Source: Muribaculum gordoncarteri (lineage in GTDB: Bacteria; Bacteroidota; Bacteroidia; Bacteroidales; Muribaculaceae). Taken from it: a stretch of DNA of 64,000 nucleotides. This document shows positions 1 to 64,000 of the stretch, piece by piece. The DNA is taken from NCBI RefSeq assembly GCF_004803695.1, contig NZ_CP039393.1, positions 2,108,001-2,172,000 of the forward strand, written 5' to 3'. The translations under genes were made by a program, and so were the position numbers. The notes under the pieces were generated by a model. That model saw only the letters and a program-made list of their open reading frames with translations. It ran no database searches and was not told where the DNA came from. Every line of letters begins with the position of its first letter. Positions within the stretch are counted from its first letter, which is position 1.

Positions 1-537
1 ATCGATTCCGTCATAGCTATTGTCAGGAATCAAAGAGTTCAGGACTGACCTCTTTATCAACCCTTCTCTCCGGTAGTAACTCAAATATTTCTCAACATAC
101 GAATTATATTGTTCGGGCGCAGACAAGATGTTGTCAACGAGTCCGGCAACATACTTCTCGATTTTTGAGAATATTTCGGCGAGTTCATCCTCATAGAAAC
201 AATGGCGGGAATTACAATCCTCCTTGTCACAAAATACATGGTGGTCATAAGTGTCTCCGGTGATATAGAGATAATGGCGATTCTTATAGGTTGATACCGA
301 CAACCTATACCACTCCCATCTTTTACCCTTGACCTCAAACCAAAGACTTCTCCTCTCATCATCGCCCATAGGAGCCAGACGACTCATCGAGCCATGTATG
401 CTGCGTATGATATCGGCACACTTCCCCGAAACGACGGTCACATCAAGACCGCGACTGTCGGGGAGGTAGAGGATGTCTGACTGAGTCAGAGCATTCTGGC
501 GATATAATTTCTTTTGATCATTAAACTTCATTTTCAT
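1..537 (-). CDS. Hypothetical protein, C-terminus cut by window edge
   Basis: An open frame of 179 codons reads from ATG at 537 to the window edge without a stop, so the protein continues outside the window. A second in-frame ATG is at 531. The protein is hydrophilic, with Cys and His clustered in the middle (YDHHVFCDKEDCNSRHCF), which could bind a metal, followed by an acidic/aromatic helical stretch. I see no signal peptide or membrane segment. The family is not recognised. It is transcribed away from the hipBST-like operon, and no clean Bacteroidetes promoter is seen in front of it, but a hairpin lies in the presumed 5' leader. The reading frame is sure; the function is unknown. Confidence 0.7.
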   Translation of the reverse strand, partial: MKMKFNDQKKLYRQNALTQSDILYLPDSRGLDVTVVSGKCADIIRSIHGSMSRLAPMGDDERRSLWFEVKGKRWEWYRLSVSTYKNRHYLYITGDTYDHHVFCDKEDCNSRHCFYEDELAEIFSKIEKYVAGLVDNILSAPEQYNSYVEKYLSYYRREGLIKRSVLNSLIPDNSYDGID

Positions 538-557
538 TCGGGTTATGCGTCCTAAGA

Positions 558-593
558 CGCGATTATTGAAATGTGCGTCCGCAGCTAATCGCG
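558..593. promoter_or_regulatory. Inverted repeat upstream of the first gene
   Basis: CGCGATTA at 558-565 is repeated inverted as TAATCGCG at 586-593, 20-56 nt upstream of the start at 537. It could be an operator or a 5'-leader hairpin. No function can be assigned from sequence alone. Confidence 0.4.
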
Positions 594-620
594 ACGGAGA
601 AGGTTATATCGGTTTGGACA

Positions 621-671
621 CAAAAAAACGACTGTCGGGAAGCTTGGTAAGGACTTTCCGACAGTCGTTAT
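621..671 (-). terminator. Intrinsic terminator of small transcript A
   Basis: A perfect 12-bp stem (628-639 with 659-670), extendable to 15 bp with one G-T pair, is followed on the minus strand by seven T (623-629). This is a strong rho-independent terminator for the minus-strand transcript starting near 870. Confidence 0.85.
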
Positions 672-695
672 ATCTCAGTAGTCTGTATTTGTAGA

Positions 696-854
696 CTAAC
701 TTATGTCAGTTGGGTTACTGAAACGAAACGGTCGGACAGCTCCGCAATATGATGTGCCTGTTGTTGACGGCATAAGCACACATGCATTGCGTTCAAAGCC
801 TTTTAAGCTTTGAATACCTTTGATGATTAGTATGTTGCAATGCTGTCTTGCCAT
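696..854 (-). CDS. Possible 52-aa small protein in transcript A
   Basis: This frame occupies most of transcript A. ATG at 854 is the first start codon that lies downstream of the predicted transcription start, and it follows an A-rich leader. The peptide has a short hydrophobic/basic N-terminal part (CNILIIKGIQSLKGFERN) and a polar C-terminus, without a signal peptide or known domain. Coding status is uncertain: the frame could be fortuitous within an sRNA. Ribosome profiling or conservation of the frame would decide. Confidence 0.35.
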   Translation of the reverse strand: MARQHCNILIIKGIQSLKGFERNACVLMPSTTGTSYCGAVRPFRFSNPTDIS

Positions 855-875
855 TTGTCTCTTTTTTTGTGGCCG

Positions 876-907
876 CAAAGTTAATACTTTTTCACAAATC
901 CACCAAA
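876..907 (-). promoter_or_regulatory. Promoter of small transcript A
   Basis: On the minus strand, TTTG (907-904), 20 nt, then TAACTTTG (883-876): an exact match to the Bacteroidetes housekeeping promoter with optimal spacing. Confidence 0.8.
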
Positions 908-928
908 AAAATTTTTCACAAGCGACAG

Positions 929-948
929 AAGTATGATATACTATACTT
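929..948. promoter_or_regulatory. HipB-type operator O1
   Basis: AAGTAT-N8-ATACTT palindrome. The same palindrome recurs at 990-1009, 61 bp away, just ahead of the hipB-like promoter. The 8-nt spacer is the same as in the known E. coli HipB operator (TATCC-N8-GGATA), although the half-site differs. Confidence 0.65.
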
Positions 949-989
949 TATTCGACCAATTTCAATACCAACTATAACAGAATGGTCGA

Positions 990-1009
990 AAGTATGATTT
1001 ATTATACTT
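990..1009. promoter_or_regulatory. HipB-type operator O2
   Basis: Second AAGTAT-N8-ATACTT palindrome. It ends 4 bp before the -33 TTTG of the operon promoter, so a dimer bound here would block RNA polymerase. Together with O1 it suggests cooperative autorepression by the HTH protein encoded just downstream. Confidence 0.65.
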
Positions 1010-1012
1010 TCA

Positions 1013-1044
1013 TTTGGCAGTTTCAGAAATTCTCCTTATTTTTG
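1013..1044 (+). promoter_or_regulatory. Promoter of the hipBST-like operon
   Basis: TTTG (1013-1016), 20 nt, TATTTTTG (1037-1044). Transcription should begin near 1050. This excludes the upstream in-frame ATG codons at 982 and 997 and fixes the first gene's start at 1069. Confidence 0.75.
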
Positions 1045-1068
1045 CGAAAAAGTTTATTATGTCAGACT

Positions 1069-1269
1069 ATGAAACTGATGGATATAATGAAACAGCGTAG
1101 GGAAACGCTTTCCCTCACCCAACAGGATCTTGCTGAAATGTCGCAAGTGGGTCTTGCTACAATCAAGGATATTGAGCGTGGCAAGGGTAATCCTGCACTT
1201 AGCACCGTGAAGAAAATTCTTGATGTTCTTGGCATTGAGATTGAATATCGTATAAGGCACACCGTATGA
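1069..1269 (+). CDS. hipB: HipB-like XRE-family antitoxin/repressor
   Basis: A 66-aa protein made almost entirely of one XRE helix-turn-helix (TQQDLAEMSQVGLATIKDIE). It is the DNA-binding antitoxin subunit of HipA-type systems and probably represses its own operon through the two AAGTAT-N8-ATACTT sites upstream. The start at 1069 is preferred over 982 because a consensus promoter (1013-1044) lies inside the longer frame. Its stop overlaps the start of the next gene by 4 nt (ATGA), indicating translational coupling. A lone HTH module with the kinase and small subdomain on separate genes is the HipBST arrangement. Assignment as HipB-like is confident; the exact partner interactions are inferred from family. 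Confidence 0.85.
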   Translation: MKLMDIMKQRRETLSLTQQDLAEMSQVGLATIKDIERGKGNPALSTVKKILDVLGIEIEYRIRHTV

Positions 1270-1595
1270 AACAGCTTGAAGTATATTTCAATGAAATAAA
1301 AGCCGGCATATTGACGGAGAAGCATCCGGGAATCGGATATTCTTTCCAATATTGTAAAGATTATCTTGACTCTCCCATGCCCCCGATTTCTGCGACGCTA
1401 CCCAAAAGAACAGATGCTTTTTATTCTGAGTACTTGTTTCCTTTCTTCTCTAATATGATTCCGGAGGGAGCAAACCGCCGTGTGATTTGCCGCTCGTTGA
1501 AAATTGATGAACAGGATTTTTTCGGACTGCTTGAAGCGATGGCCGACAGAGATTTTATAGGAGCCGTTAATGTAAGGAGGATTACCAATGATTGA
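1266..1595 (+). CDS. hipS: HipS-like protein (HipA N-terminal subdomain)
   Basis: A 109-aa protein that matches the isolated N-terminal subdomain of HipA kinases (Couple_hipA), including the FPFFSNMIPEG stretch. In canonical HipA this domain is fused to the kinase; here it is a separate gene overlapping the next by 8 nt. In the described E. coli O127 HipBST system the equivalent protein HipS is the actual antitoxin of the HipT kinase. It overlaps the hipB-like gene by 4 nt and the kinase gene by 8 nt, so all three are translationally coupled. The division is a real gene boundary rather than a frameshift, since each piece has its own start and the three-gene order is that of known HipBST loci. 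The role as antitoxin is inferred from family. Confidence 0.8.
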   Translation: MKQLEVYFNEIKAGILTEKHPGIGYSFQYCKDYLDSPMPPISATLPKRTDAFYSEYLFPFFSNMIPEGANRRVICRSLKIDEQDFFGLLEAMADRDFIGAVNVRRITND

Positions 1596-2592
1596 AATAA
1601 AGAACTGTCCTTCTTCTCTTGCTGAGGGATTTAACACTTATAGCCCGAAATACGCCAAATTACTATTTGGTAAAACAAAAGTGAATCCGGTACTTGGATT
1701 TGACATTGACGAGTTCCGGAATGTCGGCGAGATTGCGGATGCCATGCACCGCATATCGGTTTCAGGCGTTCAGGAAAAATTTCCGGCTATTATAAATGCA
1801 GATGCAATCAATATAGCAGGCGACAATGAGCGTTCTACGCATATATTGAAACCCGCGCCCTGGGACAAGACTCTTCGTGACCGCAAGATGATTCCTGCCA
1901 ACGAACATCTTACTATGCAGATTGCCTCACAGATTTACGGAATACAGACCGCAGCAAATGGTCTTTGTTTTACGCCCAAAGGACAACCGGTATATATTAC
2001 ACGCCGTTTCGACATCCTCCCCGACGGGTCAAAACTCCCGATGGAAGATTTCGCCTCGATAATAGGCAAGAATGAACAGACCGCCGGACTCCAGTTCAAA
2101 TACAACGGTTGCTATGAGGATATTGCCAAAGCGATTAGGGCAAATGTCGCCGCGTGGATGGTTGATATGGAGAGATTCTTTGAACTCGTGGTTTTCAATT
2201 ACATTTATGCGAATGGCGATGATCACCTTAAAAATTTCTCGTTGATTCTGAATGGGCACGATTACCGTCTGGCTCCTGCTTACGATCTAATCAATACAAG
2301 TTTACATGTCAATGGCGATGACTTCGGTCTTGACAGCGGACTGTCATCTGATATAGAAAAGAGCGACGTTTACGATAGAACCGGTCATCCCTGCCGTCTG
2401 GATTTTGAGAAATTCGGAGACAAAATTGGCCTGGTAAAAAAACGTATTGATAGAATCCTAAACAAATACACCGCTTTACCAGAAGGTGCAAAGCGACTTG
2501 TTGACCATAGTTTTCTCACCGACAAACTGAAACGCAATTATGTCCGCATCGTAAACGAGCGAATAAACCGTTTCAACAGATTTTCAGAATAA
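1588..2592 (+). CDS. hipT: HipT-like serine/threonine kinase toxin
   Basis: A 334-aa HipA-fold kinase without the N-terminal subdomain. Visible motifs are a glycine-rich loop RISVSGVQEK with Ser57 and Ser59 (the SxS autophosphorylation motif of HipT kinases), the ATP-binding lysine in THILKP (Lys88), the catalytic NGDDHLKN motif (209-216, Asp211) and the metal-binding Asp233 in APAYDL. Known HipT phosphorylates tryptophanyl-tRNA synthetase and blocks translation; the target here is not visible from sequence. All catalytic residues are present, so the toxin should be active. It is the third gene of a coupled operon and is followed 22 nt later by a DUF6155 gene in the same direction. Confidence 0.85.
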   Translation: MIEIKNCPSSLAEGFNTYSPKYAKLLFGKTKVNPVLGFDIDEFRNVGEIADAMHRISVSGVQEKFPAIINADAINIAGDNERSTHILKPAPWDKTLRDRKMIPANEHLTMQIASQIYGIQTAANGLCFTPKGQPVYITRRFDILPDGSKLPMEDFASIIGKNEQTAGLQFKYNGCYEDIAKAIRANVAAWMVDMERFFELVVFNYIYANGDDHLKNFSLILNGHDYRLAPAYDLINTSLHVNGDDFGLDSGLSSDIEKSDVYDRTGHPCRLDFEKFGDKIGLVKKRIDRILNKYTALPEGAKRLVDHSFLTDKLKRNYVRIVNERINRFNRFSE

Positions 2593-2614
2593 TATCAATT
2601 TAGCCCATACAAAA

Positions 2615-3133
2615 ATGTCAAAAGCAAAACTAAAAAAATATATGTCGGCTCTATCAAAAGAACAGGTTGTCGATATTATGTTCCAGTTATACGATGCGAG
2701 CAAGGAAGCGAACGCATGGCTTGAGTTTTATATGGAACCCAATAGCGATGCCGAGCTTGAAAAATACAAGAAGGCAATACGCAACCAATTCTTTGGCCGC
2801 AATGACTGGCCTAAAGATCCGAGTTTCAGAGAATGCAATAAACTGATAACCTCATTCAAGAAACTTGTACCTGCCCCACATGCCATTGCCGACCTGATGC
2901 TCTACTATGTGGAACAAGGATGCAGCTTGACTGCACAATTTGGCGATTACGACAATCCGTTTTATACCGCTCTTGAAAACAATTTCAACAAAGCGGTCAA
3001 ATTCATATCTTCCAACGGACTGATGCCCGAATACTCGCCACGCATGAAAAAGATGATTAAGTCTGTGGAGTGTTGTGGATATGGCTTTCCAGATACATTG
3101 TGGGACATCTACTACGAATACGCAGAGGATTGA
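2615..3133 (+). CDS. DUF6155 family protein, possible fourth operon member
   Basis: A 172-aa soluble protein of the DUF6155 type, rich in charged and aromatic residues. The N-terminus MSKAKLKKYMSALSKEQ and the C-terminal segment with paired Cys (VECCGYGFPD) fit the family as I know it. No catalytic motif or membrane segment is evident. It starts 22 nt after the hipT-like gene in the same direction, with no promoter or terminator between, so it is probably co-transcribed. Whether it belongs to the toxin-antitoxin system or is a passenger cannot be told from one locus. Confidence 0.65.
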   Translation: MSKAKLKKYMSALSKEQVVDIMFQLYDASKEANAWLEFYMEPNSDAELEKYKKAIRNQFFGRNDWPKDPSFRECNKLITSFKKLVPAPHAIADLMLYYVEQGCSLTAQFGDYDNPFYTALENNFNKAVKFISSNGLMPEYSPRMKKMIKSVECCGYGFPDTLWDIYYEYAED

Positions 3134-3181
3134 TTAAATTCTTTTTAAGGCCTGGATTCTTCAATTGAGTAGAACGAGAGT

Positions 3182-3233
3182 TACACTTTTTCAAACGAAT
3201 AACCGAGGGATTGCTACACTTTTTCAAACGAAT
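3182..3233. repeat. Tandem 19-bp direct repeat
   Basis: TACACTTTTTCAAACGAAT occurs at 3182-3200 and again at 3215-3233 (33-bp period). It may be a remnant of an IS end or a protein-binding site. AAACGAAT also appears at 5159-5166. Confidence 0.5.
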
Positions 3234-3256
3234 CGATAATGACCTCGTATCGGCCG

Positions 3257-3288
3257 TTTGCACATCTTAGTTAAAACAGCTATATTTG
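3257..3288 (+). promoter_or_regulatory. Promoter of candidate structured RNA
   Basis: TTTG (3257-3260), 20 nt, TATATTTG (3281-3288): a full consensus Bacteroidetes promoter. No convincing coding frame follows it, which points to an RNA gene. Confidence 0.75.
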
Positions 3289-3291
3289 CGG

Positions 3292-3430
3292 GTACAAAAA
3301 CACAGGCCTGGGAGGGTCTGAAAATGCGATTTTCAGAAGGTAAAAACAGAGCATTTTCGGGCTTTTGTATCCGAAGGATTGCAAACCGTTGAGCGACAGA
3401 ATGTTCTACGCACTGCGTCGGCAAATAGAC
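3292..3430 (+). ncRNA. Candidate structured RNA (6S/Bacteroidales-1-like?)
   Basis: An RNA should begin near 3293 from the consensus promoter. The 5' end (3290-3299) can pair with 3363-3372, giving a 10-bp closing stem with one G-U. Inside, 3318-3324 can pair either with 3330-3336 (CTGAAAA/TTTTCAG) or, extended to 10 bp, with GCATTTTCGG at 3351-3360, so two exclusive folds exist. A rod with internal loops and alternative pairing recalls 6S RNA and the Bacteroidales-1 motif, but I cannot verify the family without a covariance search. The 3' end is uncertain; a hairpin at 3467-3499 is a possible distal end. Confidence 0.5.
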
Positions 3431-3466
3431 AACATCTGGTTATCAACAACTTACCCATTACAAGTA

Positions 3467-3499
3467 ACAAAAATAACATCATTTTTGATGCATTTTTGT
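3467..3499 (+). terminator. Hairpin, possible 3' end of the structured RNA
   Basis: ACAAAAAT (3467-3474) pairs with ATTTTTGT (3492-3499), with an inner CATCA/TGATG stem. The T-rich right arm could serve as an imperfect terminator. A weak call. Confidence 0.35.
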
Positions 3500-3652
3500 T
3501 GCGCTGGTTGTTGCTGATTTTGGAAGAGTTTTTCTGGGCAAGAAAAAAAATCTAATATTTAATGCTAAACATAGTTTTCATCCAAATTTAAGTATCTCAC
3601 GCTTGTAAAAGTACAATTTACAGTGCTTTTACTTGTGATTATCGACATTTTC

Positions 3653-3735
3653 GGCATAAGCATAGGCATAAGCATAGGCATAAACATAAACATAAACATA
3701 AACATAAGCATAGGCACAAACACAAGCACAAATAT
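3653..3735. repeat. Degenerate hexanucleotide repeat array
   Basis: About 14 copies of a CATAAR/CATAGG-type hexamer (GCATAA, GCATAG, ACATAA), decaying to CACAAR at the right end. It is non-coding and lies about 110 bp before the tRNA cluster. It is a microsatellite-like tract likely to vary in copy number between strains. Confidence 0.8.
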
Positions 3736-3849
3736 CCGAAAGCACATAAAAATTTGAGAAATTTTTTCACTACGCAAATAGGCTGCATTCAGCATGTATA
3801 ACTTTGCAGTGTCAATCTTCAGCTCATTGATTGAAGGAAGATAAACAAA

Positions 3850-3937
3850 GGAAGCATGGGTGAGCGGTCGAAACCAGCCCTCTGCTAAGGGGCCGAGCCT
3901 CTTTAAGGCTCCGAAAGTTCGAATCTTTCTGCTTCCG
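3850..3937 (+). tRNA. tRNA-Ser(GCT)
   Basis: The acceptor stem GGAAGCA pairs with TGCTTCC. The anticodon stem GCCCT/GGGGC encloses loop CTGCTAA with anticodon GCT. A long class II variable arm (GAGCC...GGCTC) and T-arm GAAAG-TTCGAAT-CTTTC identify a serine tRNA reading AGC/AGU. No encoded CCA. Confidence 0.9.
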
Positions 3938-3944
3938 CATCCAT

Positions 3945-4017
3945 GGACACTTGGCAGACATGGTGTATGCGCAGGACTGAAAATCCTGAGAATGTGGTTC
4001 GAGTCCACAAGTGTCCA
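3945..4017 (+). tRNA. tRNA-Phe(GAA), unusual D-arm
   Basis: Acceptor GGACACT/AGTGTCC, anticodon stem CAGGA/TCCTG with loop CTGAAAA (anticodon GAA), and T-arm TGTGG-TTCGAGT-CCACA. The D-arm (GCA...TGC, only 3 bp) lacks the common TAGCTCAG sequence and resembles class II D-arms, yet the variable loop is short. It may be a diverged or mobile-element-derived tRNA-Phe. No encoded CCA. Confidence 0.8.
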
Positions 4018-4026
4018 CGAATATAT

Positions 4027-4099
4027 GCAGGTATAGCTCAGTTGGTAGAGCGTCGGTCTCCAAAACCGAAAGTCGAGGGTTCAAGTCCTTCTGCCTGTG
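4027..4099 (+). tRNA. tRNA-Trp(CCA)
   Basis: Acceptor GCAGGTA/TGCCTGT, canonical TAGCTCAGTTGGTAGAGC D-arm, anticodon stem TCGGT/ACCGA with loop CTCCAAA (anticodon CCA), and T-arm GAGGG-TTCAAGT-CCTTC. The discriminator G4099 is followed by an encoded CCA. Confidence 0.92.
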
Positions 4100-4150
4100 C
4101 CAATATACTACAATGCGTAGCAATCACCGATTCAAAATCACTTAATGATT

Positions 4151-4190
4151 AAGGCTTCCGTAGGACCCTAAAAGTGTTCACGGAAGCCTT
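4151..4190. terminator. Bidirectional terminator after the tRNA cluster
   Basis: An 11-bp perfect stem, AAGGCTTCCGT (4151-4161) with ACGGAAGCCTT (4180-4190), is followed by CTTTATT on the plus strand. It can end the tRNA transcript and, on the other strand, the WYL-type gene whose stop begins at 4193. Confidence 0.8.
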
Positions 4191-4192
4191 CT

Positions 4193-4606
4193 TTATTGAT
4201 ATATCAACAGTATCTTTAGCCGTTCGCCAACCTGTTCCAGAATATCACCCATATCCTCTATGGAAGCATCTCCTTTTTGATGTATCATTCTAATGGCCTT
4301 AGCTACGAGCTCATACGTTTCTTCGATTATCGGGGATTCGGTTATAGAGTAATCAGAATCCTCATATCGGTAATACTTGTTGTCATACACCTCTATCGGG
4401 GCATTGTAGCCCAATTTGTCTGATCGCATCACTTGAATGTCAGCCTGAACGGTTCTCACTGAAACGCCTCCGGTTATACCCTCCATTTCGTAAAGGGCTT
4501 CCGAGCAAGCTTCGACAAGATCATCCAAAGTCCATCTCCGATACTTGTTTCTCAAGCATCGGTCGATTGTTTTGTATCTTAATAACGCATTCTTGTTTAT
4601 TGGCAT
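4193..4606 (-). CDS. Truncated WYL-type transcriptional regulator
   Basis: A 137-aa protein matching the N-terminal winged-HTH half of Bacteroidales WYL-domain regulators (start MPINKNALLRYKTIDRCLR, then RRWTLDDLVEACSEAL and SVRTVQADIQVMRSDKLGY). Full family members are about 300 aa and carry a C-terminal WYL ligand-binding domain, absent here. The frame stops right at the terminator stem after the tRNA cluster, so the C-terminal half was probably lost by recombination next to the tRNAs. The start at 4606 (MPIN) matches the family better than the ATG at 4624. It could be a DNA-binding-only regulator or a decaying gene. Confidence 0.7.
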   Translation of the reverse strand: MPINKNALLRYKTIDRCLRNKYRRWTLDDLVEACSEALYEMEGITGGVSVRTVQADIQVMRSDKLGYNAPIEVYDNKYYRYEDSDYSITESPIIEETYELVAKAIRMIHQKGDASIEDMGDILEQVGERLKILLIYQ

Positions 4607-4690
4607 GGTAATTATAAAATTCAATCATATATGAAAATTTTTACGTTGTGCCATGCCGTGACAATAAGGAGCATGTGGCCATGACAGGGC

Positions 4691-4724
4691 ACAAAAAAAT
4701 CGGAAAGCTTTCAGAGCTTCCCGA
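4691..4724 (-). terminator. Terminator of small transcript B
   Basis: The stem TCGGAAAGCT (4700-4709) with AGCTTCCCGA (4715-4724) has one mismatch and is followed on the minus strand by seven T. Its arms resemble those of the terminator of transcript A. Confidence 0.75.
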
Positions 4725-4929
4725 CTATCTCCTTATCGTCTAATGCATTGTCAGACTTCAGATGCAACTGCAATATCGCCGAAACCGCCCCTCAAGCAAG
4801 CTATAAAAGCCCTTAAATCGAAAGCTATAGCAACTTACGCTGCAGCTGCTGTAGCTACGGCGGCGCCAACTTGACGATATGTTATGTTGCAACATCGGCA
4901 TTATTTGAATTTTATTTTTCAGAATTTGG
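4691..4929 (-). ncRNA. Small independent transcript B (sRNA or small-protein mRNA)
   Basis: A unit of about 240 nt with a consensus promoter at 4933-4964 and a terminator at 4691-4724. It contains a 47-codon frame from ATG 4901 to 4758 (MPMLQHNISSSWRRRSYSS, rich in Ser, Arg and Cys), whose composition looks unlike an ordinary protein. Near the start it shares TTGCAACATA with transcript A. Like A, it is an isolated minus-strand unit in front of an accessory operon. It is more likely a regulatory RNA than an mRNA, but a small protein cannot be excluded. Confidence 0.55.
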
Positions 4930-4932
4930 ATG

Positions 4933-4964
4933 CAAAGTTAACGGTTTTTCAGCGCTACGACAAA
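4933..4964 (-). promoter_or_regulatory. Promoter of small transcript B
   Basis: On the minus strand, TTTG (4964-4961), 20 nt, TAACTTTG (4940-4933). The -7 box and spacing are identical to those of transcript A. Confidence 0.8.
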
Positions 4965-4981
4965 TCCCAAGCTGAAATCAA

Positions 4982-5048
4982 TGACAAAATTATAATCAAG
5001 CTACGCATCCTATCTGCGTAGCCTATTGAAAGTTTCAATATTTTGTCA
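4982..5048. promoter_or_regulatory. Nested palindromes upstream of the DUF6236 gene
   Basis: Three perfect inverted repeats are nested: outer TGACAAAAT (4982-4990) with ATTTTGTCA (5040-5048), GCTACGCA (5000-5007) with TGCGTAGC (5015-5022), and ATTGAAA-G-TTTCAAT (5025-5039). They could fold as a branched RNA or serve as binding sites. The rest of 5049-5230 holds one more inverted pair (AAACGAAT 5159-5166, ATTCGTTT 5181-5188) and no gene. Confidence 0.55.
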
Positions 5049-5230
5049 CAATTCCTCCAAGACAATCCTGATGGAAATTGTTCCATCAATCCTCAAAATT
5101 TATAGCCCAAAGAAATTTCTTTATGACAGAAAGCAACAACATGAAGCGGTTTTATGTTAAACGAATAGACAAGTTCATATATTCGTTTTCTACGAATGAT
5201 TCTGAGCACAACTAATAATCAAAACAAGAA

Positions 5231-6250
5231 ATGAATCTATTATATTACCCGTATATAAATCTACCTGATACAGAATGGACTATCCGCACCTTGCTCTATC
5301 ACGACAATGTAAGCGCTATTGTGCCGGCTCAATACTTTCATGAACCTGAGCGATATGAACCCTTCATGAGAGAGGCGGTTCAAAATGAGCTGATTACTCC
5401 GGTTAACCCCATGAATGTTCTTGATAATCCGTGGGAGGTTTCAAGAATGTTTGACGAGTACCTGAATCAGAACAAAAGCATATTGAAACGGCGAAGATTA
5501 CCAATTCAAAGAAACGGAATCAGTCACATCCATGCGGGAAAATACTCATTCAGAGAAAATGGGATTCACATGCACGACGACAAACTTAACGATGGCGTTT
5601 TCTATAACCTAATTCAGATGGGATTAGCTGAACAGATCGATGATTATTGGTATGGTGTGGAGCCTAAAACCGCCTATGAACTTATGACTTTTCTTACTTC
5701 AGTAGTTGCCTGCAAAATAGATTATCAACCGGTCACAGATCGGATAACCGGCAAATGTTTTTCTACAATATATGCACAAAACAAAGATGTTGAATTACGG
5801 ACAAGACAATACAAAAGAGATTTAATACTCAAAGAAATGATACCATATCCTAAACAAATAGATTTGACACATCTTAGACGATTTAAGGACAGGCATCATG
5901 ATTTACTTACCGCATTCAGCAATAAGGTAGAGCAAATAGCTCTAAATCCGACAATTACCCCTGAATCACCACTATTCACAATGGTACTTGACGAAATGAA
6001 GGCTGCTAAAGAAGAGCTATCAGCACGAATGAACGAAAGCCATCTTGGGGACATCGTTTTTGGCACAATATGCGGAACCATAGCAGCAGGATTGGGATTC
6101 TTGGCCTCACCCGTATTAGGTGCGATTCCGGGACTGTTAAATGCCATATACTCAGCATGTCGAATTGAGCGCCCGGAAAGCACAATCGATCAAACGGGAT
6201 TAAAATATCTGGCCTTAGTTGACAAAAGATTAAGGCGGAAATCTCGATAA
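5231..6250 (+). CDS. DUF6236 family protein
   Basis: A 339-aa protein with the DUF6236 signature at the N-terminus (LYYPYINLPDTEWTIRTLLY and VSAIVPAQYF). The central part is charged and helical. Near residues 273-305 there is a hydrophobic, glycine- and alanine-rich segment (GTICGTIAAGLGFLASP) that could insert into membrane, followed by a basic C-terminus. The function of the family is unknown to me. The gene stands alone between small transcript B and the second HipA operon in a region of accessory genes. No clear promoter is seen; palindromes upstream (4982-5048 and 5159-5188) suggest regulation. Confidence 0.7.
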   Translation: MNLLYYPYINLPDTEWTIRTLLYHDNVSAIVPAQYFHEPERYEPFMREAVQNELITPVNPMNVLDNPWEVSRMFDEYLNQNKSILKRRRLPIQRNGISHIHAGKYSFRENGIHMHDDKLNDGVFYNLIQMGLAEQIDDYWYGVEPKTAYELMTFLTSVVACKIDYQPVTDRITGKCFSTIYAQNKDVELRTRQYKRDLILKEMIPYPKQIDLTHLRRFKDRHHDLLTAFSNKVEQIALNPTITPESPLFTMVLDEMKAAKEELSARMNESHLGDIVFGTICGTIAAGLGFLASPVLGAIPGLLNAIYSACRIERPESTIDQTGLKYLALVDKRLRRKSR

Positions 6251-6321
6251 TCCCATCCGCCATCAATTTTAGCCCCCGTTCCCTACTCGATTCCGGGTCA
6301 AACGGAAATGTTCGCAATTCT

Positions 6322-6353
6322 ATTGCTCATCTCAGAATTATTGACTACATTTG
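6322..6353 (+). promoter_or_regulatory. Promoter of the two-gene HipB/HipA operon
   Basis: ATTG (6322-6325), 20 nt, TACATTTG (6346-6353). The last four bases of the -7 box form the left edge of the operator 6350-6384. Confidence 0.65.
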
Positions 6354-6384
6354 TATCATAATATTAGCAGTATTATGATACAAA
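6350..6384. promoter_or_regulatory. Perfect 14-bp inverted-repeat operator over the start codon
   Basis: TTTGTATCATAATA (6350-6363), 7 nt, TATTATGATACAAA (6371-6384). It covers the -7 element, the transcription start and the ATG at 6375, so a bound repressor would block initiation directly. The expected ligand is the HTH protein encoded immediately downstream. Confidence 0.75.
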
Positions 6385-6734
6385 ATATTAATAATAACAA
6401 TATATTATCTGTATTAAAAAGTTTTACTCTTGATAATTCAGATGATATAGCCAGAGAAGTTGCTGAAAATTTCCGTAAAAGGCGCGTTGAAAAAAACATT
6501 ACACGACAACACATTTCCGAGCTGTCGGGAGTGCCTTTGTCTACCGTCGCCCGATTTGAGCAAAAGGGGCTTATTGCCTTTGAATCGCTTGTAAAGTTGG
6601 CGATGGCTTTGGGATATGCTTCAGATGTCCGCAATCTATTCGGCAAATCCAAATTTGACACAATGGAAGAGCTTGACATGATTCGCAGCAAAAGTGGCAA
6701 CAAAAGGGCATACGTTAAAAATAAGAAGAAATGA
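6375..6734 (+). CDS. hipB: HipB-like XRE-family repressor/antitoxin
   Basis: A 119-aa protein with a central XRE helix-turn-helix (RQHISELSGVPLSTVARFEQ), an Asn-rich N-terminus and a basic C-terminus (RAYVKNKKK). The start at 6375 is chosen because the longer frame begins with TTG at 6351 inside the -7 box. Its ATG lies within the right arm of a perfect palindrome, consistent with tight autorepression. Its last bases overlap the hipA start (ATGA, 6731-6734). It is longer than the HTH protein of the first system (66 aa) and not closely similar, so the two operons are not recent duplicates. Antitoxin role inferred from gene order. Confidence 0.8.
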   Translation: MIQNINNNNILSVLKSFTLDNSDDIAREVAENFRKRRVEKNITRQHISELSGVPLSTVARFEQKGLIAFESLVKLAMALGYASDVRNLFGKSKFDTMEELDMIRSKSGNKRAYVKNKKK

Positions 6735-7858
6735 GAAAAACCGAAAAGCTTAAAGTAATGTTTCGCGGACAGACGGTGGGCACATTGTCGCTTACGCCCG
6801 ACAATCGTCTGAATGTCTTCGAGTACGACAAATCATGGATTGCCGACGGTTTTAGCATATCTCCACTTGAACTGCCGCTAAAGCCGGGTGTATTCATCGC
6901 CAAGCCCCAGCCGTTTTACGGTAATTTCGGCATTTTTGAGGATAGCCTTCCCGACGGATACGGCCGCTATCTTCTTCACAAGGCATTGCTGCGAAAAGGG
7001 GTCAACGATTCCGATTTGTCATCATTGGACCGGCTCGCAATTGTAGGCGACAACGGCATGGGCGCACTCACCTATTCACCTTCAATTAATATTGAACCTA
7101 AGGAACCTATAACCGATTTCGACCGACTTCAACAAACGGCCCTCGAAGTGCTCAAAGAGCAACAGGATAGCGATGCCGGACTGTTGCTCTACAATAGCGG
7201 AAACAGCGGTGGCGCTCGCCCGAAAGCGGTATTTTCGGATTCCGAAGGGCACTGGATTATCAAATTCAGACATACATACGACCCGACAGATAAAGGGCTT
7301 CAAGAGTATCGATATAACAAAATCGCTCAAAAATGCGGAATTATAGTACCTGATTTCCGCCTCGTTAACGGACGATATTTCGCATCTCGACGGTTCGACA
7401 TCGACAGTGAAGGAAATCGCCTTCACACTGCAACAGCAGGAGGACTGTTGTGCATATCACTTCGTGAACCGTTTATGGATTACTCAAATCTTCTTGCACT
7501 TACCGGCTACCTGACTCAAAACCGTGAAGATGTGGAGCAAATGTATCGCCGTATGCTGTTCAATTATCTCACCGACAATAAAGACGATCATTGCAAGAAT
7601 TTCAGTTTTTATGTGGCCAAGGATTCCGATACAAAAGCATGGCAATGGCGGCTTGCACCGGCCTACGACCTCACGCTATGCACCGAAGGATATAACGGCG
7701 AGCACGCAACCTCAGTCAACGGCACAGGCCAGCCACGATTGTCAGATTTTATCGCAGTTGGCACAAAAATCAAGCTACCGGAGCCCCGATGCCGTGAAAT
7801 TATAGATGAAGTTCATTCCTGCTGTCGCGACTTAATTCGCTACAACATACCAACATAG
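6731..7858 (+). CDS. hipA: HipA-family serine/threonine kinase toxin
   Basis: A 375-aa single-chain HipA-type kinase: N-terminal subdomain (1-115, including FGIFEDSLPDGYGR), glycine-rich loop SGGARPKA (159-166), ATP lysine in WIIKF (Lys178), catalytic NKDDHCKN (283-290, Asp285) and metal-binding Asp312 in APAYDL. Unlike the first system in the window, the N-terminal subdomain is fused here, so this is an ordinary two-gene HipBA-type module. It is translationally coupled to the HTH gene. It is shorter than E. coli HipA (440 aa), and the substrate cannot be predicted. All catalytic positions appear intact. Confidence 0.85.
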   Translation: MRKTEKLKVMFRGQTVGTLSLTPDNRLNVFEYDKSWIADGFSISPLELPLKPGVFIAKPQPFYGNFGIFEDSLPDGYGRYLLHKALLRKGVNDSDLSSLDRLAIVGDNGMGALTYSPSINIEPKEPITDFDRLQQTALEVLKEQQDSDAGLLLYNSGNSGGARPKAVFSDSEGHWIIKFRHTYDPTDKGLQEYRYNKIAQKCGIIVPDFRLVNGRYFASRRFDIDSEGNRLHTATAGGLLCISLREPFMDYSNLLALTGYLTQNREDVEQMYRRMLFNYLTDNKDDHCKNFSFYVAKDSDTKAWQWRLAPAYDLTLCTEGYNGEHATSVNGTGQPRLSDFIAVGTKIKLPEPRCREIIDEVHSCCRDLIRYNIPT

Positions 7859-7910
7859 CGAAATAGCCCATCCGGCACATCAATTGAATCCAATTTTAAT
7901 TAATACTATC

Positions 7911-8819
7911 ATGATACTTGATTCAGACACAAATGTCATCTATTTTTCAGAACTCGTACTTAATATACTCGGTGGTTTAGGAATAGTAACCCGAATTCGT
8001 GAAAATAACATTTCTGTTAAATTCATTCCTGCCACAGTAGATATATGGGCTCGCGATTATATGCCGATACAGATTGACGATCAAAAGTTTATCGGTTATG
8101 AATATTGCCCCGATTACCTCTACCCCAATTTTTCCTCAAGGATAACCAATCAAGCAAGAGTCTGTGACAAAATGGGATTTGATACTTTTGCAAGCGGCCT
8201 GATTATTGACGGAGGGAATGTTGTCAAGACATCAAAAGGCATTATTATGGTTGATAAAGTCTTTAATGAAAACAGTCATTTATCACGGATAGAACTTATC
8301 AACCAACTTGAAACAGCCTTTCAATCCGAAATCATATTCCTTCCATGGGATCGCAGCGAATATTATGGCCATGCCGACGGCATTGTCAGAGAAATATTCG
8401 ACGGGACTGTCCTGTTAACCAACTACCATCGTTATTCTAAGAAATATTCCTTACAATTTGAACAAATTCTTAGTAGATATTTCGATGTAAAAATACTCGA
8501 CTTTAATGTCGAGAAGCAACATAAGCATAATTGGTGCTATATCAATTTTCTTCGTATCGGCAATACAATATTTCTGCCGCAACTCACACCAATGCGCCCT
8601 TCTATAAATAGAGAATGCACCGGTGATGATGTTACCGCCGACAAAACCGAATATATACCTTCAGAAAAAATCGTCGAAGAAGATGCACAAGCCGTAGAAC
8701 AATTCCGATATTATATGCCTGATTGTCAGATAATCCCCATATCATGTCCTCAGATTGTCAAAGAAGGCGGCGCACTAAACTGTATTTCATGGAATATAAA
8801 AGCTCCTAAACTGCCTTAA
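7911..8819 (+). CDS. Agmatine deiminase / peptidyl-arginine deiminase family protein
   Basis: A 302-aa guanidino-group-modifying enzyme of the agmatine/Porphyromonas-type arginine deiminase family. Family landmarks are WARDYMP (residues 45-51), DGGN (100-103), HADG (154-157) with the catalytic His, and a C-terminal GGALNCISWN with the catalytic Cys291. It would hydrolyse agmatine or a related guanidino compound to a citrulline-like product and ammonia. The ATG at 7911 is preferred over a TTG at 7884. It lies 52 nt after hipA in the same direction and converges with the next gene, overlapping it by 14 nt. No polyamine-pathway partner is adjacent, so the substrate is uncertain. Confidence 0.75.
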   Translation: MILDSDTNVIYFSELVLNILGGLGIVTRIRENNISVKFIPATVDIWARDYMPIQIDDQKFIGYEYCPDYLYPNFSSRITNQARVCDKMGFDTFASGLIIDGGNVVKTSKGIIMVDKVFNENSHLSRIELINQLETAFQSEIIFLPWDRSEYYGHADGIVREIFDGTVLLTNYHRYSKKYSLQFEQILSRYFDVKILDFNVEKQHKHNWCYINFLRIGNTIFLPQLTPMRPSINRECTGDDVTADKTEYIPSEKIVEEDAQAVEQFRYYMPDCQIIPISCPQIVKEGGALNCISWNIKAPKLP

Positions 8820-9426
8820 ATCTATATTCATTGTCAAACACAGCTTTAGCCATATCCGCAGTAGATGTCTTAAGGTTAACTCTGTCAATTTCAGGCAGGC
8901 GTTTTATCCATTCCTCAATCTTGTCTTCACGTGTCTTACCATTTGGAACAGTTATCCACCTTGGAAGTTTCGTTATATTTTTTCCAAATGAATCGTCACA
9001 CTCAACAATATGCGGATAAGAATCCGGTGTAGGATTAAATGCGTCAAAATGATCCCAAAGAGTATACACACATTTCAACGGACCGATTATAGGTTGCGCA
9101 CCGGCCTTATGTTCGCATATTCCTCGAATCAGAATTCCGCCAAACACAATGTCATCACTTTTAAAGCTCAAATCCACACCACTTTGGTGGAAAAACCATT
9201 GTCCGCCATTTTCAAAAATCCTAGGATAGGCTATTACATCGGGATGCGTTGGAGAAAATAAATAAAATTCAATCTCGGTAATTTCATATAGCCTTTCGTT
9301 CTTGGCGATTAGCACATGGTTCAATAATATATCTGCAATTGACTGAAAAAACGCTCCGTAATCTTCGGGTTCATTGAAGCCAAGCAAATCCAGTTTGTCT
9401 TTTAGCTGTTCAATATAATTCTTCAT
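8806..9426 (-). CDS. Hypothetical protein, 206 aa
   Basis: A soluble 206-aa protein with no signal peptide. Blocks such as YEITEIEFYLFSPTHPD, GGQWFFHQSGVDLSF and FGGILIRGICEHKAG look like a compact β-rich fold, and the order faintly resembles DNA-3-methyladenine glycosylase-like proteins, but I cannot assign the family. The 3' end overlaps the convergent deiminase gene by 14 nt. It lies downstream of the ferredoxin pair on the same strand with no obvious coupling. Confidence 0.65.
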   Translation of the reverse strand: MKNYIEQLKDKLDLLGFNEPEDYGAFFQSIADILLNHVLIAKNERLYEITEIEFYLFSPTHPDVIAYPRIFENGGQWFFHQSGVDLSFKSDDIVFGGILIRGICEHKAGAQPIIGPLKCVYTLWDHFDAFNPTPDSYPHIVECDDSFGKNITKLPRWITVPNGKTREDKIEEWIKRLPEIDRVNLKTSTADMAKAVFDNEYRFKAV

Positions 9427-9463
9427 AATCAGTTTTTATTGCAAATATAAGAAATCTTCGGCA

Positions 9464-9649
9464 TTATACCCGCCTATTCTGCATGGCCTTCTTGGGGCAG
9501 GAGCGCACACATTTTCCACACTCAATACATTTGTCATGGTCTACTATCGGGTAGCCGTCGTCACCTTGCGTTATGGCACCCACCGGGCAAATACGTATTA
9601 GCGGACACACATGATCATGCGGACACAGCTTTCTATCAACTTCTATCAT
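9464..9649 (-). CDS. Small 4Fe-4S dicluster-type ferredoxin
   Basis: A 61-aa iron-sulfur protein. The C-terminal motif CIECGKCVRSCP is a classic 4Fe-4S ligand set, and the N-terminal half has a degenerate second set (CPHDHVCPLIRICP). The start at 9649 is chosen because its ATG overlaps the stop of the upstream polyferredoxin gene (ATGA, 9646-9649) and places the protein at normal ferredoxin length; the longer frame from 9718 would overlap by 70 nt. It probably passes electrons to or from the membrane protein encoded just upstream. Confidence 0.75.
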   Translation of the reverse strand: MIEVDRKLCPHDHVCPLIRICPVGAITQGDDGYPIVDHDKCIECGKCVRSCPKKAMQNRRV

Positions 9650-10362
9650 TGGTTTATAATGGTTTGAGGTTTGATTTTCATTATCTTCAACGGGCATGAA
9701 ACGACACATTTGCCACATTTTATACAGTCGGCATTAAGGTAGCCCACCGCTTCTCCCCGGCTGTCGTAGGGAGTGAGCTGCATAGGGCACACTCTCGCGC
9801 AACTCTTGCACTTCATCTGACACGACGCATCCACATTAACGCTTGTGAAAGCCTTTGGCAACGGAGTCTTCTTCGGCGTAACCCATGATGAAAGAGTACC
9901 CATCGGACAGAACGAACACCATGTGCGCGGCGCATAGATAAACGACAATGTAACTCCTACAATCGTGGTGACAAGAATGATGGTCCAGAAAACTCGTCCT
10001 ATGGCGTTCCAGTCGCCCCAAGCAAAATACATCTGCACGCCAAACATGGTGAAGATAAAAAGCACCATGAAAATACGGAATTGCCGAGTGCGAACAAATG
10101 CTGGGATAGGCTTGTGGGGTGAATATTTAGCCAGCAGCCTGTCATACATATTCCCTCTGGGACAGGCGTTTCCACACCACCATCGACCGCGACTCACCGC
10201 GAAAGCCACCGGAGCGATCATGCACACCAACGCCAACAATCCTATCACCGGATAGAAATATCCTATCGCAAGATATGCCAACAATATCCAATATAATGAA
10301 TACCCTTTAGTCGGGAAATATCGGTGAAATCTCTTCTTTTTCGTGATTACTTCTGTTTTCAT
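9646..10362 (-). CDS. Membrane 4Fe-4S polyferredoxin (NapH/YccM-like)
   Basis: A 238-aa membrane iron-sulfur protein with three to four hydrophobic helices (about 22-58, 95-112, 120-143). Two CxxxCP motifs face the membrane domain (CGNACPRG and CSFCPMG), as in NapH-like proteins, and two 4Fe-4S ferredoxin motifs follow at the C-terminus (CKSCARVCP and CIKCGKCVVSCP). It likely moves electrons between a quinone pool and a soluble ferredoxin. It overlaps the small ferredoxin gene and is divergent from the OxyR-type regulator with 71 bp between starts, a typical regulator/target arrangement. Its promoter leaves almost no leader. Confidence 0.8.
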   Translation of the reverse strand: MKTEVITKKKRFHRYFPTKGYSLYWILLAYLAIGYFYPVIGLLALVCMIAPVAFAVSRGRWWCGNACPRGNMYDRLLAKYSPHKPIPAFVRTRQFRIFMVLFIFTMFGVQMYFAWGDWNAIGRVFWTIILVTTIVGVTLSFIYAPRTWCSFCPMGTLSSWVTPKKTPLPKAFTSVNVDASCQMKCKSCARVCPMQLTPYDSRGEAVGYLNADCIKCGKCVVSCPLKIMKIKPQTIINQ

Positions 10363-10366
10363 GTTG

Positions 10367-10398
10367 CAAAATTACTGCCGCCGCGATAGACCGACAAC
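10367..10398 (-). promoter_or_regulatory. Promoter of the polyferredoxin operon
   Basis: On the minus strand, GTTG (10398-10395), 20 nt, TAATTTTG (10374-10367). The start site should fall within a few bases of the ATG at 10362, implying a leaderless or nearly leaderless mRNA. An ATAG...CTAT inverted pair (10385-10388, 10408-10411) lies in the same intergenic space and may bind the divergent regulator. Confidence 0.55.
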
Positions 10399-10433
10399 AG
10401 ATTTTGGCTATCTTTGCATTGAATTTATCTATC

Positions 10434-11357
10434 ATGACACTACAGCAGCTAAAATACATCATCGCCATCGACCGCCATCGCAGCTTTGCGAAAGCAGCCG
10501 CCGAACTCGACATCACACAACCCACATTGAGTGCCCTGCTCCTAAAACTGGAAGAGGAGCTCGGTGTAAAAATATTCGAGCGAAGCAATCGAAGCGTTGT
10601 CCCCACCTCCATTGGCCGGATTATACTTCTTCAGGCACAGACAGCAATAAGCGAAGCCGACCGAATCGAAGAAATTGTCGCCGAACAAAAAGGAGCGGTT
10701 TCCGGGCCGTTATCAATCGGCATAGGGCCAACGATAGCACCTTACCTAATGCCTTGGTTCATTAAGAAATATACCGATGCCCATTCCGAAGTCAAACTCT
10801 CCATAAACGAGATGAAAGGTGATGCCATAATTGAGGCTCTCCGCTTTGGCAATATTGACATAGGAATAGCCATGAGCGGCCACGCCGTGACAGGAGTCAA
10901 GGAAATACCGCTATATACCGAGTCGTTCTTCGTATATATGGCCAAAGACTGCCTCATGAAGCAGCCGGCATTCAATCCGGCCGATCTCGTTCACGAAAAG
11001 ATGTGGATCATGAAGGAATCACAATGTATGCGCGAAAGCACGTTCAGCTTCTGCAAGGCACGCAGTATCGGACGACACATCTATGAAGCCGGAAGCATCG
11101 AAACCCTTATACGCATCGTCGACATCAACGGCGGTTTTACTATAATCCCGGAAATGCACCTCCCCTTTCTGTCGGAATCGCAAAGGGAGAATGTGCGACC
11201 TATCGAAGGCCGATTTGTTTCAAAGCGAAGTATTTCGATATACCTTAGAGCTGATTTCATTCGCCTGAACATGCTGAAAAGCGTCATTCACGCATTACAG
11301 TCGATCATCCCCAAAAAGATGATCAGTCCTGAATTGTCGCAACTCTCCACCACATAA
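10434..11357 (+). CDS. oxyR: OxyR-type LysR-family peroxide sensor/regulator
   Basis: A 307-aa LysR-family regulator with an N-terminal winged HTH (SFAKAAAELDITQPTLSALL) and a periplasmic-binding-protein-like effector domain. Two cysteines, Cys198 and Cys207 in SQCMRESTFSFCKA, have the C-X8-C spacing of the OxyR disulfide switch (Cys199/Cys208 in E. coli), so peroxide sensing is likely. The start at 10434 (MTLQQLKYIIAID) is typical of the family; the longer frame begins within the promoter. A TATCTTTG box at 10409-10416 is a likely -7 element. Divergent from the iron-sulfur operon, which it may control. Confidence 0.85.
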   Translation: MTLQQLKYIIAIDRHRSFAKAAAELDITQPTLSALLLKLEEELGVKIFERSNRSVVPTSIGRIILLQAQTAISEADRIEEIVAEQKGAVSGPLSIGIGPTIAPYLMPWFIKKYTDAHSEVKLSINEMKGDAIIEALRFGNIDIGIAMSGHAVTGVKEIPLYTESFFVYMAKDCLMKQPAFNPADLVHEKMWIMKESQCMRESTFSFCKARSIGRHIYEAGSIETLIRIVDINGGFTIIPEMHLPFLSESQRENVRPIEGRFVSKRSISIYLRADFIRLNMLKSVIHALQSIIPKKMISPELSQLSTT

Positions 11358-11454
11358 TCCGCTATATATCAATAGTTCAAATTCTCAAAAAGCATCTACA
11401 TCATCCAATTTGCAACATAATCTCGAGCTAAAAAATAAGCCGACAAAAAATAAA

Positions 11455-11486
11455 TTTGCTCAATAATTAAGTTTTTGGCATCTTTG
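11455..11486 (+). promoter_or_regulatory. Promoter of a short unit interrupted by the IS element
   Basis: TTTG (11455-11458), 20 nt, CATCTTTG (11479-11486; first base deviates from consensus). TTTTGGCATCTTTGCATTG here matches the -7 region of the oxyR promoter except for one missing T. It is followed by an inverted repeat (11497-11505 with 11524-11532) and then the IS. Confidence 0.5.
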
Positions 11487-11541
11487 CATTGTGGATTTGT
11501 ATTAGACGATAAAATTTCATTTCCTAATACAACCCTAAAAT

Positions 11542-13240
11542 AGGGATACTCAGTTAATTGCCAACTAATTGTTTGCCAAAGTCGTAGATATTTTGTAACT
11601 TTACAATGAACCCCCGATGGACCCATCACGGGCTTATTCGGGGGTAATTCTTAAAATAATTGTACGTGAAGTTACGAAAAATATCCGAGATTACGGCCAC
11701 GTTGCCGTTTACCGAGTTCGATTTCATGCAAAAATATCGCGAGAGTTTTGCCGTAAGCGAGCTCGGGCGCATCCATGCGCAATTGCCATTGAAAGAACTG
11801 GCAGAGAAAATCCGTTCGCATTTTCCCAAAACGCATCCTCAGGGCAACACTCCGATGTTCCCGCCGGAGGGAGAGGTGGCGCTGATGTTTCTCAAGCCAT
11901 ATACCGGACAGTCGGATGACGGCCTGATCGAGATGCTCAACGGCAGTATACACATACAGATGTTCTGCGGGGTGCTCATAGATCCGGCCAACCCCATAAA
12001 GAACGGCAAGATAGTCAGTGCTATCCGTCAGCGTATAGCCGGAGCTCTTGATATCAAAGAACTACAGAAATTGCTGTATGACAAGTGGGGCGGTTTGTTA
12101 AAAGACAAGAACCTGTGCCTGACCGACGCCACCTGTTACGAGAGCCATCTGCGATTCCCGACAGATGTAAAGCTGTTGTGGGAATGCTGCGAGTGGATTC
12201 AATCACTTATAAAAAAGACCTGCAAGGCGTTGAAGGAACGGTTGCCACGCAACAAGTATCGTGATATTGACCGCGACAGACTCACCTATGCCAAGCATCG
12301 CAAGCACACCAGGGCGGCAACCGCCAAACTCCGCCGTCGATTGCTCGGCCTGCTTTCCAAACAGATAGGTCAATGGAACAGAATCTGCAAGATACACACC
12401 GTTGACATCACGCTCACCGCAGAGCAAAGCAAGCGTCTCAGTGCATTAAAAGAGGTGTATCGCCAGCAGAGCGCACTTGCTCAGAAAAAGGAGGTGAAAC
12501 ACCGTATCGTCAGCATAGACCGTCCGTACATCCGTCCTATTGTCAGAGGCAAGGAGAACAAGCGAGTGGAGTTCGGAGTCAAGGTCAACAACATCCAGAT
12601 TGACGGAATTTCATTCATCGAACACCATTCCTTCGAAGCCTTCAACGAGGGCGTGAGATTACAGGAGTGTATTGAATATCAACAGGAACTGACCGGTATC
12701 AAAGTGACCAGGGTAGGGGCAGACACCATCTATGCCAACAACGACAACCGGCGGTATTGCACCGAAAACGGCATGACGACCTGTTTTGTCCGCAAAGGCC
12801 CGAAGCCCAAGGATGAAGATGCTGACATAAGCACAGCCCGACGAATAATCGGGACACTGCGCTCTACCGCCATGGAGGGCAGTTTCGGTAATCAGAAACA
12901 ACACTACAGCGTTGGCCGGATAGCGGCACGCAACTCCCGCAGCGAAACCCTGCTGCTCTTTTTCGGCATCCACATGGCAAACGCCGCAACACTTGCCGCC
13001 CGACAACTCGCCATCGAAGAAAAAGAGAAGCAGTTACAAAAACAGCGAGCGTGAAAAATCATACTGTCATCTCATCTCCGAAGCACATCGGAGGCGAATC
13101 AGTGTATCCCTATTTGTCCGAAATGTCATATTTTATCGCCGAGAATTGAAAATTTGCCCTCATAATCAAAACAGCACCGCCATAGGGCGACCACGCTCCA
13201 TTTTCAGCTTGATAAATCAAGCCATTAACTGAATATCCCT
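11542..13240 (+). mobile_element. IS5-like insertion sequence, complete, 1,699 bp
   Basis: Imperfect terminal inverted repeats: left AGGGATACTCAGTTAATTGC; right, read inward, AGGGATATTCAGTTAATGGC (18 of 20). A 5-bp target duplication AAAAT flanks it (11537-11541 and 13241-13245). One transposase gene fills the element. Intact ends, a clean duplication and an intact frame point to a recent insertion. Confidence 0.85.
11660..13054 (+). CDS. IS5-family (InsH-like, DDE) transposase
   Basis: A 464-aa DDE transposase. The N-terminal DUF772/InsH-type domain (PEGEVALMFLKPYTGQSDDG) is followed by a catalytic core with Asp in CLTDATCYE, Asp in RVGADTIYANNDN and Glu in MEGSFGNQKQHYS, and a C-terminal Lys/Gln-rich tail. 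Length and domain order fit IS5-group transposases of Bacteroidetes. ATG at 11660 gives MYVKLRKIS; a downstream Met (MQKYRE, residue 23) is a possible alternative start. The gene lies inside matched inverted repeats and is probably functional. Confidence 0.85.
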   Translation: MYVKLRKISEITATLPFTEFDFMQKYRESFAVSELGRIHAQLPLKELAEKIRSHFPKTHPQGNTPMFPPEGEVALMFLKPYTGQSDDGLIEMLNGSIHIQMFCGVLIDPANPIKNGKIVSAIRQRIAGALDIKELQKLLYDKWGGLLKDKNLCLTDATCYESHLRFPTDVKLLWECCEWIQSLIKKTCKALKERLPRNKYRDIDRDRLTYAKHRKHTRAATAKLRRRLLGLLSKQIGQWNRICKIHTVDITLTAEQSKRLSALKEVYRQQSALAQKKEVKHRIVSIDRPYIRPIVRGKENKRVEFGVKVNNIQIDGISFIEHHSFEAFNEGVRLQECIEYQQELTGIKVTRVGADTIYANNDNRRYCTENGMTTCFVRKGPKPKDEDADISTARRIIGTLRSTAMEGSFGNQKQHYSVGRIAARNSRSETLLLFFGIHMANAATLAARQLAIEEKEKQLQKQRA

Positions 13241-13295
13241 AAAATAATAAATCTGACATAAAATACAAGACAAAACGAAAAACACACAATATATA

Positions 13296-13333
13296 TAGTC
13301 CGGCCCATGTCACAGTTGGCATGGGCCGGACTA
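13296..13333 (+). terminator. Orphan strong terminator right of the IS
   Basis: A 14-bp perfect stem, TAGTCCGGCCCATG (13296-13309) with CATGGGCCGGACTA (13320-13333), then CTTTTTC. There is no gene between the IS end (13240) and this hairpin, so it probably terminated the unit whose promoter lies at 11455-11486 before the IS inserted. 13334-13580 holds only the next promoter region (TAATTTTG at 13449-13456). Confidence 0.8.
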
Positions 13334-13580
13334 CTTTTTCAACCCACCGAAACCTAAATGCACCCCTCATCAGGCCCATAAAGCGATTTTGATTGAAAAA
13401 CCGCTCCACAAAGATTAAATTTTATACTCCTTTATAGGAAATATTCACTAATTTTGTAAAATAGTAATTATGCTTCTTAGTGTCTTCGTTATTATGTGGA
13501 AAAAGTCTTGCCATGACAATGAATAATTTCGGGGATACCTATATATTATTTATTAACTTTATTAACAACCAAGTATCCTA

Positions 13581-15899
13581 ATGAACTTTAACACTTTCAT
13601 CAACTGCTCCCTTGTGGGATTGGCGCTCACCACGTCAGTGGCCGCCTTCTCGGCAACAACCAAGCAATCCAAGGAAGTGCGTGCCATCATCGACAAGGTT
13701 AACACCTATTGGCAGAGCAACAACGCTCCCGAGGTAAGAGCCTTTTGGGACAATGCCGCCTATCACACCGGCAACATGGAGGCCTACTTCCTCACAGGAA
13801 ATGACGCCTACCGTGAATACTCCGAAAAGTGGGCCGAGCACAACCAATGGAAAGGCGCCAAGAGCAACGACCGCGCCAACTGGAAATATAGCTATGGCGA
13901 AAGCGATGACTACGTACTCTTTGGCGACTGGCAGATATGCTTCCAGACTTATGCCGACCTCTACAACATCCTGCCCGACGACAAGCGCATTCGCCGCGCA
14001 CGTGAAGTTATGGAATATGAAATGTCGACACCAAAACACGACTACTGGTGGTGGGCCGACGGACTCTACATGGTTATGCCTGTAATGACCAAACTTCACA
14101 AAATCACAGGAAACAAGCAATACCTCGACAAACTTTATGAATACATCACTTATAGCGACAGCATAATGTTTGACCCCGAGGAGAATCTATACTACCGCGA
14201 CGGTAAATACGTATATCCCAAGCACAAAAGCGCCAATGGCAAAAAGGACTTTTGGGCTCGAGGCGACGGATGGGTTCTCGCCGGACTCGCAAAGGTGCTT
14301 AAAGACCTGCCTGCCGAATATGAACACCGAAAATTCTTTGAGGACAGATACCGCAACATGGCCGACGCCGTTGTCAAGTCGCAGCGTCCCGAAGGCTACT
14401 GGTCGCGCTCAATGCTCGACGAAGAGCACGCCCCCGGATACGAAACAAGCGGTACGGCATTCTTTACCTACGGCCTGCTGTGGGGCATCAACAACGGTTA
14501 TCTGAATGATCCTAAATACCTCGATGCTGCTCAGAAAGGCTGGAACTACCTAAAGAATGTAGCCCTGCAGAAGGACGGCCGAGTTGGTTACGTTCAGCCC
14601 ATCGGCGAAAAAGCAATCCCCGGACAGGTAGTCGACTCCAAATCAACAGCCAACTTCGGTGTAGGTGCATTCCTCCTCGCCGCATGTGAATATGTACGTT
14701 TCCTTGAAAAGGAGAGCAACGAAGACCGAGCCTACTGGGTCGACCTGCTCTATAAGATGGCAGCTCCCGTGCTAAGCAACATGGCCGAAGGCAACCTACA
14801 GAAAAACATGATTGTCGAGGTAAGCCCCAACTGGGACGGACGCAACAAGGGCGTAACCTACATGGAAACATTCGGACGCCTCATGGCCGGCATTGCTCCC
14901 TGGCTTTCCCTACCCGACGATGAAACCGACGAAGGCATGAAGCGTAAGCAGCTCCGCGACTGGGCTCTTAAAAGCTATCGCAATGCCGTTGACCCCGAGA
15001 GCCCCGACTACCTGTTGTGGCGAGGTCACGGTCAGGCGCTTGTCGACGCAGCTTATATAGCCGAAAGCTTTCTTCGCGGTTACGATGCACTGTGGGTGCC
15101 TCTTGACGACACCACCAAGAGCCGCTACATCGAGGAGTTCTCACAGTTGCGCCGTGTCGACCCTCCCTACACCAACTGGCTGCTGTTCTCATCAACCATC
15201 GAGGGACTGCTCGCAAAGGCCGGAGCGCAATACGATGAATATCGCGTAAACTCAGCCATCCGCAAAGTCGAAGAGTGGTACACCGGCGACGGATGGTATG
15301 CCGACGGACCCGAATTTGCATTCGACTACTACAGCAGCTATGTGTTCCACCCCATGTACCTTGAAACCCTTCAGGCTCTCAAGGACTCAAAGGCCTACAC
15401 CCGCATCCACTACAGCAACTACTATAACCGCGCTCTCCGCCGTGCTCAGAAATACAGCATCGTGCTTGAACGACTCATTTCACCCGAAGGTACGTTCCCT
15501 GTATTCGGACGCTCAATCCCTTACCGCATGGCCACAATGCAGCCTCTCGCCCTCATGGCTTGGTACGAAAAGCTTCCCGCCGGACTCACCAACGGACAAG
15601 TGCGCTCGGCTCTTACCGCTGTAATGCACCGCATGTTTGACGACAAGGAAAACTTCAACGAAGGCGGCTTCCTCACCATTGGATTTGCAGGCCGCCAGCC
15701 CAATATCGCCGACTGGTACACCAACAACGGCAGCCTCTACATGACATCACTGTCATTCCTTCCTCTTGGCCTTCCTGCCACTCACCCTTTCTGGACCGAT
15801 GCGCAACAACCATGGACAAGCCAGAAAGCGTGGTCAGGACAGCCCTTCCCCAAGGATCATCACTGGGGAGAAACCGAGAAATTCAAAGATTTATTTTAA
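13581..15899 (+). CDS. GH105 unsaturated rhamnogalacturonyl hydrolase fused to DUF2264
   Basis: A 772-aa exported protein. A signal peptide (1-24, ending VAAFSA) leads into an (α/α)6-barrel GH105 domain (about 30-390) with the WARGDGW motif at 225-231, whose Asp is the proton donor that hydrates the unsaturated uronyl double bond. The C-terminal half (about 390-772) is a DUF2264 domain, a fusion seen in Bacteroidetes pectin/rhamnogalacturonan loci. It releases the 4,5-unsaturated uronate from lyase products in the periplasm. First gene of the uronate operon (27 nt to kduD); a TAATTTTG -7 box lies at 13449-13456. Substrate family is confident; exact linkage is not. Confidence 0.85.
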   Translation: MNFNTFINCSLVGLALTTSVAAFSATTKQSKEVRAIIDKVNTYWQSNNAPEVRAFWDNAAYHTGNMEAYFLTGNDAYREYSEKWAEHNQWKGAKSNDRANWKYSYGESDDYVLFGDWQICFQTYADLYNILPDDKRIRRAREVMEYEMSTPKHDYWWWADGLYMVMPVMTKLHKITGNKQYLDKLYEYITYSDSIMFDPEENLYYRDGKYVYPKHKSANGKKDFWARGDGWVLAGLAKVLKDLPAEYEHRKFFEDRYRNMADAVVKSQRPEGYWSRSMLDEEHAPGYETSGTAFFTYGLLWGINNGYLNDPKYLDAAQKGWNYLKNVALQKDGRVGYVQPIGEKAIPGQVVDSKSTANFGVGAFLLAACEYVRFLEKESNEDRAYWVDLLYKMAAPVLSNMAEGNLQKNMIVEVSPNWDGRNKGVTYMETFGRLMAGIAPWLSLPDDETDEGMKRKQLRDWALKSYRNAVDPESPDYLLWRGHGQALVDAAYIAESFLRGYDALWVPLDDTTKSRYIEEFSQLRRVDPPYTNWLLFSSTIEGLLAKAGAQYDEYRVNSAIRKVEEWYTGDGWYADGPEFAFDYYSSYVFHPMYLETLQALKDSKAYTRIHYSNYYNRALRRAQKYSIVLERLISPEGTFPVFGRSIPYRMATMQPLALMAWYEKLPAGLTNGQVRSALTAVMHRMFDDKENFNEGGFLTIGFAGRQPNIADWYTNNGSLYMTSLSFLPLGLPATHPFWTDAQQPWTSQKAWSGQPFPKDHHWGETEKFKDLF

Positions 15900-15926
15900 C
15901 ACCGATTTTTTATAGACCAATATATT

Positions 15927-16721
15927 ATGGTAAATTTTTCACTTGAAGGAAAAGTGGCGTTAGTAACCGGAGCCGCTTATGGAATTGGACTCGCAATCGC
16001 TCAGGCATTTGCTGAAGCCGGAGCTAAAATAGTATATAACTGCTCACGCCGTGAAACACTTGAACGCGGAGCTGCCGCCTACAAGGAGCTTGGCATCGAC
16101 GCCAAGGGCTATCTTTGTGATGTAACCGACGAGGAATCGGTAAAGGCTATGGTAGCCGACATCGAAGCCACCGTAGGCACAATCGACATCCTTGTCAACA
16201 ATGCCGGTATAATCAAGCGCATACCTATGGAAGAGATGGCCGCCGACGAGTTCCGTCGTGTGATTGATGTCGACCTCGTTGGACCGTTCATCTGCTCAAA
16301 GGCCGTCATTCCCGGCATGAAAAAGAAAGGACACGGCAAAATCATCAACATCTGCTCAATGATGAGCGAGCTCGGCCGCGAAACAGTATCGGCCTATGCA
16401 GCAGCAAAGGGCGGATTGAAGATGCTCACCCGCAACATAGCATCGGAATATGGCGAATTCAACATCCAGTGCAACGGTATCGGTCCGGGCTACATCGCAA
16501 CAGAGCAGACCGCTCCCCTGCGTGAACGCCAGCCCGACGGAAGCCGCCACCCCTTCGACTCATTCATTATCGCAAAGACTCCGGCAGCTCGCTGGGGAAC
16601 TCCCGACGACCTCAAGGGTCCGGCCGTATTCCTCGCTTCCGACGCTTCCGACTTCGTCAACGGACATGTACTTTATGTCGACGGAGGCATCCTTGCTTAC
16701 ATCGGTAAACAGCCCAAGTAA
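15927..16721 (+). CDS. kduD: KduD-type SDR oxidoreductase
   Basis: A 264-aa short-chain dehydrogenase with the cofactor motif TGAAYGIG (14-21), NNAG (91-94), catalytic Ser144 and the Y157-x3-K161 pair. Sequence and context fit 2-dehydro-3-deoxy-D-gluconate 5-dehydrogenase (KduD; often annotated gluconate 5-dehydrogenase), which reduces 3-deoxy-D-glycero-2,5-hexodiulosonate to 2-keto-3-deoxygluconate (KDG). It has no signal peptide, so it acts in the cytoplasm, unlike the KduI of the same operon. Its stop TAA shares one base with the ATG of the next gene. Confidence 0.85.
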   Translation: MVNFSLEGKVALVTGAAYGIGLAIAQAFAEAGAKIVYNCSRRETLERGAAAYKELGIDAKGYLCDVTDEESVKAMVADIEATVGTIDILVNNAGIIKRIPMEEMAADEFRRVIDVDLVGPFICSKAVIPGMKKKGHGKIINICSMMSELGRETVSAYAAAKGGLKMLTRNIASEYGEFNIQCNGIGPGYIATEQTAPLRERQPDGSRHPFDSFIIAKTPAARWGTPDDLKGPAVFLASDASDFVNGHVLYVDGGILAYIGKQPK

Positions 16722-17878
16722 TGAATGCATTAACAAAGATATTCAGCTGCCTCGCAATAGGCGTGGCAGCTGTAGGGTGCAGCAACTCAACCAAGAGCAT
16801 CACAGTCACCAATCAGCTCGACATCGACCGCTTTGACGAAATCACCGCCGTCGACATGGCCTCACTGAACCTTCCCGCAGGCGAGAGCTTCGTGATTGTC
16901 GATTCCGAAGGCAATGAAGTGCCCTATCAGCTCACCTACGACAACCTGCTCATATTCCCGGCAACCGTAGCCGCCAACAGCAGCTCCGACTATACCCTTC
17001 GTCCCGGCACTCCCGCTCCCGTCGACACCCTCGTCTACGGTCGCCTGTTTCCCGAGCGCAAGGACGATATGGCCTGGGAGAACGACAAGAGCGCCTATCG
17101 TGCCTACGGCCCGGCCCTGCAAGCAAGCGGAGAACGCGCCTTCGGCTACGACATCTGGACAAAGTCGGTCGAAACCCCGATTCTCGAGCACCGTTACTAT
17201 GAGGACCGCGTGAATCGCGTTTCATTCCATGTCGACCACGGCAACGGAATGGATGTCTATGCCGTCGGTCCCACTCTTGGAGGAGGCACAGCCGCTCTCC
17301 TTGTCGACAACGACAGCATCGTCTATCCCTACTGTTTCAAGGAGTGGGAAGTCCTCGACAACGGCCCGCTGCGCTTCACCACCCGTCTTGTCTACAACCC
17401 GTTGACAGTGGCAAGCGACACCAATGTAGTTGAAACCCGCGTCATTAGCCTTGATCGTGGTTCACACCTCAACCGCACGACTGTCAGCTACTCGGGACTC
17501 TCCGCTAAAGGCCGTGTGGCTCCCGGCATAGTCGTTCATCGACAGAACCCCGACGGCTACTCGATCGACGCCGAAAACCACTACATGGCCTATGCCGACT
17601 CTACCGACAATGCCGCCAACGGCAACGGCGTGATATTCGTTGGCGTAATGGTTCCAGGCGAATTCGACGACATGATCAACAAGCCGCTCAACGCCCCCGT
17701 AGGCGATGCCGTAGGCCATCTTCTCGCACCGGTGGAATACACCCCCGACTCCCCCTTCACCTACTACTGGGGTTCAGGATGGAGCAAAGGCGATGTAGCC
17801 ACTATGGACGAGTGGGAGGAGGAACTGAAAAGCGCCTATCGCAAGTCGCAAAGCCCGTTGAAAGTCACCGTAAAATAA
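16721..17878 (+). CDS. DUF4861 family lipoprotein
   Basis: A 385-aa protein starting with a lipoprotein signal (lipobox ending at AAVGC, Cys20) followed by a β-rich DUF4861 domain (from about residue 30: TVTNQLDIDRFDEITAVDM). The family occurs in Bacteroidetes pectin and uronate loci and has no established reaction; a mutarotase- or isomerase-like carbohydrate role has been guessed from context. It sits between the two Kdu/Kdg gene groups, overlapping kduD by one base and preceding the IIC gene by 12 nt. Export plus operon position suggest it works on released uronides in the periplasm. Confidence 0.8.
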   Translation: MNALTKIFSCLAIGVAAVGCSNSTKSITVTNQLDIDRFDEITAVDMASLNLPAGESFVIVDSEGNEVPYQLTYDNLLIFPATVAANSSSDYTLRPGTPAPVDTLVYGRLFPERKDDMAWENDKSAYRAYGPALQASGERAFGYDIWTKSVETPILEHRYYEDRVNRVSFHVDHGNGMDVYAVGPTLGGGTAALLVDNDSIVYPYCFKEWEVLDNGPLRFTTRLVYNPLTVASDTNVVETRVISLDRGSHLNRTTVSYSGLSAKGRVAPGIVVHRQNPDGYSIDAENHYMAYADSTDNAANGNGVIFVGVMVPGEFDDMINKPLNAPVGDAVGHLLAPVEYTPDSPFTYYWGSGWSKGDVATMDEWEEELKSAYRKSQSPLKVTVK

Positions 17879-17890
17879 ATTCGCAGAGCA

Positions 17891-19312
17891 ATGGAAGAAG
17901 TTTTCAAATATATAATCGGACTTGGTGCTGCGGTGATGATGCCTATAATCTTCACCGTGCTCGGATTGTGCATCGGCATCAAGTTCGGCGACGCTCTTAA
18001 AAGCGGCCTTAAGGTGGGTGTAGGATTCGTGGGACTGTCGGTAATCACCGCCCTGCTCACATCGAGCCTCGGCCCGGCTCTCGACACGGTAGTCAGCATC
18101 TACGATCTGCAGCTGCATGTATTCGACATGGGCTGGCCCGCTGCCGCAGCCGTTGCCTACAACACGGCCGTGGGAGCATTCATCATCCCCGTGTGCCTCG
18201 GAGTCAACCTGTTGATGCTCTTCACCAAGACTACACGCACGGTCAACATTGACCTCTGGAACTACTGGCACTTCGCATTCATCGGAGCAGTTGTCTACTT
18301 TGCATCCGGATCGCTTGCATGGGGATTCTTCGCCGCCATTATATGCTATGCCATCACGCTTATAATAGCCGACATGACCGCCAAGAAATTCCAGGATTTC
18401 TACGAGGGCATGGACGGCATTTCGATTCCTCAGCCATTCTGCGGAGGATTCGCCCCCTTTGCATGGATTATCAACAAGGGTCTTGACCGAATTCCGGGCT
18501 TCGACAAGCTGAATGTCGATGCCGAAGGCCTGAAGAAAAAATTCGGTCTTCTCGGCGAACCCCTCTTCCTCGGAGTGATTGTAGGAATAGCCATCGGCTG
18601 CCTTACTTGCAATTCATGGGCCGAAATAGTCGACCGCATACCTTACATACTCGGACTCGGAATCAAGATGGGTGCCGTTATGGAACTCATTCCTCGTGTC
18701 ACTGTGCTTTTCATCGAGGGACTGAAGCCCATAAGCGATGCTACGCGCAGCCTCATCGCACGCAAGTTCCGCGGAGCCGAGGGATTGAACATCGGCATGA
18801 GCCCGGCGCTCGTCATCGGTCACCCCACCACCCTTGTGGTGTCGTTGCTCTTGATTCCCGTCACCATCGCGCTTGCGGTATTCCTGCCCGGCAACCAGTT
18901 CCTTCCCCTCGCCTCGCTTGCGGGAATGTTCTACGTGTTCCCCCTCGTTCTCCCCTTCACCCGCGGTAATGTCGTAAAGACATTCATCATCGGTCTTGTA
19001 GTCATCGTCATCGGTCTGTACATGGTCACCAATCTGGCTTCATGGTTCACGCTTGCAGCCAAGGATGTATATGTCGCCACAGGCGACAGTGCCGTAGCGA
19101 TACCGCAGGGATTTGAGGGTGGAAGCCTTGATTTTGCATCAAGTCCGCTCGCTTGGATAATATTCCAATGCTGTCAATCGTTAAAATGGATAGGTGCCGG
19201 AATCCTTGTCATCTTCACGATGGGGCTTATGTGGTACAACCGAGTGCTCATAATCCGCAACCAGCGTGCAATGATTAAGGACAATTCCGAGCGCATTGAA
19301 ACGACCGAATAA
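17891..19312 (+). CDS. Galactitol-type PTS IIC-like permease without PTS partners
   Basis: A 473-aa integral membrane protein with about 10-12 hydrophobic helices, similar to galactitol-specific EIIC proteins (GatC): IGLGAAVMMPIIFTVLGLCI at the N-terminus, then PQPFCGGFAPFAW and the conserved MSPALVIGHPTTLVVS loop. No EIIA, EIIB, HPr or EI gene is in the operon or elsewhere in the window, and Bacteroidetes generally lack sugar PTS, so it probably works as a secondary or facilitated transporter. Its place between kduD/DUF4861 and kdgK suggests the substrate is a free ketouronate or KDG. The C-terminus is basic and cytoplasmic, without fused IIB or IIA. Confidence 0.8.
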   Translation: MEEVFKYIIGLGAAVMMPIIFTVLGLCIGIKFGDALKSGLKVGVGFVGLSVITALLTSSLGPALDTVVSIYDLQLHVFDMGWPAAAAVAYNTAVGAFIIPVCLGVNLLMLFTKTTRTVNIDLWNYWHFAFIGAVVYFASGSLAWGFFAAIICYAITLIIADMTAKKFQDFYEGMDGISIPQPFCGGFAPFAWIINKGLDRIPGFDKLNVDAEGLKKKFGLLGEPLFLGVIVGIAIGCLTCNSWAEIVDRIPYILGLGIKMGAVMELIPRVTVLFIEGLKPISDATRSLIARKFRGAEGLNIGMSPALVIGHPTTLVVSLLLIPVTIALAVFLPGNQFLPLASLAGMFYVFPLVLPFTRGNVVKTFIIGLVVIVIGLYMVTNLASWFTLAAKDVYVATGDSAVAIPQGFEGGSLDFASSPLAWIIFQCCQSLKWIGAGILVIFTMGLMWYNRVLIIRNQRAMIKDNSERIETTE

Positions 19313-19362
19313 TATAACTTACATTATATAATATATTAAGAAACGAAAAAAAGTCATTAGCT

Positions 19363-20385
19363 ATGAGTAAAATAGTTACATTAGGCGAAATCATGCTCCG
19401 TCTGTCGCCCGAAGGCAACAGCCGGTTTGTTCAAGTCGACTCATTCGATGTCATTTGGGGTGGAGGTGAGGCAAATGTCGCAGTCAGCTGCGCCAATTAC
19501 GGCCACAACGCATACTTTGTCAGCAAACTTCCCAAGCACGAAATAGGACAGGCTGCCGTAAACGCACTCCGCCGCTACGGCGTGAACACCGACTTTATTG
19601 CACGCGGAGGCGACCGCGTGGGCATCTACTACTGCGAAACAGGAGCCTCGATGCGTCCGTCAAAGGTCATCTACGACCGCGCTCACTCGGCAATCGCCGA
19701 AGCAAAGCCCGAAGACTTCGACTTTGACGCTATTATGGAAGGTGCCGACTGGTTCCACTGGAGCGGAATCACACCGGCCATAAGCGATGCTGCAGCCGAG
19801 CTTACTCGCCTTGCCTGCGAAGCGGCCAAGCGTCACGGTGTAACTGTATCGGTCGACCTCAATTTCCGCAAGAAGCTGTGGACTACCGAAAAAGCTCAAC
19901 AGGTAATGCGTCCGTTGATGAAATATGTCGATGTGTGCATCGGCAATGAAGAGGATGCCGAACTATGCCTCGGATTCAAGCCCGATGCCGATGTCGAAGC
20001 CGGTGAAACTTCAGCCGAAGGCTATCGCGGCATCTTCCGCGCAATGGCCGAAGAGTTCGGATTTAAATATGTCGTGTCGACTCTCCGCGAATCATTCTCG
20101 GCAACCCATAACGGTTGGAAGGCTATGATCTACAACGGCACCGACTTCTACGAGTCGCGTCGCTACGACATCAACCCCATCGTTGACCGCGTAGGTGGCG
20201 GCGATTCATTCTCAGGCGGCCTTATTCACGGTCTTCTCACCATGTCGACCCAAGGTGAGGCGCTCGAGTTTGCGGTAGCCGCATCGGCACTTAAGCATAC
20301 AGTTCCCGGCGACTTCAACCTCGTCAGCATAGCCGAAGTGGAGGCTCTTGCCGGAGGAAACGCCAACGGACGAGTACAGCGATAG
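19363..20385 (+). CDS. kdgK: 2-keto-3-deoxygluconate kinase
   Basis: A 340-aa PfkB-family sugar kinase. The N-terminal substrate-binding GGGEANVAVS (33-42) and the C-terminal DRVGGGDSFSGG with the anion hole GGGD (279-282; catalytic base Asp282) are intact. In this operon it phosphorylates KDG to 2-keto-3-deoxy-6-phosphogluconate, the substrate of the aldolase encoded 47 nt downstream. Length is normal for KdgK. A 50-nt A-rich spacer after the IIC gene provides its ribosome binding region. Confidence 0.88.
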   Translation: MSKIVTLGEIMLRLSPEGNSRFVQVDSFDVIWGGGEANVAVSCANYGHNAYFVSKLPKHEIGQAAVNALRRYGVNTDFIARGGDRVGIYYCETGASMRPSKVIYDRAHSAIAEAKPEDFDFDAIMEGADWFHWSGITPAISDAAAELTRLACEAAKRHGVTVSVDLNFRKKLWTTEKAQQVMRPLMKYVDVCIGNEEDAELCLGFKPDADVEAGETSAEGYRGIFRAMAEEFGFKYVVSTLRESFSATHNGWKAMIYNGTDFYESRRYDINPIVDRVGGGDSFSGGLIHGLLTMSTQGEALEFAVAASALKHTVPGDFNLVSIAEVEALAGGNANGRVQR

Positions 20386-20432
20386 TATTATTCATTTAAC
20401 AATAACCCGATAATACGAAAATTACTGATTAT

Positions 20433-21104
20433 ATGGCACGTTTTGATAAAATAGATGTATTGGCCAAGATGCGCATAACCGGCATCGTACCCGTGTTCTA
20501 CCACTCCAATCCCGAGATTGCCAAGCAGGTGGTAAAAGCCTGCTACGACGGTGGAGTGAGGGCATTCGAGTTCACCAACCGTGGTGACTTCGCCCACGAG
20601 GTATTTGCCGAAGTTGTCAAGTATGCAGCCAAGGAGTGTCCTGAACTCGCCGTAGGTGTGGGTTCAGTGGTTGACCCCGCTACCGCCGCACTCTATCTGC
20701 AGCTTGGAGCCTGCTTCGTCGTTGGCCCGCTCTTCAATCCCGAAGTGGCACGCGTCTGCAACCGCCGTTCAGTACCCTACACCCCCGGATGCGGAACCGT
20801 GTCGGAGGTAGGTGCTGCCCAGGAGTGCGGATGCGACCTCTGCAAGGTATTCCCCGGCGATGTCCTCGGCCCGAAATTCGTTAAGGGACTCACCGCCCCC
20901 ATGCCCTGGTCAAAGCTCATGGTAACAGGAGGCGTCGAGCCTACACGCGAAAACATCTCGGCTTGGTTTGCCGCAGGTGTCTACTGCGTGGGAATGGGTT
21001 CTAAGCTGTTCCCCAAGGACAAGATAGCAGCTGCCGACTGGCAATACATATCCGACAAGTGCGCTGAAGCGATTGGATATGCCGCTGAATGTCGCACCAA
21101 ATAA
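20433..21104 (+). CDS. kdgA: KDPG/KHG aldolase
   Basis: A 223-aa class I aldolase. Catalytic Glu46 lies in FEFTNR and the Schiff-base Lys138 in [10 protein letters not shown]. It splits 2-keto-3-deoxy-6-phosphogluconate to pyruvate and glyceraldehyde-3-phosphate and may also act on 4-hydroxy-2-oxoglutarate. It follows kdgK by 47 nt and precedes kduI by 33 nt, ending the cytoplasmic branch of uronate catabolism. Full length, all key residues present. Confidence 0.9.
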
Positions 21105-21137
21105 CTACATTACAAAACAACCCAAAACTCAACTGCT

Positions 21138-22064
21138 ATGAAATCTTTATTCATGTCAGCTCTGATTGCAGCTTCAATTGCCTTTGGAGCAAGCGCACAG
21201 TCGACAAGCTATACCATTTTGAGAGCATGTCATCCCGATGATGTCAAGAACTACGACACCAACCAGCTTCGCTCTCACTTCACTATGCCCAAGGTCATGG
21301 AAAATGATAAGATAAACCTTACCTACTCAATGTATGACCGACTCATTTTCGGTGGCGTGGTTCCCGTTGCAAAGACGGTGACACTTGAAACTATCGACCC
21401 GCTGAAGGCCGAATACTTCCTTGAACGCCGCGAACTCGGAGTCATCAACACCGGCGGCCCCGGCATAGTAAGTGTTGACGGCAAGGACTATGAGCTCAAC
21501 TTCAAGGATGCCCTCTATGTGGGCCGTGGCAACAAGAATGTCACTTTCCGCAGCAAGGACGCGGCCAATCCTGCTCGATTCTACATCAACTCGACTCCGG
21601 CCCACAAAGCCTATAAGACCCAGCTCATAACGATCGACGGTCGCAAAGGCTCCATAAAGGCCAACTCTTTTGCAGCAGGTTCGATGGAGGAGAGCAACGA
21701 CCGCGTAATCAATCAGCTCATCGTTGCCAATGTGCTTGAGGAAGGCCCCTGTCAGCTTCAGATGGGACTTACCGAACTCAAGCCCGGTAGCGTTTGGAAC
21801 ACCATGCCGGCTCACACTCACGACCGCCGCGTGGAAGCCTACTTCTACTTCAACGTTCCCGAAGGTAACGCAATCTGTCATCTGATGGGCGAGCCTCAGG
21901 AGAACCGACTCATCTGGCTCCACAATGAGCAGGCCGTAATGTCGCCCGAATGGTCGATACACGCCGCTGCCGGAACGAGCAACTACATGTTTATTTGGGG
22001 TATGGGTGGTGAAAACCTCGACTATGGCGACATGGACAAGGTCACCTACCTCGAAATGCGTTAG
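21138..22064 (+). CDS. kduI: Exported KduI, 5-keto-4-deoxyuronate isomerase
   Basis: A 308-aa KduI-family cupin with metal ligands His226, His228, Glu233 (AHTHDRRVE) and His275. It converts 5-keto-4-deoxyuronate, formed spontaneously from unsaturated uronate, to 3-deoxy-2,5-hexodiulosonate. E. coli KduI is 278 aa and cytosolic. Here the extra 30 residues form a clear signal peptide: positive MKSLF, hydrophobic core, cleavage after ASA at about residue 20. A periplasmic KduI would do the isomerization next to the exported GH105 and GH88 enzymes, before uptake. Last gene of the operon, followed by hairpins at 22096 and 22181. The signal peptide is clear; the periplasmic pathway is inference. 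Confidence 0.88.
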
Positions 22065-22095
22065 GCTTTTATAGCGTTTCAACTATTTATAGTGG

Positions 22096-22127
22096 GGAGG
22101 CTGTGTCTTAATTGAGGCACAGCCTCC
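22096..22127 (+). terminator. Terminator after kduI
   Basis: GGAGGCTGTG (22096-22105) pairs with CACAGCCTCC (22118-22127), followed by TTCTGCTTTC. Probable end of the uronate operon. Confidence 0.7.
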
Positions 22128-22180
22128 TTCTGCTTTCGGGCATATCGGCATACTCCCGGTCGGTGCCGCGCAAAAGAATT

Positions 22181-22216
22181 AGGCTGCGTCGCAAATTCAC
22201 AATTACGACGCAGCCT
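22181..22216. terminator. Second hairpin between kduI and the sigma factor gene
   Basis: A perfect 11-bp stem AGGCTGCGTCG (22181-22191) with CGACGCAGCCT (22206-22216). It may back up the kduI terminator or end the convergent sigma-factor transcript. Confidence 0.6.
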
Positions 22217-22305
22217 TCATCTAATTCCGCTCAGTAAAAAACTATTCTTCAATCAATCTCAAAAATAAAAAGCGGTGACATTAATTTTGGGTAGATACTA
22301 AAATA

Positions 22306-22863
22306 TCATATACATCTCTTCATGTAATCTCTTATTTCAAGACAAGCGTGTCGATAATGGTTTTCGACAGTGCGAGCCGACAGCTTCAACCGGCAGGCGA
22401 TTTCGTTGCATGTCATGAGCCCGAAACGCTTCATCCTGTAGGCGGCTCTTCTCTGCGGCGACAACCGAGCTATGATGTCACGCTCAAGCGATGCGATATC
22501 TTTCGCTATCGCGAGGCAATCGGCCGATTCGGTTTCCCGCGACGACACATTATAATACATGTAGTCGTAACACTCCTGCCTTACTTGATGGCGACGCAGA
22601 TAGTCACATATCAGGTTCCTGGCGATTTTATACATGAAGAACTTTATTGTCGCTTCATTTATAAGCATCCTGTAATCGAGAATCCGCAAGAACACATCCT
22701 GAGTCAAGTCCTCGGCTTCCGCTCTGTTGTTTATGGCCGAGTGTATGTAACGCAATATCCCGTCACGATGACCCACGTATGCCTTGGCAATCACATCATC
22801 CGATGAATCACTCCGAAAACACTGGCATTCGGGCATTACACCGGCGATGTTGTTTGTTTCCAT
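22306..22863 (-). CDS. ECF-type RNA polymerase sigma-70 factor
   Basis: A 185-aa ECF sigma factor: region 2 (AEDLTQDVFLRILDYR and FFMYKIARNLICDYLRR) and region 4 (MTCNEIACRLKLSARTVENHY). In Bacteroidales, ECF sigmas of this kind usually pair with a FecR-type anti-sigma factor and a SusC-like transducer. No anti-sigma gene lies next to it, so it is an orphan, although a SusC gene is 10 kb away in the same locus. A TATCTTTG-type -7 box on the minus strand (22897-22890) and a perfect inverted repeat TTGCGATT/AATCGCAA (22869-22876, 22885-22892) lie just upstream, suggesting autoregulation. The role in controlling the locus is inference. Confidence 0.8.
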   Translation of the reverse strand: METNNIAGVMPECQCFRSDSSDDVIAKAYVGHRDGILRYIHSAINNRAEAEDLTQDVFLRILDYRMLINEATIKFFMYKIARNLICDYLRRHQVRQECYDYMYYNVSSRETESADCLAIAKDIASLERDIIARLSPQRRAAYRMKRFGLMTCNEIACRLKLSARTVENHYRHACLEIRDYMKRCI

Positions 22864-22868
22864 TGGTC

Positions 22869-22897
22869 TTGCGATTTAGATTACAATCGCAAAGATA
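22869..22897 (-). promoter_or_regulatory. Promoter/operator of the ECF sigma gene
   Basis: -7 box TATCTTTG (22897-22890, minus) overlapping the right arm of an 8-bp perfect inverted repeat (22869-22876 and 22885-22892). No clear -33 element, consistent with activator or alternative-sigma dependence. 22898-23088 holds no gene. Confidence 0.5.
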
Positions 22898-23088
22898 TTA
22901 CAATAATCACAATCTATGCATTTTTCCTGTAGCCTAAGCATCTCACTATATTATCTTAGACATAATGCAATATTCACTGCTGATTATAAGCGCATTAATT
23001 TACATGATACACTTTGACTCAAATTATTTGAGCCGTATGTTACATCGATTCCTGCTTGACTGTGTTACATTTGCCCTACAATAAGGCC

Positions 23089-25896
23089 CTATTCCCTGTT
23101 GTTTTTACCTATGCTCTTTACGTATTCGCTCGGCGATATGGAAGTGGCTCTTTTAAAATAGCGGAAAAACGATGCACGTGAACTGAATCCGCATTTGGCG
23201 GCGAGTGCGCTCAATGTGTACTTTTCACTTTCAGGTTCACTCACGAGTCTTTTAAACTCCTCTATGCGGTAATTGTTGATGTAGTCGTAATAATTGGTGT
23301 TGAGATACTGGTTGAACATGTAGGACAGTGCCGGAGGTGTCGTGTTGACAAGCGAGGCAAGTCCGGCAAGTTTCAGGTCGGGGTCGGTATACGCCTTTGA
23401 CTTGCGCATGATCTCCTCTACGTTTTTAAGCAACTGACGGCACTCGTCATCGCTCATGTTGAAGTTACGGTATTTGCGTTCAACCTGCACATTGTCGGCC
23501 TGAGCATCACTGCCTGCGTCATTATCCTTACGCTCTTTGCGATGCTTCAGCTTCACCCTTATTACCGCTGCCGCGCCAAAAATCGATAGCGCAATCACAA
23601 TCACCCACAGCCATGCGCTGTTGTCACGCGCCACAAATATATCAAGCGTCACTTCGCTTTTCTCTTCATTGGGGTATCGCAACACAAGTGTGTGATGTCC
23701 GCTTCCAAGGTCGGTACACAATATTGAATGCTGCCCCTCGACTACACTCCATGTCTTGGCATTGTCAAGCTTGTATTGGAACACCTCATCGCCGGGGTGT
23801 GAGTAATTGAACCCTGACACCTTCACGGCAAGATTCACCTCTCCCACATTGTCAAGGCGCATCTCGTAGCTGTTGTCACCCGTTCTATCCAATTGCCCGA
23901 ATGAGTCAATCCCGTTGACCGAGGCATCGGTTATCGCAATCATGTAGGGACGCTGACGCTCCGTTACATTGTCTATGTCAACAGTGACGAGTCCCTGTGA
24001 GCTGCACAGCCACAACCGGCCATCGTCATCCATGTCGCTTCCCGAGTGAAAGAACGTTTGACTGAGCAGTCCGTCATTGAAGTTGTAGGAGTAAAACACC
24101 TTGTTTCCGTCCCATCGATAAAGTCCGTTGGTCGTTATGAGCCATATCCAGCCCTCCTTGTCGATGAGCATGTCCATATCCTTGTTGTCAAGCGGCACCG
24201 GAGTTGTCAGCGTTCCGAAATTCTTTATCTCCGTATCCGACCCAAACAGCTTGTTCTTGTCATATATAAACAGCAATCGGCCGTCGCCTGTTTCGCATAT
24301 CCTCCTCACCCTTGTGTTATGGATGAACTTGTCGGGCAGAATGTCACCTACAAGTTGCCGTGACTCGGCATCCCACAGGCACAGCCCCTTCTCGCCGCAT
24401 ATCCACCCTCGCCCGGTCGAGTCAAAGAATATTCCGAATATGTTGCCTTCGGGCAGCTTCGAGTTCAGTCGGTTGTAATATACGTTGTTTCCGTCACGCT
24501 CATGTCGGAACAATCCGTTGGAAGTGCATATCCACAGGTCGCCGTCACGGTCGATTTCAAAGTCAAATATATGGCCGTTCTTGAATGTATCGTCATAACC
24601 CGGCTCAAAGTCGCTTAATGTCAACCGCTCGGGGTCAAACACATACAACCCGCCTCCGTAGGTACCTATCAGATACTTTCCGTCATAACGAATGCTCGAC
24701 ACAACCATAGGCGATCTCATGTCCGATGCATAGTAACGCTTGAACGTGCCGTTGTCCTCGTCTATAAAGCAGAATCCGTCACGAAATCCTATCAGCCTGC
24801 GGCTTCCGTCGGCAAGAATCGTTCGCGTAAGCACTCCCTCGGTATCAAGATGCGGCGGATAGGCGTATGTTTCAAATAAAGAGTTACTATACATCGTAAA
24901 GTCTACACCGAGCTGATAGAAACCGAGCCACATCTGCCCCTCGCGGTCACGTAACGCCGAATATACCGAATTGGAGCGTATGCTCTTGCCGTGACTACCC
25001 GACATGTCGTAGCTGTCGACAACCGCCCCGCTCTCCATGTCTACCACCTGAAGTCCGTTTCCGTCGGTAGCCACATATAGCCGATTTCCGTCGCCAAACA
25101 TGTCCATTACCACGTTTGACCCCACATCGGCATAGCCCGACAGCGCGTCACGCTTAAGGTCGTAACGCCAAAGTCCTTGATTGCGGGTTCCGAGATAGAG
25201 CATGTCGTCACGTTTATATATCGCGCTGTATGTCATGTTGGAATCTCCGAGCTTCTCAGCCTTGAAACCGTCGTCCATGTCAAGCGAATAAACGCCTTGG
25301 TCAGTAGCCACGTAAAGCCTGCGTGAGCCATCATCGACAGTCATGTCATTGACCTTGTTGGCCGATGACAACACATTGCTCTCTATTGCTATATTGCACA
25401 GCTTGCCGTTACGCATCATGAACAGCCCCTCCTCTCCTCCTATGTAGAAGTTGCCGTTTCCATCATTGGCAAAGGCATTTACCGACTTAGTGATGTGATT
25501 CTCGCCATATCTTACAAGCTCCGTCGAATTTTTGTCAAGACGCCATAAGCCGCCACCGGTACCCACCCAAAGGCAGTTGCCGTCGGTTTCACCTATCGCC
25601 CCTATCCACTTGGCGCTCTCCTCATCGCCGGTAATCGGGAAGTGACGCATATTTACGCCGTCAAATCGTTCAAGTATCGAAGTCGTGCCAAACCATATAT
25701 ACCCGAGCGAGTCCTTGTAGATAACGCTCACCGTGGCATCACGAAGCCCGTCACCTTGAGTGATCGACCTCATCATGCGGTCATGCGAGTTGGCCCGTGC
25801 GATCAACGGCATGACAAGCATGACGGCCAAGACCGCTATGCGGCTCACCCACATCGCCAACAGGCTTCTCGATATATAGTCGGTAGTCAATTTCAT
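23089..25896 (-). CDS. Membrane-bound Reg_prop/Y_Y_Y/AraC regulator lacking a kinase
   Basis: A large periplasmic-sensor regulator (935 aa from ATG 25896; an upstream in-frame ATG at 25989 is possible, but the shorter form begins with a clean signal/anchor, MWVSRIAVLAVMLVMPLIARA). About 20 Reg_prop β-propeller repeats (GYIWFGT, GNCLWVGT, GRGWICGEKG, GWIWLITTNG) are followed by a Y_Y_Y domain, one transmembrane helix (WLWVIVIALSIFGAAAVI) and a C-terminal AraC HTH (CGFSSRASFFRYFKRATSISPSEY). The histidine kinase, ATPase and receiver domains of typical hybrid two-component systems are absent, so the signal must pass directly through the membrane to the DNA-binding domain, as in SusR-type regulators. 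It sits between the two enzyme operons, its likely targets. Confidence 0.85.
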   Translation of the reverse strand: MKLTTDYISRSLLAMWVSRIAVLAVMLVMPLIARANSHDRMMRSITQGDGLRDATVSVIYKDSLGYIWFGTTSILERFDGVNMRHFPITGDEESAKWIGAIGETDGNCLWVGTGGGLWRLDKNSTELVRYGENHITKSVNAFANDGNGNFYIGGEEGLFMMRNGKLCNIAIESNVLSSANKVNDMTVDDGSRRLYVATDQGVYSLDMDDGFKAEKLGDSNMTYSAIYKRDDMLYLGTRNQGLWRYDLKRDALSGYADVGSNVVMDMFGDGNRLYVATDGNGLQVVDMESGAVVDSYDMSGSHGKSIRSNSVYSALRDREGQMWLGFYQLGVDFTMYSNSLFETYAYPPHLDTEGVLTRTILADGSRRLIGFRDGFCFIDEDNGTFKRYYASDMRSPMVVSSIRYDGKYLIGTYGGGLYVFDPERLTLSDFEPGYDDTFKNGHIFDFEIDRDGDLWICTSNGLFRHERDGNNVYYNRLNSKLPEGNIFGIFFDSTGRGWICGEKGLCLWDAESRQLVGDILPDKFIHNTRVRRICETGDGRLLFIYDKNKLFGSDTEIKNFGTLTTPVPLDNKDMDMLIDKEGWIWLITTNGLYRWDGNKVFYSYNFNDGLLSQTFFHSGSDMDDDGRLWLCSSQGLVTVDIDNVTERQRPYMIAITDASVNGIDSFGQLDRTGDNSYEMRLDNVGEVNLAVKVSGFNYSHPGDEVFQYKLDNAKTWSVVEGQHSILCTDLGSGHHTLVLRYPNEEKSEVTLDIFVARDNSAWLWVIVIALSIFGAAAVIRVKLKHRKERKDNDAGSDAQADNVQVERKYRNFNMSDDECRQLLKNVEEIMRKSKAYTDPDLKLAGLASLVNTTPPALSYMFNQYLNTNYYDYINNYRIEEFKRLVSEPESEKYTLSALAAKCGFSSRASFFRYFKRATSISPSEYVKSIGKNNRE

Positions 25897-26106
25897 TAAA
25901 CTATATTGCACACTATGCCGATGACACTGCGTCATCATCACGCTCATTGCGCCTAATCGTAAAGTTATAATGAGATTTTCAAATGACATAATTTATAACG
26001 CTCTTTTTATCAAAAAGTGATAAATTTGTATTTAACAATTATTATCACTCGATGGACTGAGTATATTCATCACTTCATTCGTATTAATCCATAGAATCAC
26101 ATCACC

Positions 26107-28386
26107 ATGCGCAAAACAATAACCACAATCATCATCACATTATTGTCGCTCTTCTGTGCTTCGGCCGTTCACGCCATTAAGCATCCGTCGTTGCTATTCA
26201 CTCCCGAAAGGGTGGCTGCCGCCCGCAAGGCGATGAAAAACGACACCGTTCTGGCCAACGGATGGAAAAGCATAAAGGCCGAGGCCGACAATCAACGGCT
26301 GAAAGGCGACCTACGCCGTCTGGAATACCTCGCCCTCGCCTACATGATGACCGACAGCTCCAAATACGCCGACAAGATAAAGGAGATACTGCTGAACACC
26401 GCCAAGGTCAAGTCATGGGGCGACCGTGAAATGCTTGCCCGTAATCCGGCCTGGCGCAGCGAATTGCAGATGGCTCACAAGAGCTTCCAAGTCGCTGTGG
26501 CCTATGATGTCATATACAATAAGCTCACTCCCGCCGAGCGCATGGAGATAGCCCGAGGCATGTACGATCTCGCAATCGAGCCTTTGCTCGGCGACTGGAT
26601 ACTTGAACCCACTCGCATTCACTCTCTCAACTCAATGGGCCACAACTGGTGGACATCCTGCGCGGGAATGGGCGGCCTGCTCGCACTGTCCGTATCCAAC
26701 GAGTTGCCCGAAGCCCGCAAGGGCGCCGAGGCCCTGATTGAGGTGCTTCCCGAATGGTTTGACTTTGCAGGCGATGTCCTGCAACGCAAGCCCAAGACAT
26801 TCGACGAGTCGGGAGGAATGTACGAGAGCATCAACTACGCAAGCTTCGGCGTATGTGAAGCACTGCTGTTTCGCATGGCTTGGCTCAACTCCCATCCCGG
26901 AGCGAAAATCGACGACATTCCACACATTCATCTTATATCCGATTTCTTCGTCAACGTGTGCTATCCGCGCTCGGGACAGCTCTACAGCATCAATTTCGGC
27001 GACAGCCACAAAAACGTTACCGGCGAAAGCTCGATGATACTTGCCTATCAAATGGGCGATGAAAATCCCAATACGTTATGGTACATCAACCAGATCGAGC
27101 CGGGACAACACCGCGAAGGATATCCGCGCAACACTCCCATGGGATTTCTCTACACTCCTGACCTCTCCAAGGCACCGTCAACGCCTAATCTTTCCAACTC
27201 CCGCCTGTGGAAGGATTTCGGATGGGCTACCATGCGCGATTCATGGCACAAGAACGCAACCATGCTTGCCGTAAAGTCGGGCATGACTTGGAATCACTCC
27301 CATGCCGACGCCAATTCCCTGATCCTCTTCCACAAGGGTGTCGACATAATCAAGGATGCGGGCAACTGCAGCTACGCGAAACCACAGTATCGAAATTACT
27401 TCTTCCAAAGTGACGCCCACAATGTCGTAAAATTCAACGGCGAGGGTCAGTCGCGTCACCAGCAGTATCACGGCACCATGCTTCCCGGAAGCATGAGCAA
27501 CCTGCTCGACGGAGGCAATATAAAATATGTGCTCGCCGACGGCACCGTCCCCATGTCGCAATGGATGATTCGCAACTTCCGTCACTTCCTCTGGATCGAC
27601 AATGTCATCTACGTTATCGACGACCTGTTGAGTCACGAGCCGGGAAAATTTGAGTGGATATGGCATCCTGGAGGCGATGCCGTGAAGCGAGGATTTGACC
27701 TTGAGATAACCAACGGCAACTCATCGGCACTGATTCGCCCGCTTTATCCCCGTCAGCTGGCCTACAGCGACTTCGTTCATGACTATCCCGACGATCTCTA
27801 TTGGGAAGTACACGAAGCGCCCGCCGAAAATATGCAGGACACCGAAAAGTACTGGTCATTCCACCTGCCGGGCATTACCGACCGAGTGAAAGGCGTAACG
27901 GCTATAATACTTAAAGACAGCGTCACCCAAGAGGAGCTTCCCGTCATCACTCGCCGTGAAGGCAAGGACTGGATAGGCCTTCAGGTGAAGCACAACGGCA
28001 AAGTGACCGACCTCTACATCAATCAGCTTGCCGACGGACGACTTATGCATCTCAACTCCTGGATCGAGGCCGACGGATGGTCGACCGATGCCTATATGCT
28101 GGCTGTCAGCTATCCCGAAGGCTCAAATCCTGCCGATGCCAAGGAGATTTTCATCGGCCACGGAAGCGCGTTACGCCGCAACGGCGATGTCTACTTTTCA
28201 TCGCTGTCGAAGCTGAACCTCATAGCCGACGAAAACGACGGCAAACTCGACATTCAGGTCACGGGCCAGCCCCGCATCAACCTAAAGTTGAAGTCGTCGC
28301 CCTCGTCGCTGACTGTCAACGGCATCAACACCCCGGTAAAGAAGACCGGCAACCTCGTAAATATAAAGTTATACAATAAAAAATAA
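26107..28386 (+). CDS. Heparinase II/III-family polysaccharide lyase
   Basis: A 759-aa exported protein (signal peptide 1-23, ending AVHA). An N-terminal (α/α) toroid includes NSMGHNWWTSCAG, and a C-terminal β-sandwich heparinase II/III domain includes the metal/active-site stretch TWNHSHADANSLILF and FFQSDAHNVV. It cleaves uronic-acid-containing polysaccharide by β-elimination, making the unsaturated ends that GH105, GH88 and KduI then process. The exact PL family and substrate cannot be fixed by eye. A TAAATTTG -7 box at 26021-26028 probably starts the operon. Divergent from the membrane AraC-type regulator. Confidence 0.8.
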   Translation: MRKTITTIIITLLSLFCASAVHAIKHPSLLFTPERVAAARKAMKNDTVLANGWKSIKAEADNQRLKGDLRRLEYLALAYMMTDSSKYADKIKEILLNTAKVKSWGDREMLARNPAWRSELQMAHKSFQVAVAYDVIYNKLTPAERMEIARGMYDLAIEPLLGDWILEPTRIHSLNSMGHNWWTSCAGMGGLLALSVSNELPEARKGAEALIEVLPEWFDFAGDVLQRKPKTFDESGGMYESINYASFGVCEALLFRMAWLNSHPGAKIDDIPHIHLISDFFVNVCYPRSGQLYSINFGDSHKNVTGESSMILAYQMGDENPNTLWYINQIEPGQHREGYPRNTPMGFLYTPDLSKAPSTPNLSNSRLWKDFGWATMRDSWHKNATMLAVKSGMTWNHSHADANSLILFHKGVDIIKDAGNCSYAKPQYRNYFFQSDAHNVVKFNGEGQSRHQQYHGTMLPGSMSNLLDGGNIKYVLADGTVPMSQWMIRNFRHFLWIDNVIYVIDDLLSHEPGKFEWIWHPGGDAVKRGFDLEITNGNSSALIRPLYPRQLAYSDFVHDYPDDLYWEVHEAPAENMQDTEKYWSFHLPGITDRVKGVTAIILKDSVTQEELPVITRREGKDWIGLQVKHNGKVTDLYINQLADGRLMHLNSWIEADGWSTDAYMLAVSYPEGSNPADAKEIFIGHGSALRRNGDVYFSSLSKLNLIADENDGKLDIQVTGQPRINLKLKSSPSSLTVNGINTPVKKTGNLVNIKLYNKK

Positions 28387-28393
28387 CATCGAC

Positions 28394-29786
28394 ATGAACC
28401 ACCTACGCTCTATCTTGACTACCCTGTTAGGCTCTTTGGCCTTTATTGCCGGCGCCGAGTTGAATGTATATCCCACCGGCTCTCCCAACATGCCCCACAA
28501 CGACGACTTCACGGTGAAGGTGAGGACAATAGGCGGCGAGTGGCACGACCTCTTTGAGTACAAGGTTCAGGTCGACATGGACAATCCTCAGGATGCGTCG
28601 ATGGTACAGTTTGACATGGACGAGCCTGTGGAGGTTATGGTCAAAAAAAAACAACGGCATCTTCTCGCAAGTCGACATCCGTCCGCTGCGTAACGCCATA
28701 ACCTGCGACCGCAAGGGCAACACCGTGACATTCCGCATCGACGAGCCTAAATACCTTTCGGTCGAATTTGACGGCGACAGACTTCACAACCTGCACCTCT
28801 TTGCCAATCCCGTAATGACCGAAACCTACACCGAGTCAAGCGACAATGTACTCTACTTCGGTCCGGGCGTACATCGTCCTGGCGACCTGCCCAACAATCA
28901 GATAAGGATACACTCCAACACCACGGTGTTTCTCGCTCCCGGAGCGGTGATAAGAGCGAAGTTACTCATTGACAACGCCGAGAATGTCAGGATAATAGGT
29001 CGCGGAGTGCTCGACCATCCCATCCGGGGAATCGAAGTTACCAACTCGCGCAACGTTGAAATCGACGGCGTAACGGTTGTGAATCCCGACCACTACACGG
29101 TGTTTGGCGGAGGCAGCTCCGACATACGCATACGCAACCTCAAGTCGTTCAGCATCAAGGGCTGGAGCGACGGCATCGACATGATGTGTTGCAGCAATGT
29201 CGACATCGACAACGTGTTCATGCGCAACAGCGACGACTGCATAGCCCTCTACAACCACAGGTGGGACTGGAAAGGCGGCTCATCCAACATCACGGTGAAA
29301 AACTCGGTGCTGTGGGCCGACATAGCCCATCCCATCAACATAGGAAGTCACGGCGACCCCGACAATGAAGCCGGCGAGGTGATTGAGCATCTGCGCTTCA
29401 ACAACATCGACATTCTTGAACACGACGAGGACGACCCGCCCTATCGCGGTGCGATGTGCATCGTTGTGGGCGACAACAACATTGCACGTGACATAACGTT
29501 TGACGACATCCGCGTCGAAAGCATCCAGGAGGGTATGCTATTTCACCTTGAAGTGCAGTTCAACCCCAAGTACAACAAGACTCCCGGCCGTAAAATCGAG
29601 AATGTAACGTTCCGCAACATAACCTACAACGGCTACGGCGAGGCGAAGTCGGAGATATTGGGCTACAGCGCCGAGCGTGATGTTACCGATGTGACATTTG
29701 ACAACGTATCGGTCAACGGCGAGAAAGTCACAAGCCTTAAGGACTTCGTAACCAACAGCTTCATCAGTGACATCAAATTCAAATAA
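28394..29786 (+). pseudogene. GH28-like glycosidase split by a +1 slip in an A9 tract
   Basis: Two overlapping frames encode one protein: the N-terminal part from 28394 (signal peptide, then ELNVYPTGSPNMPHNDDF) and the rest in the next frame to 29786. Continuity is restored if one A is removed from the nine-A run at 28643-28651, giving VMVKKNNGIFSQVDIRPL. The C-terminal part is a right-handed β-helix of the GH28 (polygalacturonase-like) type with SDGIDMM and NSDDCIAL acidic motifs. Without correction the product stops after about 99 residues. It could be a true mutation, a phase-variable switch, a site of transcriptional slippage, or a homopolymer sequencing error. Flanking operon spacing is normal (8 nt before, 21 nt after). 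Confidence 0.8.
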
Positions 29787-29807
29787 TCCTCAGCTCACGC
29801 AACGCCA

Positions 29808-30983
29808 ATGTCACCATCACATCACCATCACCGAATCTTGACAGTGACAATCATCGCGCTCGCGGCATTGTTGTGCCCGGCATCGTCTAATGCCGATGAC
29901 TATGTGTCACGCGTGTGGGTTGCCGACCAAGGCGACGGAACCTACATCAATCCCATAATCCACGCCGTCGAGGGGCCCAAGTTCTACAAGCGAAACGGCT
30001 ACTACTATATTCTCGCACCGGCTGGAGGTGTGGATAAGGGATGGCAGATTGCCCTGCGGTCACGCTCGCCTTTCGGCCCCTACGAAATGCGCCGCGTCAT
30101 GGAGCAAGGCGACACCGACATCAACGGCCCGCATCAGGGCGGACTTGTCGACACCAACTCCGGCCAATCTTGGTTCATCCACTTCCAGGACAAAGGACTC
30201 TACGGACGCGTGCTTCACCTTAATCCCGTCACATGGGTCGACGACTGGCCCGTCATAGGCTCCGACAGCGACAATGACGGATGCGGAAATCCCGTAAGCC
30301 GATACAGCAAGCCCGATGTCGGGCGCACCTATCCCGTAACTACTCCCGCCGAAAGCGACGACTTCAACTCAACCCGGCTCGGGCTGCAGTGGGAGTGGCA
30401 CGCCAACTATCAGCCCGAATTCGGATTCCCGACACCCTACGGTTACATGCGAGTCTACGGACACGAACTTTCGGAAAATTTCGTCAGTCTGTGGGAAGTT
30501 CCCAATCTGCTGCTTCAGAAATTTCCCGCCGAAGAGTTTACCGTGACGGCCAAAGTGAAGATATCGAGCAAAGCCGACGGCCAGCAATCGGGACTTATCG
30601 TGATGGGACACGACTACTGCACCCTCGGACTGGAAAAGAACGGTGAGAAATTTGACTTGGTGCAGACCGTGTGTCACGACGCCGAACAGGGAGGAGCCGA
30701 AACACGTACACTCGTCACCGACATGTCACCGTCACGCCGATACGAAGCCGGCCTACACCCCAACTATGAGCGTGACATCTACCTCCGGGTGCGGATGGAC
30801 AAGGGAGGCAAATGCACATTCAGCTATAGCCTCGACGGCCTGAAATTCATCGACACCAAAATTCCGTTTACGGCGCGACAAGGCAAATGGATAGGCGCCA
30901 AAACAGGCATATTCAGCATTCAGCCCAATGGAGTCGACCGTGGATGGATCGACATTGACAGCTTTATCATTGACCGAAACTAA
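29808..30983 (+). CDS. GH43-family protein with in-frame loss of the first blades
   Basis: A 391-aa exported protein. After a signal peptide (ending SSNADDY), the start VWVADQGDGTYINPIIHA matches the N-terminus of GH43 enzymes, but the next residues, VEGPKFYKRNGYYYI, belong to the fourth blade of the propeller. About 150-180 residues, including the YSDPD region with the catalytic base and the pKa-modulating Asp, are missing in frame. The general-acid Glu (in VEGPKF) and the C-terminal GH43_C2 β-sandwich (from about residue 185, ESDDFN) remain. Family members of this type are usually about 530-570 aa. It is probably catalytically dead, perhaps retained as a carbohydrate-binding protein. The deletion is inferred from remembered family architecture. 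Confidence 0.7.
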   Translation: MSPSHHHHRILTVTIIALAALLCPASSNADDYVSRVWVADQGDGTYINPIIHAVEGPKFYKRNGYYYILAPAGGVDKGWQIALRSRSPFGPYEMRRVMEQGDTDINGPHQGGLVDTNSGQSWFIHFQDKGLYGRVLHLNPVTWVDDWPVIGSDSDNDGCGNPVSRYSKPDVGRTYPVTTPAESDDFNSTRLGLQWEWHANYQPEFGFPTPYGYMRVYGHELSENFVSLWEVPNLLLQKFPAEEFTVTAKVKISSKADGQQSGLIVMGHDYCTLGLEKNGEKFDLVQTVCHDAEQGGAETRTLVTDMSPSRRYEAGLHPNYERDIYLRVRMDKGGKCTFSYSLDGLKFIDTKIPFTARQGKWIGAKTGIFSIQPNGVDRGWIDIDSFIIDRN

Positions 30984-31003
30984 TAAGAAACCTTTTAATC
31001 ACA

Positions 31004-32236
31004 ATGACACTACCAAAACTACAATCTTTCGCAATCGTTTCGATGTTCGCCTTTTGCAGCTGCGCATCGTCAGGCGTAACGGCATCGTCGGAACCCGATG
31101 TCGACAACGACCTTGATTTCTGCGACCGTCACGTGCGCGCATCTCTTAACGATTTGAAAAACGAAGCAGGCTACATCGATTACTCGATGATGCCGCGCAA
31201 CATCGCTGCGGGCGACACCACCTGGCATTGCCGCAAATCATCACCCGAAGAGTGGTGCAGCGGATTCTGGCCCGGCGTACTGTGGTATGCCTACGAAGCG
31301 ACCGGTGACTCCGCCCTGCTCACCGAAGCCGACCGCTTCACCCTCAGGCTCGACACCATAATCAACAGCCGCCCCTACGACCACGACATCGGCTTCCTGA
31401 TTCAGTGCAGCTACGGCAACGGCTACCGCCTCACCCGAAAGCCCGAATACAAGGAAGCGCTGGTCAACGCCGCCGACTCGCTTGCAACCCTGTTCAACCC
31501 CAAAGCCGGCACTCTGCTGTCATGGCCGAGAAACATCGACATGTTTGGCGGCCACAACACGATAATCGACAACATGATCAATCTCGAGCTGCTGTTTCAC
31601 GCAGCCGCCGAAGCCCACAGGCCCTATCTCTATGACATTGCCGTGAAGCATGCCGAAACTACAATGAAGCACCATTTCCGCCCCGACTACACATCCTATC
31701 ACGTAGCTGTCTACGACCCTGAGTCCGGTGAATTCCTGCGTGGATGCACCCACCAGGGCCTTGCCGACGACTCCATGTGGGCAAGAGGACAAGCCTGGGC
31801 TATCTACGGCTACACAATGGTGTACCGTGAAACCGGCGACACGAAATTCCTTGACTTCGCACAAAAAGTGACCGATGTCTACCTCGACCGCCTGCCCGAG
31901 GACAAGATTCCCTACTGGGACTTCAACGACCCCTCGATTCCTGAAACACCACGTGACGCTTCGGCTGCGGCAATCGTGGCGTCGGCACTGATCGAACTAA
32001 GCACAATGGTCGACGGCGAGAAGAGCGTCACCTATCTCGATTCGGCCAAGAAAATGCTCATGTCACTTGCATCTGACTCCTACCGGGCGCCCGACAACGT
32101 TCCCGCCTTCCTGATGCACTCGGTTGGCAACATGCCCGCAGGAAGCGAAATCGACTACTCAATAATATATGCCGACTACTACTATATCGAGGCATTGAAC
32201 CGCCTGAAAAAGCTTGAAACTCCCCTGTTGTCCTGA
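31004..32236 (+). CDS. GH88 unsaturated glucuronyl hydrolase
   Basis: A 410-aa exported enzyme, probably a lipoprotein (signal ending MFAFCSC, Cys18 or Cys20). The (α/α)6 barrel shows GH88 signatures: EEWCSGFWPGVLWYAYEATGD, YDHDIGFLIQCSYG with the catalytic Asp, and DDSMWARGQAWAIYGYT. It removes the 4,5-unsaturated uronate from lyase-generated oligosaccharides by vinyl-ether hydration. With GH105 in the other operon, the locus has two unsaturated-uronyl hydrolases, presumably for different neighbouring sugars. Last enzyme gene before a terminator and the SusC/D pair. Confidence 0.88.
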   Translation: MTLPKLQSFAIVSMFAFCSCASSGVTASSEPDVDNDLDFCDRHVRASLNDLKNEAGYIDYSMMPRNIAAGDTTWHCRKSSPEEWCSGFWPGVLWYAYEATGDSALLTEADRFTLRLDTIINSRPYDHDIGFLIQCSYGNGYRLTRKPEYKEALVNAADSLATLFNPKAGTLLSWPRNIDMFGGHNTIIDNMINLELLFHAAAEAHRPYLYDIAVKHAETTMKHHFRPDYTSYHVAVYDPESGEFLRGCTHQGLADDSMWARGQAWAIYGYTMVYRETGDTKFLDFAQKVTDVYLDRLPEDKIPYWDFNDPSIPETPRDASAAAIVASALIELSTMVDGEKSVTYLDSAKKMLMSLASDSYRAPDNVPAFLMHSVGNMPAGSEIDYSIIYADYYYIEALNRLKKLETPLLS

Positions 32237-32266
32237 AATAATCATCCCGAAACATAATCAAAGTAG

Positions 32267-32299
32267 AGAGTCATGTCATATTGCCGTTGACATGACTCT
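32267..32299 (+). terminator. Terminator after GH88
   Basis: AGAGTCATGTCA (32267-32278) with TGACATGACTCT (32288-32299), perfect 12 bp, then TTTTTG. The remaining 350 nt before susC are AT-rich, with a G7 run (32523-32529) and a TACATTTG -7 box (32558-32565) without a clear -33, as expected for an activated promoter. Confidence 0.85.
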
Positions 32300-32656
32300 T
32301 TTTGATTTCAATTACATAGCAAACCTTTCACATTAATAGCAAAATGTCAAAATGCTATTCAAAAACACAATTAATTAATTTTAATTAAGGAATTAACACC
32401 CACAAAGCCACAAACAGCTATGCACCACCCGTTAACCCGACGCAGACACTCGCCCACTACAGTTAAATTAGTTATATTTTTAACAATAATCACACTAAAT
32501 CAGTTAATATCATTTAAAAATAGGGGGGGTCGTTAATTATTTTAAATTTTATTTTGCTACATTTGCTTCGTCTTTATGGAATATTGTTGCACAACATCAA
32601 TTTATACTAACAATTTGCTAATCACATTTAATTAACCCATTACTCAAACTCAAAGT

Positions 32657-35600
32657 ATGAAAAAGTTATTTTTAATGCTTGTGGCAGTTATTACTATGGT
32701 GAATGCGTCGGCTCAGGACATGCGCACCATCCAAGGTACTGTCGTTTACGCAGGCGATAACGAACCTCTTGTAGGTGCTACCGTTATCCCTGCAGGAGGA
32801 GGAAGCGGTGTCGCAACCGATCTGGACGGAAAGTTTATACTCCGCATTCCCGCTTCTGTAACTAAAATCAATGTTTCCTATGTGGGAATGGTGACCCGCC
32901 AGGTCGATGTGTCGTCATCGCCCATGACGATTGCGCTGCAAAATTCCGACAATCAGCTCAACGAAGTGGTAGTCACCGCATTCGGTGTGAAGAAAGAGCG
33001 TAAAGGACTCGGATATGCAGTGCAGGACCTCAATGCCGAAGACCTAAACACCGACGGAACCACATCGCTTGCAAGTGCTATGCAGGGTAAGCTCACCGGT
33101 GTCGACATCCGTCCATCTTCAGGCGCTCCCGGTGCATCAAGCCAGATTATCATACGTGGTGCCCGCTCATTCGACGGCAACAACCAGCCGCTCTATGTAG
33201 TCGACGGAATGCCCATCGAATCGACCCCCGACTACGGCACAGGCAACTCCGTGACAGGTGCCAACATCGCCGACCGTTCGATCGACATCAACCCCGAGGA
33301 CATCGAGTCAATCAACGTGCTTAAGGGTCAGGCCGCTTCGGCTCTCTACGGTATACGCGCATCCAACGGTGTGATCGTCATCACCACAAAGCGCGGACGA
33401 CTCAACTCAAGCCGCCCCACCATTACCGTTTCCACCAACCTCTCGGCCGAAGTTGTGTCACGCAAGTTTGAGCGTCAGTCGGTATATGCACAGGGTAACT
33501 ACCTCGAAGCCTACAACCCCGGAAGCTCTATGACATGGGGTCCCAAGATTACCGACCTTCCCAACGATCCCGTCTACGGAGGCAACAGCCAGGGACACTC
33601 GGGCATGTACCGTAACCCCAAGCGTGAGCAGGCCGGACTCGACGGATGGACTACTCCCGAAATCTACGACAACGTAGGTGACTTCTTCAACACCGGATTC
33701 ACCGAAAACACTAATTTCAGCATAAGCCAGCGAACCGACCGCGCAAGCTACTCATTCGGTCTTAACAACTCCTATCAGGACGGTATCATACCCTCAACCG
33801 GCATGACCCGATGGAGCGCACGCGGACTCGTCGACTGGATAATCAGCAATGAGTGGAAGACAGGTTTCTCAGGCAACTATGCATCTACCAAAATCACCTC
33901 GGCCCCCGGAGCCAACGACGGTATCATGAACGTTGTCTACTCAGCTCCGTCGGAGTACAATCTCGCAGGAATTCCCTTCCACGCTCCCGGTCAGCCTTCA
34001 AGCCAGATTTCGTTCCGCTCAACCAACTTCAACAATCCCTACTGGTGGGCCGAGAACAACCAATATCTCCAGCACACCAACCGATTCTTCGGTAATGCCT
34101 ATGTAGAGTATCACCCCACAATCAACTGGGGCGAGAACTATGAGCTTTGGTTCCGCGAACAGGCAGGTATCGACTCCTACACCTCCAACTACAGCGATGT
34201 AATGGAAGTGGGTTCGGCAAGTAACGCCAACGGTTCAATCGACAACTACGGAGTTTCACGCAACGTGTTCAACAACCTTTTCACAGCCAACTTCACAGCT
34301 CGCTGGGGCGAAGACTGGGACTTCGACGCAATGCTCGGTAACGAAATCAACCAGAACGACTCACGCTACTGGAGCTATTCAGGCACCAACTTCAACTTCT
34401 ACGGAATGCCTGTAATCGGCAACGCTACAAGCTTCCAGAGCAGTGAATACAACTTCAAGACACGCACAGTGGGCTTCTTCGGCAGCTTAAGCCTCGCTTG
34501 GAAGCAGATGCTCTTCCTCACGGTCACCGGCCGTAACGACTACGTGTCGACAATGCCCCGCAACAACCGCTCATTCTTCTACCCCTCAGTGTCACTTGGA
34601 TGGGTATTCACCGAACTTGACGCACTCAAAGGCAACGACCTCTTCACATTCGGAAAGCTGCGCCTCTCCTACGCACAGGTTGGTCAGGCAGGAAGCTACT
34701 ACGAAAACTTCTACTACACACCCAGCTATAGTTCGGGCATGTATGCCTACAACCCCGTTACCTACCCGATAAAGGGTGTATCGGCCTACGTTCCCTACTA
34801 CGTGCTCTACGATCCCGACCTCAAGCCCCAGAACACCGAGAACATTGAAGGAGGTTTCGACCTGCGCATGTTCAACGACCGTGTTCGTCTTGAATACACC
34901 GTATCCTACCAGAATGTAACCGACCAGATTTTCTCGGTGCCCACCGCAGGTTCTACAGGTTACCAGTACCTGATGACCAACGCCGGAAAGATGCGCACAT
35001 GGTCCCACGAAATCGGTCTTAACGTGGCTGTGCTCCAGCACCGTGACTACGACCTCAACCTCGGTGTAAACTTCACCGCAGTCGACAACAAGGTTGTGGA
35101 ACTTGCCGAAGGCGTAGAGTCGATCATGCTCGGCGGATTTGTTGAGCCTCAGGTTCGCGCACAGGCAGGCAACACCTACCCCAACATCTACGGTTACGCA
35201 TTCAAGCGTGACGAAGCCACCGGAAAGCTCCTCCTCAGCGAAGGTCTTCCCCAGGGCACTTCCGACAGCCAGGACCTCGGCAACTGCTCGCCCGACTTTG
35301 TAATGGGCTTCAACCTCGGCGGCCGCTACAAGAGAGTTTCACTCTCAACCACATGGAGCTGGCAGCAGGGCGGAAAGATGTATCACGGAACCAACATGAC
35401 GCTCAACTACTTCGGTGCCACCAAGGAGTCAATCCCCTTCCACGAAGGCACAATGGTTGTCGACGGCATCGATGAAGCCACAGGACAGCCCAACACCGTG
35501 GAGGTGCTCAAGCAGGACTACTACCAGGCCTACTATGATGTAACCGAATCAGGCGTATATGACATGAGCTTCCTCAAGCTTAGAGATGTCACCCTCACCT

Positions 35601-35791
35601 ACAAGTTGCCCAAGATCGGCAAATTTGACATCGATGTATTCGGATTTGCACGCAACGTACTCATCTGGGCCAAGCTTCCCAACTTCGACCCCGAGGCATC
35701 GCAAGGCAACAGCAACATGGGCGGTTACTTTGAACGCTTCTCAGTTCCCAACACCACCTCTATAGGCGGTGGACTCAAAGTGACATTCTAA
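32657..35791 (+). CDS. susC: SusC-type TonB-dependent transporter
   Basis: A 1044-aa outer-membrane transporter. Signal peptide (ending VNASA), a carboxypeptidase-regulatory-like domain (about 25-95: TIQGTVVYAGDNEPLVGATV), a plug domain (about 105-230: LNEVVVTAFGVKKERKGLGY, then GASSQIIIRGARSFDG), and a 22-strand barrel ending in aromatic KVTF. It imports oligosaccharides with its SusD partner, powered by TonB. It begins a separate transcription unit after the GH88 terminator. The long leader with a TACATTTG -7 box is probably under control of the nearby membrane regulator or sigma factor. Confidence 0.92.
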   Translation: MKKLFLMLVAVITMVNASAQDMRTIQGTVVYAGDNEPLVGATVIPAGGGSGVATDLDGKFILRIPASVTKINVSYVGMVTRQVDVSSSPMTIALQNSDNQLNEVVVTAFGVKKERKGLGYAVQDLNAEDLNTDGTTSLASAMQGKLTGVDIRPSSGAPGASSQIIIRGARSFDGNNQPLYVVDGMPIESTPDYGTGNSVTGANIADRSIDINPEDIESINVLKGQAASALYGIRASNGVIVITTKRGRLNSSRPTITVSTNLSAEVVSRKFERQSVYAQGNYLEAYNPGSSMTWGPKITDLPNDPVYGGNSQGHSGMYRNPKREQAGLDGWTTPEIYDNVGDFFNTGFTENTNFSISQRTDRASYSFGLNNSYQDGIIPSTGMTRWSARGLVDWIISNEWKTGFSGNYASTKITSAPGANDGIMNVVYSAPSEYNLAGIPFHAPGQPSSQISFRSTNFNNPYWWAENNQYLQHTNRFFGNAYVEYHPTINWGENYELWFREQAGIDSYTSNYSDVMEVGSASNANGSIDNYGVSRNVFNNLFTANFTARWGEDWDFDAMLGNEINQNDSRYWSYSGTNFNFYGMPVIGNATSFQSSEYNFKTRTVGFFGSLSLAWKQMLFLTVTGRNDYVSTMPRNNRSFFYPSVSLGWVFTELDALKGNDLFTFGKLRLSYAQVGQAGSYYENFYYTPSYSSGMYAYNPVTYPIKGVSAYVPYYVLYDPDLKPQNTENIEGGFDLRMFNDRVRLEYTVSYQNVTDQIFSVPTAGSTGYQYLMTNAGKMRTWSHEIGLNVAVLQHRDYDLNLGVNFTAVDNKVVELAEGVESIMLGGFVEPQVRAQAGNTYPNIYGYAFKRDEATGKLLLSEGLPQGTSDSQDLGNCSPDFVMGFNLGGRYKRVSLSTTWSWQQGGKMYHGTNMTLNYFGATKESIPFHEGTMVVDGIDEATGQPNTVEVLKQDYYQAYYDVTESGVYDMSFLKLRDVTLTYKLPKIGKFDIDVFGFARNVLIWAKLPNFDPEASQGNSNMGGYFERFSVPNTTSIGGGLKVTF

Positions 35792-35829
35792 TATTCACAA
35801 TGTATAAACTTGATTAATAACACAAGACA

Positions 35830-37311
35830 ATGCTTAAGAAATTTCTATATATGGCTTTACTCGGCGCTGTAATGACCTCATGCTCCGAGAACCTGATGGA
35901 TGAAATCAACAAGGACGAGTCCAATCCGCCGGCATCGAGCGTTAACGCCAAGTTTCAGATAACCGACGCAATCGTCGGAACTGGCTATTCGACTTGGGGC
36001 GGTGCCTACGCATGGTATGTGGCCTCTTTCACCGAACAAATATTCGGAACAGGCAACAACCAGCTCATGAAAGCCGAACTGCGCATGCGCTCCGAAACAG
36101 CTGCAAGCTCGACCTACAACAACGAGTGGAATGCCACCTACGGCAACCTCATGAACATCAAGCAGATAATCGAGAAATGTGAAGAAGGCGGCGTCAACAG
36201 CGGCCAACTCGACCTCAAGGGAATGGCACAGGTGCTGTGGACACTTAGCTTCGAGGCTCTTACCGACCTGCACGGCGACATACCCTACTCTGAAGCTCTC
36301 GGAGGAAGCCGTCAGCCCAAGCTCGACTCACAGGAGAGCATCTACACCGACCTGCTGAAGAGAATCGACGACGCAATCGCCAACATCAAGGCTGCCGAAG
36401 CGGCCGGAATGAACAATGCCGCCGGACAGGACTTGCTTTACGGAGGCAACCTGACCAAGTGGAAAGGCTTTGCCTACGCCGTGAAAGCGCGTCTGCTCCT
36501 CAACACGCTCTACCGCAATCAGTCGGTGCTTCCCGATGTGCTTGCCGCCGCCAACGAAGCCTTGTCGGCCGGATTTGACGGAGCTGAACTCACGATATTC
36601 AACGGCGTGGACTGCGACAACTCATGGACGGCCTACAACTGGAGCCGCTACTACAGCGGTGCCTGCGGAACAGTGGCCGAACTGATGGCCGAGCGTAACG
36701 ACCCGCGATATGATGTATATGCTTGCGACCTGTTTGGAACAGGCATTGAGTATGCACCTGCAGGCGACGATGTACTCGCCAAGAGCACCGAAACCGTAGG
36801 ATTCCCCACATGGCTTGAAAACGGAGCCGCTACACTGCACCTGCTGAGCAAGAGTGAATTGTACTTCATCGTCGCCGAAGCAAAGGCCCGACTCGGACAG
36901 GACGCTTCAGCCGAACTCGCCGAAGCTGTAACCGCCTCATTTGAGGATTACGCGCTGAGCGACGGCGGCATGATCGGATTTGACCCCTCGTCGGCTGCCG
37001 ACTACATCGCTTCAATCGGCTCGGCCTCACTCGCCGAAATCATGGTGCAGAAATACATTGCACAGGCACGTGACGAGCAGATTCAGACCTACAACGACAT
37101 CCGTCGCTGCAAGGCTCTCGGTCAGGAATTCATTACATTGCAAAATCCCAATAACACCTCGGGAGGACAAAACCAATGGCCGCTCCGTCTGCCCTACGGC
37201 AACAGCGATGTGGTTTCCAATCCCAACGTATCCGCGGCATTTGGCAGCGGAAATGAGGCCGGCAACTATCTATTCACTGAAAATGTATGGCTTTTCGGTG
37301 GTTCTCGATAA
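35830..37311 (+). CDS. susD: SusD/RagB-family outer-membrane lipoprotein
   Basis: A 493-aa surface lipoprotein (lipobox MTSC, Cys18) of the SusD-like 2 family. TPR-like helical features are seen in the middle (GMAQVLWTLSFEALTDLHGDIPYSEAL, given in part) and a C-terminal SusD fold. It binds glycan at the cell surface and caps the SusC barrel encoded 38 nt upstream. Followed by a strong terminator at 37363-37394. Confidence 0.9.
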   Translation: MLKKFLYMALLGAVMTSCSENLMDEINKDESNPPASSVNAKFQITDAIVGTGYSTWGGAYAWYVASFTEQIFGTGNNQLMKAELRMRSETAASSTYNNEWNATYGNLMNIKQIIEKCEEGGVNSGQLDLKGMAQVLWTLSFEALTDLHGDIPYSEALGGSRQPKLDSQESIYTDLLKRIDDAIANIKAAEAAGMNNAAGQDLLYGGNLTKWKGFAYAVKARLLLNTLYRNQSVLPDVLAAANEALSAGFDGAELTIFNGVDCDNSWTAYNWSRYYSGACGTVAELMAERNDPRYDVYACDLFGTGIEYAPAGDDVLAKSTETVGFPTWLENGAATLHLLSKSELYFIVAEAKARLGQDASAELAEAVTASFEDYALSDGGMIGFDPSSAADYIASIGSASLAEIMVQKYIAQARDEQIQTYNDIRRCKALGQEFITLQNPNNTSGGQNQWPLRLPYGNSDVVSNPNVSAAFGSGNEAGNYLFTENVWLFGGSR

Positions 37312-37362
37312 CCTGCCACCGATGTCGTAACTATTCATTTCATACTAAATAGATTAGACGAC

Positions 37363-37394
37363 GAAAGCCATTTGATGTGAATCAAGTGGCTTTC
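37363..37394 (+). terminator. Terminator after susD
   Basis: GAAAGCCATTTGAT (37363-37376) pairs with ATCAAGTGGCTTTC (37381-37394) over 14 positions with one G-T, 4-nt loop, then TTGT. Ends the SusC/D unit. Confidence 0.85.
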
Positions 37395-37439
37395 TTGTAT
37401 CCGAGAGGCATCAATCCCCGTGATTGTATGCAGGCATTA

Positions 37440-37468
37440 AAAGGGGGGGCTCAACTCTAAACCGCCCC
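37440..37468 (-). terminator. Terminator of the small coiled-coil gene
   Basis: On the minus strand, AAGGGGCGG pairs with the C-rich run at 37442-37450 and is followed by TTTT. It ends the transcript of the gene at 37476-37691. Confidence 0.65.
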
Positions 37469-37475
37469 TTGCTTA

Positions 37476-37691
37476 TTATTTCTCGCTTTGGAGTATCTTC
37501 TTAACCTTCTCCGACGCCATTATCATGGCATCCTGAAGTCTTATTATCTCTTCACGATGGATTTTGTTTAACTGAAGTTCTACAAGATCCTCGATTACCT
37601 TCTTCACCTCTTCAAGCGAATACTCGGCAAGATTTATCTCCTCTTTGGCCAAAGCCCTCTCGAGCAATGATTTCTCTTTTTTATGTCCCAT
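37476..37691 (-). CDS. Small coiled-coil protein, 71 aa
   Basis: A 71-aa, strongly charged, all-helical protein (EYSLEEVKKVIEDLVELQLN) with heptad character and no membrane segment. The family is not recognised. It has its own terminator and, directly in front of the ATG, a near-perfect 12-bp inverted repeat (37697-37708 and 37716-37727) that could be an operator or mask translation. It stands alone between susD and a lipoprotein gene. Confidence 0.6.
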   Translation of the reverse strand: MGHKKEKSLLERALAKEEINLAEYSLEEVKKVIEDLVELQLNKIHREEIIRLQDAMIMASEKVKKILQSEK

Positions 37692-37696
37692 AATTA

Positions 37697-37727
37697 TTAT
37701 AATGATAGATTTGAACTATCGTTATAA
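37697..37727. promoter_or_regulatory. Inverted repeat at the start of the small coiled-coil gene
   Basis: TTATAATGATAG (37697-37708) with CTATCGTTATAA (37716-37727), one mismatch, 7-nt loop. It lies 6 nt upstream of the start codon at 37691, where it can act as operator or as an RNA hairpin over the ribosome binding region. Nothing else is evident in 37728-37897. Confidence 0.55.
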
Positions 37728-37897
37728 CAATAATCGCGGTGACCTGTTATCGTGGCATCCCGTTTTTTATTCCATTTTAACACATCATCGACCCGCGGCA
37801 TCACCCACTCCTTAATAAAAAGCAACTCTTTCACATATAATTCTGAACATAAACCGTCGCCCGGTCGTTTCATTTCAAATAATTAACTCAAAAAATT

Positions 37898-38515
37898 ATG
37901 AATAATCTTACAAAATCTATTTTTGGCCTATGTGCCATGTGTGGCGCGCTTGCCATGTCGTCATGTTCCGACAACAATCCGTACATAGGTTCTTGGGTGG
38001 CTAACAATCAAAGCGACATAACATCGCAGTTCCCCTCGGCCACAAGCGTGACATCGGTAATGTCTATCGACTTTGCCGACAATGAGCAGAAGACCGACGG
38101 TGTTGTCAACATATCCAATATATATGACATAAACGAAACTACAGCATCGGCCGACAGCGTCTACAATATACAATTGAAAGCGACAGCCTCAATCTCAGGC
38201 ACATGGACACCCGATGTAGACGATAGTGACGACCTGCTGCTGACATTTGACAACTCTTCACTGAAGATCGACATCGACCGCGACGGCATGACGGTGGTTC
38301 AGGACAACGGTAACGCTCCATCGGCAGCATGTCTTGACTCGATTGTCAACACCGCCGTGACAAGGTGGAGCCGTGAACTGACTCGTGCTTTCCGCGAGGA
38401 GCTATCACGCTATTCTGTGATCAACGACATTGAGGCCAAGAACGAAGGCAAGATGCTCGAATTTGAGATTCAATCTCCCGAAACCGAAGTGTACTTCCGC
38501 AGGGTTGAGCCTTGA
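37898..38515 (+). CDS. Predicted lipoprotein of unknown function
   Basis: A 205-aa exported protein with a lipobox (ALAMSSC, Cys23) followed by DNNPYIGSWVANNQSD, an opening typical of lipocalin-like β-barrel lipoproteins in Bacteroidales. The centre is β-rich, acidic and Ser/Thr-rich; the C-terminus is helical. The family is not recognised with certainty. No operon partner is evident; the next gene starts 97 nt downstream. Confidence 0.65.
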   Translation: MNNLTKSIFGLCAMCGALAMSSCSDNNPYIGSWVANNQSDITSQFPSATSVTSVMSIDFADNEQKTDGVVNISNIYDINETTASADSVYNIQLKATASISGTWTPDVDDSDDLLLTFDNSSLKIDIDRDGMTVVQDNGNAPSAACLDSIVNTAVTRWSRELTRAFREELSRYSVINDIEAKNEGKMLEFEIQSPETEVYFRRVEP

Positions 38516-38612
38516 TGATTGACGCCGACACCGATTAACATATTTTTTTCACACTTCAAAACTTTTATCGGAAAATCGGCGTTATATCAATGAACGTTAC
38601 AATTATTTATTT

Positions 38613-39818
38613 ATGAATGGGAAAATGCGATTGTTAATGGCGATACTTATTGTCTATCCCTTGAGCATTGCAGCTCAGGGGATAGACGATATTATCAAGT
38701 CTTTGAAAAATGTTGAATGTTACGAATCAACCATGAAATATCAGGTGCTCATGTCGCTTCAGGCCGATGTGTCCTACACCGTGAAGCTCAACTCCATGAA
38801 CGCTCCCGGCGACTCGCTCGCGCCATGTGACTACCTTATCAACTGGACGCTTGCCACTCCCGACGGCGAAAGCACCGGTTTCTCGGCCTATTATGACGGT
38901 AACGCCTACAACTTCCGTGGCGACCGACTGCTGGAATATCACTACGAGTGGGACTCTATTCCGTTCCGCCCGCGCGGACGCTCGGCTGCCGCCCTCCCCG
39001 GTGTGCAGCGCTCGGCCCAGTTCACGACTCTGCTGCCTCAGTTTATCGCCGAGGAGCTGCAGACCATCGTCACAAGCCCCGACTACACCTACTCGTTCCA
39101 CACCGACACCGTTGTGGCCGACCGCCGTTGCAACGCTCTCGAAGCTGTAATGACAATGGGAGGCGAGGTGTATAAGGAAATTACCTATGCGTTTGACCCC
39201 GTAACCTCAATGCCCCTATACTCCGAAATCGAGAACAATCCCGGCGCACTTGCCGAGCAGACCCTCATTTCCGACTACTCCTACGCGGCCGACAAGGCAC
39301 CTTGCGCCGAGATAAGCGAAGAAGGACTTCGCGAGATGTACCCCGAGATATTTGAGAAGTACCGCGAAAGCAACTACGCCATCGAGAATCTTCCGCAGCA
39401 GCGGTTGCCGGCATTCTCGCTGCCTACCACAACAGGCGAGCGCTACTCAAGGCTGCTCGGCGACAAGTTCCGCACACCCACCATCATCGTGCTCATCGAC
39501 CCGGCGTCGACATTTGCCCGCGCCACGGTCAACGACATCCGCAAAGGTGTCGAGGCACTCCCCTACAATGCCGATGTCATCTGGGCATTCGTGAGCAATA
39601 ACGCCGACACTATCGACGAAATCATCCCGCAGCCGCTCATGGGAGAGCACATACTCATGAGTGCCAAGTCGCTCGCACGCGATTGTGGAGTGAGCTCCTA
39701 CCCCGTTTCAATAATCGTGGGTACCGACGGCGTTGTCAACGATGTGATACTCGGATACAACAATGACCTCACTTCGGTTGTTATACAAAAGATGGCTCTT
39801 GCAGCAAAGAGCCGCTAA
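38613..39818 (+). CDS. Exported thioredoxin-like-domain protein without CXXC
   Basis: A 401-aa exported protein (signal peptide ending SIAAQG). The N-terminal 220 residues form a β-rich LolA-like region (MKYQVLMSLQADVSYTVKLN, given in part). The C-terminal part from about residue 265 (LPAFSLPTTTGERYSRLLG) looks like a TlpA/thioredoxin fold, but the position where CXXC should stand reads LIDPASTFARAT, so it cannot do disulfide chemistry. It may be a structural or binding protein in the periplasm. It is 27 nt upstream of tpx in the same direction, so possibly in a shared unit linked to thiol stress. Confidence 0.6.
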   Translation: MNGKMRLLMAILIVYPLSIAAQGIDDIIKSLKNVECYESTMKYQVLMSLQADVSYTVKLNSMNAPGDSLAPCDYLINWTLATPDGESTGFSAYYDGNAYNFRGDRLLEYHYEWDSIPFRPRGRSAAALPGVQRSAQFTTLLPQFIAEELQTIVTSPDYTYSFHTDTVVADRRCNALEAVMTMGGEVYKEITYAFDPVTSMPLYSEIENNPGALAEQTLISDYSYAADKAPCAEISEEGLREMYPEIFEKYRESNYAIENLPQQRLPAFSLPTTTGERYSRLLGDKFRTPTIIVLIDPASTFARATVNDIRKGVEALPYNADVIWAFVSNNADTIDEIIPQPLMGEHILMSAKSLARDCGVSSYPVSIIVGTDGVVNDVILGYNNDLTSVVIQKMALAAKSR

Positions 39819-39845
39819 CATTGTATAACCTAATATAATAACTAA

Positions 39846-40343
39846 ATGGAAACCGTATATTTTAAAGGTAACGCCTGCCACACCGGCGGCAATATGCCTT
39901 CGGTAGGTGACAAGGCACCTGAATTTTCAGTAGTCGACCCCGAACTCAAGGAGCTGCACATAAGCGACTTTCCCGGAAAGAAAATCGTATTGAACATATT
40001 CCCCAGCCTCGACACTCCCGTGTGCGCTACAAGCGTAAGGAAGTTCAACGAAAAGGCTGCCGAAAAGAAGGACGCGATAGTGCTCTGCGTATCTATGGAC
40101 CTGCCCTTCGCAGCCCAGCGCTTCTGCACTGTTGAGAACATAAAGAACGTTATACCGGCATCGGCATTCCGTTCGCCCGAATTTGCCAAGGAGTACGGCG
40201 TAGAGCTCGTCGACGGTCCCCTGAAAGGTCTTTTGGCCCGCGCCGTGGTCATCATCGATGAAAACGGAAAGGTAATCTACCGTCAGCTCGTCGATGAGAT
40301 AACCAACGAGCCCGATTACGAAGCCGCATTGAAGATGTTATAA
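39846..40343 (+). CDS. tpx: Thiol peroxidase Tpx
   Basis: A 165-aa atypical 2-Cys peroxiredoxin of normal length. Peroxidatic Cys60 lies in PSLDTPVCATSVR and resolving Cys94 in QRFCTVEN. It reduces hydrogen peroxide and alkyl hydroperoxides using thioredoxin. No signal peptide, so cytoplasmic. Ends before a convergent hairpin terminator. Confidence 0.92.
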   Translation: METVYFKGNACHTGGNMPSVGDKAPEFSVVDPELKELHISDFPGKKIVLNIFPSLDTPVCATSVRKFNEKAAEKKDAIVLCVSMDLPFAAQRFCTVENIKNVIPASAFRSPEFAKEYGVELVDGPLKGLLARAVVIIDENGKVIYRQLVDEITNEPDYEAALKML

Positions 40344-40382
40344 ATCATTCTCCTCTCCCATTATCCGAAATTCAAGTATATG

Positions 40383-40413
40383 GAGCCGCAGCCTGCTGTC
40401 AGGGTTGCGGCTC
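40383..40413. terminator. Bidirectional terminator between tpx and the aminotransferase gene
   Basis: GAGCCGCAGCC (40383-40393) pairs with GGTTGCGGCTC (40403-40413), one G-T, then TATTTATTTGT on the plus strand. It serves the convergent genes. Confidence 0.75.
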
Positions 40414-40416
40414 TAT

Positions 40417-41535
40417 TTATTTGTAACGGTTAATGATGTCGACAATGTCACGCGCATCATCGGTCGATGTGCACCACGGGCTTATAGGCAGGCTCACTAC
40501 ATGGTCGGCAAGGTACTCGGCCACGGGACACTCGGCATCTATGACTCCCCGATAGCACGGTTGCCTGTGAGGCGGCACGGGATAATGCACCATAGTCCCC
40601 ACTCCGTGAGCGGCCATGTAATCGATGAAACGCTGCCTTCTGTCTTCCACCGTCACCACATATTGGTGATAGACATGTCCGTGACATGAGGCGTCGGCCG
40701 GCGTCACCATGTCGTTGCGCATCGTGTCGTAGATTGCCGCAAGCTCGCGACGGCGGTCGATCTCCTCTCCGAGTCGGCTGAGCTTTACCGACAGCATCGC
40801 CGCCTGTATCGTGTCAAGGCGGCAATTGAACCCCGCATAGCGGTTCATGTCACGCGCCGTCATGCCGTAGTTGCGCAGAGCGGCTACCACCGAGGCGAGT
40901 TCATCGTCATCGGTCGTAACGACACCTCCGTCGCCAAGCGCTCCGAGATTCTTGGTAGGATAGAAGCTGAACGCCGCGGCATCGCCAAGCGAACCCGTCA
41001 CGCGGCCGTCGACACTTGCGCCTATGGCCTGCGCATTGTCCTCTATTATCTTAAGGCCATGTCGCGCTGCAATGTCACGCATCGCCGCGTCGTAGCATGG
41101 ACGGCCATAGAGATGCACTGTCACTACAGCCTTGGTGCGTGATGTCACGCTGCGCTCTATCAATCGGGAGTCAAGGTTCATGGTCACGCGGTCGGGCTCC
41201 ACAGGCACCGGTACAAGCCCGTTATGCGTTATGGCAAGCACGGTCGCTATGTAGGTGTTGGCCGGATATATCACTTCGTCACCGGGCGACATGACGCCCA
41301 TCTCAATATAGCCGCGCAATATGAGCCTCAGGGCATCAAGTCCGTTGCTCACCCCCACGGCATGTCGCACTCCGCAATAAGCCGCCAATTCCGATTCAAA
41401 CCGCTCAACCTCATCGCCGCCGATGTAACGCCCGCCGTCGATGACACGGGCACACGCCTCCTTCAGCTGCGCAGCATAACGCTCGTTGACCCTTCCAAGA
41501 TCGAGAAACGGATATCGCAATCCACCGTCCATCAT
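40417..41535 (-). CDS. DegT/DnrJ/EryC1/StrS-family sugar aminotransferase
   Basis: A 372-aa PLP-dependent aminotransferase for nucleotide sugars. PLP-stacking ED at 165-166 ([12 protein letters not shown]) and Schiff-base Lys195 ([15 protein letters not shown]) are present. Overlapping by 4 nt with the upstream ketoisomerase gene, it most likely aminates C3 of a dTDP-3-keto-6-deoxyhexose (FdtB/QdtB role). The usual third gene, an N-acetyltransferase, is not adjacent. Product probably goes to surface glycan. Exact stereochemistry cannot be told. Confidence 0.85.
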
Positions 41536-41936
41536 CGCAATCCCCTGAATCTCAAATATTCGTCATAGTCACGTATATACTCATCCTCCGAGTACAGCTC
41601 CGATGACACGACAAGACATAACGATTCGACATTGAACTCGCCGAGCCAAAGGCCCGCCGGCATATATAGAGCACGCCTCGGGGAGTCGAGCGTGTAGACA
41701 GCCTTGTCGACACCGTCGTCAAGACTCACCGTCACGCTGCCATTCAATGCCACAAGCACGTGACGGGCCGTGCGGTGGGAGTGGCAGCCACGCACCGCTC
41801 CTGCCGGCACATTATATATATAATAAACTTCCTTGATTTCAAACGGCACCTCGGTCATCGACCTGATATACGACAGGCAGCCCCGGGAGTCGCTTGCGGT
41901 GGGAACTTCTATAAATCTTACATCATTCAATCCCAT
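41532..41936 (-). CDS. FdtA/QdtA-family dTDP-4-keto-6-deoxyglucose 3,4-isomerase
   Basis: A 134-aa single-cupin WxcM-like protein: [18 protein letters not shown] at the start, then the conserved [18 protein letters not shown] active-site stretch. It moves the keto group of dTDP-4-keto-6-deoxyglucose from C4 to C3, giving the substrate for the aminotransferase encoded immediately downstream (ATGA overlap). Making dTDP-Fuc3N versus dTDP-Qui3N depends on product stereochemistry that the sequence does not reveal. An ATCGAT pair just upstream (41939-41962) is the only regulatory hint. Confidence 0.85.
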
Positions 41937-42004
41937 TATCGATCATTTTTTTATAATCGATGCAATTTAACGATTTTTCTCATGAAATACATTCACTGAT
42001 AATC

Positions 42005-42047
42005 AAAAAAAATGTCCCCCAAACCTTAAATTTGGAGGACATTTTTT
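42005..42047. terminator. Bidirectional terminator
   Basis: A long stem of AAAAAATGTCC-C-CCAAA with TTTGG-A-GGACATTTTTT around 42005-42047 (one internal mismatch) ends in T-runs on both strands. It separates the amino-sugar operon from the small protein gene. Confidence 0.85.
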
Positions 42048-42097
42048 CATTGAGTCATTGCCTGCGATATTTTTAGTCGTCGGAATCGTCATTCAGA

Positions 42098-42283
42098 TCA
42101 GCACAGACCCTTGTCTTGGCCATGCTTCAATACAGCTTCACAGATAAAATCGGTAATGCTGTCGACCTGTTGCAGAACCGCGTGGACAGTCGCAGGAGCG
42201 TTAAAGCCATAGCGCTTTACAGTAGACTTCTTACGGCCGGCACCGGGACGCCGCCCGCCTCTTTTCTTTGCAGATTCTTCCAT
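42098..42283 (-). CDS. Small basic protein, probable ribbon-helix-helix type
   Basis: A 61-aa protein beginning MEESAKKRGGRRPGAGRKK, an AT-hook-like basic arm, followed by VKRYGFNAPATVHAVLQQV and a C-terminal helix (DSITDFICEAVLKHG), the pattern of small ribbon-helix-helix DNA-binding proteins in Bacteroidales. The ATG at 42283 is preferred over 42307 since the extra residues are not conserved-looking. Standalone gene; probably binds DNA. Nothing else is evident in 42308-42511. Confidence 0.6.
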   Translation of the reverse strand: MEESAKKRGGRRPGAGRKKSTVKRYGFNAPATVHAVLQQVDSITDFICEAVLKHGQDKGLC

Positions 42284-42511
42284 AATTTCGCCTAAAACTA
42301 ATAGCACAATTAACTTAATGTAAGTGTCTTTCTATGTTTAAACCAGAAAACATTTGCAAATCTACAAAAAAACTTATTTAACACGACATTTTTTAATATT
42401 TTTTTCTATCTCATTCATGGTCAATATGAAAACACGCAAATATTATCCCGTATTGTTAACCTTATTTAACATAGATGGCGCGTTTTCAGCCCCGCTTTCA
42501 CCATTTTTGGG

Positions 42512-42784
42512 TCAAGGATTATAAAGGTCCTTATTGTAAAATTGCATGATTCCCGATATGTGTTCGAGAGCCTGCCGGGCGGGACCGTCGGGGTCAAGCT
42601 CGGCGGCCTTGTAGTAATCGTTTATTGCCTCGCGCCTCCTCCCGAGCTTCCAGTTGAGCCTGGCTCGTTCAAGATAGCAGGCGACATTGCATAAATCGGC
42701 CTCAATCGCATCATTCAACCCAACAATAGCGGCCTCAAATTCGTTCTTATCAATAAGATGTCGTATTTCCGAAGGGATTTCCAT
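42512..42784 (-). CDS. Small TPR-repeat protein
   Basis: A 90-aa protein holding about two tetratricopeptide repeats (EFEAAIVGLNDAIEADLCNV and GRRREAINDYYKAAELDPDG). It is a protein-binding scaffold with no signal peptide. It starts near 42784 and is divergent from the phosphatase gene, with only 33 bp between starts. Partner unknown. Confidence 0.7.
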   Translation of the reverse strand: MEIPSEIRHLIDKNEFEAAIVGLNDAIEADLCNVACYLERARLNWKLGRRREAINDYYKAAELDPDGPARQALEHISGIMQFYNKDLYNP

Positions 42785-42817
42785 CGCCATAAAATTTTTG
42801 CTTTAACTTATAAACGA

Positions 42818-44071
42818 ATGAAACGCCTTTTTATTTTCGCAGCGCTCCTTTTATCAGCCATGCTCACTTGGAACCTCAATGCGTCTGACCGATACACATT
42901 GCTCGACCTCATGGGCAGTGCCAAGCCCTATCCCGCACCCGACTCACTGCTCACCCACCCCGATTCGCTCCAAGCGGTAATGATAAATCATGTGGGACGA
43001 CACGGTGCCCGATTCCCGGCAAGCGATGAAAGAGCGATGACACTGCTCGACATACTGCAGAAAGCTGAAAAGGCCGGCACTATAACCCCGACAGGGCGCA
43101 TGCTGCTCGAGCTCACCTACAATGTGGTCATGTATAGCACCGGACGCTGGGGAACCCTCGACCCGCTCGGAATGGCCGAGCAGCGAGGCATTGCAAGCCG
43201 AATGCGCGAAACCTATCCGCAGCTGTTTGACGACGGCACCGTGACGGCAATTTCTTCCTACGTGCCGCGATGCATCATGAGCATGTATTCATTCACCCAT
43301 GAGCTGGCATCGATCAACAACCACATCGACATATCGACCAACTCGGGACGCGTCAACTCGCCGCTCATGCGTCCGTTTGACCTCAACAAGGAGTATGTCG
43401 ACTATCGCAAGGATGGCTCCTGGAAACCCGTCTACGACAGCTACTTCGACAGTCATGCTCCGGCCAATCCCATAATCAGGGCCATAGGAGCCGACTATCC
43501 TATCGACCGCAAGCAGGCGCAGGAACTGTCAATGACCGAGTACGGGCTGCTTGCCGGATTGAGGGCAATGAGCATCGACGGGCACATAACGGCCTTTTTC
43601 AGCATCGAGGAGCTCAACGCGCTGTGGGCGTGCAACAATCTGAAGCAATATCTGCAACGCACGGCGTCGTCACTGACGACACTCCCCGCCTCGATAGCGT
43701 CAAAGTTGCTCGACAACCTCATCACCACGACCGACGACTTCATTGCCGGGCGCAACGATTCGATTAAAGTGATGTTGCGGTTTGGACACGCCGAAACCAT
43801 GATGCCGCTGCTGTCGCTTATGCGTCTTCCGGGATGCTACTACGTGACCGACGACATGGAGAGCGTTGCGCAGCACTGGCACAACTTCCACGTTGTACCC
43901 ATGGCCTCCAATCTGCAGATCATCGTGTTCCGCTCCACTTCGGGCCGCTACTACGTGCGCTTCGACCTCAACGAATGTCCCGTGCCACTGCTTCCCGACG
44001 ACAGCCGCATCTACATCCCTTGGGATGAGGCAAAGGCCCGACTCAAATACTGCCTCACCGGTCAGGAGTAG
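42818..44071 (+). CDS. MINPP-like histidine acid phosphatase (phytase type)
   Basis: A 417-aa exported histidine phosphatase (signal peptide ending LNASD). The catalytic RHGARFP motif is at 61-67 (HVGRHGARFPASDE) and the proton donor lies in FGHAETMMP, the HAE variant typical of multiple inositol polyphosphate phosphatases. Bacteroides relatives degrade phytate in the gut. The start at 42818 gives a proper signal peptide; the longer frame from 42758 would overlap the divergent gene. Its 3' end overlaps the convergent MFS gene by 17 nt. Confidence 0.85.
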   Translation: MKRLFIFAALLLSAMLTWNLNASDRYTLLDLMGSAKPYPAPDSLLTHPDSLQAVMINHVGRHGARFPASDERAMTLLDILQKAEKAGTITPTGRMLLELTYNVVMYSTGRWGTLDPLGMAEQRGIASRMRETYPQLFDDGTVTAISSYVPRCIMSMYSFTHELASINNHIDISTNSGRVNSPLMRPFDLNKEYVDYRKDGSWKPVYDSYFDSHAPANPIIRAIGADYPIDRKQAQELSMTEYGLLAGLRAMSIDGHITAFFSIEELNALWACNNLKQYLQRTASSLTTLPASIASKLLDNLITTTDDFIAGRNDSIKVMLRFGHAETMMPLLSLMRLPGCYYVTDDMESVAQHWHNFHVVPMASNLQIIVFRSTSGRYYVRFDLNECPVPLLPDDSRIYIPWDEAKARLKYCLTGQE

Positions 44072-45221
44072 CAAGGCGTTGCGCTATGTGTCGTCTGAAC
44101 AGGTATAACACCACTACTCCCGTCAGGGCGAAACCCGCGCCTATCAATGACGAATAGCGCACTCCCGCACCCGAATCGACAGGAAATCCGCCAAAGAGAG
44201 CGCCCAAGGCGTTACCGAGATTAAACGCTATCTGCACCATGGCTCCGCCCATAAGCTCTCCGCCGGGCGAATACTTGATGAGCAGCAACTGCATGGGCGG
44301 CGACACGGCAAACAACGCTGCCGCCGAAAGACACACCATAGGCACGCTCACCCAGCGACACTGTGCCCACAGGAACAGTGACATTAGTGCTACAAAAATC
44401 ACAATCTCGATGTAATAGGACATGCGCGGCGGCGTAAAGCGGTCGCTCAAGGCTCCGCCATAGTAAGTGCCGATGCACATGCTCGCTCCCACAAGCAGCA
44501 TAAGCACCGGAATGAACCCCATGCTCAGTCCCGTGACATCGGTAATCAACGGCGTGACATAGCTGTACATACTGAACACACCGGCATTGCCGAGCATCGT
44601 TGCCGCAATGAGCAACCAGGGTTCACGCTTCTTAAGGAATCGGAACTGGCCTTTTATATTGGTGGGAGGCAACGGTGCCATGCGGGGCACCATAAGCCAC
44701 AGGCCCAGCAGCGTTATCACGCCCCAGCCCACTACAAACATGAATATGTAACGCCATGAAAGAGTGTTGCCTATCAGACTGCCAAACGGCACGCCAAGCA
44801 GATTGGCGACAGTCATTCCCATACACATAAGCGCCACGGCCGATGTAGCGCGGTTAACGCCCACAAGCCGGCTCGCCACCAACGCGCCGGTGCCGAAATA
44901 AGCACCGTGAGGCAACCCCGATATAAATCGCATGATTAAAGCCACAGTATAGTCGCTCGACAACGTAAAGCCGAGATTGCCCGCAATGTAGACAACCATC
45001 AACATTAACAATATACGCTTCAACGGCCAGTTGCGGGTAAACAGTACAATCAACGGAGCACCGACGCACACACCCAAGGCATACGCCGAAATAAGGTGTC
45101 CGGCCGAAGCTATCGACACGCCGAACTGAGCCGCCAGCTCGGGCAGAATGCTCATCATGACATACTCCGTTATGCCGAGCCCGAATGTTCCCAGCGCAAG
45201 GGCAAACAATCCTTTCTTCAT
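44055..45221 (-). CDS. MFS exporter, AraJ-like (DHA1)
   Basis: A 388-aa major facilitator with 12 hydrophobic helices. The N-terminus ALALGTFGLGITEYVMMSIL and the GLPHGAYFGTGALVASRLV loop match the AraJ/YdhP-like subgroup of drug or sugar efflux proteins. It exports a small molecule by proton antiport; substrate unknown. A TAACTTTG -7 box on the minus strand (45262-45255) lies 34 nt upstream of the start. Convergent with the phosphatase gene. Confidence 0.85.
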   Translation of the reverse strand: MKKGLFALALGTFGLGITEYVMMSILPELAAQFGVSIASAGHLISAYALGVCVGAPLIVLFTRNWPLKRILLMLMVVYIAGNLGFTLSSDYTVALIMRFISGLPHGAYFGTGALVASRLVGVNRATSAVALMCMGMTVANLLGVPFGSLIGNTLSWRYIFMFVVGWGVITLLGLWLMVPRMAPLPPTNIKGQFRFLKKREPWLLIAATMLGNAGVFSMYSYVTPLITDVTGLSMGFIPVLMLLVGASMCIGTYYGGALSDRFTPPRMSYYIEIVIFVALMSLFLWAQCRWVSVPMVCLSAAALFAVSPPMQLLLIKYSPGGELMGGAMVQIAFNLGNALGALFGGFPVDSGAGVRYSSLIGAGFALTGVVVLYLFRRHIAQRLATPDR

Positions 45222-45289
45222 AGGTTGAACAACAAATCAAATGAAAATCGCCTGCAAAGTTAGCGATTTAAATCCAATCCGCCATTTCC

Positions 45290-48200
45290 TTAATCACTTA
45301 ACTCATATTCTTTAGGAATAATTTGAGTTATAGCCTCATCTATAAGACAAAGCTTTCTAACAGTCCAATTGTTAAATTCACTCGCTTCTTCAACCAACTC
45401 CTTAAATCCTTCAATTTCTTCCGGCATTCTAAAACCCATCCTTAACCCAGTAAATATCAACAGTTTGCCTAACTGGAAAAAGTCATTGAAATATTGAGAG
45501 TCAACTTTATTCATAAACATAATCACATTACCACATATTGCCCTATAATTATGCAGAAATGCATTATTAGGGCCATAATAATGGCCGACTCCAACCAGAT
45601 TTATTTTAGCTTTAGTTTTCCACTCATTTTCATTTTCAAATCCCAGCCAATCTTCAACAAAAGGCATTTCTCCATCATGATAGGATGAAAATTCATTAGC
45701 AGCCAAGAGCAACAGTGTATTTACTGATAGACTTTGTGGATTTTTGATATCCATAAGCTTAACATTTTCACAATATGGCATTATATATTTATATTGTTCA
45801 GGGAATGAAATATTAAATGCCATTTCAGAAAAATATTTTATATAAATATCCGAAAAATACAAAAATGGGTATAAATTTATAACTGCGAAAAAATGCTCGT
45901 AGTCTTTATTAGCTACATGATTTAAAGCGGCTGATATAAATAGGAATTTAGCAATACTGTGTTTTATATCTAACACATCTTCAGGTGTTAATTGTCGGAT
46001 ATCTCGTCTTAACATCGACAATTGTTCAATGGTTTCTCTTACACTGCGATTATAATTCTCTCTAATCCATTCCGCGTCTTTTTCATTCAAGCTCATACCT
46101 TCCGATAACATAACAGCAGCTTTTAAAATTTCAAAATAAAGCTTTGCTTCACGAATTTTTATGCTATCTCCTATTTGTTCGGAATTTGCAGTTTTATACA
46201 AAATCTCCAGTATTTGAGATGAGTATTTATATAACAGCTTTCCTTCATGTATTAGCATCCACACCTCAATAGAAGGATTGATATCATTCCCTTTCCATTG
46301 CTTTGATAATATTAACTCTTCTAAGTCATTTACTAAAACAGAGTTTCCCCACTCAGCAAAACCATAATCAACAATTAAATTGCCTGTCTTAGAATCCCTA
46401 ATGCCAATTTTATTTTCGCTATTTTTTGCCATTATAGGTTGCCATGGATTGCGTAGATTCTTTATACTATCATCAGCATAGTTTAATATCAATTGATCCT
46501 CAGCAACAAGCATAGGCTTATATCCAAGTTGCAAAACTACCAATATGGCCAATATTTCTCCATTTATAACTAAAGGCCATTGAAATTTCCGATATTTCTC
46601 TTTACCTTTCTTAATCCATAATAATTTATATAATGCAATTATTGCCACAATCAAAGCGGTAAACCTTATTGCGACATCCAATTTGGGATTTGGGTAAATA
46701 AACCAAGCATCTAACGCCAATACCAATAGTACACCTAAATATACACAATACGGTTTTGTGAATTTAGGCTTAATATAGACAGTAAGTAATGCGATCGGGA
46801 TTAAAAACAGTCCCCATGCCGAGCTCTCCGATTTAAGATAACCATTAAAACCTTCAACTGGAAATATACAATAGAAAAACACTATTGTCAGCATTATCGT
46901 CAAACATAACATAGGAACACTCAGATTCAAAGCTTCATTGCGTTTACGAGATCCTATTAAGCCGTAAACAAGAGCACCCAATAGCACATAGTAACACACA
47001 AAAGCCATCCAATTTCCGGTATCCATCACTATGTGATATGCCTTATAAAAGCTTTCTGCAGATAGAACAATCGAACCAAATGCCAACAACAGCGTCAATC
47101 CACAATAGATAAATGTTTTCTTCCATCCCGAAAAAGCGTTATTCACAGCCATTGAACCGCAAAAGACCGTCAAGATTATTGACGACAGATTGGCAAATGA
47201 TTTCAAGGCTTCAATACCGCCATTATATATACCATTGAATATCATTGCCCCCACATCATGCGTTAGATAAAGGAACGCAAATATAAGAAAAGGAATCGAC
47301 AGAATCATACTAATCATCCTCTTCATCGACATCTCGGCGATTTGCTTCTCTTTTTCAGCCGATATTCGACGATTCTCCAATTCCGCTTTTTCCTTTTCCC
47401 ACTCCTCAGTTCTTGTACGTATACGTTCGGCCACTACTTTAGCAAGCGAATCGTGCACAAGCTCGACATAGTCTTCTCCGTTTACAGGAGCACATTTGAT
47501 AAGACGCTCCTTTTCCAACGCCATGCGATAATCGGCAAAATCAGCCTTTTCAAGCTCCGATGAAGTGGTCTTTATCCTAACGCGACGGCCTCTTGAGTCC
47601 ACAAGCGCGTTCTCAATCGCCTCCTGTGTCTTCTCCGGAACGCCACACCGTTCAATAGTCCGCACATAATAATCGGCCACGAGATTTGACAGGTTCTCGC
47701 CCGACAACAAATCAACAGCTCTGTCATTTTCACTAATGGATGTCGCCACTATCGAAAGTAACATAGCAGAAACAATTGGCAGATTACGTTCAGTTTTGTC
47801 AAGTTCCTCAACCGACCGTCCTGTTATGAATGACAAAATCTTTTTCTTTTCTCCATCAGGAACATTAGAAAGCAACGACATTACTTCCCAAGCCTCATCG
47901 ATTGTCAGCGGCTTAAGATTGTATCGGTTATTCTTTATCGCAGGTATGAAATATCGCTGTACTCCCCAATAATCCAGATCGCCGATGTATTCATTGCGCA
48001 TAGCCAACAACACCTTGAAGTTCTTCTGCTCCGAAATAACAGGGAACTTCTCCTTATCAGGCAACTTGGCACGTACACGGTCAACAATTCGGGCCGGGCA
48101 CGAATTCTCTTCAAGTCCGCTGAACCACCGGAAAAAGCTATCGGTCCATTCAGGATTTATCGGTCGAGTTATAACCTCTTCAAACTGGTCAAATATAATA

Positions 48201-48730
48201 ATGGGCTTTAATGGAATGCCGTAAAAATCAAATGAATAATTACGCAACAGCCACCACGCGTTATTGTAAAGCTGAAGATTGCGGTCGAGCGTGTTTAACA
48301 TCTCATCATTACTTGATGCGACAACCCTAAGCGGCAAATCCTTGTGATCCGATGAATAATCTATAAGTGCTTTTATACTTGTAAGTTTTTCGCCTTTAAC
48401 CTTGTCATCTTTAAGTTTCTGCTTATTATATGGATTGATCGCCTCCGCGATTGAATCGCACAACAATTTATTAAAGTCGGGCGACTTACTTTCAAATAAT
48501 TTATCGGTAATAACTATAGGCACAGGGATGAATCCTGCGCTTTTTAGCTTGGGCAACAATCCCGCACTTATCAACGAGCTTTTTCCCTCACCCGATTCAG
48601 AATGAAGCACCACAATGTCATTGCGCTTCAACATTGACAATATATCGTCGATAGCTTGAGAGCGACCCTTGAAAATAGCCGCATCTTTTTCAGTATAGGA
48701 AGCCAATCCTATGAATGATGTATTTTTCAT
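45290..48730 (-). CDS. nSTAND1-type NTPase with multi-TM domain (conflict system)
   Basis: A 1146-aa protein. Residues 1-435 are an nSTAND1 NTPase: start FIGLASYTEKDAAIFKGRSQ, Walker A SESGEGKSS (44-52, Ser in place of the usual first Gly, Lys50 kept), Walker B PIIIFDQFEE (176-185), a sensor-like LLAMRNEYIGDL (241-252) and a winged-helix-like VELVHDSLAKVVAERI (422-437). A short coiled coil (440-470) leads to about nine transmembrane helices (472-740). The C-terminal 400 residues are soluble, helical and unrecognised. It follows the SIR2-like/TIR gene by 5 nt. STAND NTPases sense phage or stress ligands and oligomerize to activate effectors; here the membrane part could be a second effector. 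Role inferred. Confidence 0.8.
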   Translation of the reverse strand: MKNTSFIGLASYTEKDAAIFKGRSQAIDDILSMLKRNDIVVLHSESGEGKSSLISAGLLPKLKSAGFIPVPIVITDKLFESKSPDFNKLLCDSIAEAINPYNKQKLKDDKVKGEKLTSIKALIDYSSDHKDLPLRVVASSNDEMLNTLDRNLQLYNNAWWLLRNYSFDFYGIPLKPIIIFDQFEEVITRPINPEWTDSFFRWFSGLEENSCPARIVDRVRAKLPDKEKFPVISEQKNFKVLLAMRNEYIGDLDYWGVQRYFIPAIKNNRYNLKPLTIDEAWEVMSLLSNVPDGEKKKILSFITGRSVEELDKTERNLPIVSAMLLSIVATSISENDRAVDLLSGENLSNLVADYYVRTIERCGVPEKTQEAIENALVDSRGRRVRIKTTSSELEKADFADYRMALEKERLIKCAPVNGEDYVELVHDSLAKVVAERIRTRTEEWEKEKAELENRRISAEKEKQIAEMSMKRMISMILSIPFLIFAFLYLTHDVGAMIFNGIYNGGIEALKSFANLSSIILTVFCGSMAVNNAFSGWKKTFIYCGLTLLLAFGSIVLSAESFYKAYHIVMDTGNWMAFVCYYVLLGALVYGLIGSRKRNEALNLSVPMLCLTIMLTIVFFYCIFPVEGFNGYLKSESSAWGLFLIPIALLTVYIKPKFTKPYCVYLGVLLVLALDAWFIYPNPKLDVAIRFTALIVAIIALYKLLWIKKGKEKYRKFQWPLVINGEILAILVVLQLGYKPMLVAEDQLILNYADDSIKNLRNPWQPIMAKNSENKIGIRDSKTGNLIVDYGFAEWGNSVLVNDLEELILSKQWKGNDINPSIEVWMLIHEGKLLYKYSSQILEILYKTANSEQIGDSIKIREAKLYFEILKAAVMLSEGMSLNEKDAEWIRENYNRSVRETIEQLSMLRRDIRQLTPEDVLDIKHSIAKFLFISAALNHVANKDYEHFFAVINLYPFLYFSDIYIKYFSEMAFNISFPEQYKYIMPYCENVKLMDIKNPQSLSVNTLLLLAANEFSSYHDGEMPFVEDWLGFENENEWKTKAKINLVGVGHYYGPNNAFLHNYRAICGNVIMFMNKVDSQYFNDFFQLGKLLIFTGLRMGFRMPEEIEGFKELVEEASEFNNWTVRKLCLIDEAITQIIPKEYELSD

Positions 48731-48735
48731 AGCAA

Positions 48736-50076
48736 TTATTTACAAATTTCAATATCGTTATCACTAAAATCGGGATTTAACACCTTCATGTTTATATGGT
48801 AGAAAACCGCGCTTATATCCGGGAAGTTCTTTGCCATCTCTTCGATTAATTTTGTATCCAAAGGACTGCCATTTTTCCAGACCCTGCCGTCAATTACCAA
48901 CGGGAGGGAAAATACAGCGTCTTCAGGCAACGATTTAATTCTTTTAGCAGCCTCTATGACCTCGACTTTTACATGAGAATCCTCAAAAACCTTGCTCCAA
49001 AAATTCTCGGTAACCACAGGGATGTATAACTTGGACTTATAAATCGCCTTTATGTAGCGATTCACATAGTTTTCGCCATATTTTATCGCCTCCTTGTCGA
49101 AAAACACATTATTCAATTTGCGGCTGAGTACGTTGTATATCCTCTCCGCGATGTCATAGTCCTCGCCTGCGTATGAAATGAAAGCGTCATAACTTTCGCA
49201 ATCAGCCTTCGATTCAGTGCTAATCATTTTGTCACGATCCTTAATTCGAGAGGTTATCTCAGCCAAAATTTCATCAACAGCCTGATCGGTATCAAAATGA
49301 TAACATTGCAGGAAATCGAAGAATCCCACATTTGAATCAGTGTGGCTTAACCAATACTTCTGCACTTCACCTGCTTGATTCTGAAAGGGGAACCACAAAA
49401 AGCGAAAAATCCAGTCGGGCAAATGACTTCCCAAGACCATAAGTCGCCCCGGCTTTTCAGCAAGATAGTTATAAAGATTGTTACATGAATAATCGCCACC
49501 TTGTATATTGTGCAGGAACTCAAGCAACGAATCCTCGTCACACACCCACTTCCAGCCATCGGCCGCTTTGCCGAATATATGGTAAACCGTATTTCCGAGC
49601 GACGAAATGTCATCCTTATTACGCCCCTGGCTCACACTCGCCGGACTATAATAAAACGAATTGTAGTTTACTCCACGGACACTTAATGCATTCTCTATAA
49701 GCGAGAACGGCGATGTGGTGATTATCAATCGCGGTTTCATTGCAGCAAGAAAATCGAGAACCGATTCCCTTAACCGCAATCTGCCGTTATCGCGTACCTC
49801 ATCCACTATTTCCCGAAATTCATCTTTAAACCTAACAGCATCCATCGAGGCTTTGGCTCGCGTAAATATATAATAAATTTCAGCTGAAGATTCGCATTTT
49901 ACATTACGTAATTCGGGAATCTCCTCACACAACTGTTGCACGACATAGGACAACAGCGTGACATCTCCGTCAGGAGTTTCAACTATAAAAGCATCATCCC
50001 CGATTAAAGGGACAATTGAATTACTATTGGTTACAACCGACTTTATGTTACGCTCCTGAGCTCGAGAAAATGGCAT
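48736..50076 (-). CDS. Degenerate SIR2-like domain fused to TIR domain
   Basis: A 446-aa soluble protein. Residues 1-280 resemble SIR2-like defence domains (PRLIITTSPFSLIENAL, and NTVYHIFGKAADGW where xKLHG is expected), but the glycine-rich NAD motif and the His before Gly are missing, so this half is probably not an active NADase. Residues 296-430 are a TIR domain: YDAFISYAGEDYDIAERIY, VFFDKEAIKYGENY, SKLYIPVVTENFWSK and VKVEVIEAAK, where Glu372 is the best candidate catalytic residue. TIR domains in conflict systems consume NAD+ or make cyclic ADP-ribose signals. First gene of a two-gene operon with the STAND membrane NTPase and with its own regulated promoter. Confidence 0.8.
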   Translation of the reverse strand: MPFSRAQERNIKSVVTNSNSIVPLIGDDAFIVETPDGDVTLLSYVVQQLCEEIPELRNVKCESSAEIYYIFTRAKASMDAVRFKDEFREIVDEVRDNGRLRLRESVLDFLAAMKPRLIITTSPFSLIENALSVRGVNYNSFYYSPASVSQGRNKDDISSLGNTVYHIFGKAADGWKWVCDEDSLLEFLHNIQGGDYSCNNLYNYLAEKPGRLMVLGSHLPDWIFRFLWFPFQNQAGEVQKYWLSHTDSNVGFFDFLQCYHFDTDQAVDEILAEITSRIKDRDKMISTESKADCESYDAFISYAGEDYDIAERIYNVLSRKLNNVFFDKEAIKYGENYVNRYIKAIYKSKLYIPVVTENFWSKVFEDSHVKVEVIEAAKRIKSLPEDAVFSLPLVIDGRVWKNGSPLDTKLIEEMAKNFPDISAVFYHINMKVLNPDFSDNDIEICK

Positions 50077-50087
50077 AAGGTTATATG

Positions 50088-50139
50088 ATTGGTATTTTTA
50101 CAAAAATAATAATTCTTTATTATTCTCGCAAATACCAAT
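50088..50139 (-). promoter_or_regulatory. Promoter of the TIR/STAND operon inside a 10-bp inverted repeat
   Basis: On the minus strand, TTTG (50132-50129), 20 nt, TATTTTTG (50108-50101): full consensus. Perfect inverted arms ATTGGTATTT (50088-50097) and AAATACCAAT (50130-50139) cover the expected start site and the -33 element, an arrangement suited to repression by a dimer or looped tetramer. Confidence 0.75.
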
Positions 50140-50189
50140 AACCGCATAATCAATGCCGATGCTGATTTGAGGCGTTGAGGGAGTTGGGG

Positions 50190-50933
50190 TTACATGAGTT
50201 CCTTGACCAGGAGGTAGAGGAGGGCGGCGAGGACGCCGCCAAGAAGCGGGCCTACGATGGGTACCCAGCTGTAGCTCCACTGGCTGGAGCCCTTGCCCTT
50301 TATCGGCAATATAGCGTGGGCGATGCGCGGCCCCAGGTCACGTGCCGGATTGATGGCGTAACCCGTCGTGCCGCCGAGCGACATACCAATCACCACAACG
50401 AGCAGGGCCACAGGTAACGCGCCCACACTGCCGAGTCCCACCTCCGAGGAGTTCTCCTTGTCGCCCATAAACAGAATAACGAGCACAAGAATGAACGTAC
50501 CCACGATTTCGCATATCATGTTACGACGATAATTCTTTATGGCAGGAATGGTGGCAAACACACCGAGCTTGGTTTCGGCCTCAGCCGTGGCATCGAAGTG
50601 ATCCTTATAAAATACGTAGACAATAACGGCTCCAAGTATTCCGCCGGCAATCTGCGACACGATGTAGGGCAGCACATACTCCCACGGGAACTTACCCGCA
50701 GCGGCAAGCCCCAACGTAACGGCCGGATTAAGATGCGCTCCGGTATAAGGCCCGGCGATGAGCACACCGCACATAACGGCAAGACCCCATGCAAGCGTCA
50801 CCACCACCCATCCGGCTCCCTCGCCCTTGGACTTGCGCAGCGACACACACGCCACCACGCCGCAACCAAGTAACACGAGAACGAATGTGCCTATGAACTC
50901 AAAAAGGCATTGGACTAAAAGCGAAACTTTCAT
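50190..50933 (-). CDS. glpF: Glycerol facilitator (MIP family)
   Basis: A 247-aa aquaglyceroporin with six helices and the two NPA half-helix motifs (HLNPAVTLG at 69-71, and GYAINPARDLGPR). The Asp after the second NPAR (RDLGPR) is typical of glycerol-conducting members. It lets glycerol diffuse in for the kinase encoded 7 nt upstream in transcription order. No glycerol-3-phosphate dehydrogenase gene is adjacent. Confidence 0.9.
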   Translation of the reverse strand: MKVSLLVQCLFEFIGTFVLVLLGCGVVACVSLRKSKGEGAGWVVVTLAWGLAVMCGVLIAGPYTGAHLNPAVTLGLAAAGKFPWEYVLPYIVSQIAGGILGAVIVYVFYKDHFDATAEAETKLGVFATIPAIKNYRRNMICEIVGTFILVLVILFMGDKENSSEVGLGSVGALPVALLVVVIGMSLGGTTGYAINPARDLGPRIAHAILPIKGKGSSQWSYSWVPIVGPLLGGVLAALLYLLVKELM

Positions 50934-50940
50934 GACTACA

Positions 50941-52440
50941 CTACTTTATCGGATATTCGGTAAGTACCCGGTTCACGGCGTTGTGCCATCCCTCGATTTC
51001 ACTCGCCACCTTGGCAAGATCGCCCGACGGAGAGAACACCTTCTCAACCTGCCACTGAGAGCGCACTTCGTCAAGGTCACTCCAATATCCCACGGCGAGT
51101 CCGGCAAGATAGGCCGCACCAAGCGCGGTGGTTTCGGTGATGCGCGGACGCATGACATCGGTATTCAATATGTCGCTCTGGAACTGCATCAGCAGATTGT
51201 TGCGTGACGCTCCGCCGTCGACCTTCAGATTGGCGATGGGCAGTTCGGCGTCACGTTCCATCGCCTTCACTATGTCATAGGTCTGATAGGCAATTCCCTC
51301 AAGAGCGGCACGTGCTATGTGGGCGGTCGTGGTTCCTCGGCTGATGCCCGATATGGCGCCACGGGCATACTGATCCCAATATGGCGCGCCAAGTCCGGTG
51401 AGTGCCGGCACGAAATACACCCCGTCGGTGTCGGGCACCGACTCGGCAAGTGCCTCCACCTCGGCCGACGATGTTATGCACTTCAATGAGTCGCGCAGCC
51501 ACTGGATCACCGAACCGCCGACAAATATCGACCCCTCGAGAGCGTAGGTCACCTTGTCGCCAAGCTTCCACGCAATGGTGGTGAGCAGCTTGTTTTTCGA
51601 CTCTATGGGACGCTCACCGCTGTTCATCAACAGGAAGCATCCCGTGCCGTAGGTGTTCTTAACCGAACCGGGTTCAATACACATCTGTCCGAACAGTGCG
51701 GCCTGCTGGTCGCCGGCACTTCCCGATATGGGCACATGGTGGGCAAAGAGGGTCGATGTAGTGTGACCGTACACCTCGCTCGACGACTTCACTTCGGGCA
51801 TCATCGACAACGGAATGCCAAACATATCAAGCAGTTCCTTGTCCCACTCGAGAGTGTGGATGTTGAAGAGCATCGTGCGTGACGCATTGCTGACATCGGT
51901 CACGTGAATATCGCCGCGGGTCAATCGCCACATGAGCCATGTTTCGACGGTACCAAACATCAGCTTACCCTCGTCGGCACGCTTGCGCGCTCCGGGAACA
52001 TTGTCGAGAATCCACTTGATTTTCGTCGCGCTGAAGTAGGCGTCAAGTATCAGTCCGGTCTTGCTACGTATCATCTCCACCACTCCCTCGCGGCGAAGCT
52101 GGTCGCAATACTCCGAAGTGCGCCTGTCCTGCCACACGATTGCGTTATATATCGGCTCCTCGGTGTCACGGTCCCACACGATTGTGGTTTCGCGCTGGTT
52201 GGTTATGCCTATCGCGGCTATGTTCTTTCCGTTTATGTCGATCTTCGATATAGCCTCGGCTATTACCGAAGCCTGCGAAGCCCATATCTGATGAGGATTG
52301 TGCTCAACCCATCCCGAGCGGGGAAATATCTGTTCAAATTCACGTTGCGCCACAGAGCATATCGAACCCTTGCGGTCAAATACGATGGCACGCGAGCTGC
52401 TTGTGCCTTGGTCGAGCGACAGGATGTATTGTTGTTCCAT
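50941..52440 (-). CDS. glpK: Glycerol kinase
   Basis: A 499-aa FGGY-family kinase of normal length. Signatures include [35 protein letters not shown] and [15 protein letters not shown]. It phosphorylates glycerol to sn-glycerol-3-phosphate and traps it in the cell. First gene of the glpKF pair. The 200 nt upstream (52441-52639) show no gene and no clear promoter match. Confidence 0.93.
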
Positions 52441-52639
52441 AATTTTTCATTAACCCCTCACTATCGAGAGCTGATTTAAAGTAACTATGATTCAGGGAAG
52501 GACACAACACCTTCCTTATAGTTAGGAACAACCCATAACCATTAAAGGTTCCGTCACATAATGTAGTTAAGACCCTTAATACACATTTAATAACATCAAT
52601 ACCGACTTATTGAACAATCAGCCCTTTAACTCCGACAGC

Positions 52640-53635
52640 TCAGTCGAGGTCGGAGTACACTTTGCGTCGGCGAAGGTAGTAGTCGACAACTATGTCAGGC
52701 GACTTGGGCAGCAGGTCGACATCGGGGTGGCTCGTGTAGTTGGCGCGCATCTTCCGGAAGTCGCGATGAGCGCGCAACACGGCCGAAGCATCGGCAAAGT
52801 CAAGCGACACGACAAACTTCACCCACGCAAGCGCATCATACAGCCGACGCACCAGCAGACGCTTCTTTCGCGACGAGTCGGGCAGATTCTTGTGCAGGAG
52901 CAACAGGTTGTTGCGGAAATTAAGATAGGTCTTGCGCGGATTGGAGGGCGGCAACGTACCGCCGCCGAGATGAAACACGACGCTTTGCGGAATCACCACC
53001 ACGGCATATCCAGCAAGCTTTATGCGCCAGCACAGGTCAATCTCCTCCATGTGGGCGAAGAAGTCCTTGTCAAGACCGCCCACCTTGACATACAGCTCAC
53101 TGCGCACCATCAACGCCGCACCCGAGGCCCAAAACACGGGAATCACCATGTCATACTGGCCCGAATCGCGCTCAACGGTGTCGAATATGCGACCGCGGCA
53201 ATAGGGATAGCCGTTACGGTCAAGGAATCCGCCGCATGCTCCGGCATATTCAAATGACTTGTGATCGGCATAAGAACGAATCTTGGGCTGACAGGCACCC
53301 ACATCGGGGTGCGCCTCCATGTAGTCATAGAGCGGATTGAGCCAACCCGTGGCAGGCGCGACATCGCTGTTGAGCAGCACCGTATAGCGATAATCGGTGG
53401 CCGCTATGGCCCGGTTGTAACCCTCGGCAAACCCATAGTTACGGTCAAGCTTCACCACAATGACGTCGGGAAACGACCGCTCAAGCAGCTCGAGCGAACC
53501 GTCGTCACTGCCGTTGTCGGCCACGATCACATCGGCAATTGTGTCATCGGTGGCCGAAATCACCTGCGGAAGATACTTGGCGAGCATCTTCTCGCCGTTC
53601 CAGTTAAGTATTATTACAGCTACGGGCTTTTCCAT
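52640..53635 (-). CDS. Family 2 glycosyltransferase
   Basis: A 331-aa GT2 enzyme with GT-A fold: start PVAVIILNWNGEKMLAKYLP, nucleotide-sugar DxD-like motif in LLNSDVAPATGW, and acceptor-side MEEIDLCWRIKLAGY (ED-x-D type). Rhamnosyl- and other cell-surface transferases share this pattern. It shares one base (TAATG) with the acyltransferase gene upstream in the operon. No membrane domain; probably acts at the inner face of the cytoplasmic membrane on lipid-linked glycan. Sugar specificity unknown. Confidence 0.85.
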   Translation of the reverse strand: MEKPVAVIILNWNGEKMLAKYLPQVISATDDTIADVIVADNGSDDGSLELLERSFPDVIVVKLDRNYGFAEGYNRAIAATDYRYTVLLNSDVAPATGWLNPLYDYMEAHPDVGACQPKIRSYADHKSFEYAGACGGFLDRNGYPYCRGRIFDTVERDSGQYDMVIPVFWASGAALMVRSELYVKVGGLDKDFFAHMEEIDLCWRIKLAGYAVVVIPQSVVFHLGGGTLPPSNPRKTYLNFRNNLLLLHKNLPDSSRKKRLLVRRLYDALAWVKFVVSLDFADASAVLRAHRDFRKMRANYTSHPDVDLLPKSPDIVVDYYLRRRKVYSDLD

Positions 53636-54552
53636 TAGTCACAATGTTCATCGGTTGAAGGATACTGCACGGGATATTTCCATCGCTTGTGGGTCCACAG
53701 CCATATCGACGGATTGCGCTCTATCGTCTGCTGAAGCAACCGGGCGTAGACATCGGTAATGGCAAACTGCGGCATCGAGTCGGGATTGTCGGTTATAAGC
53801 CGCAGCGTGAGCTTGTAGTGTCCTCGGCTCGGCTTTTCGACATCCCAGTAGAAGGCCACAAGATTGAGGCGGCGCACAATCGTTTCGGTGCCCGTTATCA
53901 TGGCAGTAGGATGATTCAGGAACTTGACCACGTGCGTGACATCGCCGGCACTCGGTTTCTGGTCGCTCATGAATCCCGTGACGCTCAACACGCCGTCACG
54001 CTTCAACAGCAGCAGGTCGCGAAACACCATGCGCTTGTCAAACGACACCGAGCCGAAACGGCTGCGAAGCTTCAGAAAATAAGCGTCAAACCACTTGTTG
54101 GTCAACGGTCGGTAGACCTGGGCGTACACCACTCCGTTGGTGGGGTTGTTACGTGCCCACAGGGTTATCGAGGTACCCCACTCCCAGTTGCCGCAATGCG
54201 AGAAATACACTGCCACCGAACGCCCCTGCTCCACGTAACGGTCAATCTGCTCGACACCCTCGATTACAGTGTGTCGGCGCATCTCGTCGTCAGTTATGTG
54301 GTTCATCTTTATAGTTTCAAAGAAGTAGTCGGCGAAATTCCGGAAAAACTGCCGGCATATAGCCTTGTGCTCCTCAGGGCTCTTATCGGGAAACGAGTCG
54401 GCAATGTTTTTCAACGCCACCTTGCGGCGATAACCCACCACATGATAGAGCAACACAAACAGAATGTCGCTCAACACATAGAGCATCCCGAACGGCAGGC
54501 GTGATATGCCGCCAAACAGCCATCCCAACGGTTTATATTGCCAATATTTCAT
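53635..54552 (-). CDS. LpxL/HtrB-type lipid A acyltransferase
   Basis: A 305-aa lysophospholipid acyltransferase family protein. An N-terminal membrane anchor is followed by the catalytic HX4E motif in YFSHCGNWEWG. It transfers a secondary acyl chain to the lipid A precursor at the cytoplasmic membrane. It overlaps mtaB by 4 nt (ATGA) and the GT2 gene by 1 nt, so the three are one operon. Bacteroidetes usually have one such late acyltransferase. Confidence 0.87.
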   Translation of the reverse strand: MKYWQYKPLGWLFGGISRLPFGMLYVLSDILFVLLYHVVGYRRKVALKNIADSFPDKSPEEHKAICRQFFRNFADYFFETIKMNHITDDEMRRHTVIEGVEQIDRYVEQGRSVAVYFSHCGNWEWGTSITLWARNNPTNGVVYAQVYRPLTNKWFDAYFLKLRSRFGSVSFDKRMVFRDLLLLKRDGVLSVTGFMSDQKPSAGDVTHVVKFLNHPTAMITGTETIVRRLNLVAFYWDVEKPSRGHYKLTLRLITDNPDSMPQFAITDVYARLLQQTIERNPSIWLWTHKRWKYPVQYPSTDEHCD

Positions 54553-55868
54553 AATTCAATGCGTCCTTTCATCATGTCACCATTGTCGATTACCTCACCG
54601 AGCATCACCGGCACCACCTTGTTGGCATATTCGGCAACCGGCTTCACCTCCACCTTCAGATAGTTGTCGGTGAACCCCGTCATGGGACGGCGCGGACGCT
54701 GATGCTCAAGCAGCACCGGGCGCACCGTTCCGCTGAAACGCGAAGCGAAGTCGGCAAGCTTATGCTCCGAGATGCGCAGCATCACATTGGTGCGGCGATG
54801 CTTCACCTCCTGCGGTACCACGTAGTCGATGTCGAGCGCACGTGTACCGGGACGCTCCGAATAGGGAAACACATGCAGACGCGAAATGTCGAGCGACTCC
54901 ACATAGTCGCGCGAACGCTCAAAGAGTTCGTCGGTTTCGCCACGCGCCCCCACAATCAGGTCGACACCAATGAAAGCGTGAGGCATCACCTCGCGTATTC
55001 GCTCGACGCGATGGCGAAACAGCGCCGTGTCGTAGTGACGGCGCATAAGCCGCAGCACCTCGTCGGAGCCCGCCTGAAGCGGTATGTGGAAGTGCGGCAT
55101 GAACCTCCGTGACGAGGCCACCCACTCAATCATCTCGTCGGTAAGCAGGTTGGGCTCTATCGACGAGATGCGGTAACGCTCTATGCCGTCAACATTGTCA
55201 AGCGCCTTTATAAGATCGAAGAACGTGTCGTCACGTCCCTTGCCGAAGTCGCCTATGTTTACACCCGTCAGCACAATCTCCCGTCCGCCTTCCTCGGCCA
55301 CCTGCCGGGCCTGGTCGACGATGGATTCGATAGTGCCCGAGCGGCTGCGGCCGCGGGCCTTGGGTATTGTGCAGTAGCTGCACCAATAGTCGCATCCGTC
55401 CTGCACCTTCAGGAAGTAACGCGTGCGGTCGCCGCGCGAACACGAGGGATCAAACTTGCGTATATCGGTAAGCGGAGTTATGTAGGATTCGGTACGGCGG
55501 TTTTCAAGCCAGCGGTCAAGATAATCGAGAAGCTCAAGCTTGCGGTCGGTTCCGGCAACGATGTCTACGCCGTGAATGGCCGCAATTTCATCGCTTTTGA
55601 GCTGGGCATAGCATCCCGTAACCACGATTACAGCCTCGGGATAGAGCCGCGCGAAACGATTGATGGCCTGTCGGCACTTCTTGTCGGCCACATCGGTTAC
55701 ACTGCATGTATTAACCACAACTATGTCGGGAGTTTCGCCCGACTGCACCCTGCGTATGCCCTTCTCTGAAAACATTCGGGCGACACTGGATGTCTCGGAA
55801 AAATTGAGCTTACATCCGAAAGTGTGAAACAAAGCGGTGCTATTGCCAAATGTCGAATTGTCAATCAT
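54549..55868 (-). CDS. mtaB: tRNA t6A37 methylthiotransferase MtaB
   Basis: A 439-aa radical-SAM methylthiotransferase. An N-terminal UPF0004 domain carries Cys19, Cys55 and Cys86 for the auxiliary cluster; the radical-SAM CxxxCxxC is Cys159, Cys163, Cys166 (CDYWCSYC); the C-terminal TRAM-like part is basic. It converts t6A to ms2t6A at position 37 of ANN-decoding tRNAs. First gene of the three-gene operon; its start overlaps the longer upstream frame of the divergent acyl-CoA synthetase, supporting the shorter start for that gene. Confidence 0.9.
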   Translation of the reverse strand: MIDNSTFGNSTALFHTFGCKLNFSETSSVARMFSEKGIRRVQSGETPDIVVVNTCSVTDVADKKCRQAINRFARLYPEAVIVVTGCYAQLKSDEIAAIHGVDIVAGTDRKLELLDYLDRWLENRRTESYITPLTDIRKFDPSCSRGDRTRYFLKVQDGCDYWCSYCTIPKARGRSRSGTIESIVDQARQVAEEGGREIVLTGVNIGDFGKGRDDTFFDLIKALDNVDGIERYRISSIEPNLLTDEMIEWVASSRRFMPHFHIPLQAGSDEVLRLMRRHYDTALFRHRVERIREVMPHAFIGVDLIVGARGETDELFERSRDYVESLDISRLHVFPYSERPGTRALDIDYVVPQEVKHRRTNVMLRISEHKLADFASRFSGTVRPVLLEHQRPRRPMTGFTDNYLKVEVKPVAEYANKVVPVMLGEVIDNGDMMKGRIEL

Positions 55869-55993
55869 GGTGCAAACTTAGCAATTTTTATCCTGTTATC
55901 GCTTTTAATCAAACTATTTTTATGCCGTATTTGTACTATTATAAGCATATTTTGTACTATTTTTGCGAAAAAGACAGATTAAAAACCGGATTA

Positions 55994-57664
55994 ATGAGCA
56001 CTTCTGAAACCCTAACCGAGATTTATGCACGCAGTTTCCGTGACAACTGGACATTGCCTGCTTTGACCGACTACAGCACCGATAAGACCGACACCTATGC
56101 CCAGATGGCCAAGGGAATCGCACGCATGCATCTGATGTATGAGATGACAGGCGTGAAAAAGGGCGACAAGATAGCCCTTATCGGCAAGAACTCTCCCGGG
56201 TGGATAACCGTGTTCATGGCCACCATCACCTACGGCGCAACCATAGTGCCCGTGCTTCAGGACTTCAATCCCGTCGACGCACAGCACATCATAAATCACT
56301 CCGAGTCTATTCTGCTGTTTGTCGACAACAACATCTGGGAGTCATTCGAGTTTGAGAAGATGCCCAAGGTAAAGGGTGTGATATCGCTCACCGACGGGAA
56401 GATACTCGCCGAGCATCCGCTCAACGAGCGCAAAATCGAGCGTGAGCTGAAAAACCTGACCCGCAAATTCAAGAAGCGCTATAAAAAAGGATTCTCCTCC
56501 GACGATGTGAACTACCCCATCATGAACGACGACGATATAGCCGTGCTCAACTACACTTCGGGAACCACCGGATTTTCCAAGGGTGTCATGCTCACCTATC
56601 GCAACCTGTGGGGCAACGTGACATTCGGCATCCACTCCCGGCTCCATTTCCAGGGCTCGCGATGCCTCTCATTCCTGCCGCTCGCCCATGCCTACGGATG
56701 TGCATTCGACATGCTTGTGCCGCTCGCCACCGGAACCCACATAACCGTTTTCGGCAAGATACCCTCTCCCAACCTGCTGCTTAAGGCACTCTCGCAAGTG
56801 CGCCCCAATCTCGTAATCTGCGTCCCGCTGATTCTCGAAAAGATATACCGCAAGCAGATTCTCCCCATGATTACCAAGAAAGCCATGCGGTGGGTGCTCG
56901 CCATCCCCGGCATCGACAAGGCCTTCTACTCAATCATACGCCGCAAGCTCGTCGAAGCCTTCGGTGGCGAGTTTGAGGAAATAATCGTGGGCGGCGCGCC
57001 GCTCAACCCCGAGGTCGAGGAATTCCTTAGCCGCATAAAATTTCCATTCACTGTGGGATACGGCATGACCGAATGCGGGCCTCTGATCAGCTACACCCCG
57101 TGGCGACAGTTTATAGTAGGCTCATCGGGACGAACTCTCCCCGGACTCATGCTAAGCAAAATCGAAAGCCCCGACCCCGAGAACATTCCGGGCGAGATAT
57201 GCGTAAGAGGAGTAAACGTGATGAAGGGCTACTACAAGAATCCCGAAGCGACGGCCGCAGTGCTCGACGAGGAAGGATGGCTCCACACCGGCGATATGGG
57301 CACACGCTCCGAAGATGCCACGATATTCATAAAAGGCCGCTATAAGACCATGATTCTGTCATCCAACGGACAGAACATATATCCCGAAGAGATCGAGGCA
57401 AAGCTCAACAACATGCCCTTCGTGTCGGAGAGTCTTGTCGTGGAGCGCAACAAGCGTCTTGTGGCACTCGTGTATCCCGACTATGAAATGATGGACCAGT
57501 ACGGACTGACTTTGGAAGAGCTTCCAAAGGAGATGGACAACATACTCGTTGAGCTAAACAAGCTCGTGGCACCCTACGAAAAAGTCGACCGCATACAGCT
57601 CATAGCCAACGAATTTGAGAAGACACCCAAACGCTCGATAAAGAGGTATCTCTACAACGCATAA
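55994..57664 (+). CDS. fadD: Long-chain acyl-CoA synthetase (AMP-forming)
   Basis: A 556-aa ANL-superfamily ligase. Key motifs are the P-loop YTSGTTGFSKGV, VGGAPLNPEVEEF, YGMTECGPL, HTGDMGTR and the C-terminal Lys in FEKTPKRSIKRYL. It activates fatty acids to acyl-CoA. The start at 55994 (MSTSETLTEIYARSF) is chosen because a TATTTTTG -7 box at 55958-55965 lies inside the longer frame from 55850, which also overlaps mtaB. Ends before a strong bidirectional terminator. Confidence 0.88.
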   Translation: MSTSETLTEIYARSFRDNWTLPALTDYSTDKTDTYAQMAKGIARMHLMYEMTGVKKGDKIALIGKNSPGWITVFMATITYGATIVPVLQDFNPVDAQHIINHSESILLFVDNNIWESFEFEKMPKVKGVISLTDGKILAEHPLNERKIERELKNLTRKFKKRYKKGFSSDDVNYPIMNDDDIAVLNYTSGTTGFSKGVMLTYRNLWGNVTFGIHSRLHFQGSRCLSFLPLAHAYGCAFDMLVPLATGTHITVFGKIPSPNLLLKALSQVRPNLVICVPLILEKIYRKQILPMITKKAMRWVLAIPGIDKAFYSIIRRKLVEAFGGEFEEIIVGGAPLNPEVEEFLSRIKFPFTVGYGMTECGPLISYTPWRQFIVGSSGRTLPGLMLSKIESPDPENIPGEICVRGVNVMKGYYKNPEATAAVLDEEGWLHTGDMGTRSEDATIFIKGRYKTMILSSNGQNIYPEEIEAKLNNMPFVSESLVVERNKRLVALVYPDYEMMDQYGLTLEELPKEMDNILVELNKLVAPYEKVDRIQLIANEFEKTPKRSIKRYLYNA

Positions 57665-57671
57665 GATAAAT

Positions 57672-57708
57672 AACAATAAGAGCCGCTCTTAGGGCGGCTC
57701 TTATTGTT
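57672..57708. terminator. Bidirectional terminator
   Basis: A perfect 15-bp stem, AACAATAAGAGCCGC (57672-57686) with GCGGCTCTTATTGTT (57694-57708), 7-nt loop, between convergent genes. It overlaps the stop of the AI-2E family gene. Confidence 0.88.
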
Positions 57709-58840
57709 ATCTGCTTTCGGTCGGCCCCGACTTGTCGGCCTCGGCAGGCTGCGATTCATCGGTTTCGGGTGCCGGATTACTTATGTAACGCTCGTAGTAG
57801 GTCATTATAAGGGCAGTTACCGGCAGTGCTATAATCATGCCTATTATCCCCAGCAGACTGCCCCACACCGACAACGACAACAGTATTATGGCAGGATTCA
57901 GCCCCATCTCCTTTCCCATGATGTGGGGAGTTATCACGTAGTCGCATATACACTGGCTCACCACATAGACCAGCAGACACTTGCCCATCTCGGGCAGAAA
58001 CTCCACCGAACCGCCGAGCGAATATACAAAGCAGATGGCGGCGACCGGAATGAGCGTCACATACTGAAAATAGGGTATCATGTACAATATCCCCACTATT
58101 ATACCCATAGGAATGGCAAGCGGGAGCCCCACGATTGAAAACCCGATGCAGTAGAACACGGCGGCACACATAGCCACAACTCCCTGACCGCGGAAATAGT
58201 GGTTCATGCTGTTCTCAACGTCACGCACCACAACCATTGTGCGCGGACGATACTTGTGAGGTATGATAAGCTTGAACCCGCGCGAAATCTCAGGATAGTC
58301 GATGAGAATGAAGAGGATGTAGATCAGCGTCAGCAACCACGACAGAATCTCCATGACTACGCCTATCGACTCCTCAAGCAGCGACGACCCCTTGCTAAGC
58401 AACGCCTCGATGTGAGTGCCGTCGAGCATTCCGCTGATATTGTCGGGGTTGAAGTACTTGTTTATGAAGTCCACCACCGTTACGTAGAACTTGGGAAGCT
58501 TCACCTCGCCCGACGACACGCTCTTCAGTATGTCGCCCAGCGTGTTCAGCTCCTTAATCACCGACGGCAGGAATATGTAGACCACCAAGGCTATGACCAC
58601 CGTCACATCGACGAGCGTGAGTATCGACGGGATTACACGCCCCTTGGTGCGGGTGAGCCGGCGGTTCATGTCGACTATGGGTTGAAGTATATAGGCGATG
58701 AAGCACGCAACAAAAAATGGCAGCAGCACATTGCTGAGATAACGCACCAGATATATGAGCGCCGCAGCTATGGCAAGACCGATTACAAGCCGCATGATGC
58801 GGTCGACGGTCCAATATCGGGATGAAACTTTTGATGGCAT
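57707..58840 (-). CDS. AI-2E family (PerM-like) permease, intact copy
   Basis: A 377-aa membrane protein with about eight helices and the conserved GLPLAIPMGIIVGILYMIPYF and ITPHIMGKEMGLNPAIILLSL motifs of the AI-2E/UPF0118 family. Members export autoinducer-2 or act as sodium/proton antiporters; which applies here is unknown. The C-terminal tail is acidic and disordered. Its 5' 351 coding bases are repeated downstream of IS copy 1, and its 5' 116 bases again after copy 2, as target duplications. This full copy keeps its own upstream region (58841-58996). Confidence 0.88.
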   Translation of the reverse strand: MPSKVSSRYWTVDRIMRLVIGLAIAAALIYLVRYLSNVLLPFFVACFIAYILQPIVDMNRRLTRTKGRVIPSILTLVDVTVVIALVVYIFLPSVIKELNTLGDILKSVSSGEVKLPKFYVTVVDFINKYFNPDNISGMLDGTHIEALLSKGSSLLEESIGVVMEILSWLLTLIYILFILIDYPEISRGFKLIIPHKYRPRTMVVVRDVENSMNHYFRGQGVVAMCAAVFYCIGFSIVGLPLAIPMGIIVGILYMIPYFQYVTLIPVAAICFVYSLGGSVEFLPEMGKCLLVYVVSQCICDYVITPHIMGKEMGLNPAIILLSLSVWGSLLGIIGMIIALPVTALIMTYYERYISNPAPETDESQPAEADKSGPTESR

Positions 58841-58996
58841 AAATAAATAGTCGCGTTAAATTATGTTATTTAAACAATTCCGCTCTCGCCACTGTTCACT
58901 TTCAAGGTTGCTTCAGTAATAATGGATGCCATTACCCCAAATGTGACAATTACTTCCAATATAATTATGTGAAAGTTTGGATAGTATTGAAATTAT
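58488..58996. repeat. Long target duplication, first copy (509 bp)
   Basis: 58488-58996 is repeated at 61022-61530, and the right-hand 272 bp (58725-58996) again at 61259-61530 and 63556-63827. It comprises the start of the AI-2E family gene plus the intergenic region up to the IS. Each IS copy is inserted at the same left junction (after GAAATTAT). Confidence 0.9.
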
Positions 58997-59025
58997 CCCA
59001 TCTTTTACAGTCCAAAAACGAGCAA

Positions 59026-59065
59026 ACCCTTTTGTACATTGGCGTGAAGCCATGTGCAAAAGGGT
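59026..59065 (-). terminator. Terminator of transposase copy 1
   Basis: ACCCTTTTG-T-ACA-TTGGC with GCC-A-TGT-GCAAAAGGGT forms an imperfect long hairpin just past the transposase stop. It also shields the element from outside transcription. The same hairpin occurs in copy 2 at 61560-61599. Confidence 0.65.
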
Positions 59066-59100
59066 CTATATATGTAGCACTGGAATGGGGTTATCTATAT

Positions 59101-60906
59101 TTAACCTTTTTTAATATTAGCAATAATCTGTTTGATTTTCTGACGAGTAACAATCTCGGTGTCGAGTCTGAAGCCGGCTTTGGCATGTAGGTCATCGGTA
59201 AGATCATCCCGTGTGAAGTTAGGCTTGTAGCCTTCTCCCTTGACTATGTTCATAGTCATTGACCGTAGTTTCTCAATTATAGCGGAGGATGTGTATTTAT
59301 AGTTCAGTTCCTTTTCCATTATTCTGAAGAGCAGTAGTGTGATAAAGCAGACAATGAAGTGGGCCCTTATGTGTTCCGCCGTCCAGACGAAGACGGGTCG
59401 ACCCTTGAAGTCAGTCTTGATGACCCTGAAGGCATCCTCCGACTCCCAGCGGTTATGGTTCAGTTCGATGATTTTCGTCACATTGTCAGACAGATCCGTA
59501 CATATCGCATAGAAGCCGTCATATTTTTCTTCTTCTGATATGGCGTCAAGATTCAGGGAGACGGTTCTGAATACCGCAACCTCGCCGTCTTCTGTGGCGT
59601 AGGTCTCGGAAAGGAACCTGTCAGGGCTCTTATAAGATTTGGTCAATGTCCTGTTTCCACGTGCATTGCTGTCAGCCTTGTCAATCTCGCGTTGACGCAG
59701 GAATCGGAGGTAGTCGCGGTATTTGTATGAAAATGTCACAATCAATCTTTGAGAGAACTTTGTCTTTTCATTGACAATCCAACGCTCGCGATAAAAAGTG
59801 CGGTCTCCGTAATAACGGGCAGTATCGGCATCAGTCAGGTCAAACTCCAGTTCATCCTCGTCTGCATCCCGGTACCGCTTGTCTTTTTGTACCGTGTCGG
59901 ACTTTACAAGTTTCCATCCTGTCGGTTCCAGACACCAGTCCCTGAGATTATCCTCCAGTTTCTTTATTGACTGCACCGTTATGAATGATCTTTCTGCTGT
60001 GGAGTTATATGACCGGTTGCCTTCAGAAGAGAGACCTCCGTCTGTACAGACTACAATCTTGCTGACCCCCATCTTCTCAACTATAATCTTTTCAGTTGGA
60101 ATCAAGGTAGTCTGTTCGTTGGCATTGCCGGGATTGATGCACATCGCAACCGGCATGCCGGAGTTGTCGATGAACATACCCATCTGTACGATGGGGTTCG
60201 GTCGATGTTCCTTGGAGACTCCGTACTTGCGTATACGTTCATGAACGTTCCCTTTTTTGTCTGTCACATAGTCCGGATCGGCAGATTCTCTCTCGAAAAA
60301 ATAGTTGGTGCAGTCATAGTACATGACGGTCGTATCCCGTTCGACAACCTTTGACGAATTAAGGAAAAGTCTCTTCTGGATGTATTCACCGTGTCTGTCC
60401 AGGATATCCAGACTCCTGTAGATATGCTGTTTTTCTATATCAAAAGGCTCGATATAGCTTCCGCTCCTGCGATAATTACCTAGTTTTGAAGCCGGTCTCA
60501 AAAGCCGTTCGTAGACCATCAGCTCCAGAACTTTGTTGAAATCGAAGTCGAACTTATGTTTACGTGAGATTGCCTCGCATATCCTGTCCATCCCGACCTT
60601 ATGGTACAGCCGTTTAAGAAACAGATATCCGCTCTCGCAACTCTGAGCCTCGCCTTTTTCAATAAGCTTTGTGGGCGACAGACGTGATATTATCACCTGC
60701 CGGCCCTCCTTCTCCTGTGCCGTAAGCCTGGCGATATATCCCCTGGCCCATTCAACAGGATCTCTGTCTCCGCATCTCTGACGAACTTCCTCAAGCGTTC
60801 CAAGGCGCTCATGGATTCTTGAGGTACTTTTGCCGTTCTTGTCCCTGTATGCCTTCTGTACATAAAGGATGGAAGTCTTTTTTGTCTTGGTTATTTTCAG
60901 CTTCAT
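59101..60906 (-). CDS. IS1634-family transposase, copy 1
   Basis: A 601-aa IS4-superfamily (IS1634-type) DDE transposase. Catalytic Asp in MYYDCTNYFFE, second Asp in VVCTDGGLSSEG, and Glu in HNRWESEDAFRVIKTDF within the Y-R-E-K-type signature. Length is normal and the frame intact. It differs from copy 2 by one residue seen (Gly versus Glu in EWARGYIARL, from one C/T change). A promoter with CTTG, 20 nt, TATCTTTG lies at 60975-60944 on the minus strand. Probably active. Confidence 0.9.
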   Translation of the reverse strand: MKLKITKTKKTSILYVQKAYRDKNGKSTSRIHERLGTLEEVRQRCGDRDPVEWARGYIARLTAQEKEGRQVIISRLSPTKLIEKGEAQSCESGYLFLKRLYHKVGMDRICEAISRKHKFDFDFNKVLELMVYERLLRPASKLGNYRRSGSYIEPFDIEKQHIYRSLDILDRHGEYIQKRLFLNSSKVVERDTTVMYYDCTNYFFERESADPDYVTDKKGNVHERIRKYGVSKEHRPNPIVQMGMFIDNSGMPVAMCINPGNANEQTTLIPTEKIIVEKMGVSKIVVCTDGGLSSEGNRSYNSTAERSFITVQSIKKLEDNLRDWCLEPTGWKLVKSDTVQKDKRYRDADEDELEFDLTDADTARYYGDRTFYRERWIVNEKTKFSQRLIVTFSYKYRDYLRFLRQREIDKADSNARGNRTLTKSYKSPDRFLSETYATEDGEVAVFRTVSLNLDAISEEEKYDGFYAICTDLSDNVTKIIELNHNRWESEDAFRVIKTDFKGRPVFVWTAEHIRAHFIVCFITLLLFRIMEKELNYKYTSSAIIEKLRSMTMNIVKGEGYKPNFTRDDLTDDLHAKAGFRLDTEIVTRQKIKQIIANIKKG

Positions 60907-60943
60907 ATTATGCCGCCCTGCCGTTGATTGCTACACGGTGCTA

Positions 60944-60975
60944 CAAAGATAGTAATAAAATTTGACACGTGCAAG
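60944..60975 (-). promoter_or_regulatory. Promoter of transposase copy 1
   Basis: On the minus strand, CTTG (60975-60972), 20 nt, TATCTTTG (60951-60944). The same sequence is present in copy 2 (63478-63509). Confidence 0.6.
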
Positions 60976-61021
60976 CGTGCCAGCAAAAAAGATTCATGAA
61001 AATGCAACTGTCAAACTACCG

Positions 61022-61374
61022 AACTTGGGAAGCTTCACCTCGCCCGACGACACGCTCTTCAGTATGTCGCCCAGCGTGTTCAGCTCCTTAATCACCGACG
61101 GCAGGAATATGTAGACCACCAAGGCTATGACCACCGTCACATCGACGAGCGTGAGTATCGACGGGATTACACGCCCCTTGGTGCGGGTGAGCCGGCGGTT
61201 CATGTCGACTATGGGTTGAAGTATATAGGCGATGAAGCACGCAACAAAAAATGGCAGCAGCACATTGCTGAGATAACGCACCAGATATATGAGCGCCGCA
61301 GCTATGGCAAGACCGATTACAAGCCGCATGATGCGGTCGACGGTCCAATATCGGGATGAAACTTTTGATGGCAT
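61022..61374 (-). pseudogene. Duplicated 5' fragment of the AI-2E family gene (second copy)
   Basis: A repeat of the first 353 bases of the gene at 57707-58840, with the same start at 61374. It then runs into the IS right end, so the frame continues 28 bases (to 60994) before stopping, giving a chimeric tail FGSLTVAFS. It is a by-product of the long target duplication and unlikely to make functional permease, though its upstream region is the same as that of the intact copy. Confidence 0.85.
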
Positions 61375-61530
61375 AAATAAATAGTCGCGTTAAATTATGT
61401 TATTTAAACAATTCCGCTCTCGCCACTGTTCACTTTCAAGGTTGCTTCAGTAATAATGGATGCCATTACCCCAAATGTGACAATTACTTCCAATATAATT
61501 ATGTGAAAGTTTGGATAGTATTGAAATTAT
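61022..61530. repeat. Long target duplication, second copy (509 bp)
   Basis: Exact counterpart of 58488-58996. It lies between IS copies 1 and 2 and carries the gene fragment 61022-61374 and the intergenic region. Its last 272 bp (61259-61530) also form the left repeat of IS copy 2. Confidence 0.9.
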
Positions 61531-63555
61531 CCCATCTTTTACAGTCCAAAAACGAGCAAACCCTTTTGTACATTGGCGTGAAGCCATGTGCAAAAGGGTC
61601 TATATATGTAGCACTGGAATGGGGTTATCTATATTTAACCTTTTTTAATATTAGCAATAATCTGTTTGATTTTCTGACGAGTAACAATCTCGGTGTCGAG
61701 TCTGAAGCCGGCTTTGGCATGTAGGTCATCGGTAAGATCATCCCGTGTGAAGTTAGGCTTGTAGCCTTCTCCCTTGACTATGTTCATAGTCATTGACCGT
61801 AGTTTCTCAATTATAGCGGAGGATGTGTATTTATAGTTCAGTTCCTTTTCCATTATTCTGAAGAGCAGTAGTGTGATAAAGCAGACAATGAAGTGGGCCC
61901 TTATGTGTTCCGCCGTCCAGACGAAGACGGGTCGACCCTTGAAGTCAGTCTTGATGACCCTGAAGGCATCCTCCGACTCCCAGCGGTTATGGTTCAGTTC
62001 GATGATTTTCGTCACATTGTCAGACAGATCCGTACATATCGCATAGAAGCCGTCATATTTTTCTTCTTCTGATATGGCGTCAAGATTCAGGGAGACGGTT
62101 CTGAATACCGCAACCTCGCCGTCTTCTGTGGCGTAGGTCTCGGAAAGGAACCTGTCAGGGCTCTTATAAGATTTGGTCAATGTCCTGTTTCCACGTGCAT
62201 TGCTGTCAGCCTTGTCAATCTCGCGTTGACGCAGGAATCGGAGGTAGTCGCGGTATTTGTATGAAAATGTCACAATCAATCTTTGAGAGAACTTTGTCTT
62301 TTCATTGACAATCCAACGCTCGCGATAAAAAGTGCGGTCTCCGTAATAACGGGCAGTATCGGCATCAGTCAGGTCAAACTCCAGTTCATCCTCGTCTGCA
62401 TCCCGGTACCGCTTGTCTTTTTGTACCGTGTCGGACTTTACAAGTTTCCATCCTGTCGGTTCCAGACACCAGTCCCTGAGATTATCCTCCAGTTTCTTTA
62501 TTGACTGCACCGTTATGAATGATCTTTCTGCTGTGGAGTTATATGACCGGTTGCCTTCAGAAGAGAGACCTCCGTCTGTACAGACTACAATCTTGCTGAC
62601 CCCCATCTTCTCAACTATAATCTTTTCAGTTGGAATCAAGGTAGTCTGTTCGTTGGCATTGCCGGGATTGATGCACATCGCAACCGGCATGCCGGAGTTG
62701 TCGATGAACATACCCATCTGTACGATGGGGTTCGGTCGATGTTCCTTGGAGACTCCGTACTTGCGTATACGTTCATGAACGTTCCCTTTTTTGTCTGTCA
62801 CATAGTCCGGATCGGCAGATTCTCTCTCGAAAAAATAGTTGGTGCAGTCATAGTACATGACGGTCGTATCCCGTTCGACAACCTTTGACGAATTAAGGAA
62901 AAGTCTCTTCTGGATGTATTCACCGTGTCTGTCCAGGATATCCAGACTCCTGTAGATATGCTGTTTTTCTATATCAAAAGGCTCGATATAGCTTCCGCTC
63001 CTGCGATAATTACCTAGTTTTGAAGCCGGTCTCAAAAGCCGTTCGTAGACCATCAGCTCCAGAACTTTGTTGAAATCGAAGTCGAACTTATGTTTACGTG
63101 AGATTGCCTCGCATATCCTGTCCATCCCGACCTTATGGTACAGCCGTTTAAGAAACAGATATCCGCTCTCGCAACTCTGAGCCTCGCCTTTTTCAATAAG
63201 CTTTGTGGGCGACAGACGTGATATTATCACCTGCCGGCCCTCCTTCTCCTGTGCCGTAAGCCTGGCGATATATTCCCTGGCCCATTCAACAGGATCTCTG
63301 TCTCCGCATCTCTGACGAACTTCCTCAAGCGTTCCAAGGCGCTCATGGATTCTTGAGGTACTTTTGCCGTTCTTGTCCCTGTATGCCTTCTGTACATAAA
63401 GGATGGAAGTCTTTTTTGTCTTGGTTATTTTCAGCTTCATATTATGCCGCCCTGCCGTTGATTGCTACACGGTGCTACAAAGATAGTAATAAAATTTGAC
63501 ACGTGCAAGCGTGCCAGCAAAAAAGATTCATGAAAATGCAACTGTCAAACTACCG
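61531..63555 (-). mobile_element. IS1634-family element, copy 2 (2,025 bp)
   Basis: Same ends and length as copy 1. Left junction at the same target position as copy 1; right junction at a different position in the permease gene (counterpart of 58725), giving a 272-bp direct repeat. The G at 63555 must belong to the IS, because the target has C there; this fixes the right end as ...AAACTACCG for both copies. Confidence 0.88.
61635..63440 (-). CDS. IS1634-family transposase, copy 2
   Basis: A 601-aa transposase nearly identical to copy 1, with Glu where copy 1 has Gly in the EWAR(E/G)YIARL stretch. Same DDE motifs, promoter and terminator. Near-identity of the copies means the second insertion or duplication is recent. 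Confidence 0.9.
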   Translation of the reverse strand: MKLKITKTKKTSILYVQKAYRDKNGKSTSRIHERLGTLEEVRQRCGDRDPVEWAREYIARLTAQEKEGRQVIISRLSPTKLIEKGEAQSCESGYLFLKRLYHKVGMDRICEAISRKHKFDFDFNKVLELMVYERLLRPASKLGNYRRSGSYIEPFDIEKQHIYRSLDILDRHGEYIQKRLFLNSSKVVERDTTVMYYDCTNYFFERESADPDYVTDKKGNVHERIRKYGVSKEHRPNPIVQMGMFIDNSGMPVAMCINPGNANEQTTLIPTEKIIVEKMGVSKIVVCTDGGLSSEGNRSYNSTAERSFITVQSIKKLEDNLRDWCLEPTGWKLVKSDTVQKDKRYRDADEDELEFDLTDADTARYYGDRTFYRERWIVNEKTKFSQRLIVTFSYKYRDYLRFLRQREIDKADSNARGNRTLTKSYKSPDRFLSETYATEDGEVAVFRTVSLNLDAISEEEKYDGFYAICTDLSDNVTKIIELNHNRWESEDAFRVIKTDFKGRPVFVWTAEHIRAHFIVCFITLLLFRIMEKELNYKYTSSAIIEKLRSMTMNIVKGEGYKPNFTRDDLTDDLHAKAGFRLDTEIVTRQKIKQIIANIKKG

Positions 63556-63671
63556 AGCACATTGCTGAGATAACGCACCAGATATATGAGCGCCGCAGCT
63601 ATGGCAAGACCGATTACAAGCCGCATGATGCGGTCGACGGTCCAATATCGGGATGAAACTTTTGATGGCAT
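63556..63671 (-). pseudogene. Duplicated 5' fragment of the AI-2E family gene (third copy)
   Basis: The first 116 bases of the permease gene, start codon at 63671, repeated after IS copy 2 and then running into the IS. Too short for function; marks the right target duplication of copy 2. Confidence 0.85.
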
Positions 63672-63827
63672 AAATAAATAGTCGCGTTAAATTATGTTAT
63701 TTAAACAATTCCGCTCTCGCCACTGTTCACTTTCAAGGTTGCTTCAGTAATAATGGATGCCATTACCCCAAATGTGACAATTACTTCCAATATAATTATG
63801 TGAAAGTTTGGATAGTATTGAAATTAT
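63556..63827. repeat. Target duplication of IS copy 2, right copy (272 bp)
   Basis: Equals 61259-61530 and 58725-58996. Beyond 63827 the sequence continues uninterrupted into the thrS promoter, showing that this is the original junction without an IS. Confidence 0.9.
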
Positions 63828-63839
63828 TACGTAAATTTG
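63807..63839 (+). promoter_or_regulatory. Promoter of thrS
   Basis: TTTG (63807-63810), 21 nt, TAAATTTG (63832-63839). The IS target point (after 63827 in this copy) lies between the two boxes, so the upstream repeats carry only the -33 half and only this copy is complete. Confidence 0.65.
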
Positions 63840-63906
63840 CAGTCGATTTTTTGCATAGGTGTGCCCATACGGCAAAAATACCGGCAAAACACTATAAACA
63901 TTTACA

Positions 63907-64000
63907 ATGATAACAATTACATTTCCTGACAAGAGCTCAAGGCAGTATGAAGCCGGCACGACTCCGCTGCAGATTGCCGAAAGCATAAGCCCGCGCTTGG
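63907..64000 (+). CDS. thrS: Threonyl-tRNA synthetase, N-terminal fragment at window edge
   Basis: The first 31 codons (MITITFPDKSSRQYEAGTTP, then LQIAESISPRL) match the N-terminal TGS domain of bacterial ThrRS. The gene runs off the window, so the catalytic core is not seen. An essential housekeeping gene; its promoter survived two adjacent IS insertions thanks to target duplication. No structured leader or T-box is apparent in the 68 nt between -7 box and start. Confidence 0.85.
   Translation, partial: MITITFPDKSSRQYEAGTTPLQIAESISPRL

Follow-up and report, generated by a model that had tools for sequence, protein, structure and literature searches.

A pair of adjacent genes in Muribaculum gordoncarteri is read here, with moderate confidence, as a two-gene self-killing immune system in which a transmembrane STAND receptor would drive a TIR NADase. 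The pair lies in a window of 64,000 nt (GCF_004803695.1, NZ_CP039393.1, positions 2,108,001-2,172,000, forward strand; coordinates below are those of the window). As in the initial annotation, gene 1 (48736..50076), a SIR2-like/TIR fusion of 446 aa identified from its ORF, Pfam and AlphaFold/Foldseek, and gene 2 (45290..48730), an nSTAND1 NTPase membrane protein of 1146 aa identified from its ORF and Pfam, are both on the minus strand, as are all features given below, with a gap of 5 nt. We propose that the ATP-switch domain of gene 2 would be cytoplasmic, that a long helix (nine helices in the window copy) would cross the inner membrane, and that a fast-changing C-terminal domain outside would detect an envelope event. 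On activation, the switch domains would swap nucleotide and assemble into an oligomer that would cluster TIR domains via the catalytically dead SIR2-like part of gene 1, presumably in direct contact with the STAND protein, and the clustered TIR domains would hydrolyse NAD+, whereupon growth would stop. Phage is assumed, by analogy, to be the trigger.

The pairing is conserved. Co-occurrence, set beforehand as a point on which the proposal could fail, holds: of the 54 SIR2-like/TIR genes that are distinct and intact, 52 have a same-strand nSTAND1 neighbour, gene 1 is directly upstream in all six other family genomes where gene 2 is matched, and one pair is found in another phylum, on a Paraburkholderia megaplasmid. 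Two intact gene 1 copies, from one genus and on short contigs, come without gene 2. Duplicates (L087, L105, L107, L108, L109) and broken copies of gene 1 (L115, L118, L180, where gene 2 or its pieces still adjoin) were dropped before counting, in nine of 16 matched genomes the alignment spans only the TIR domain, with or without the linker, and these stayed out of the counts, and L201 and L202, which have a SIR2 but no nSTAND1 match next to it, were excluded as more remote SIR2 proteins. Between gene 1 and the STAND domain, pairwise distances are correlated (r 0.92, 45 pairs; 0/2000 permutations as high). The gap between the genes ranges from -35 to +442 nt and exceeds 50 nt in five of 45, values that are only rough because ORF starts were set mechanically. 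Chance neighbourhood was rejected on the pairing, and a lone decayed gene on the pair in another phylum and on the retention of E372 and the STAND motifs in homologues.

The TIR domain of gene 1 (residues 295-446, boundary approximate; 48739..49194) is covered by Pfam TIR_2 at residues 299-396 (E 1.4e-10, 42.2 bits against a cut-off of 28), its fold is backed by Foldseek TIR matches of the gene 1 model, and the candidate catalytic glutamate E372 (48961..48963) is conserved in 54/54 distinct intact homologues, which bears out the TIR domain with Glu372 proposed earlier. From this glutamate we infer that the domain is a predicted NADase. The PADLOC candidate PDC-S66 is matched at 1e-5 by 43 of 47 homologues, its model positions 123-216 of 282 matching residues 272-362 only of the window protein.

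The other half of gene 1 (residues 1-263, boundary approximate; 49288..50076) is SIR2-like by fold and profile and catalytically degenerate by its motif columns. The Pfam scan scores the window protein at 16 bits for SIR2_2 (E 0.013), short of the cut-off of 24.5, which three of six family homologues scanned exceed (31.0, 25.1 and 28.3 bits). The AlphaFold model of gene 1 is moderate (mean pLDDT 70, pTM 0.54), and its best PDB matches in Foldseek are Avs5 (EfAvs5 at the top), DSR2 and ThsA, with TIR domains next, at TM-scores to the query of at most 0.46. A profile of the SIR2 half matches KomC at 1.3e-11 and SeThsA (7uxt) at 2.9e-10; two of its 37 rows come from TIR-less relatives, one being the intact SIR2 of L182, which favours the match. 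In the window copy GAG is replaced by GDD (residues 26-28, 49993..50001), TNYD by TTSPF and HG by FG (residues 168-169, 49570..49575; positions from the homologue alignment). Among the 54 intact homologues, position 168, that of the SIR2 catalytic His, is F in 46, L in five, Y in three and His in none, the Asn of TNYD is retained in four, and the family does not carry the SIR2 NADase set GAG/TNYD/HG, so that the reported lack of a Gly-rich NAD motif and catalytic His extends across the family. Residue 28, within the Gly-rich loop, is acidic in 47/54 (D in 31, E in 16) and G169 is invariant (54/54), indicating that the SIR2 motif region is under selection. The same two residues are what a nucleotide sensor might keep, with the SIR2-like half binding NAD+, ADP-ribose or a TIR product and gating the TIR domain, a reading that we consider unlikely given the near-loss of the TNYD Asn and the complete loss of the His.

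Rarer relatives instead point to an adaptor. L182 and L199 lack TIR and have, next to nSTAND1, a SIR2 in which the TN-D and HG motifs are intact, and L183 and L200 have a degenerate SIR2-like domain fused to EAD11 in place of TIR; an EAD11-CHAT gene adjoins in L200, and EAD11 in the CHAT gene of L183 was not supported. Since it occurs fused to either TIR or EAD11, the dead SIR2 half is adaptor-like and, as first proposed, looks like an adaptor, here with exchangeable effectors. Distances of the SIR2 half track those of the STAND domain beyond the TIR domain (partial r 0.55 versus 0.16, at equal column number), a signal that is lost when only the 28 copies in the largest class are compared (0.40 versus 0.45). 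The arrangements of these relatives also suggest how the SIR2-like/TIR gene may have arisen, the series of intact SIR2, degenerate SIR2 with EAD11 and degenerate SIR2 with TIR hinting at an enzyme-to-adaptor route.

The nSTAND1 domain of gene 2 (residues 6-431, 47438..48715) is recognised by Pfam at E 2.7e-22 (80.4 bits against a cut-off of 27.1). An altered Walker A beside an intact Walker B had been described, and both are confirmed: in SESGEGKSS (residues 44-52, 48575..48601) the first Gly, present in 42/45 homologues, is replaced by S44, and the Walker A lysine K50 and the Walker B acids D181 and E185 (DQFEE, residues 181-185, 48176..48190) are each kept in 45/45. Equally conserved (45/45) is a His-Asp at residues 426-427 (47450..47455), which resembles what we take to be the MHD motif of STAND winged helices. 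Sequence search yielded no solved structure for the STAND part of gene 2.

Downstream of this domain are a charged linker (47318..47437; placed by the hydropathy script and by analogy with the long L096 helix), initially annotated as a putative coiled coil, and nine predicted transmembrane helices with positive-inside alternation (residues 472-736, 46523..47317). All transmembrane prediction comes from the hydropathy script alone, which gives nine segments in the window at a Kyte-Doolittle threshold of at least 1.3, applied after at least 1.6 had given eight, in line with the nine or so reported. Of 47 gene 2 partners, 46 have a hydrophobic helix behind the nSTAND1 domain, with 290 Lys and Arg summed before it versus 69 after and an excess before it in 46/46; this consistent helix and charge bias across partners is new here, and together they predict that the variable C-terminus lies outside the cytoplasm. 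At the lax threshold the window copy has 14 Lys/Arg in inside loops versus four in outside loops.

The membrane part had been suggested as a second effector. Such a pore-former, combining TIR activity with membrane damage, would explain why the window copy has nine helices and L077 nine to eleven depending on threshold, beyond the needs of an anchor; we rejected it as highly improbable on the single segment found in 40 of 46 TM-bearing gene 2 proteins. Since relatives mostly have one helix at the same site and unrelated C-terminal domains behind it, a transmembrane sensor fits better.

These C-terminal domains form 13 groups without cross-matches at 1e-5 and are YD/RHS-like, WD40, LRR or orphan, class counts being skewed toward the class of three related gene 1 proteins, from which the two patterns that retrieved 32 loci were drawn. 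The window C-terminus (410 aa, 45293..46522), predicted to be extracytoplasmic if nine helices are right, is an orphan that has no Pfam family and matches only itself among 247 genomes of the order, none of the other 246 giving a hit, and is thus as unrecognised as first described. In the gene 2 model of L096 the STAND part is followed by one helix of about 90 residues and an all-beta domain, for which Rhs proteins and teneurins are the top PDB hits (pTM 0.40; pLDDT below 50 at residues 438-465 of the long helix).

The same STAND-TIR alarm could also work with helices that only anchor it, the trigger being a cytoplasmic phage protein and the C-terminus no outside receptor. Several observations count against a receptor in this way: eight segments in the window at the stricter threshold would place the C-terminus inside, as would four in L035 for its short tail, and L104 has no transmembrane segment by hydropathy and yet belongs to the largest C-terminal class. 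Charge does not favour inside in L183, which is related but not part of the main family (2 before the helix, 4 after). Avs5, according to the available part of its description, detects a phage protein produced early on within the cell. We nevertheless regard an anchor-only role as rather unlikely in view of the charge bias in all 46 proteins, the loop charges of the nine-helix prediction and the match of the main C-terminal fold to Rhs and teneurin shells.

Expression from a regulated promoter, as initially annotated, is not upheld. On weak evidence, a promoter-like TTTG (50129-50132) and TATTTTTG (50101-50108), presumably fitting a TTTG-20-TAnnTTTG consensus, lie upstream of gene 1 within an inverted repeat (50088..50139; arms 50130-50139 and 50088-50097, nine bp by script and a tenth by eye). 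A repeat of at least 9 bp is expected in 4.5% of Markov sequences, any such repeat occurs upstream in 10/46 homologues only, and no operator shared among homologues was found.

The genomic context could also suit a module for housekeeping or envelope stress instead of immunity. PADLOC matches are few among 115 neighbouring ORFs, counted with no control set, the defence-island evidence is weak, and phage carriage was not found: phage searches gave no match, a viral-contig scan with one pattern over 23 stretches no relative; a search of the window protein against plasmids gave nothing. We think a housekeeping role very unlikely, as presence is patchy (1/14 genus genomes), the sensor changes fast and the effector types are typical of conflict systems. 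An aquaporin neighbour is found in 11/14 genus genomes and a transporter match in 14/14; no clean empty site was readable, the two lying on different contigs or far apart in the ten other genomes that have both.

More tentatively, the family may represent a bacterial transmembrane pattern-recognition receptor, running from an exchangeable outside domain through the helix and STAND switch to a dead-sirtuin adaptor and interchangeable effectors, either TIR or EAD11 leading to a caspase-like CHAT protease. If true, it joins an NLR switch to two traits of Toll-like receptors, sensing outside the cell and the use of TIR, and suggests a function for SIR2-like domains beside STAND NTPases such as SAMD9. 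To our knowledge, characterised bacterial STAND defences detect phage components within the cell; a STAND system that is conserved and has its sensor outside would catch attack earlier.

No known system tested fits the pair. Retron type XII RT-TIR (NF042941) matches gene 1 from residue 255, before the TIR domain, to 371, and was rejected at 51.9 bits against a cut-off of 600, with no reverse transcriptase hit. Swarozyc, a DUF4062 TIR-like system known from part of its description, was rejected for lack of a DUF4062 hit at E <= 1 in the Pfam scan. Thoeris (ThsA/ThsB) shares SIR2 and TIR modules, ThsA being matched by fold and profile, but here SIR2 is dead, the protein is one fusion and the partner is a STAND; ThsA is SIR2 plus SLOG, and no SLOG hit at E <= 1 was found in the Pfam scan. 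DGR-diversified STAND sensors (PMC10907252) share C-terminal sensors of which some are predicted to be periplasmic, but have, in the portion available, lectin-fold sensors, and SIR2 does not occur in the main text. The nSTAND1/EAD conflict systems (PMC7159879, PMC8195603) share nSTAND1, effector swapping and EAD adaptors; the available parts of these papers list SIR2 as effector in a GreA/B-C system (SIR2 is absent from the main text of PMC7159879) and do not describe a SIR2-like adaptor fused to TIR. The SAMD9 family, according to the accessible part of PMC5445408, whose main text does not contain the term TIR, also has a variant SIR2-like domain adjoining a STAND-like NTPase, so the adaptor series bears on human SAMD9, but in a single chain with AlbA, TPR and OB parts, unlike the pair. 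Avs5 (AVAST type 5), as partially sourced, likewise couples a SIR2 fold to a STAND NTPase with a variable C-terminal sensor; membership was rejected on gene number and on nSTAND3 (17.4 bits against 27.2), Avs5 being one chain with nSTAND3 and an active SIR2 NADase, whereas here there are two genes with nSTAND1, a dead SIR2, a TIR domain and a membrane helix.

The two genes that the initial annotation had placed 5 nt apart are confirmed as ORFs on the reverse strand of the window, with that gap: gene 1, a SIR2-like/TIR fusion of 446 aa, at 48736-50076(-), and gene 2, an nSTAND1 membrane protein of 1146 aa, at 45290-48730(-), flanked by a transporter gene and glycerol-uptake genes (functions judged by eye). 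The genome (3.43 Mb, three contigs) contains three further TIR matches (L001 at G000:C1:2096455-2096817, L002 and L003), one of them about 11 kb before the window. Two window ORFs of exactly 601 aa each, with matching antisense ORFs, at 59101-60906(-) and 61635-63440(-), are possibly a tandem duplication.

Gene 1 and gene 2 are one unit. A family-wide search (198 genomes) matched gene 2 in seven, the window genome included, and each of the other six has gene 1 directly upstream; in the order (295 genomes), gene 2 adjoins 13 of the 15 further loci fetched with a SIR2-like part; in public species genomes, scanned with gene 1 patterns only, it is adjacent at 32 of 32 loci, five of which repeat loci found before; and the phylum (345 genomes) yielded six more intact pairs, two of them in one genome, and one broken pair. 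At one locus (L178) gene 2 runs off the contig end. A plasmid search added a pair from another phylum, on a Paraburkholderia caribensis megaplasmid. In the co-occurrence test proposed in the initial annotation, gene 2 neighbours 52 of the 54 intact gene 1 copies left after removal of duplicates and broken copies, the two exceptions (L079, L080) belonging to one genus. Pairwise distances of gene 1 and the STAND domain correlate at 0.92 (45 pairs). Beside the unpaired gene 1 of L079 lies a tandem array of three genes that closely resemble one another, each about 219 aa long (914-2912, -). In L039, L075, L101, L104, L112 and L116 a second TIR-matching ORF lies no more than a few kb from the pair.

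In a Pfam scan of gene 1, TIR_2 exceeds its cut-off and SIR2_2 is barely detectable; three of six family homologues pass the SIR2_2 cut-off. The AlphaFold model, built on 31 sequences (mean pLDDT 70, pTM 0.54), has EfAvs5, DSR2 and ThsA as top PDB matches, followed by SARM1 and plant and bacterial TIRs; as aligned ranges were not printed, we infer that the former would match the first half of the protein and the TIRs the second. A profile of the SIR2-like half matches KomC, ThsA and, more weakly, FAM118B; the match is aided by the presence, among its 37 rows, of a motif-intact sequence, one of two TIR-less relatives included. Across 54 intact distinct homologues the candidate catalytic Glu of the TIR, E372, is invariant, and the HG catalytic His, already described as lost, is replaced by Phe (46), Leu (5) or Tyr (3); the TNYD Asn is retained in four, and 47 have an acidic residue in the Gly-rich loop. 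Similarity to a retron RT-TIR model (window 49213-49314, -) begins at gene 1 residue 255, before the TIR, and the two may have a linker in common.

Gene 2 scores far above the Pfam cut-off for nSTAND1, and its switch looks functional, since K50, D181 and E185 (Walker residues), R245 and His-Asp 426-427 are invariant in 45 aligned partners. The altered Walker A is borne out: the window protein, like two other partners, lacks the first Walker Gly. A hydropathy script applied to 47 gene 2 proteins, of which two adjoin a broken gene 1, placed a transmembrane segment directly after the nSTAND1 domain in 46, with 290 Lys and Arg in the 15 residues before it versus 69 in the 15 after, the former exceeding the latter in 46 of 46. 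This segment is the only one in 40 proteins, and seven later-added pairs have one each. The roughly nine helices attributed to the window protein are found at a lax threshold; at a stricter one the sixth is lost, leaving eight. Nine helices, with Lys/Arg split 14 in inside versus 4 in outside loops at the lax threshold, would place the 410-residue C-terminus outside, and eight would place the end inside.

The C-terminal parts fall into 13 groups (blastp, 1e-5), of 29, six and two members plus ten singletons, the window among these. WD40 matches eight of the 47 proteins; L040, in the group of six, has WD40, and L038, in the group of two, LRR_5 and WD40. For L096, from the group of 29, the model (mean pLDDT 79, pTM 0.40) predicts STAND, one helix at 405-495 (pLDDT below 50 at residues 438-465) and an all-beta domain; the model's top hits are Rhs proteins and teneurins, with Cdc6/ORC, Dark and Avs4 ranking lower, all with TM-scores to the query of at most 0.19, and the latter three are taken to reflect the STAND part. 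L104 keeps this C-terminal class with no transmembrane segment, and this argues against a strictly external role for the domain. Directly after gene 2 of L106 lies an FGE-sulfatase-like gene (10806-11861, +); passages of PMC10907252 propose such domains as sensors in other STAND systems.

Searched on its own, the SIR2-like half matched 13 of 340 genomes. Several relatives lack a TIR. The SIR2 of L182 (302 aa) keeps all three motifs and lies next to an nSTAND1-TM-WD40 gene; in L199, also beside nSTAND1, TTNYD and HG are intact and the Gly-rich loop is changed. L183 and L200 have a degenerate SIR2-like half fused to EAD11 in place of the TIR, again adjacent to nSTAND1. L200 is a three-gene system on the reverse strand: EAD11-CHAT (7383-8276), SIR2-like-EAD11 (6006-7160) and an nSTAND1 protein with leucine-rich repeats (2230-6009). 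The gene after gene 2 in L183 encodes CHAT; an EAD11 in it was not supported. L201 and L202 have SIR2 and no matching nSTAND1 neighbour. The nSTAND1 protein of L199 (4214-7141, -) has a transmembrane helix and helical repeats, and its C-terminal stretch resembles, by eye, an outer-membrane beta-barrel; if the barrel is real, a single chain would span the envelope.

The simplest history would start from an active SIR2 effector with nSTAND1, whose role would then have passed to the TIR or to an EAD11-recruited protease, SIR2 being retained as the coupling part. In line with this history, over equal columns distances of the SIR2 half track those of the STAND domain more closely than TIR distances do (partial r 0.55 versus 0.16; bootstrap 95% for the difference, 0.14 to 0.66). 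No such difference exists within the largest class of 28 copies (0.40 versus 0.45), so it is the 17 divergent copies that give the signal (0.72 versus -0.08).

Taken together, gene 2 is probably a transmembrane STAND receptor that fires the TIR through a dead SIR2 adaptor, with steps from trigger to NAD+ loss that would be those of the named families. PADLOC models at 1e-15 on 115 ORFs neighbouring the public loci matched 39 families, with no control set, and the best 25 of the 39 match one protein each (LeoA, mad6, PD-T4-6, IetA, MkoA); the defence-island signal is weak.

In the window's gene 1, PADLOC matches fall in the linker and TIR region; judged by their names, most of the models matching 47 homologues represent TIR-bearing or TIR-like families, plus the uncharacterised candidate PDC-S66, which matches 43 of the 47 (matched stretches not shown). 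Gene 2 of the window matched no PADLOC model, and neither gene any NCBIfam model at cut-off. No SIR2-like/TIR plus nSTAND1 system appeared among the matches listed from open-access full text or in passages of PMC8195603, PMC10907252, PMC7159879, PMC12931631 and PMC5445408. In the literature covered, then, the combination was not found and pieces of the idea are published: passages of these papers describe nSTAND1 with EAD systems (PMC8195603), STAND proteins with sensors in the periplasm (PMC10907252), a variant SIR2 adjoining STAND in SAMD9 (PMC5445408) and the SIR2-STAND protein Avs5 (PMC12931631).
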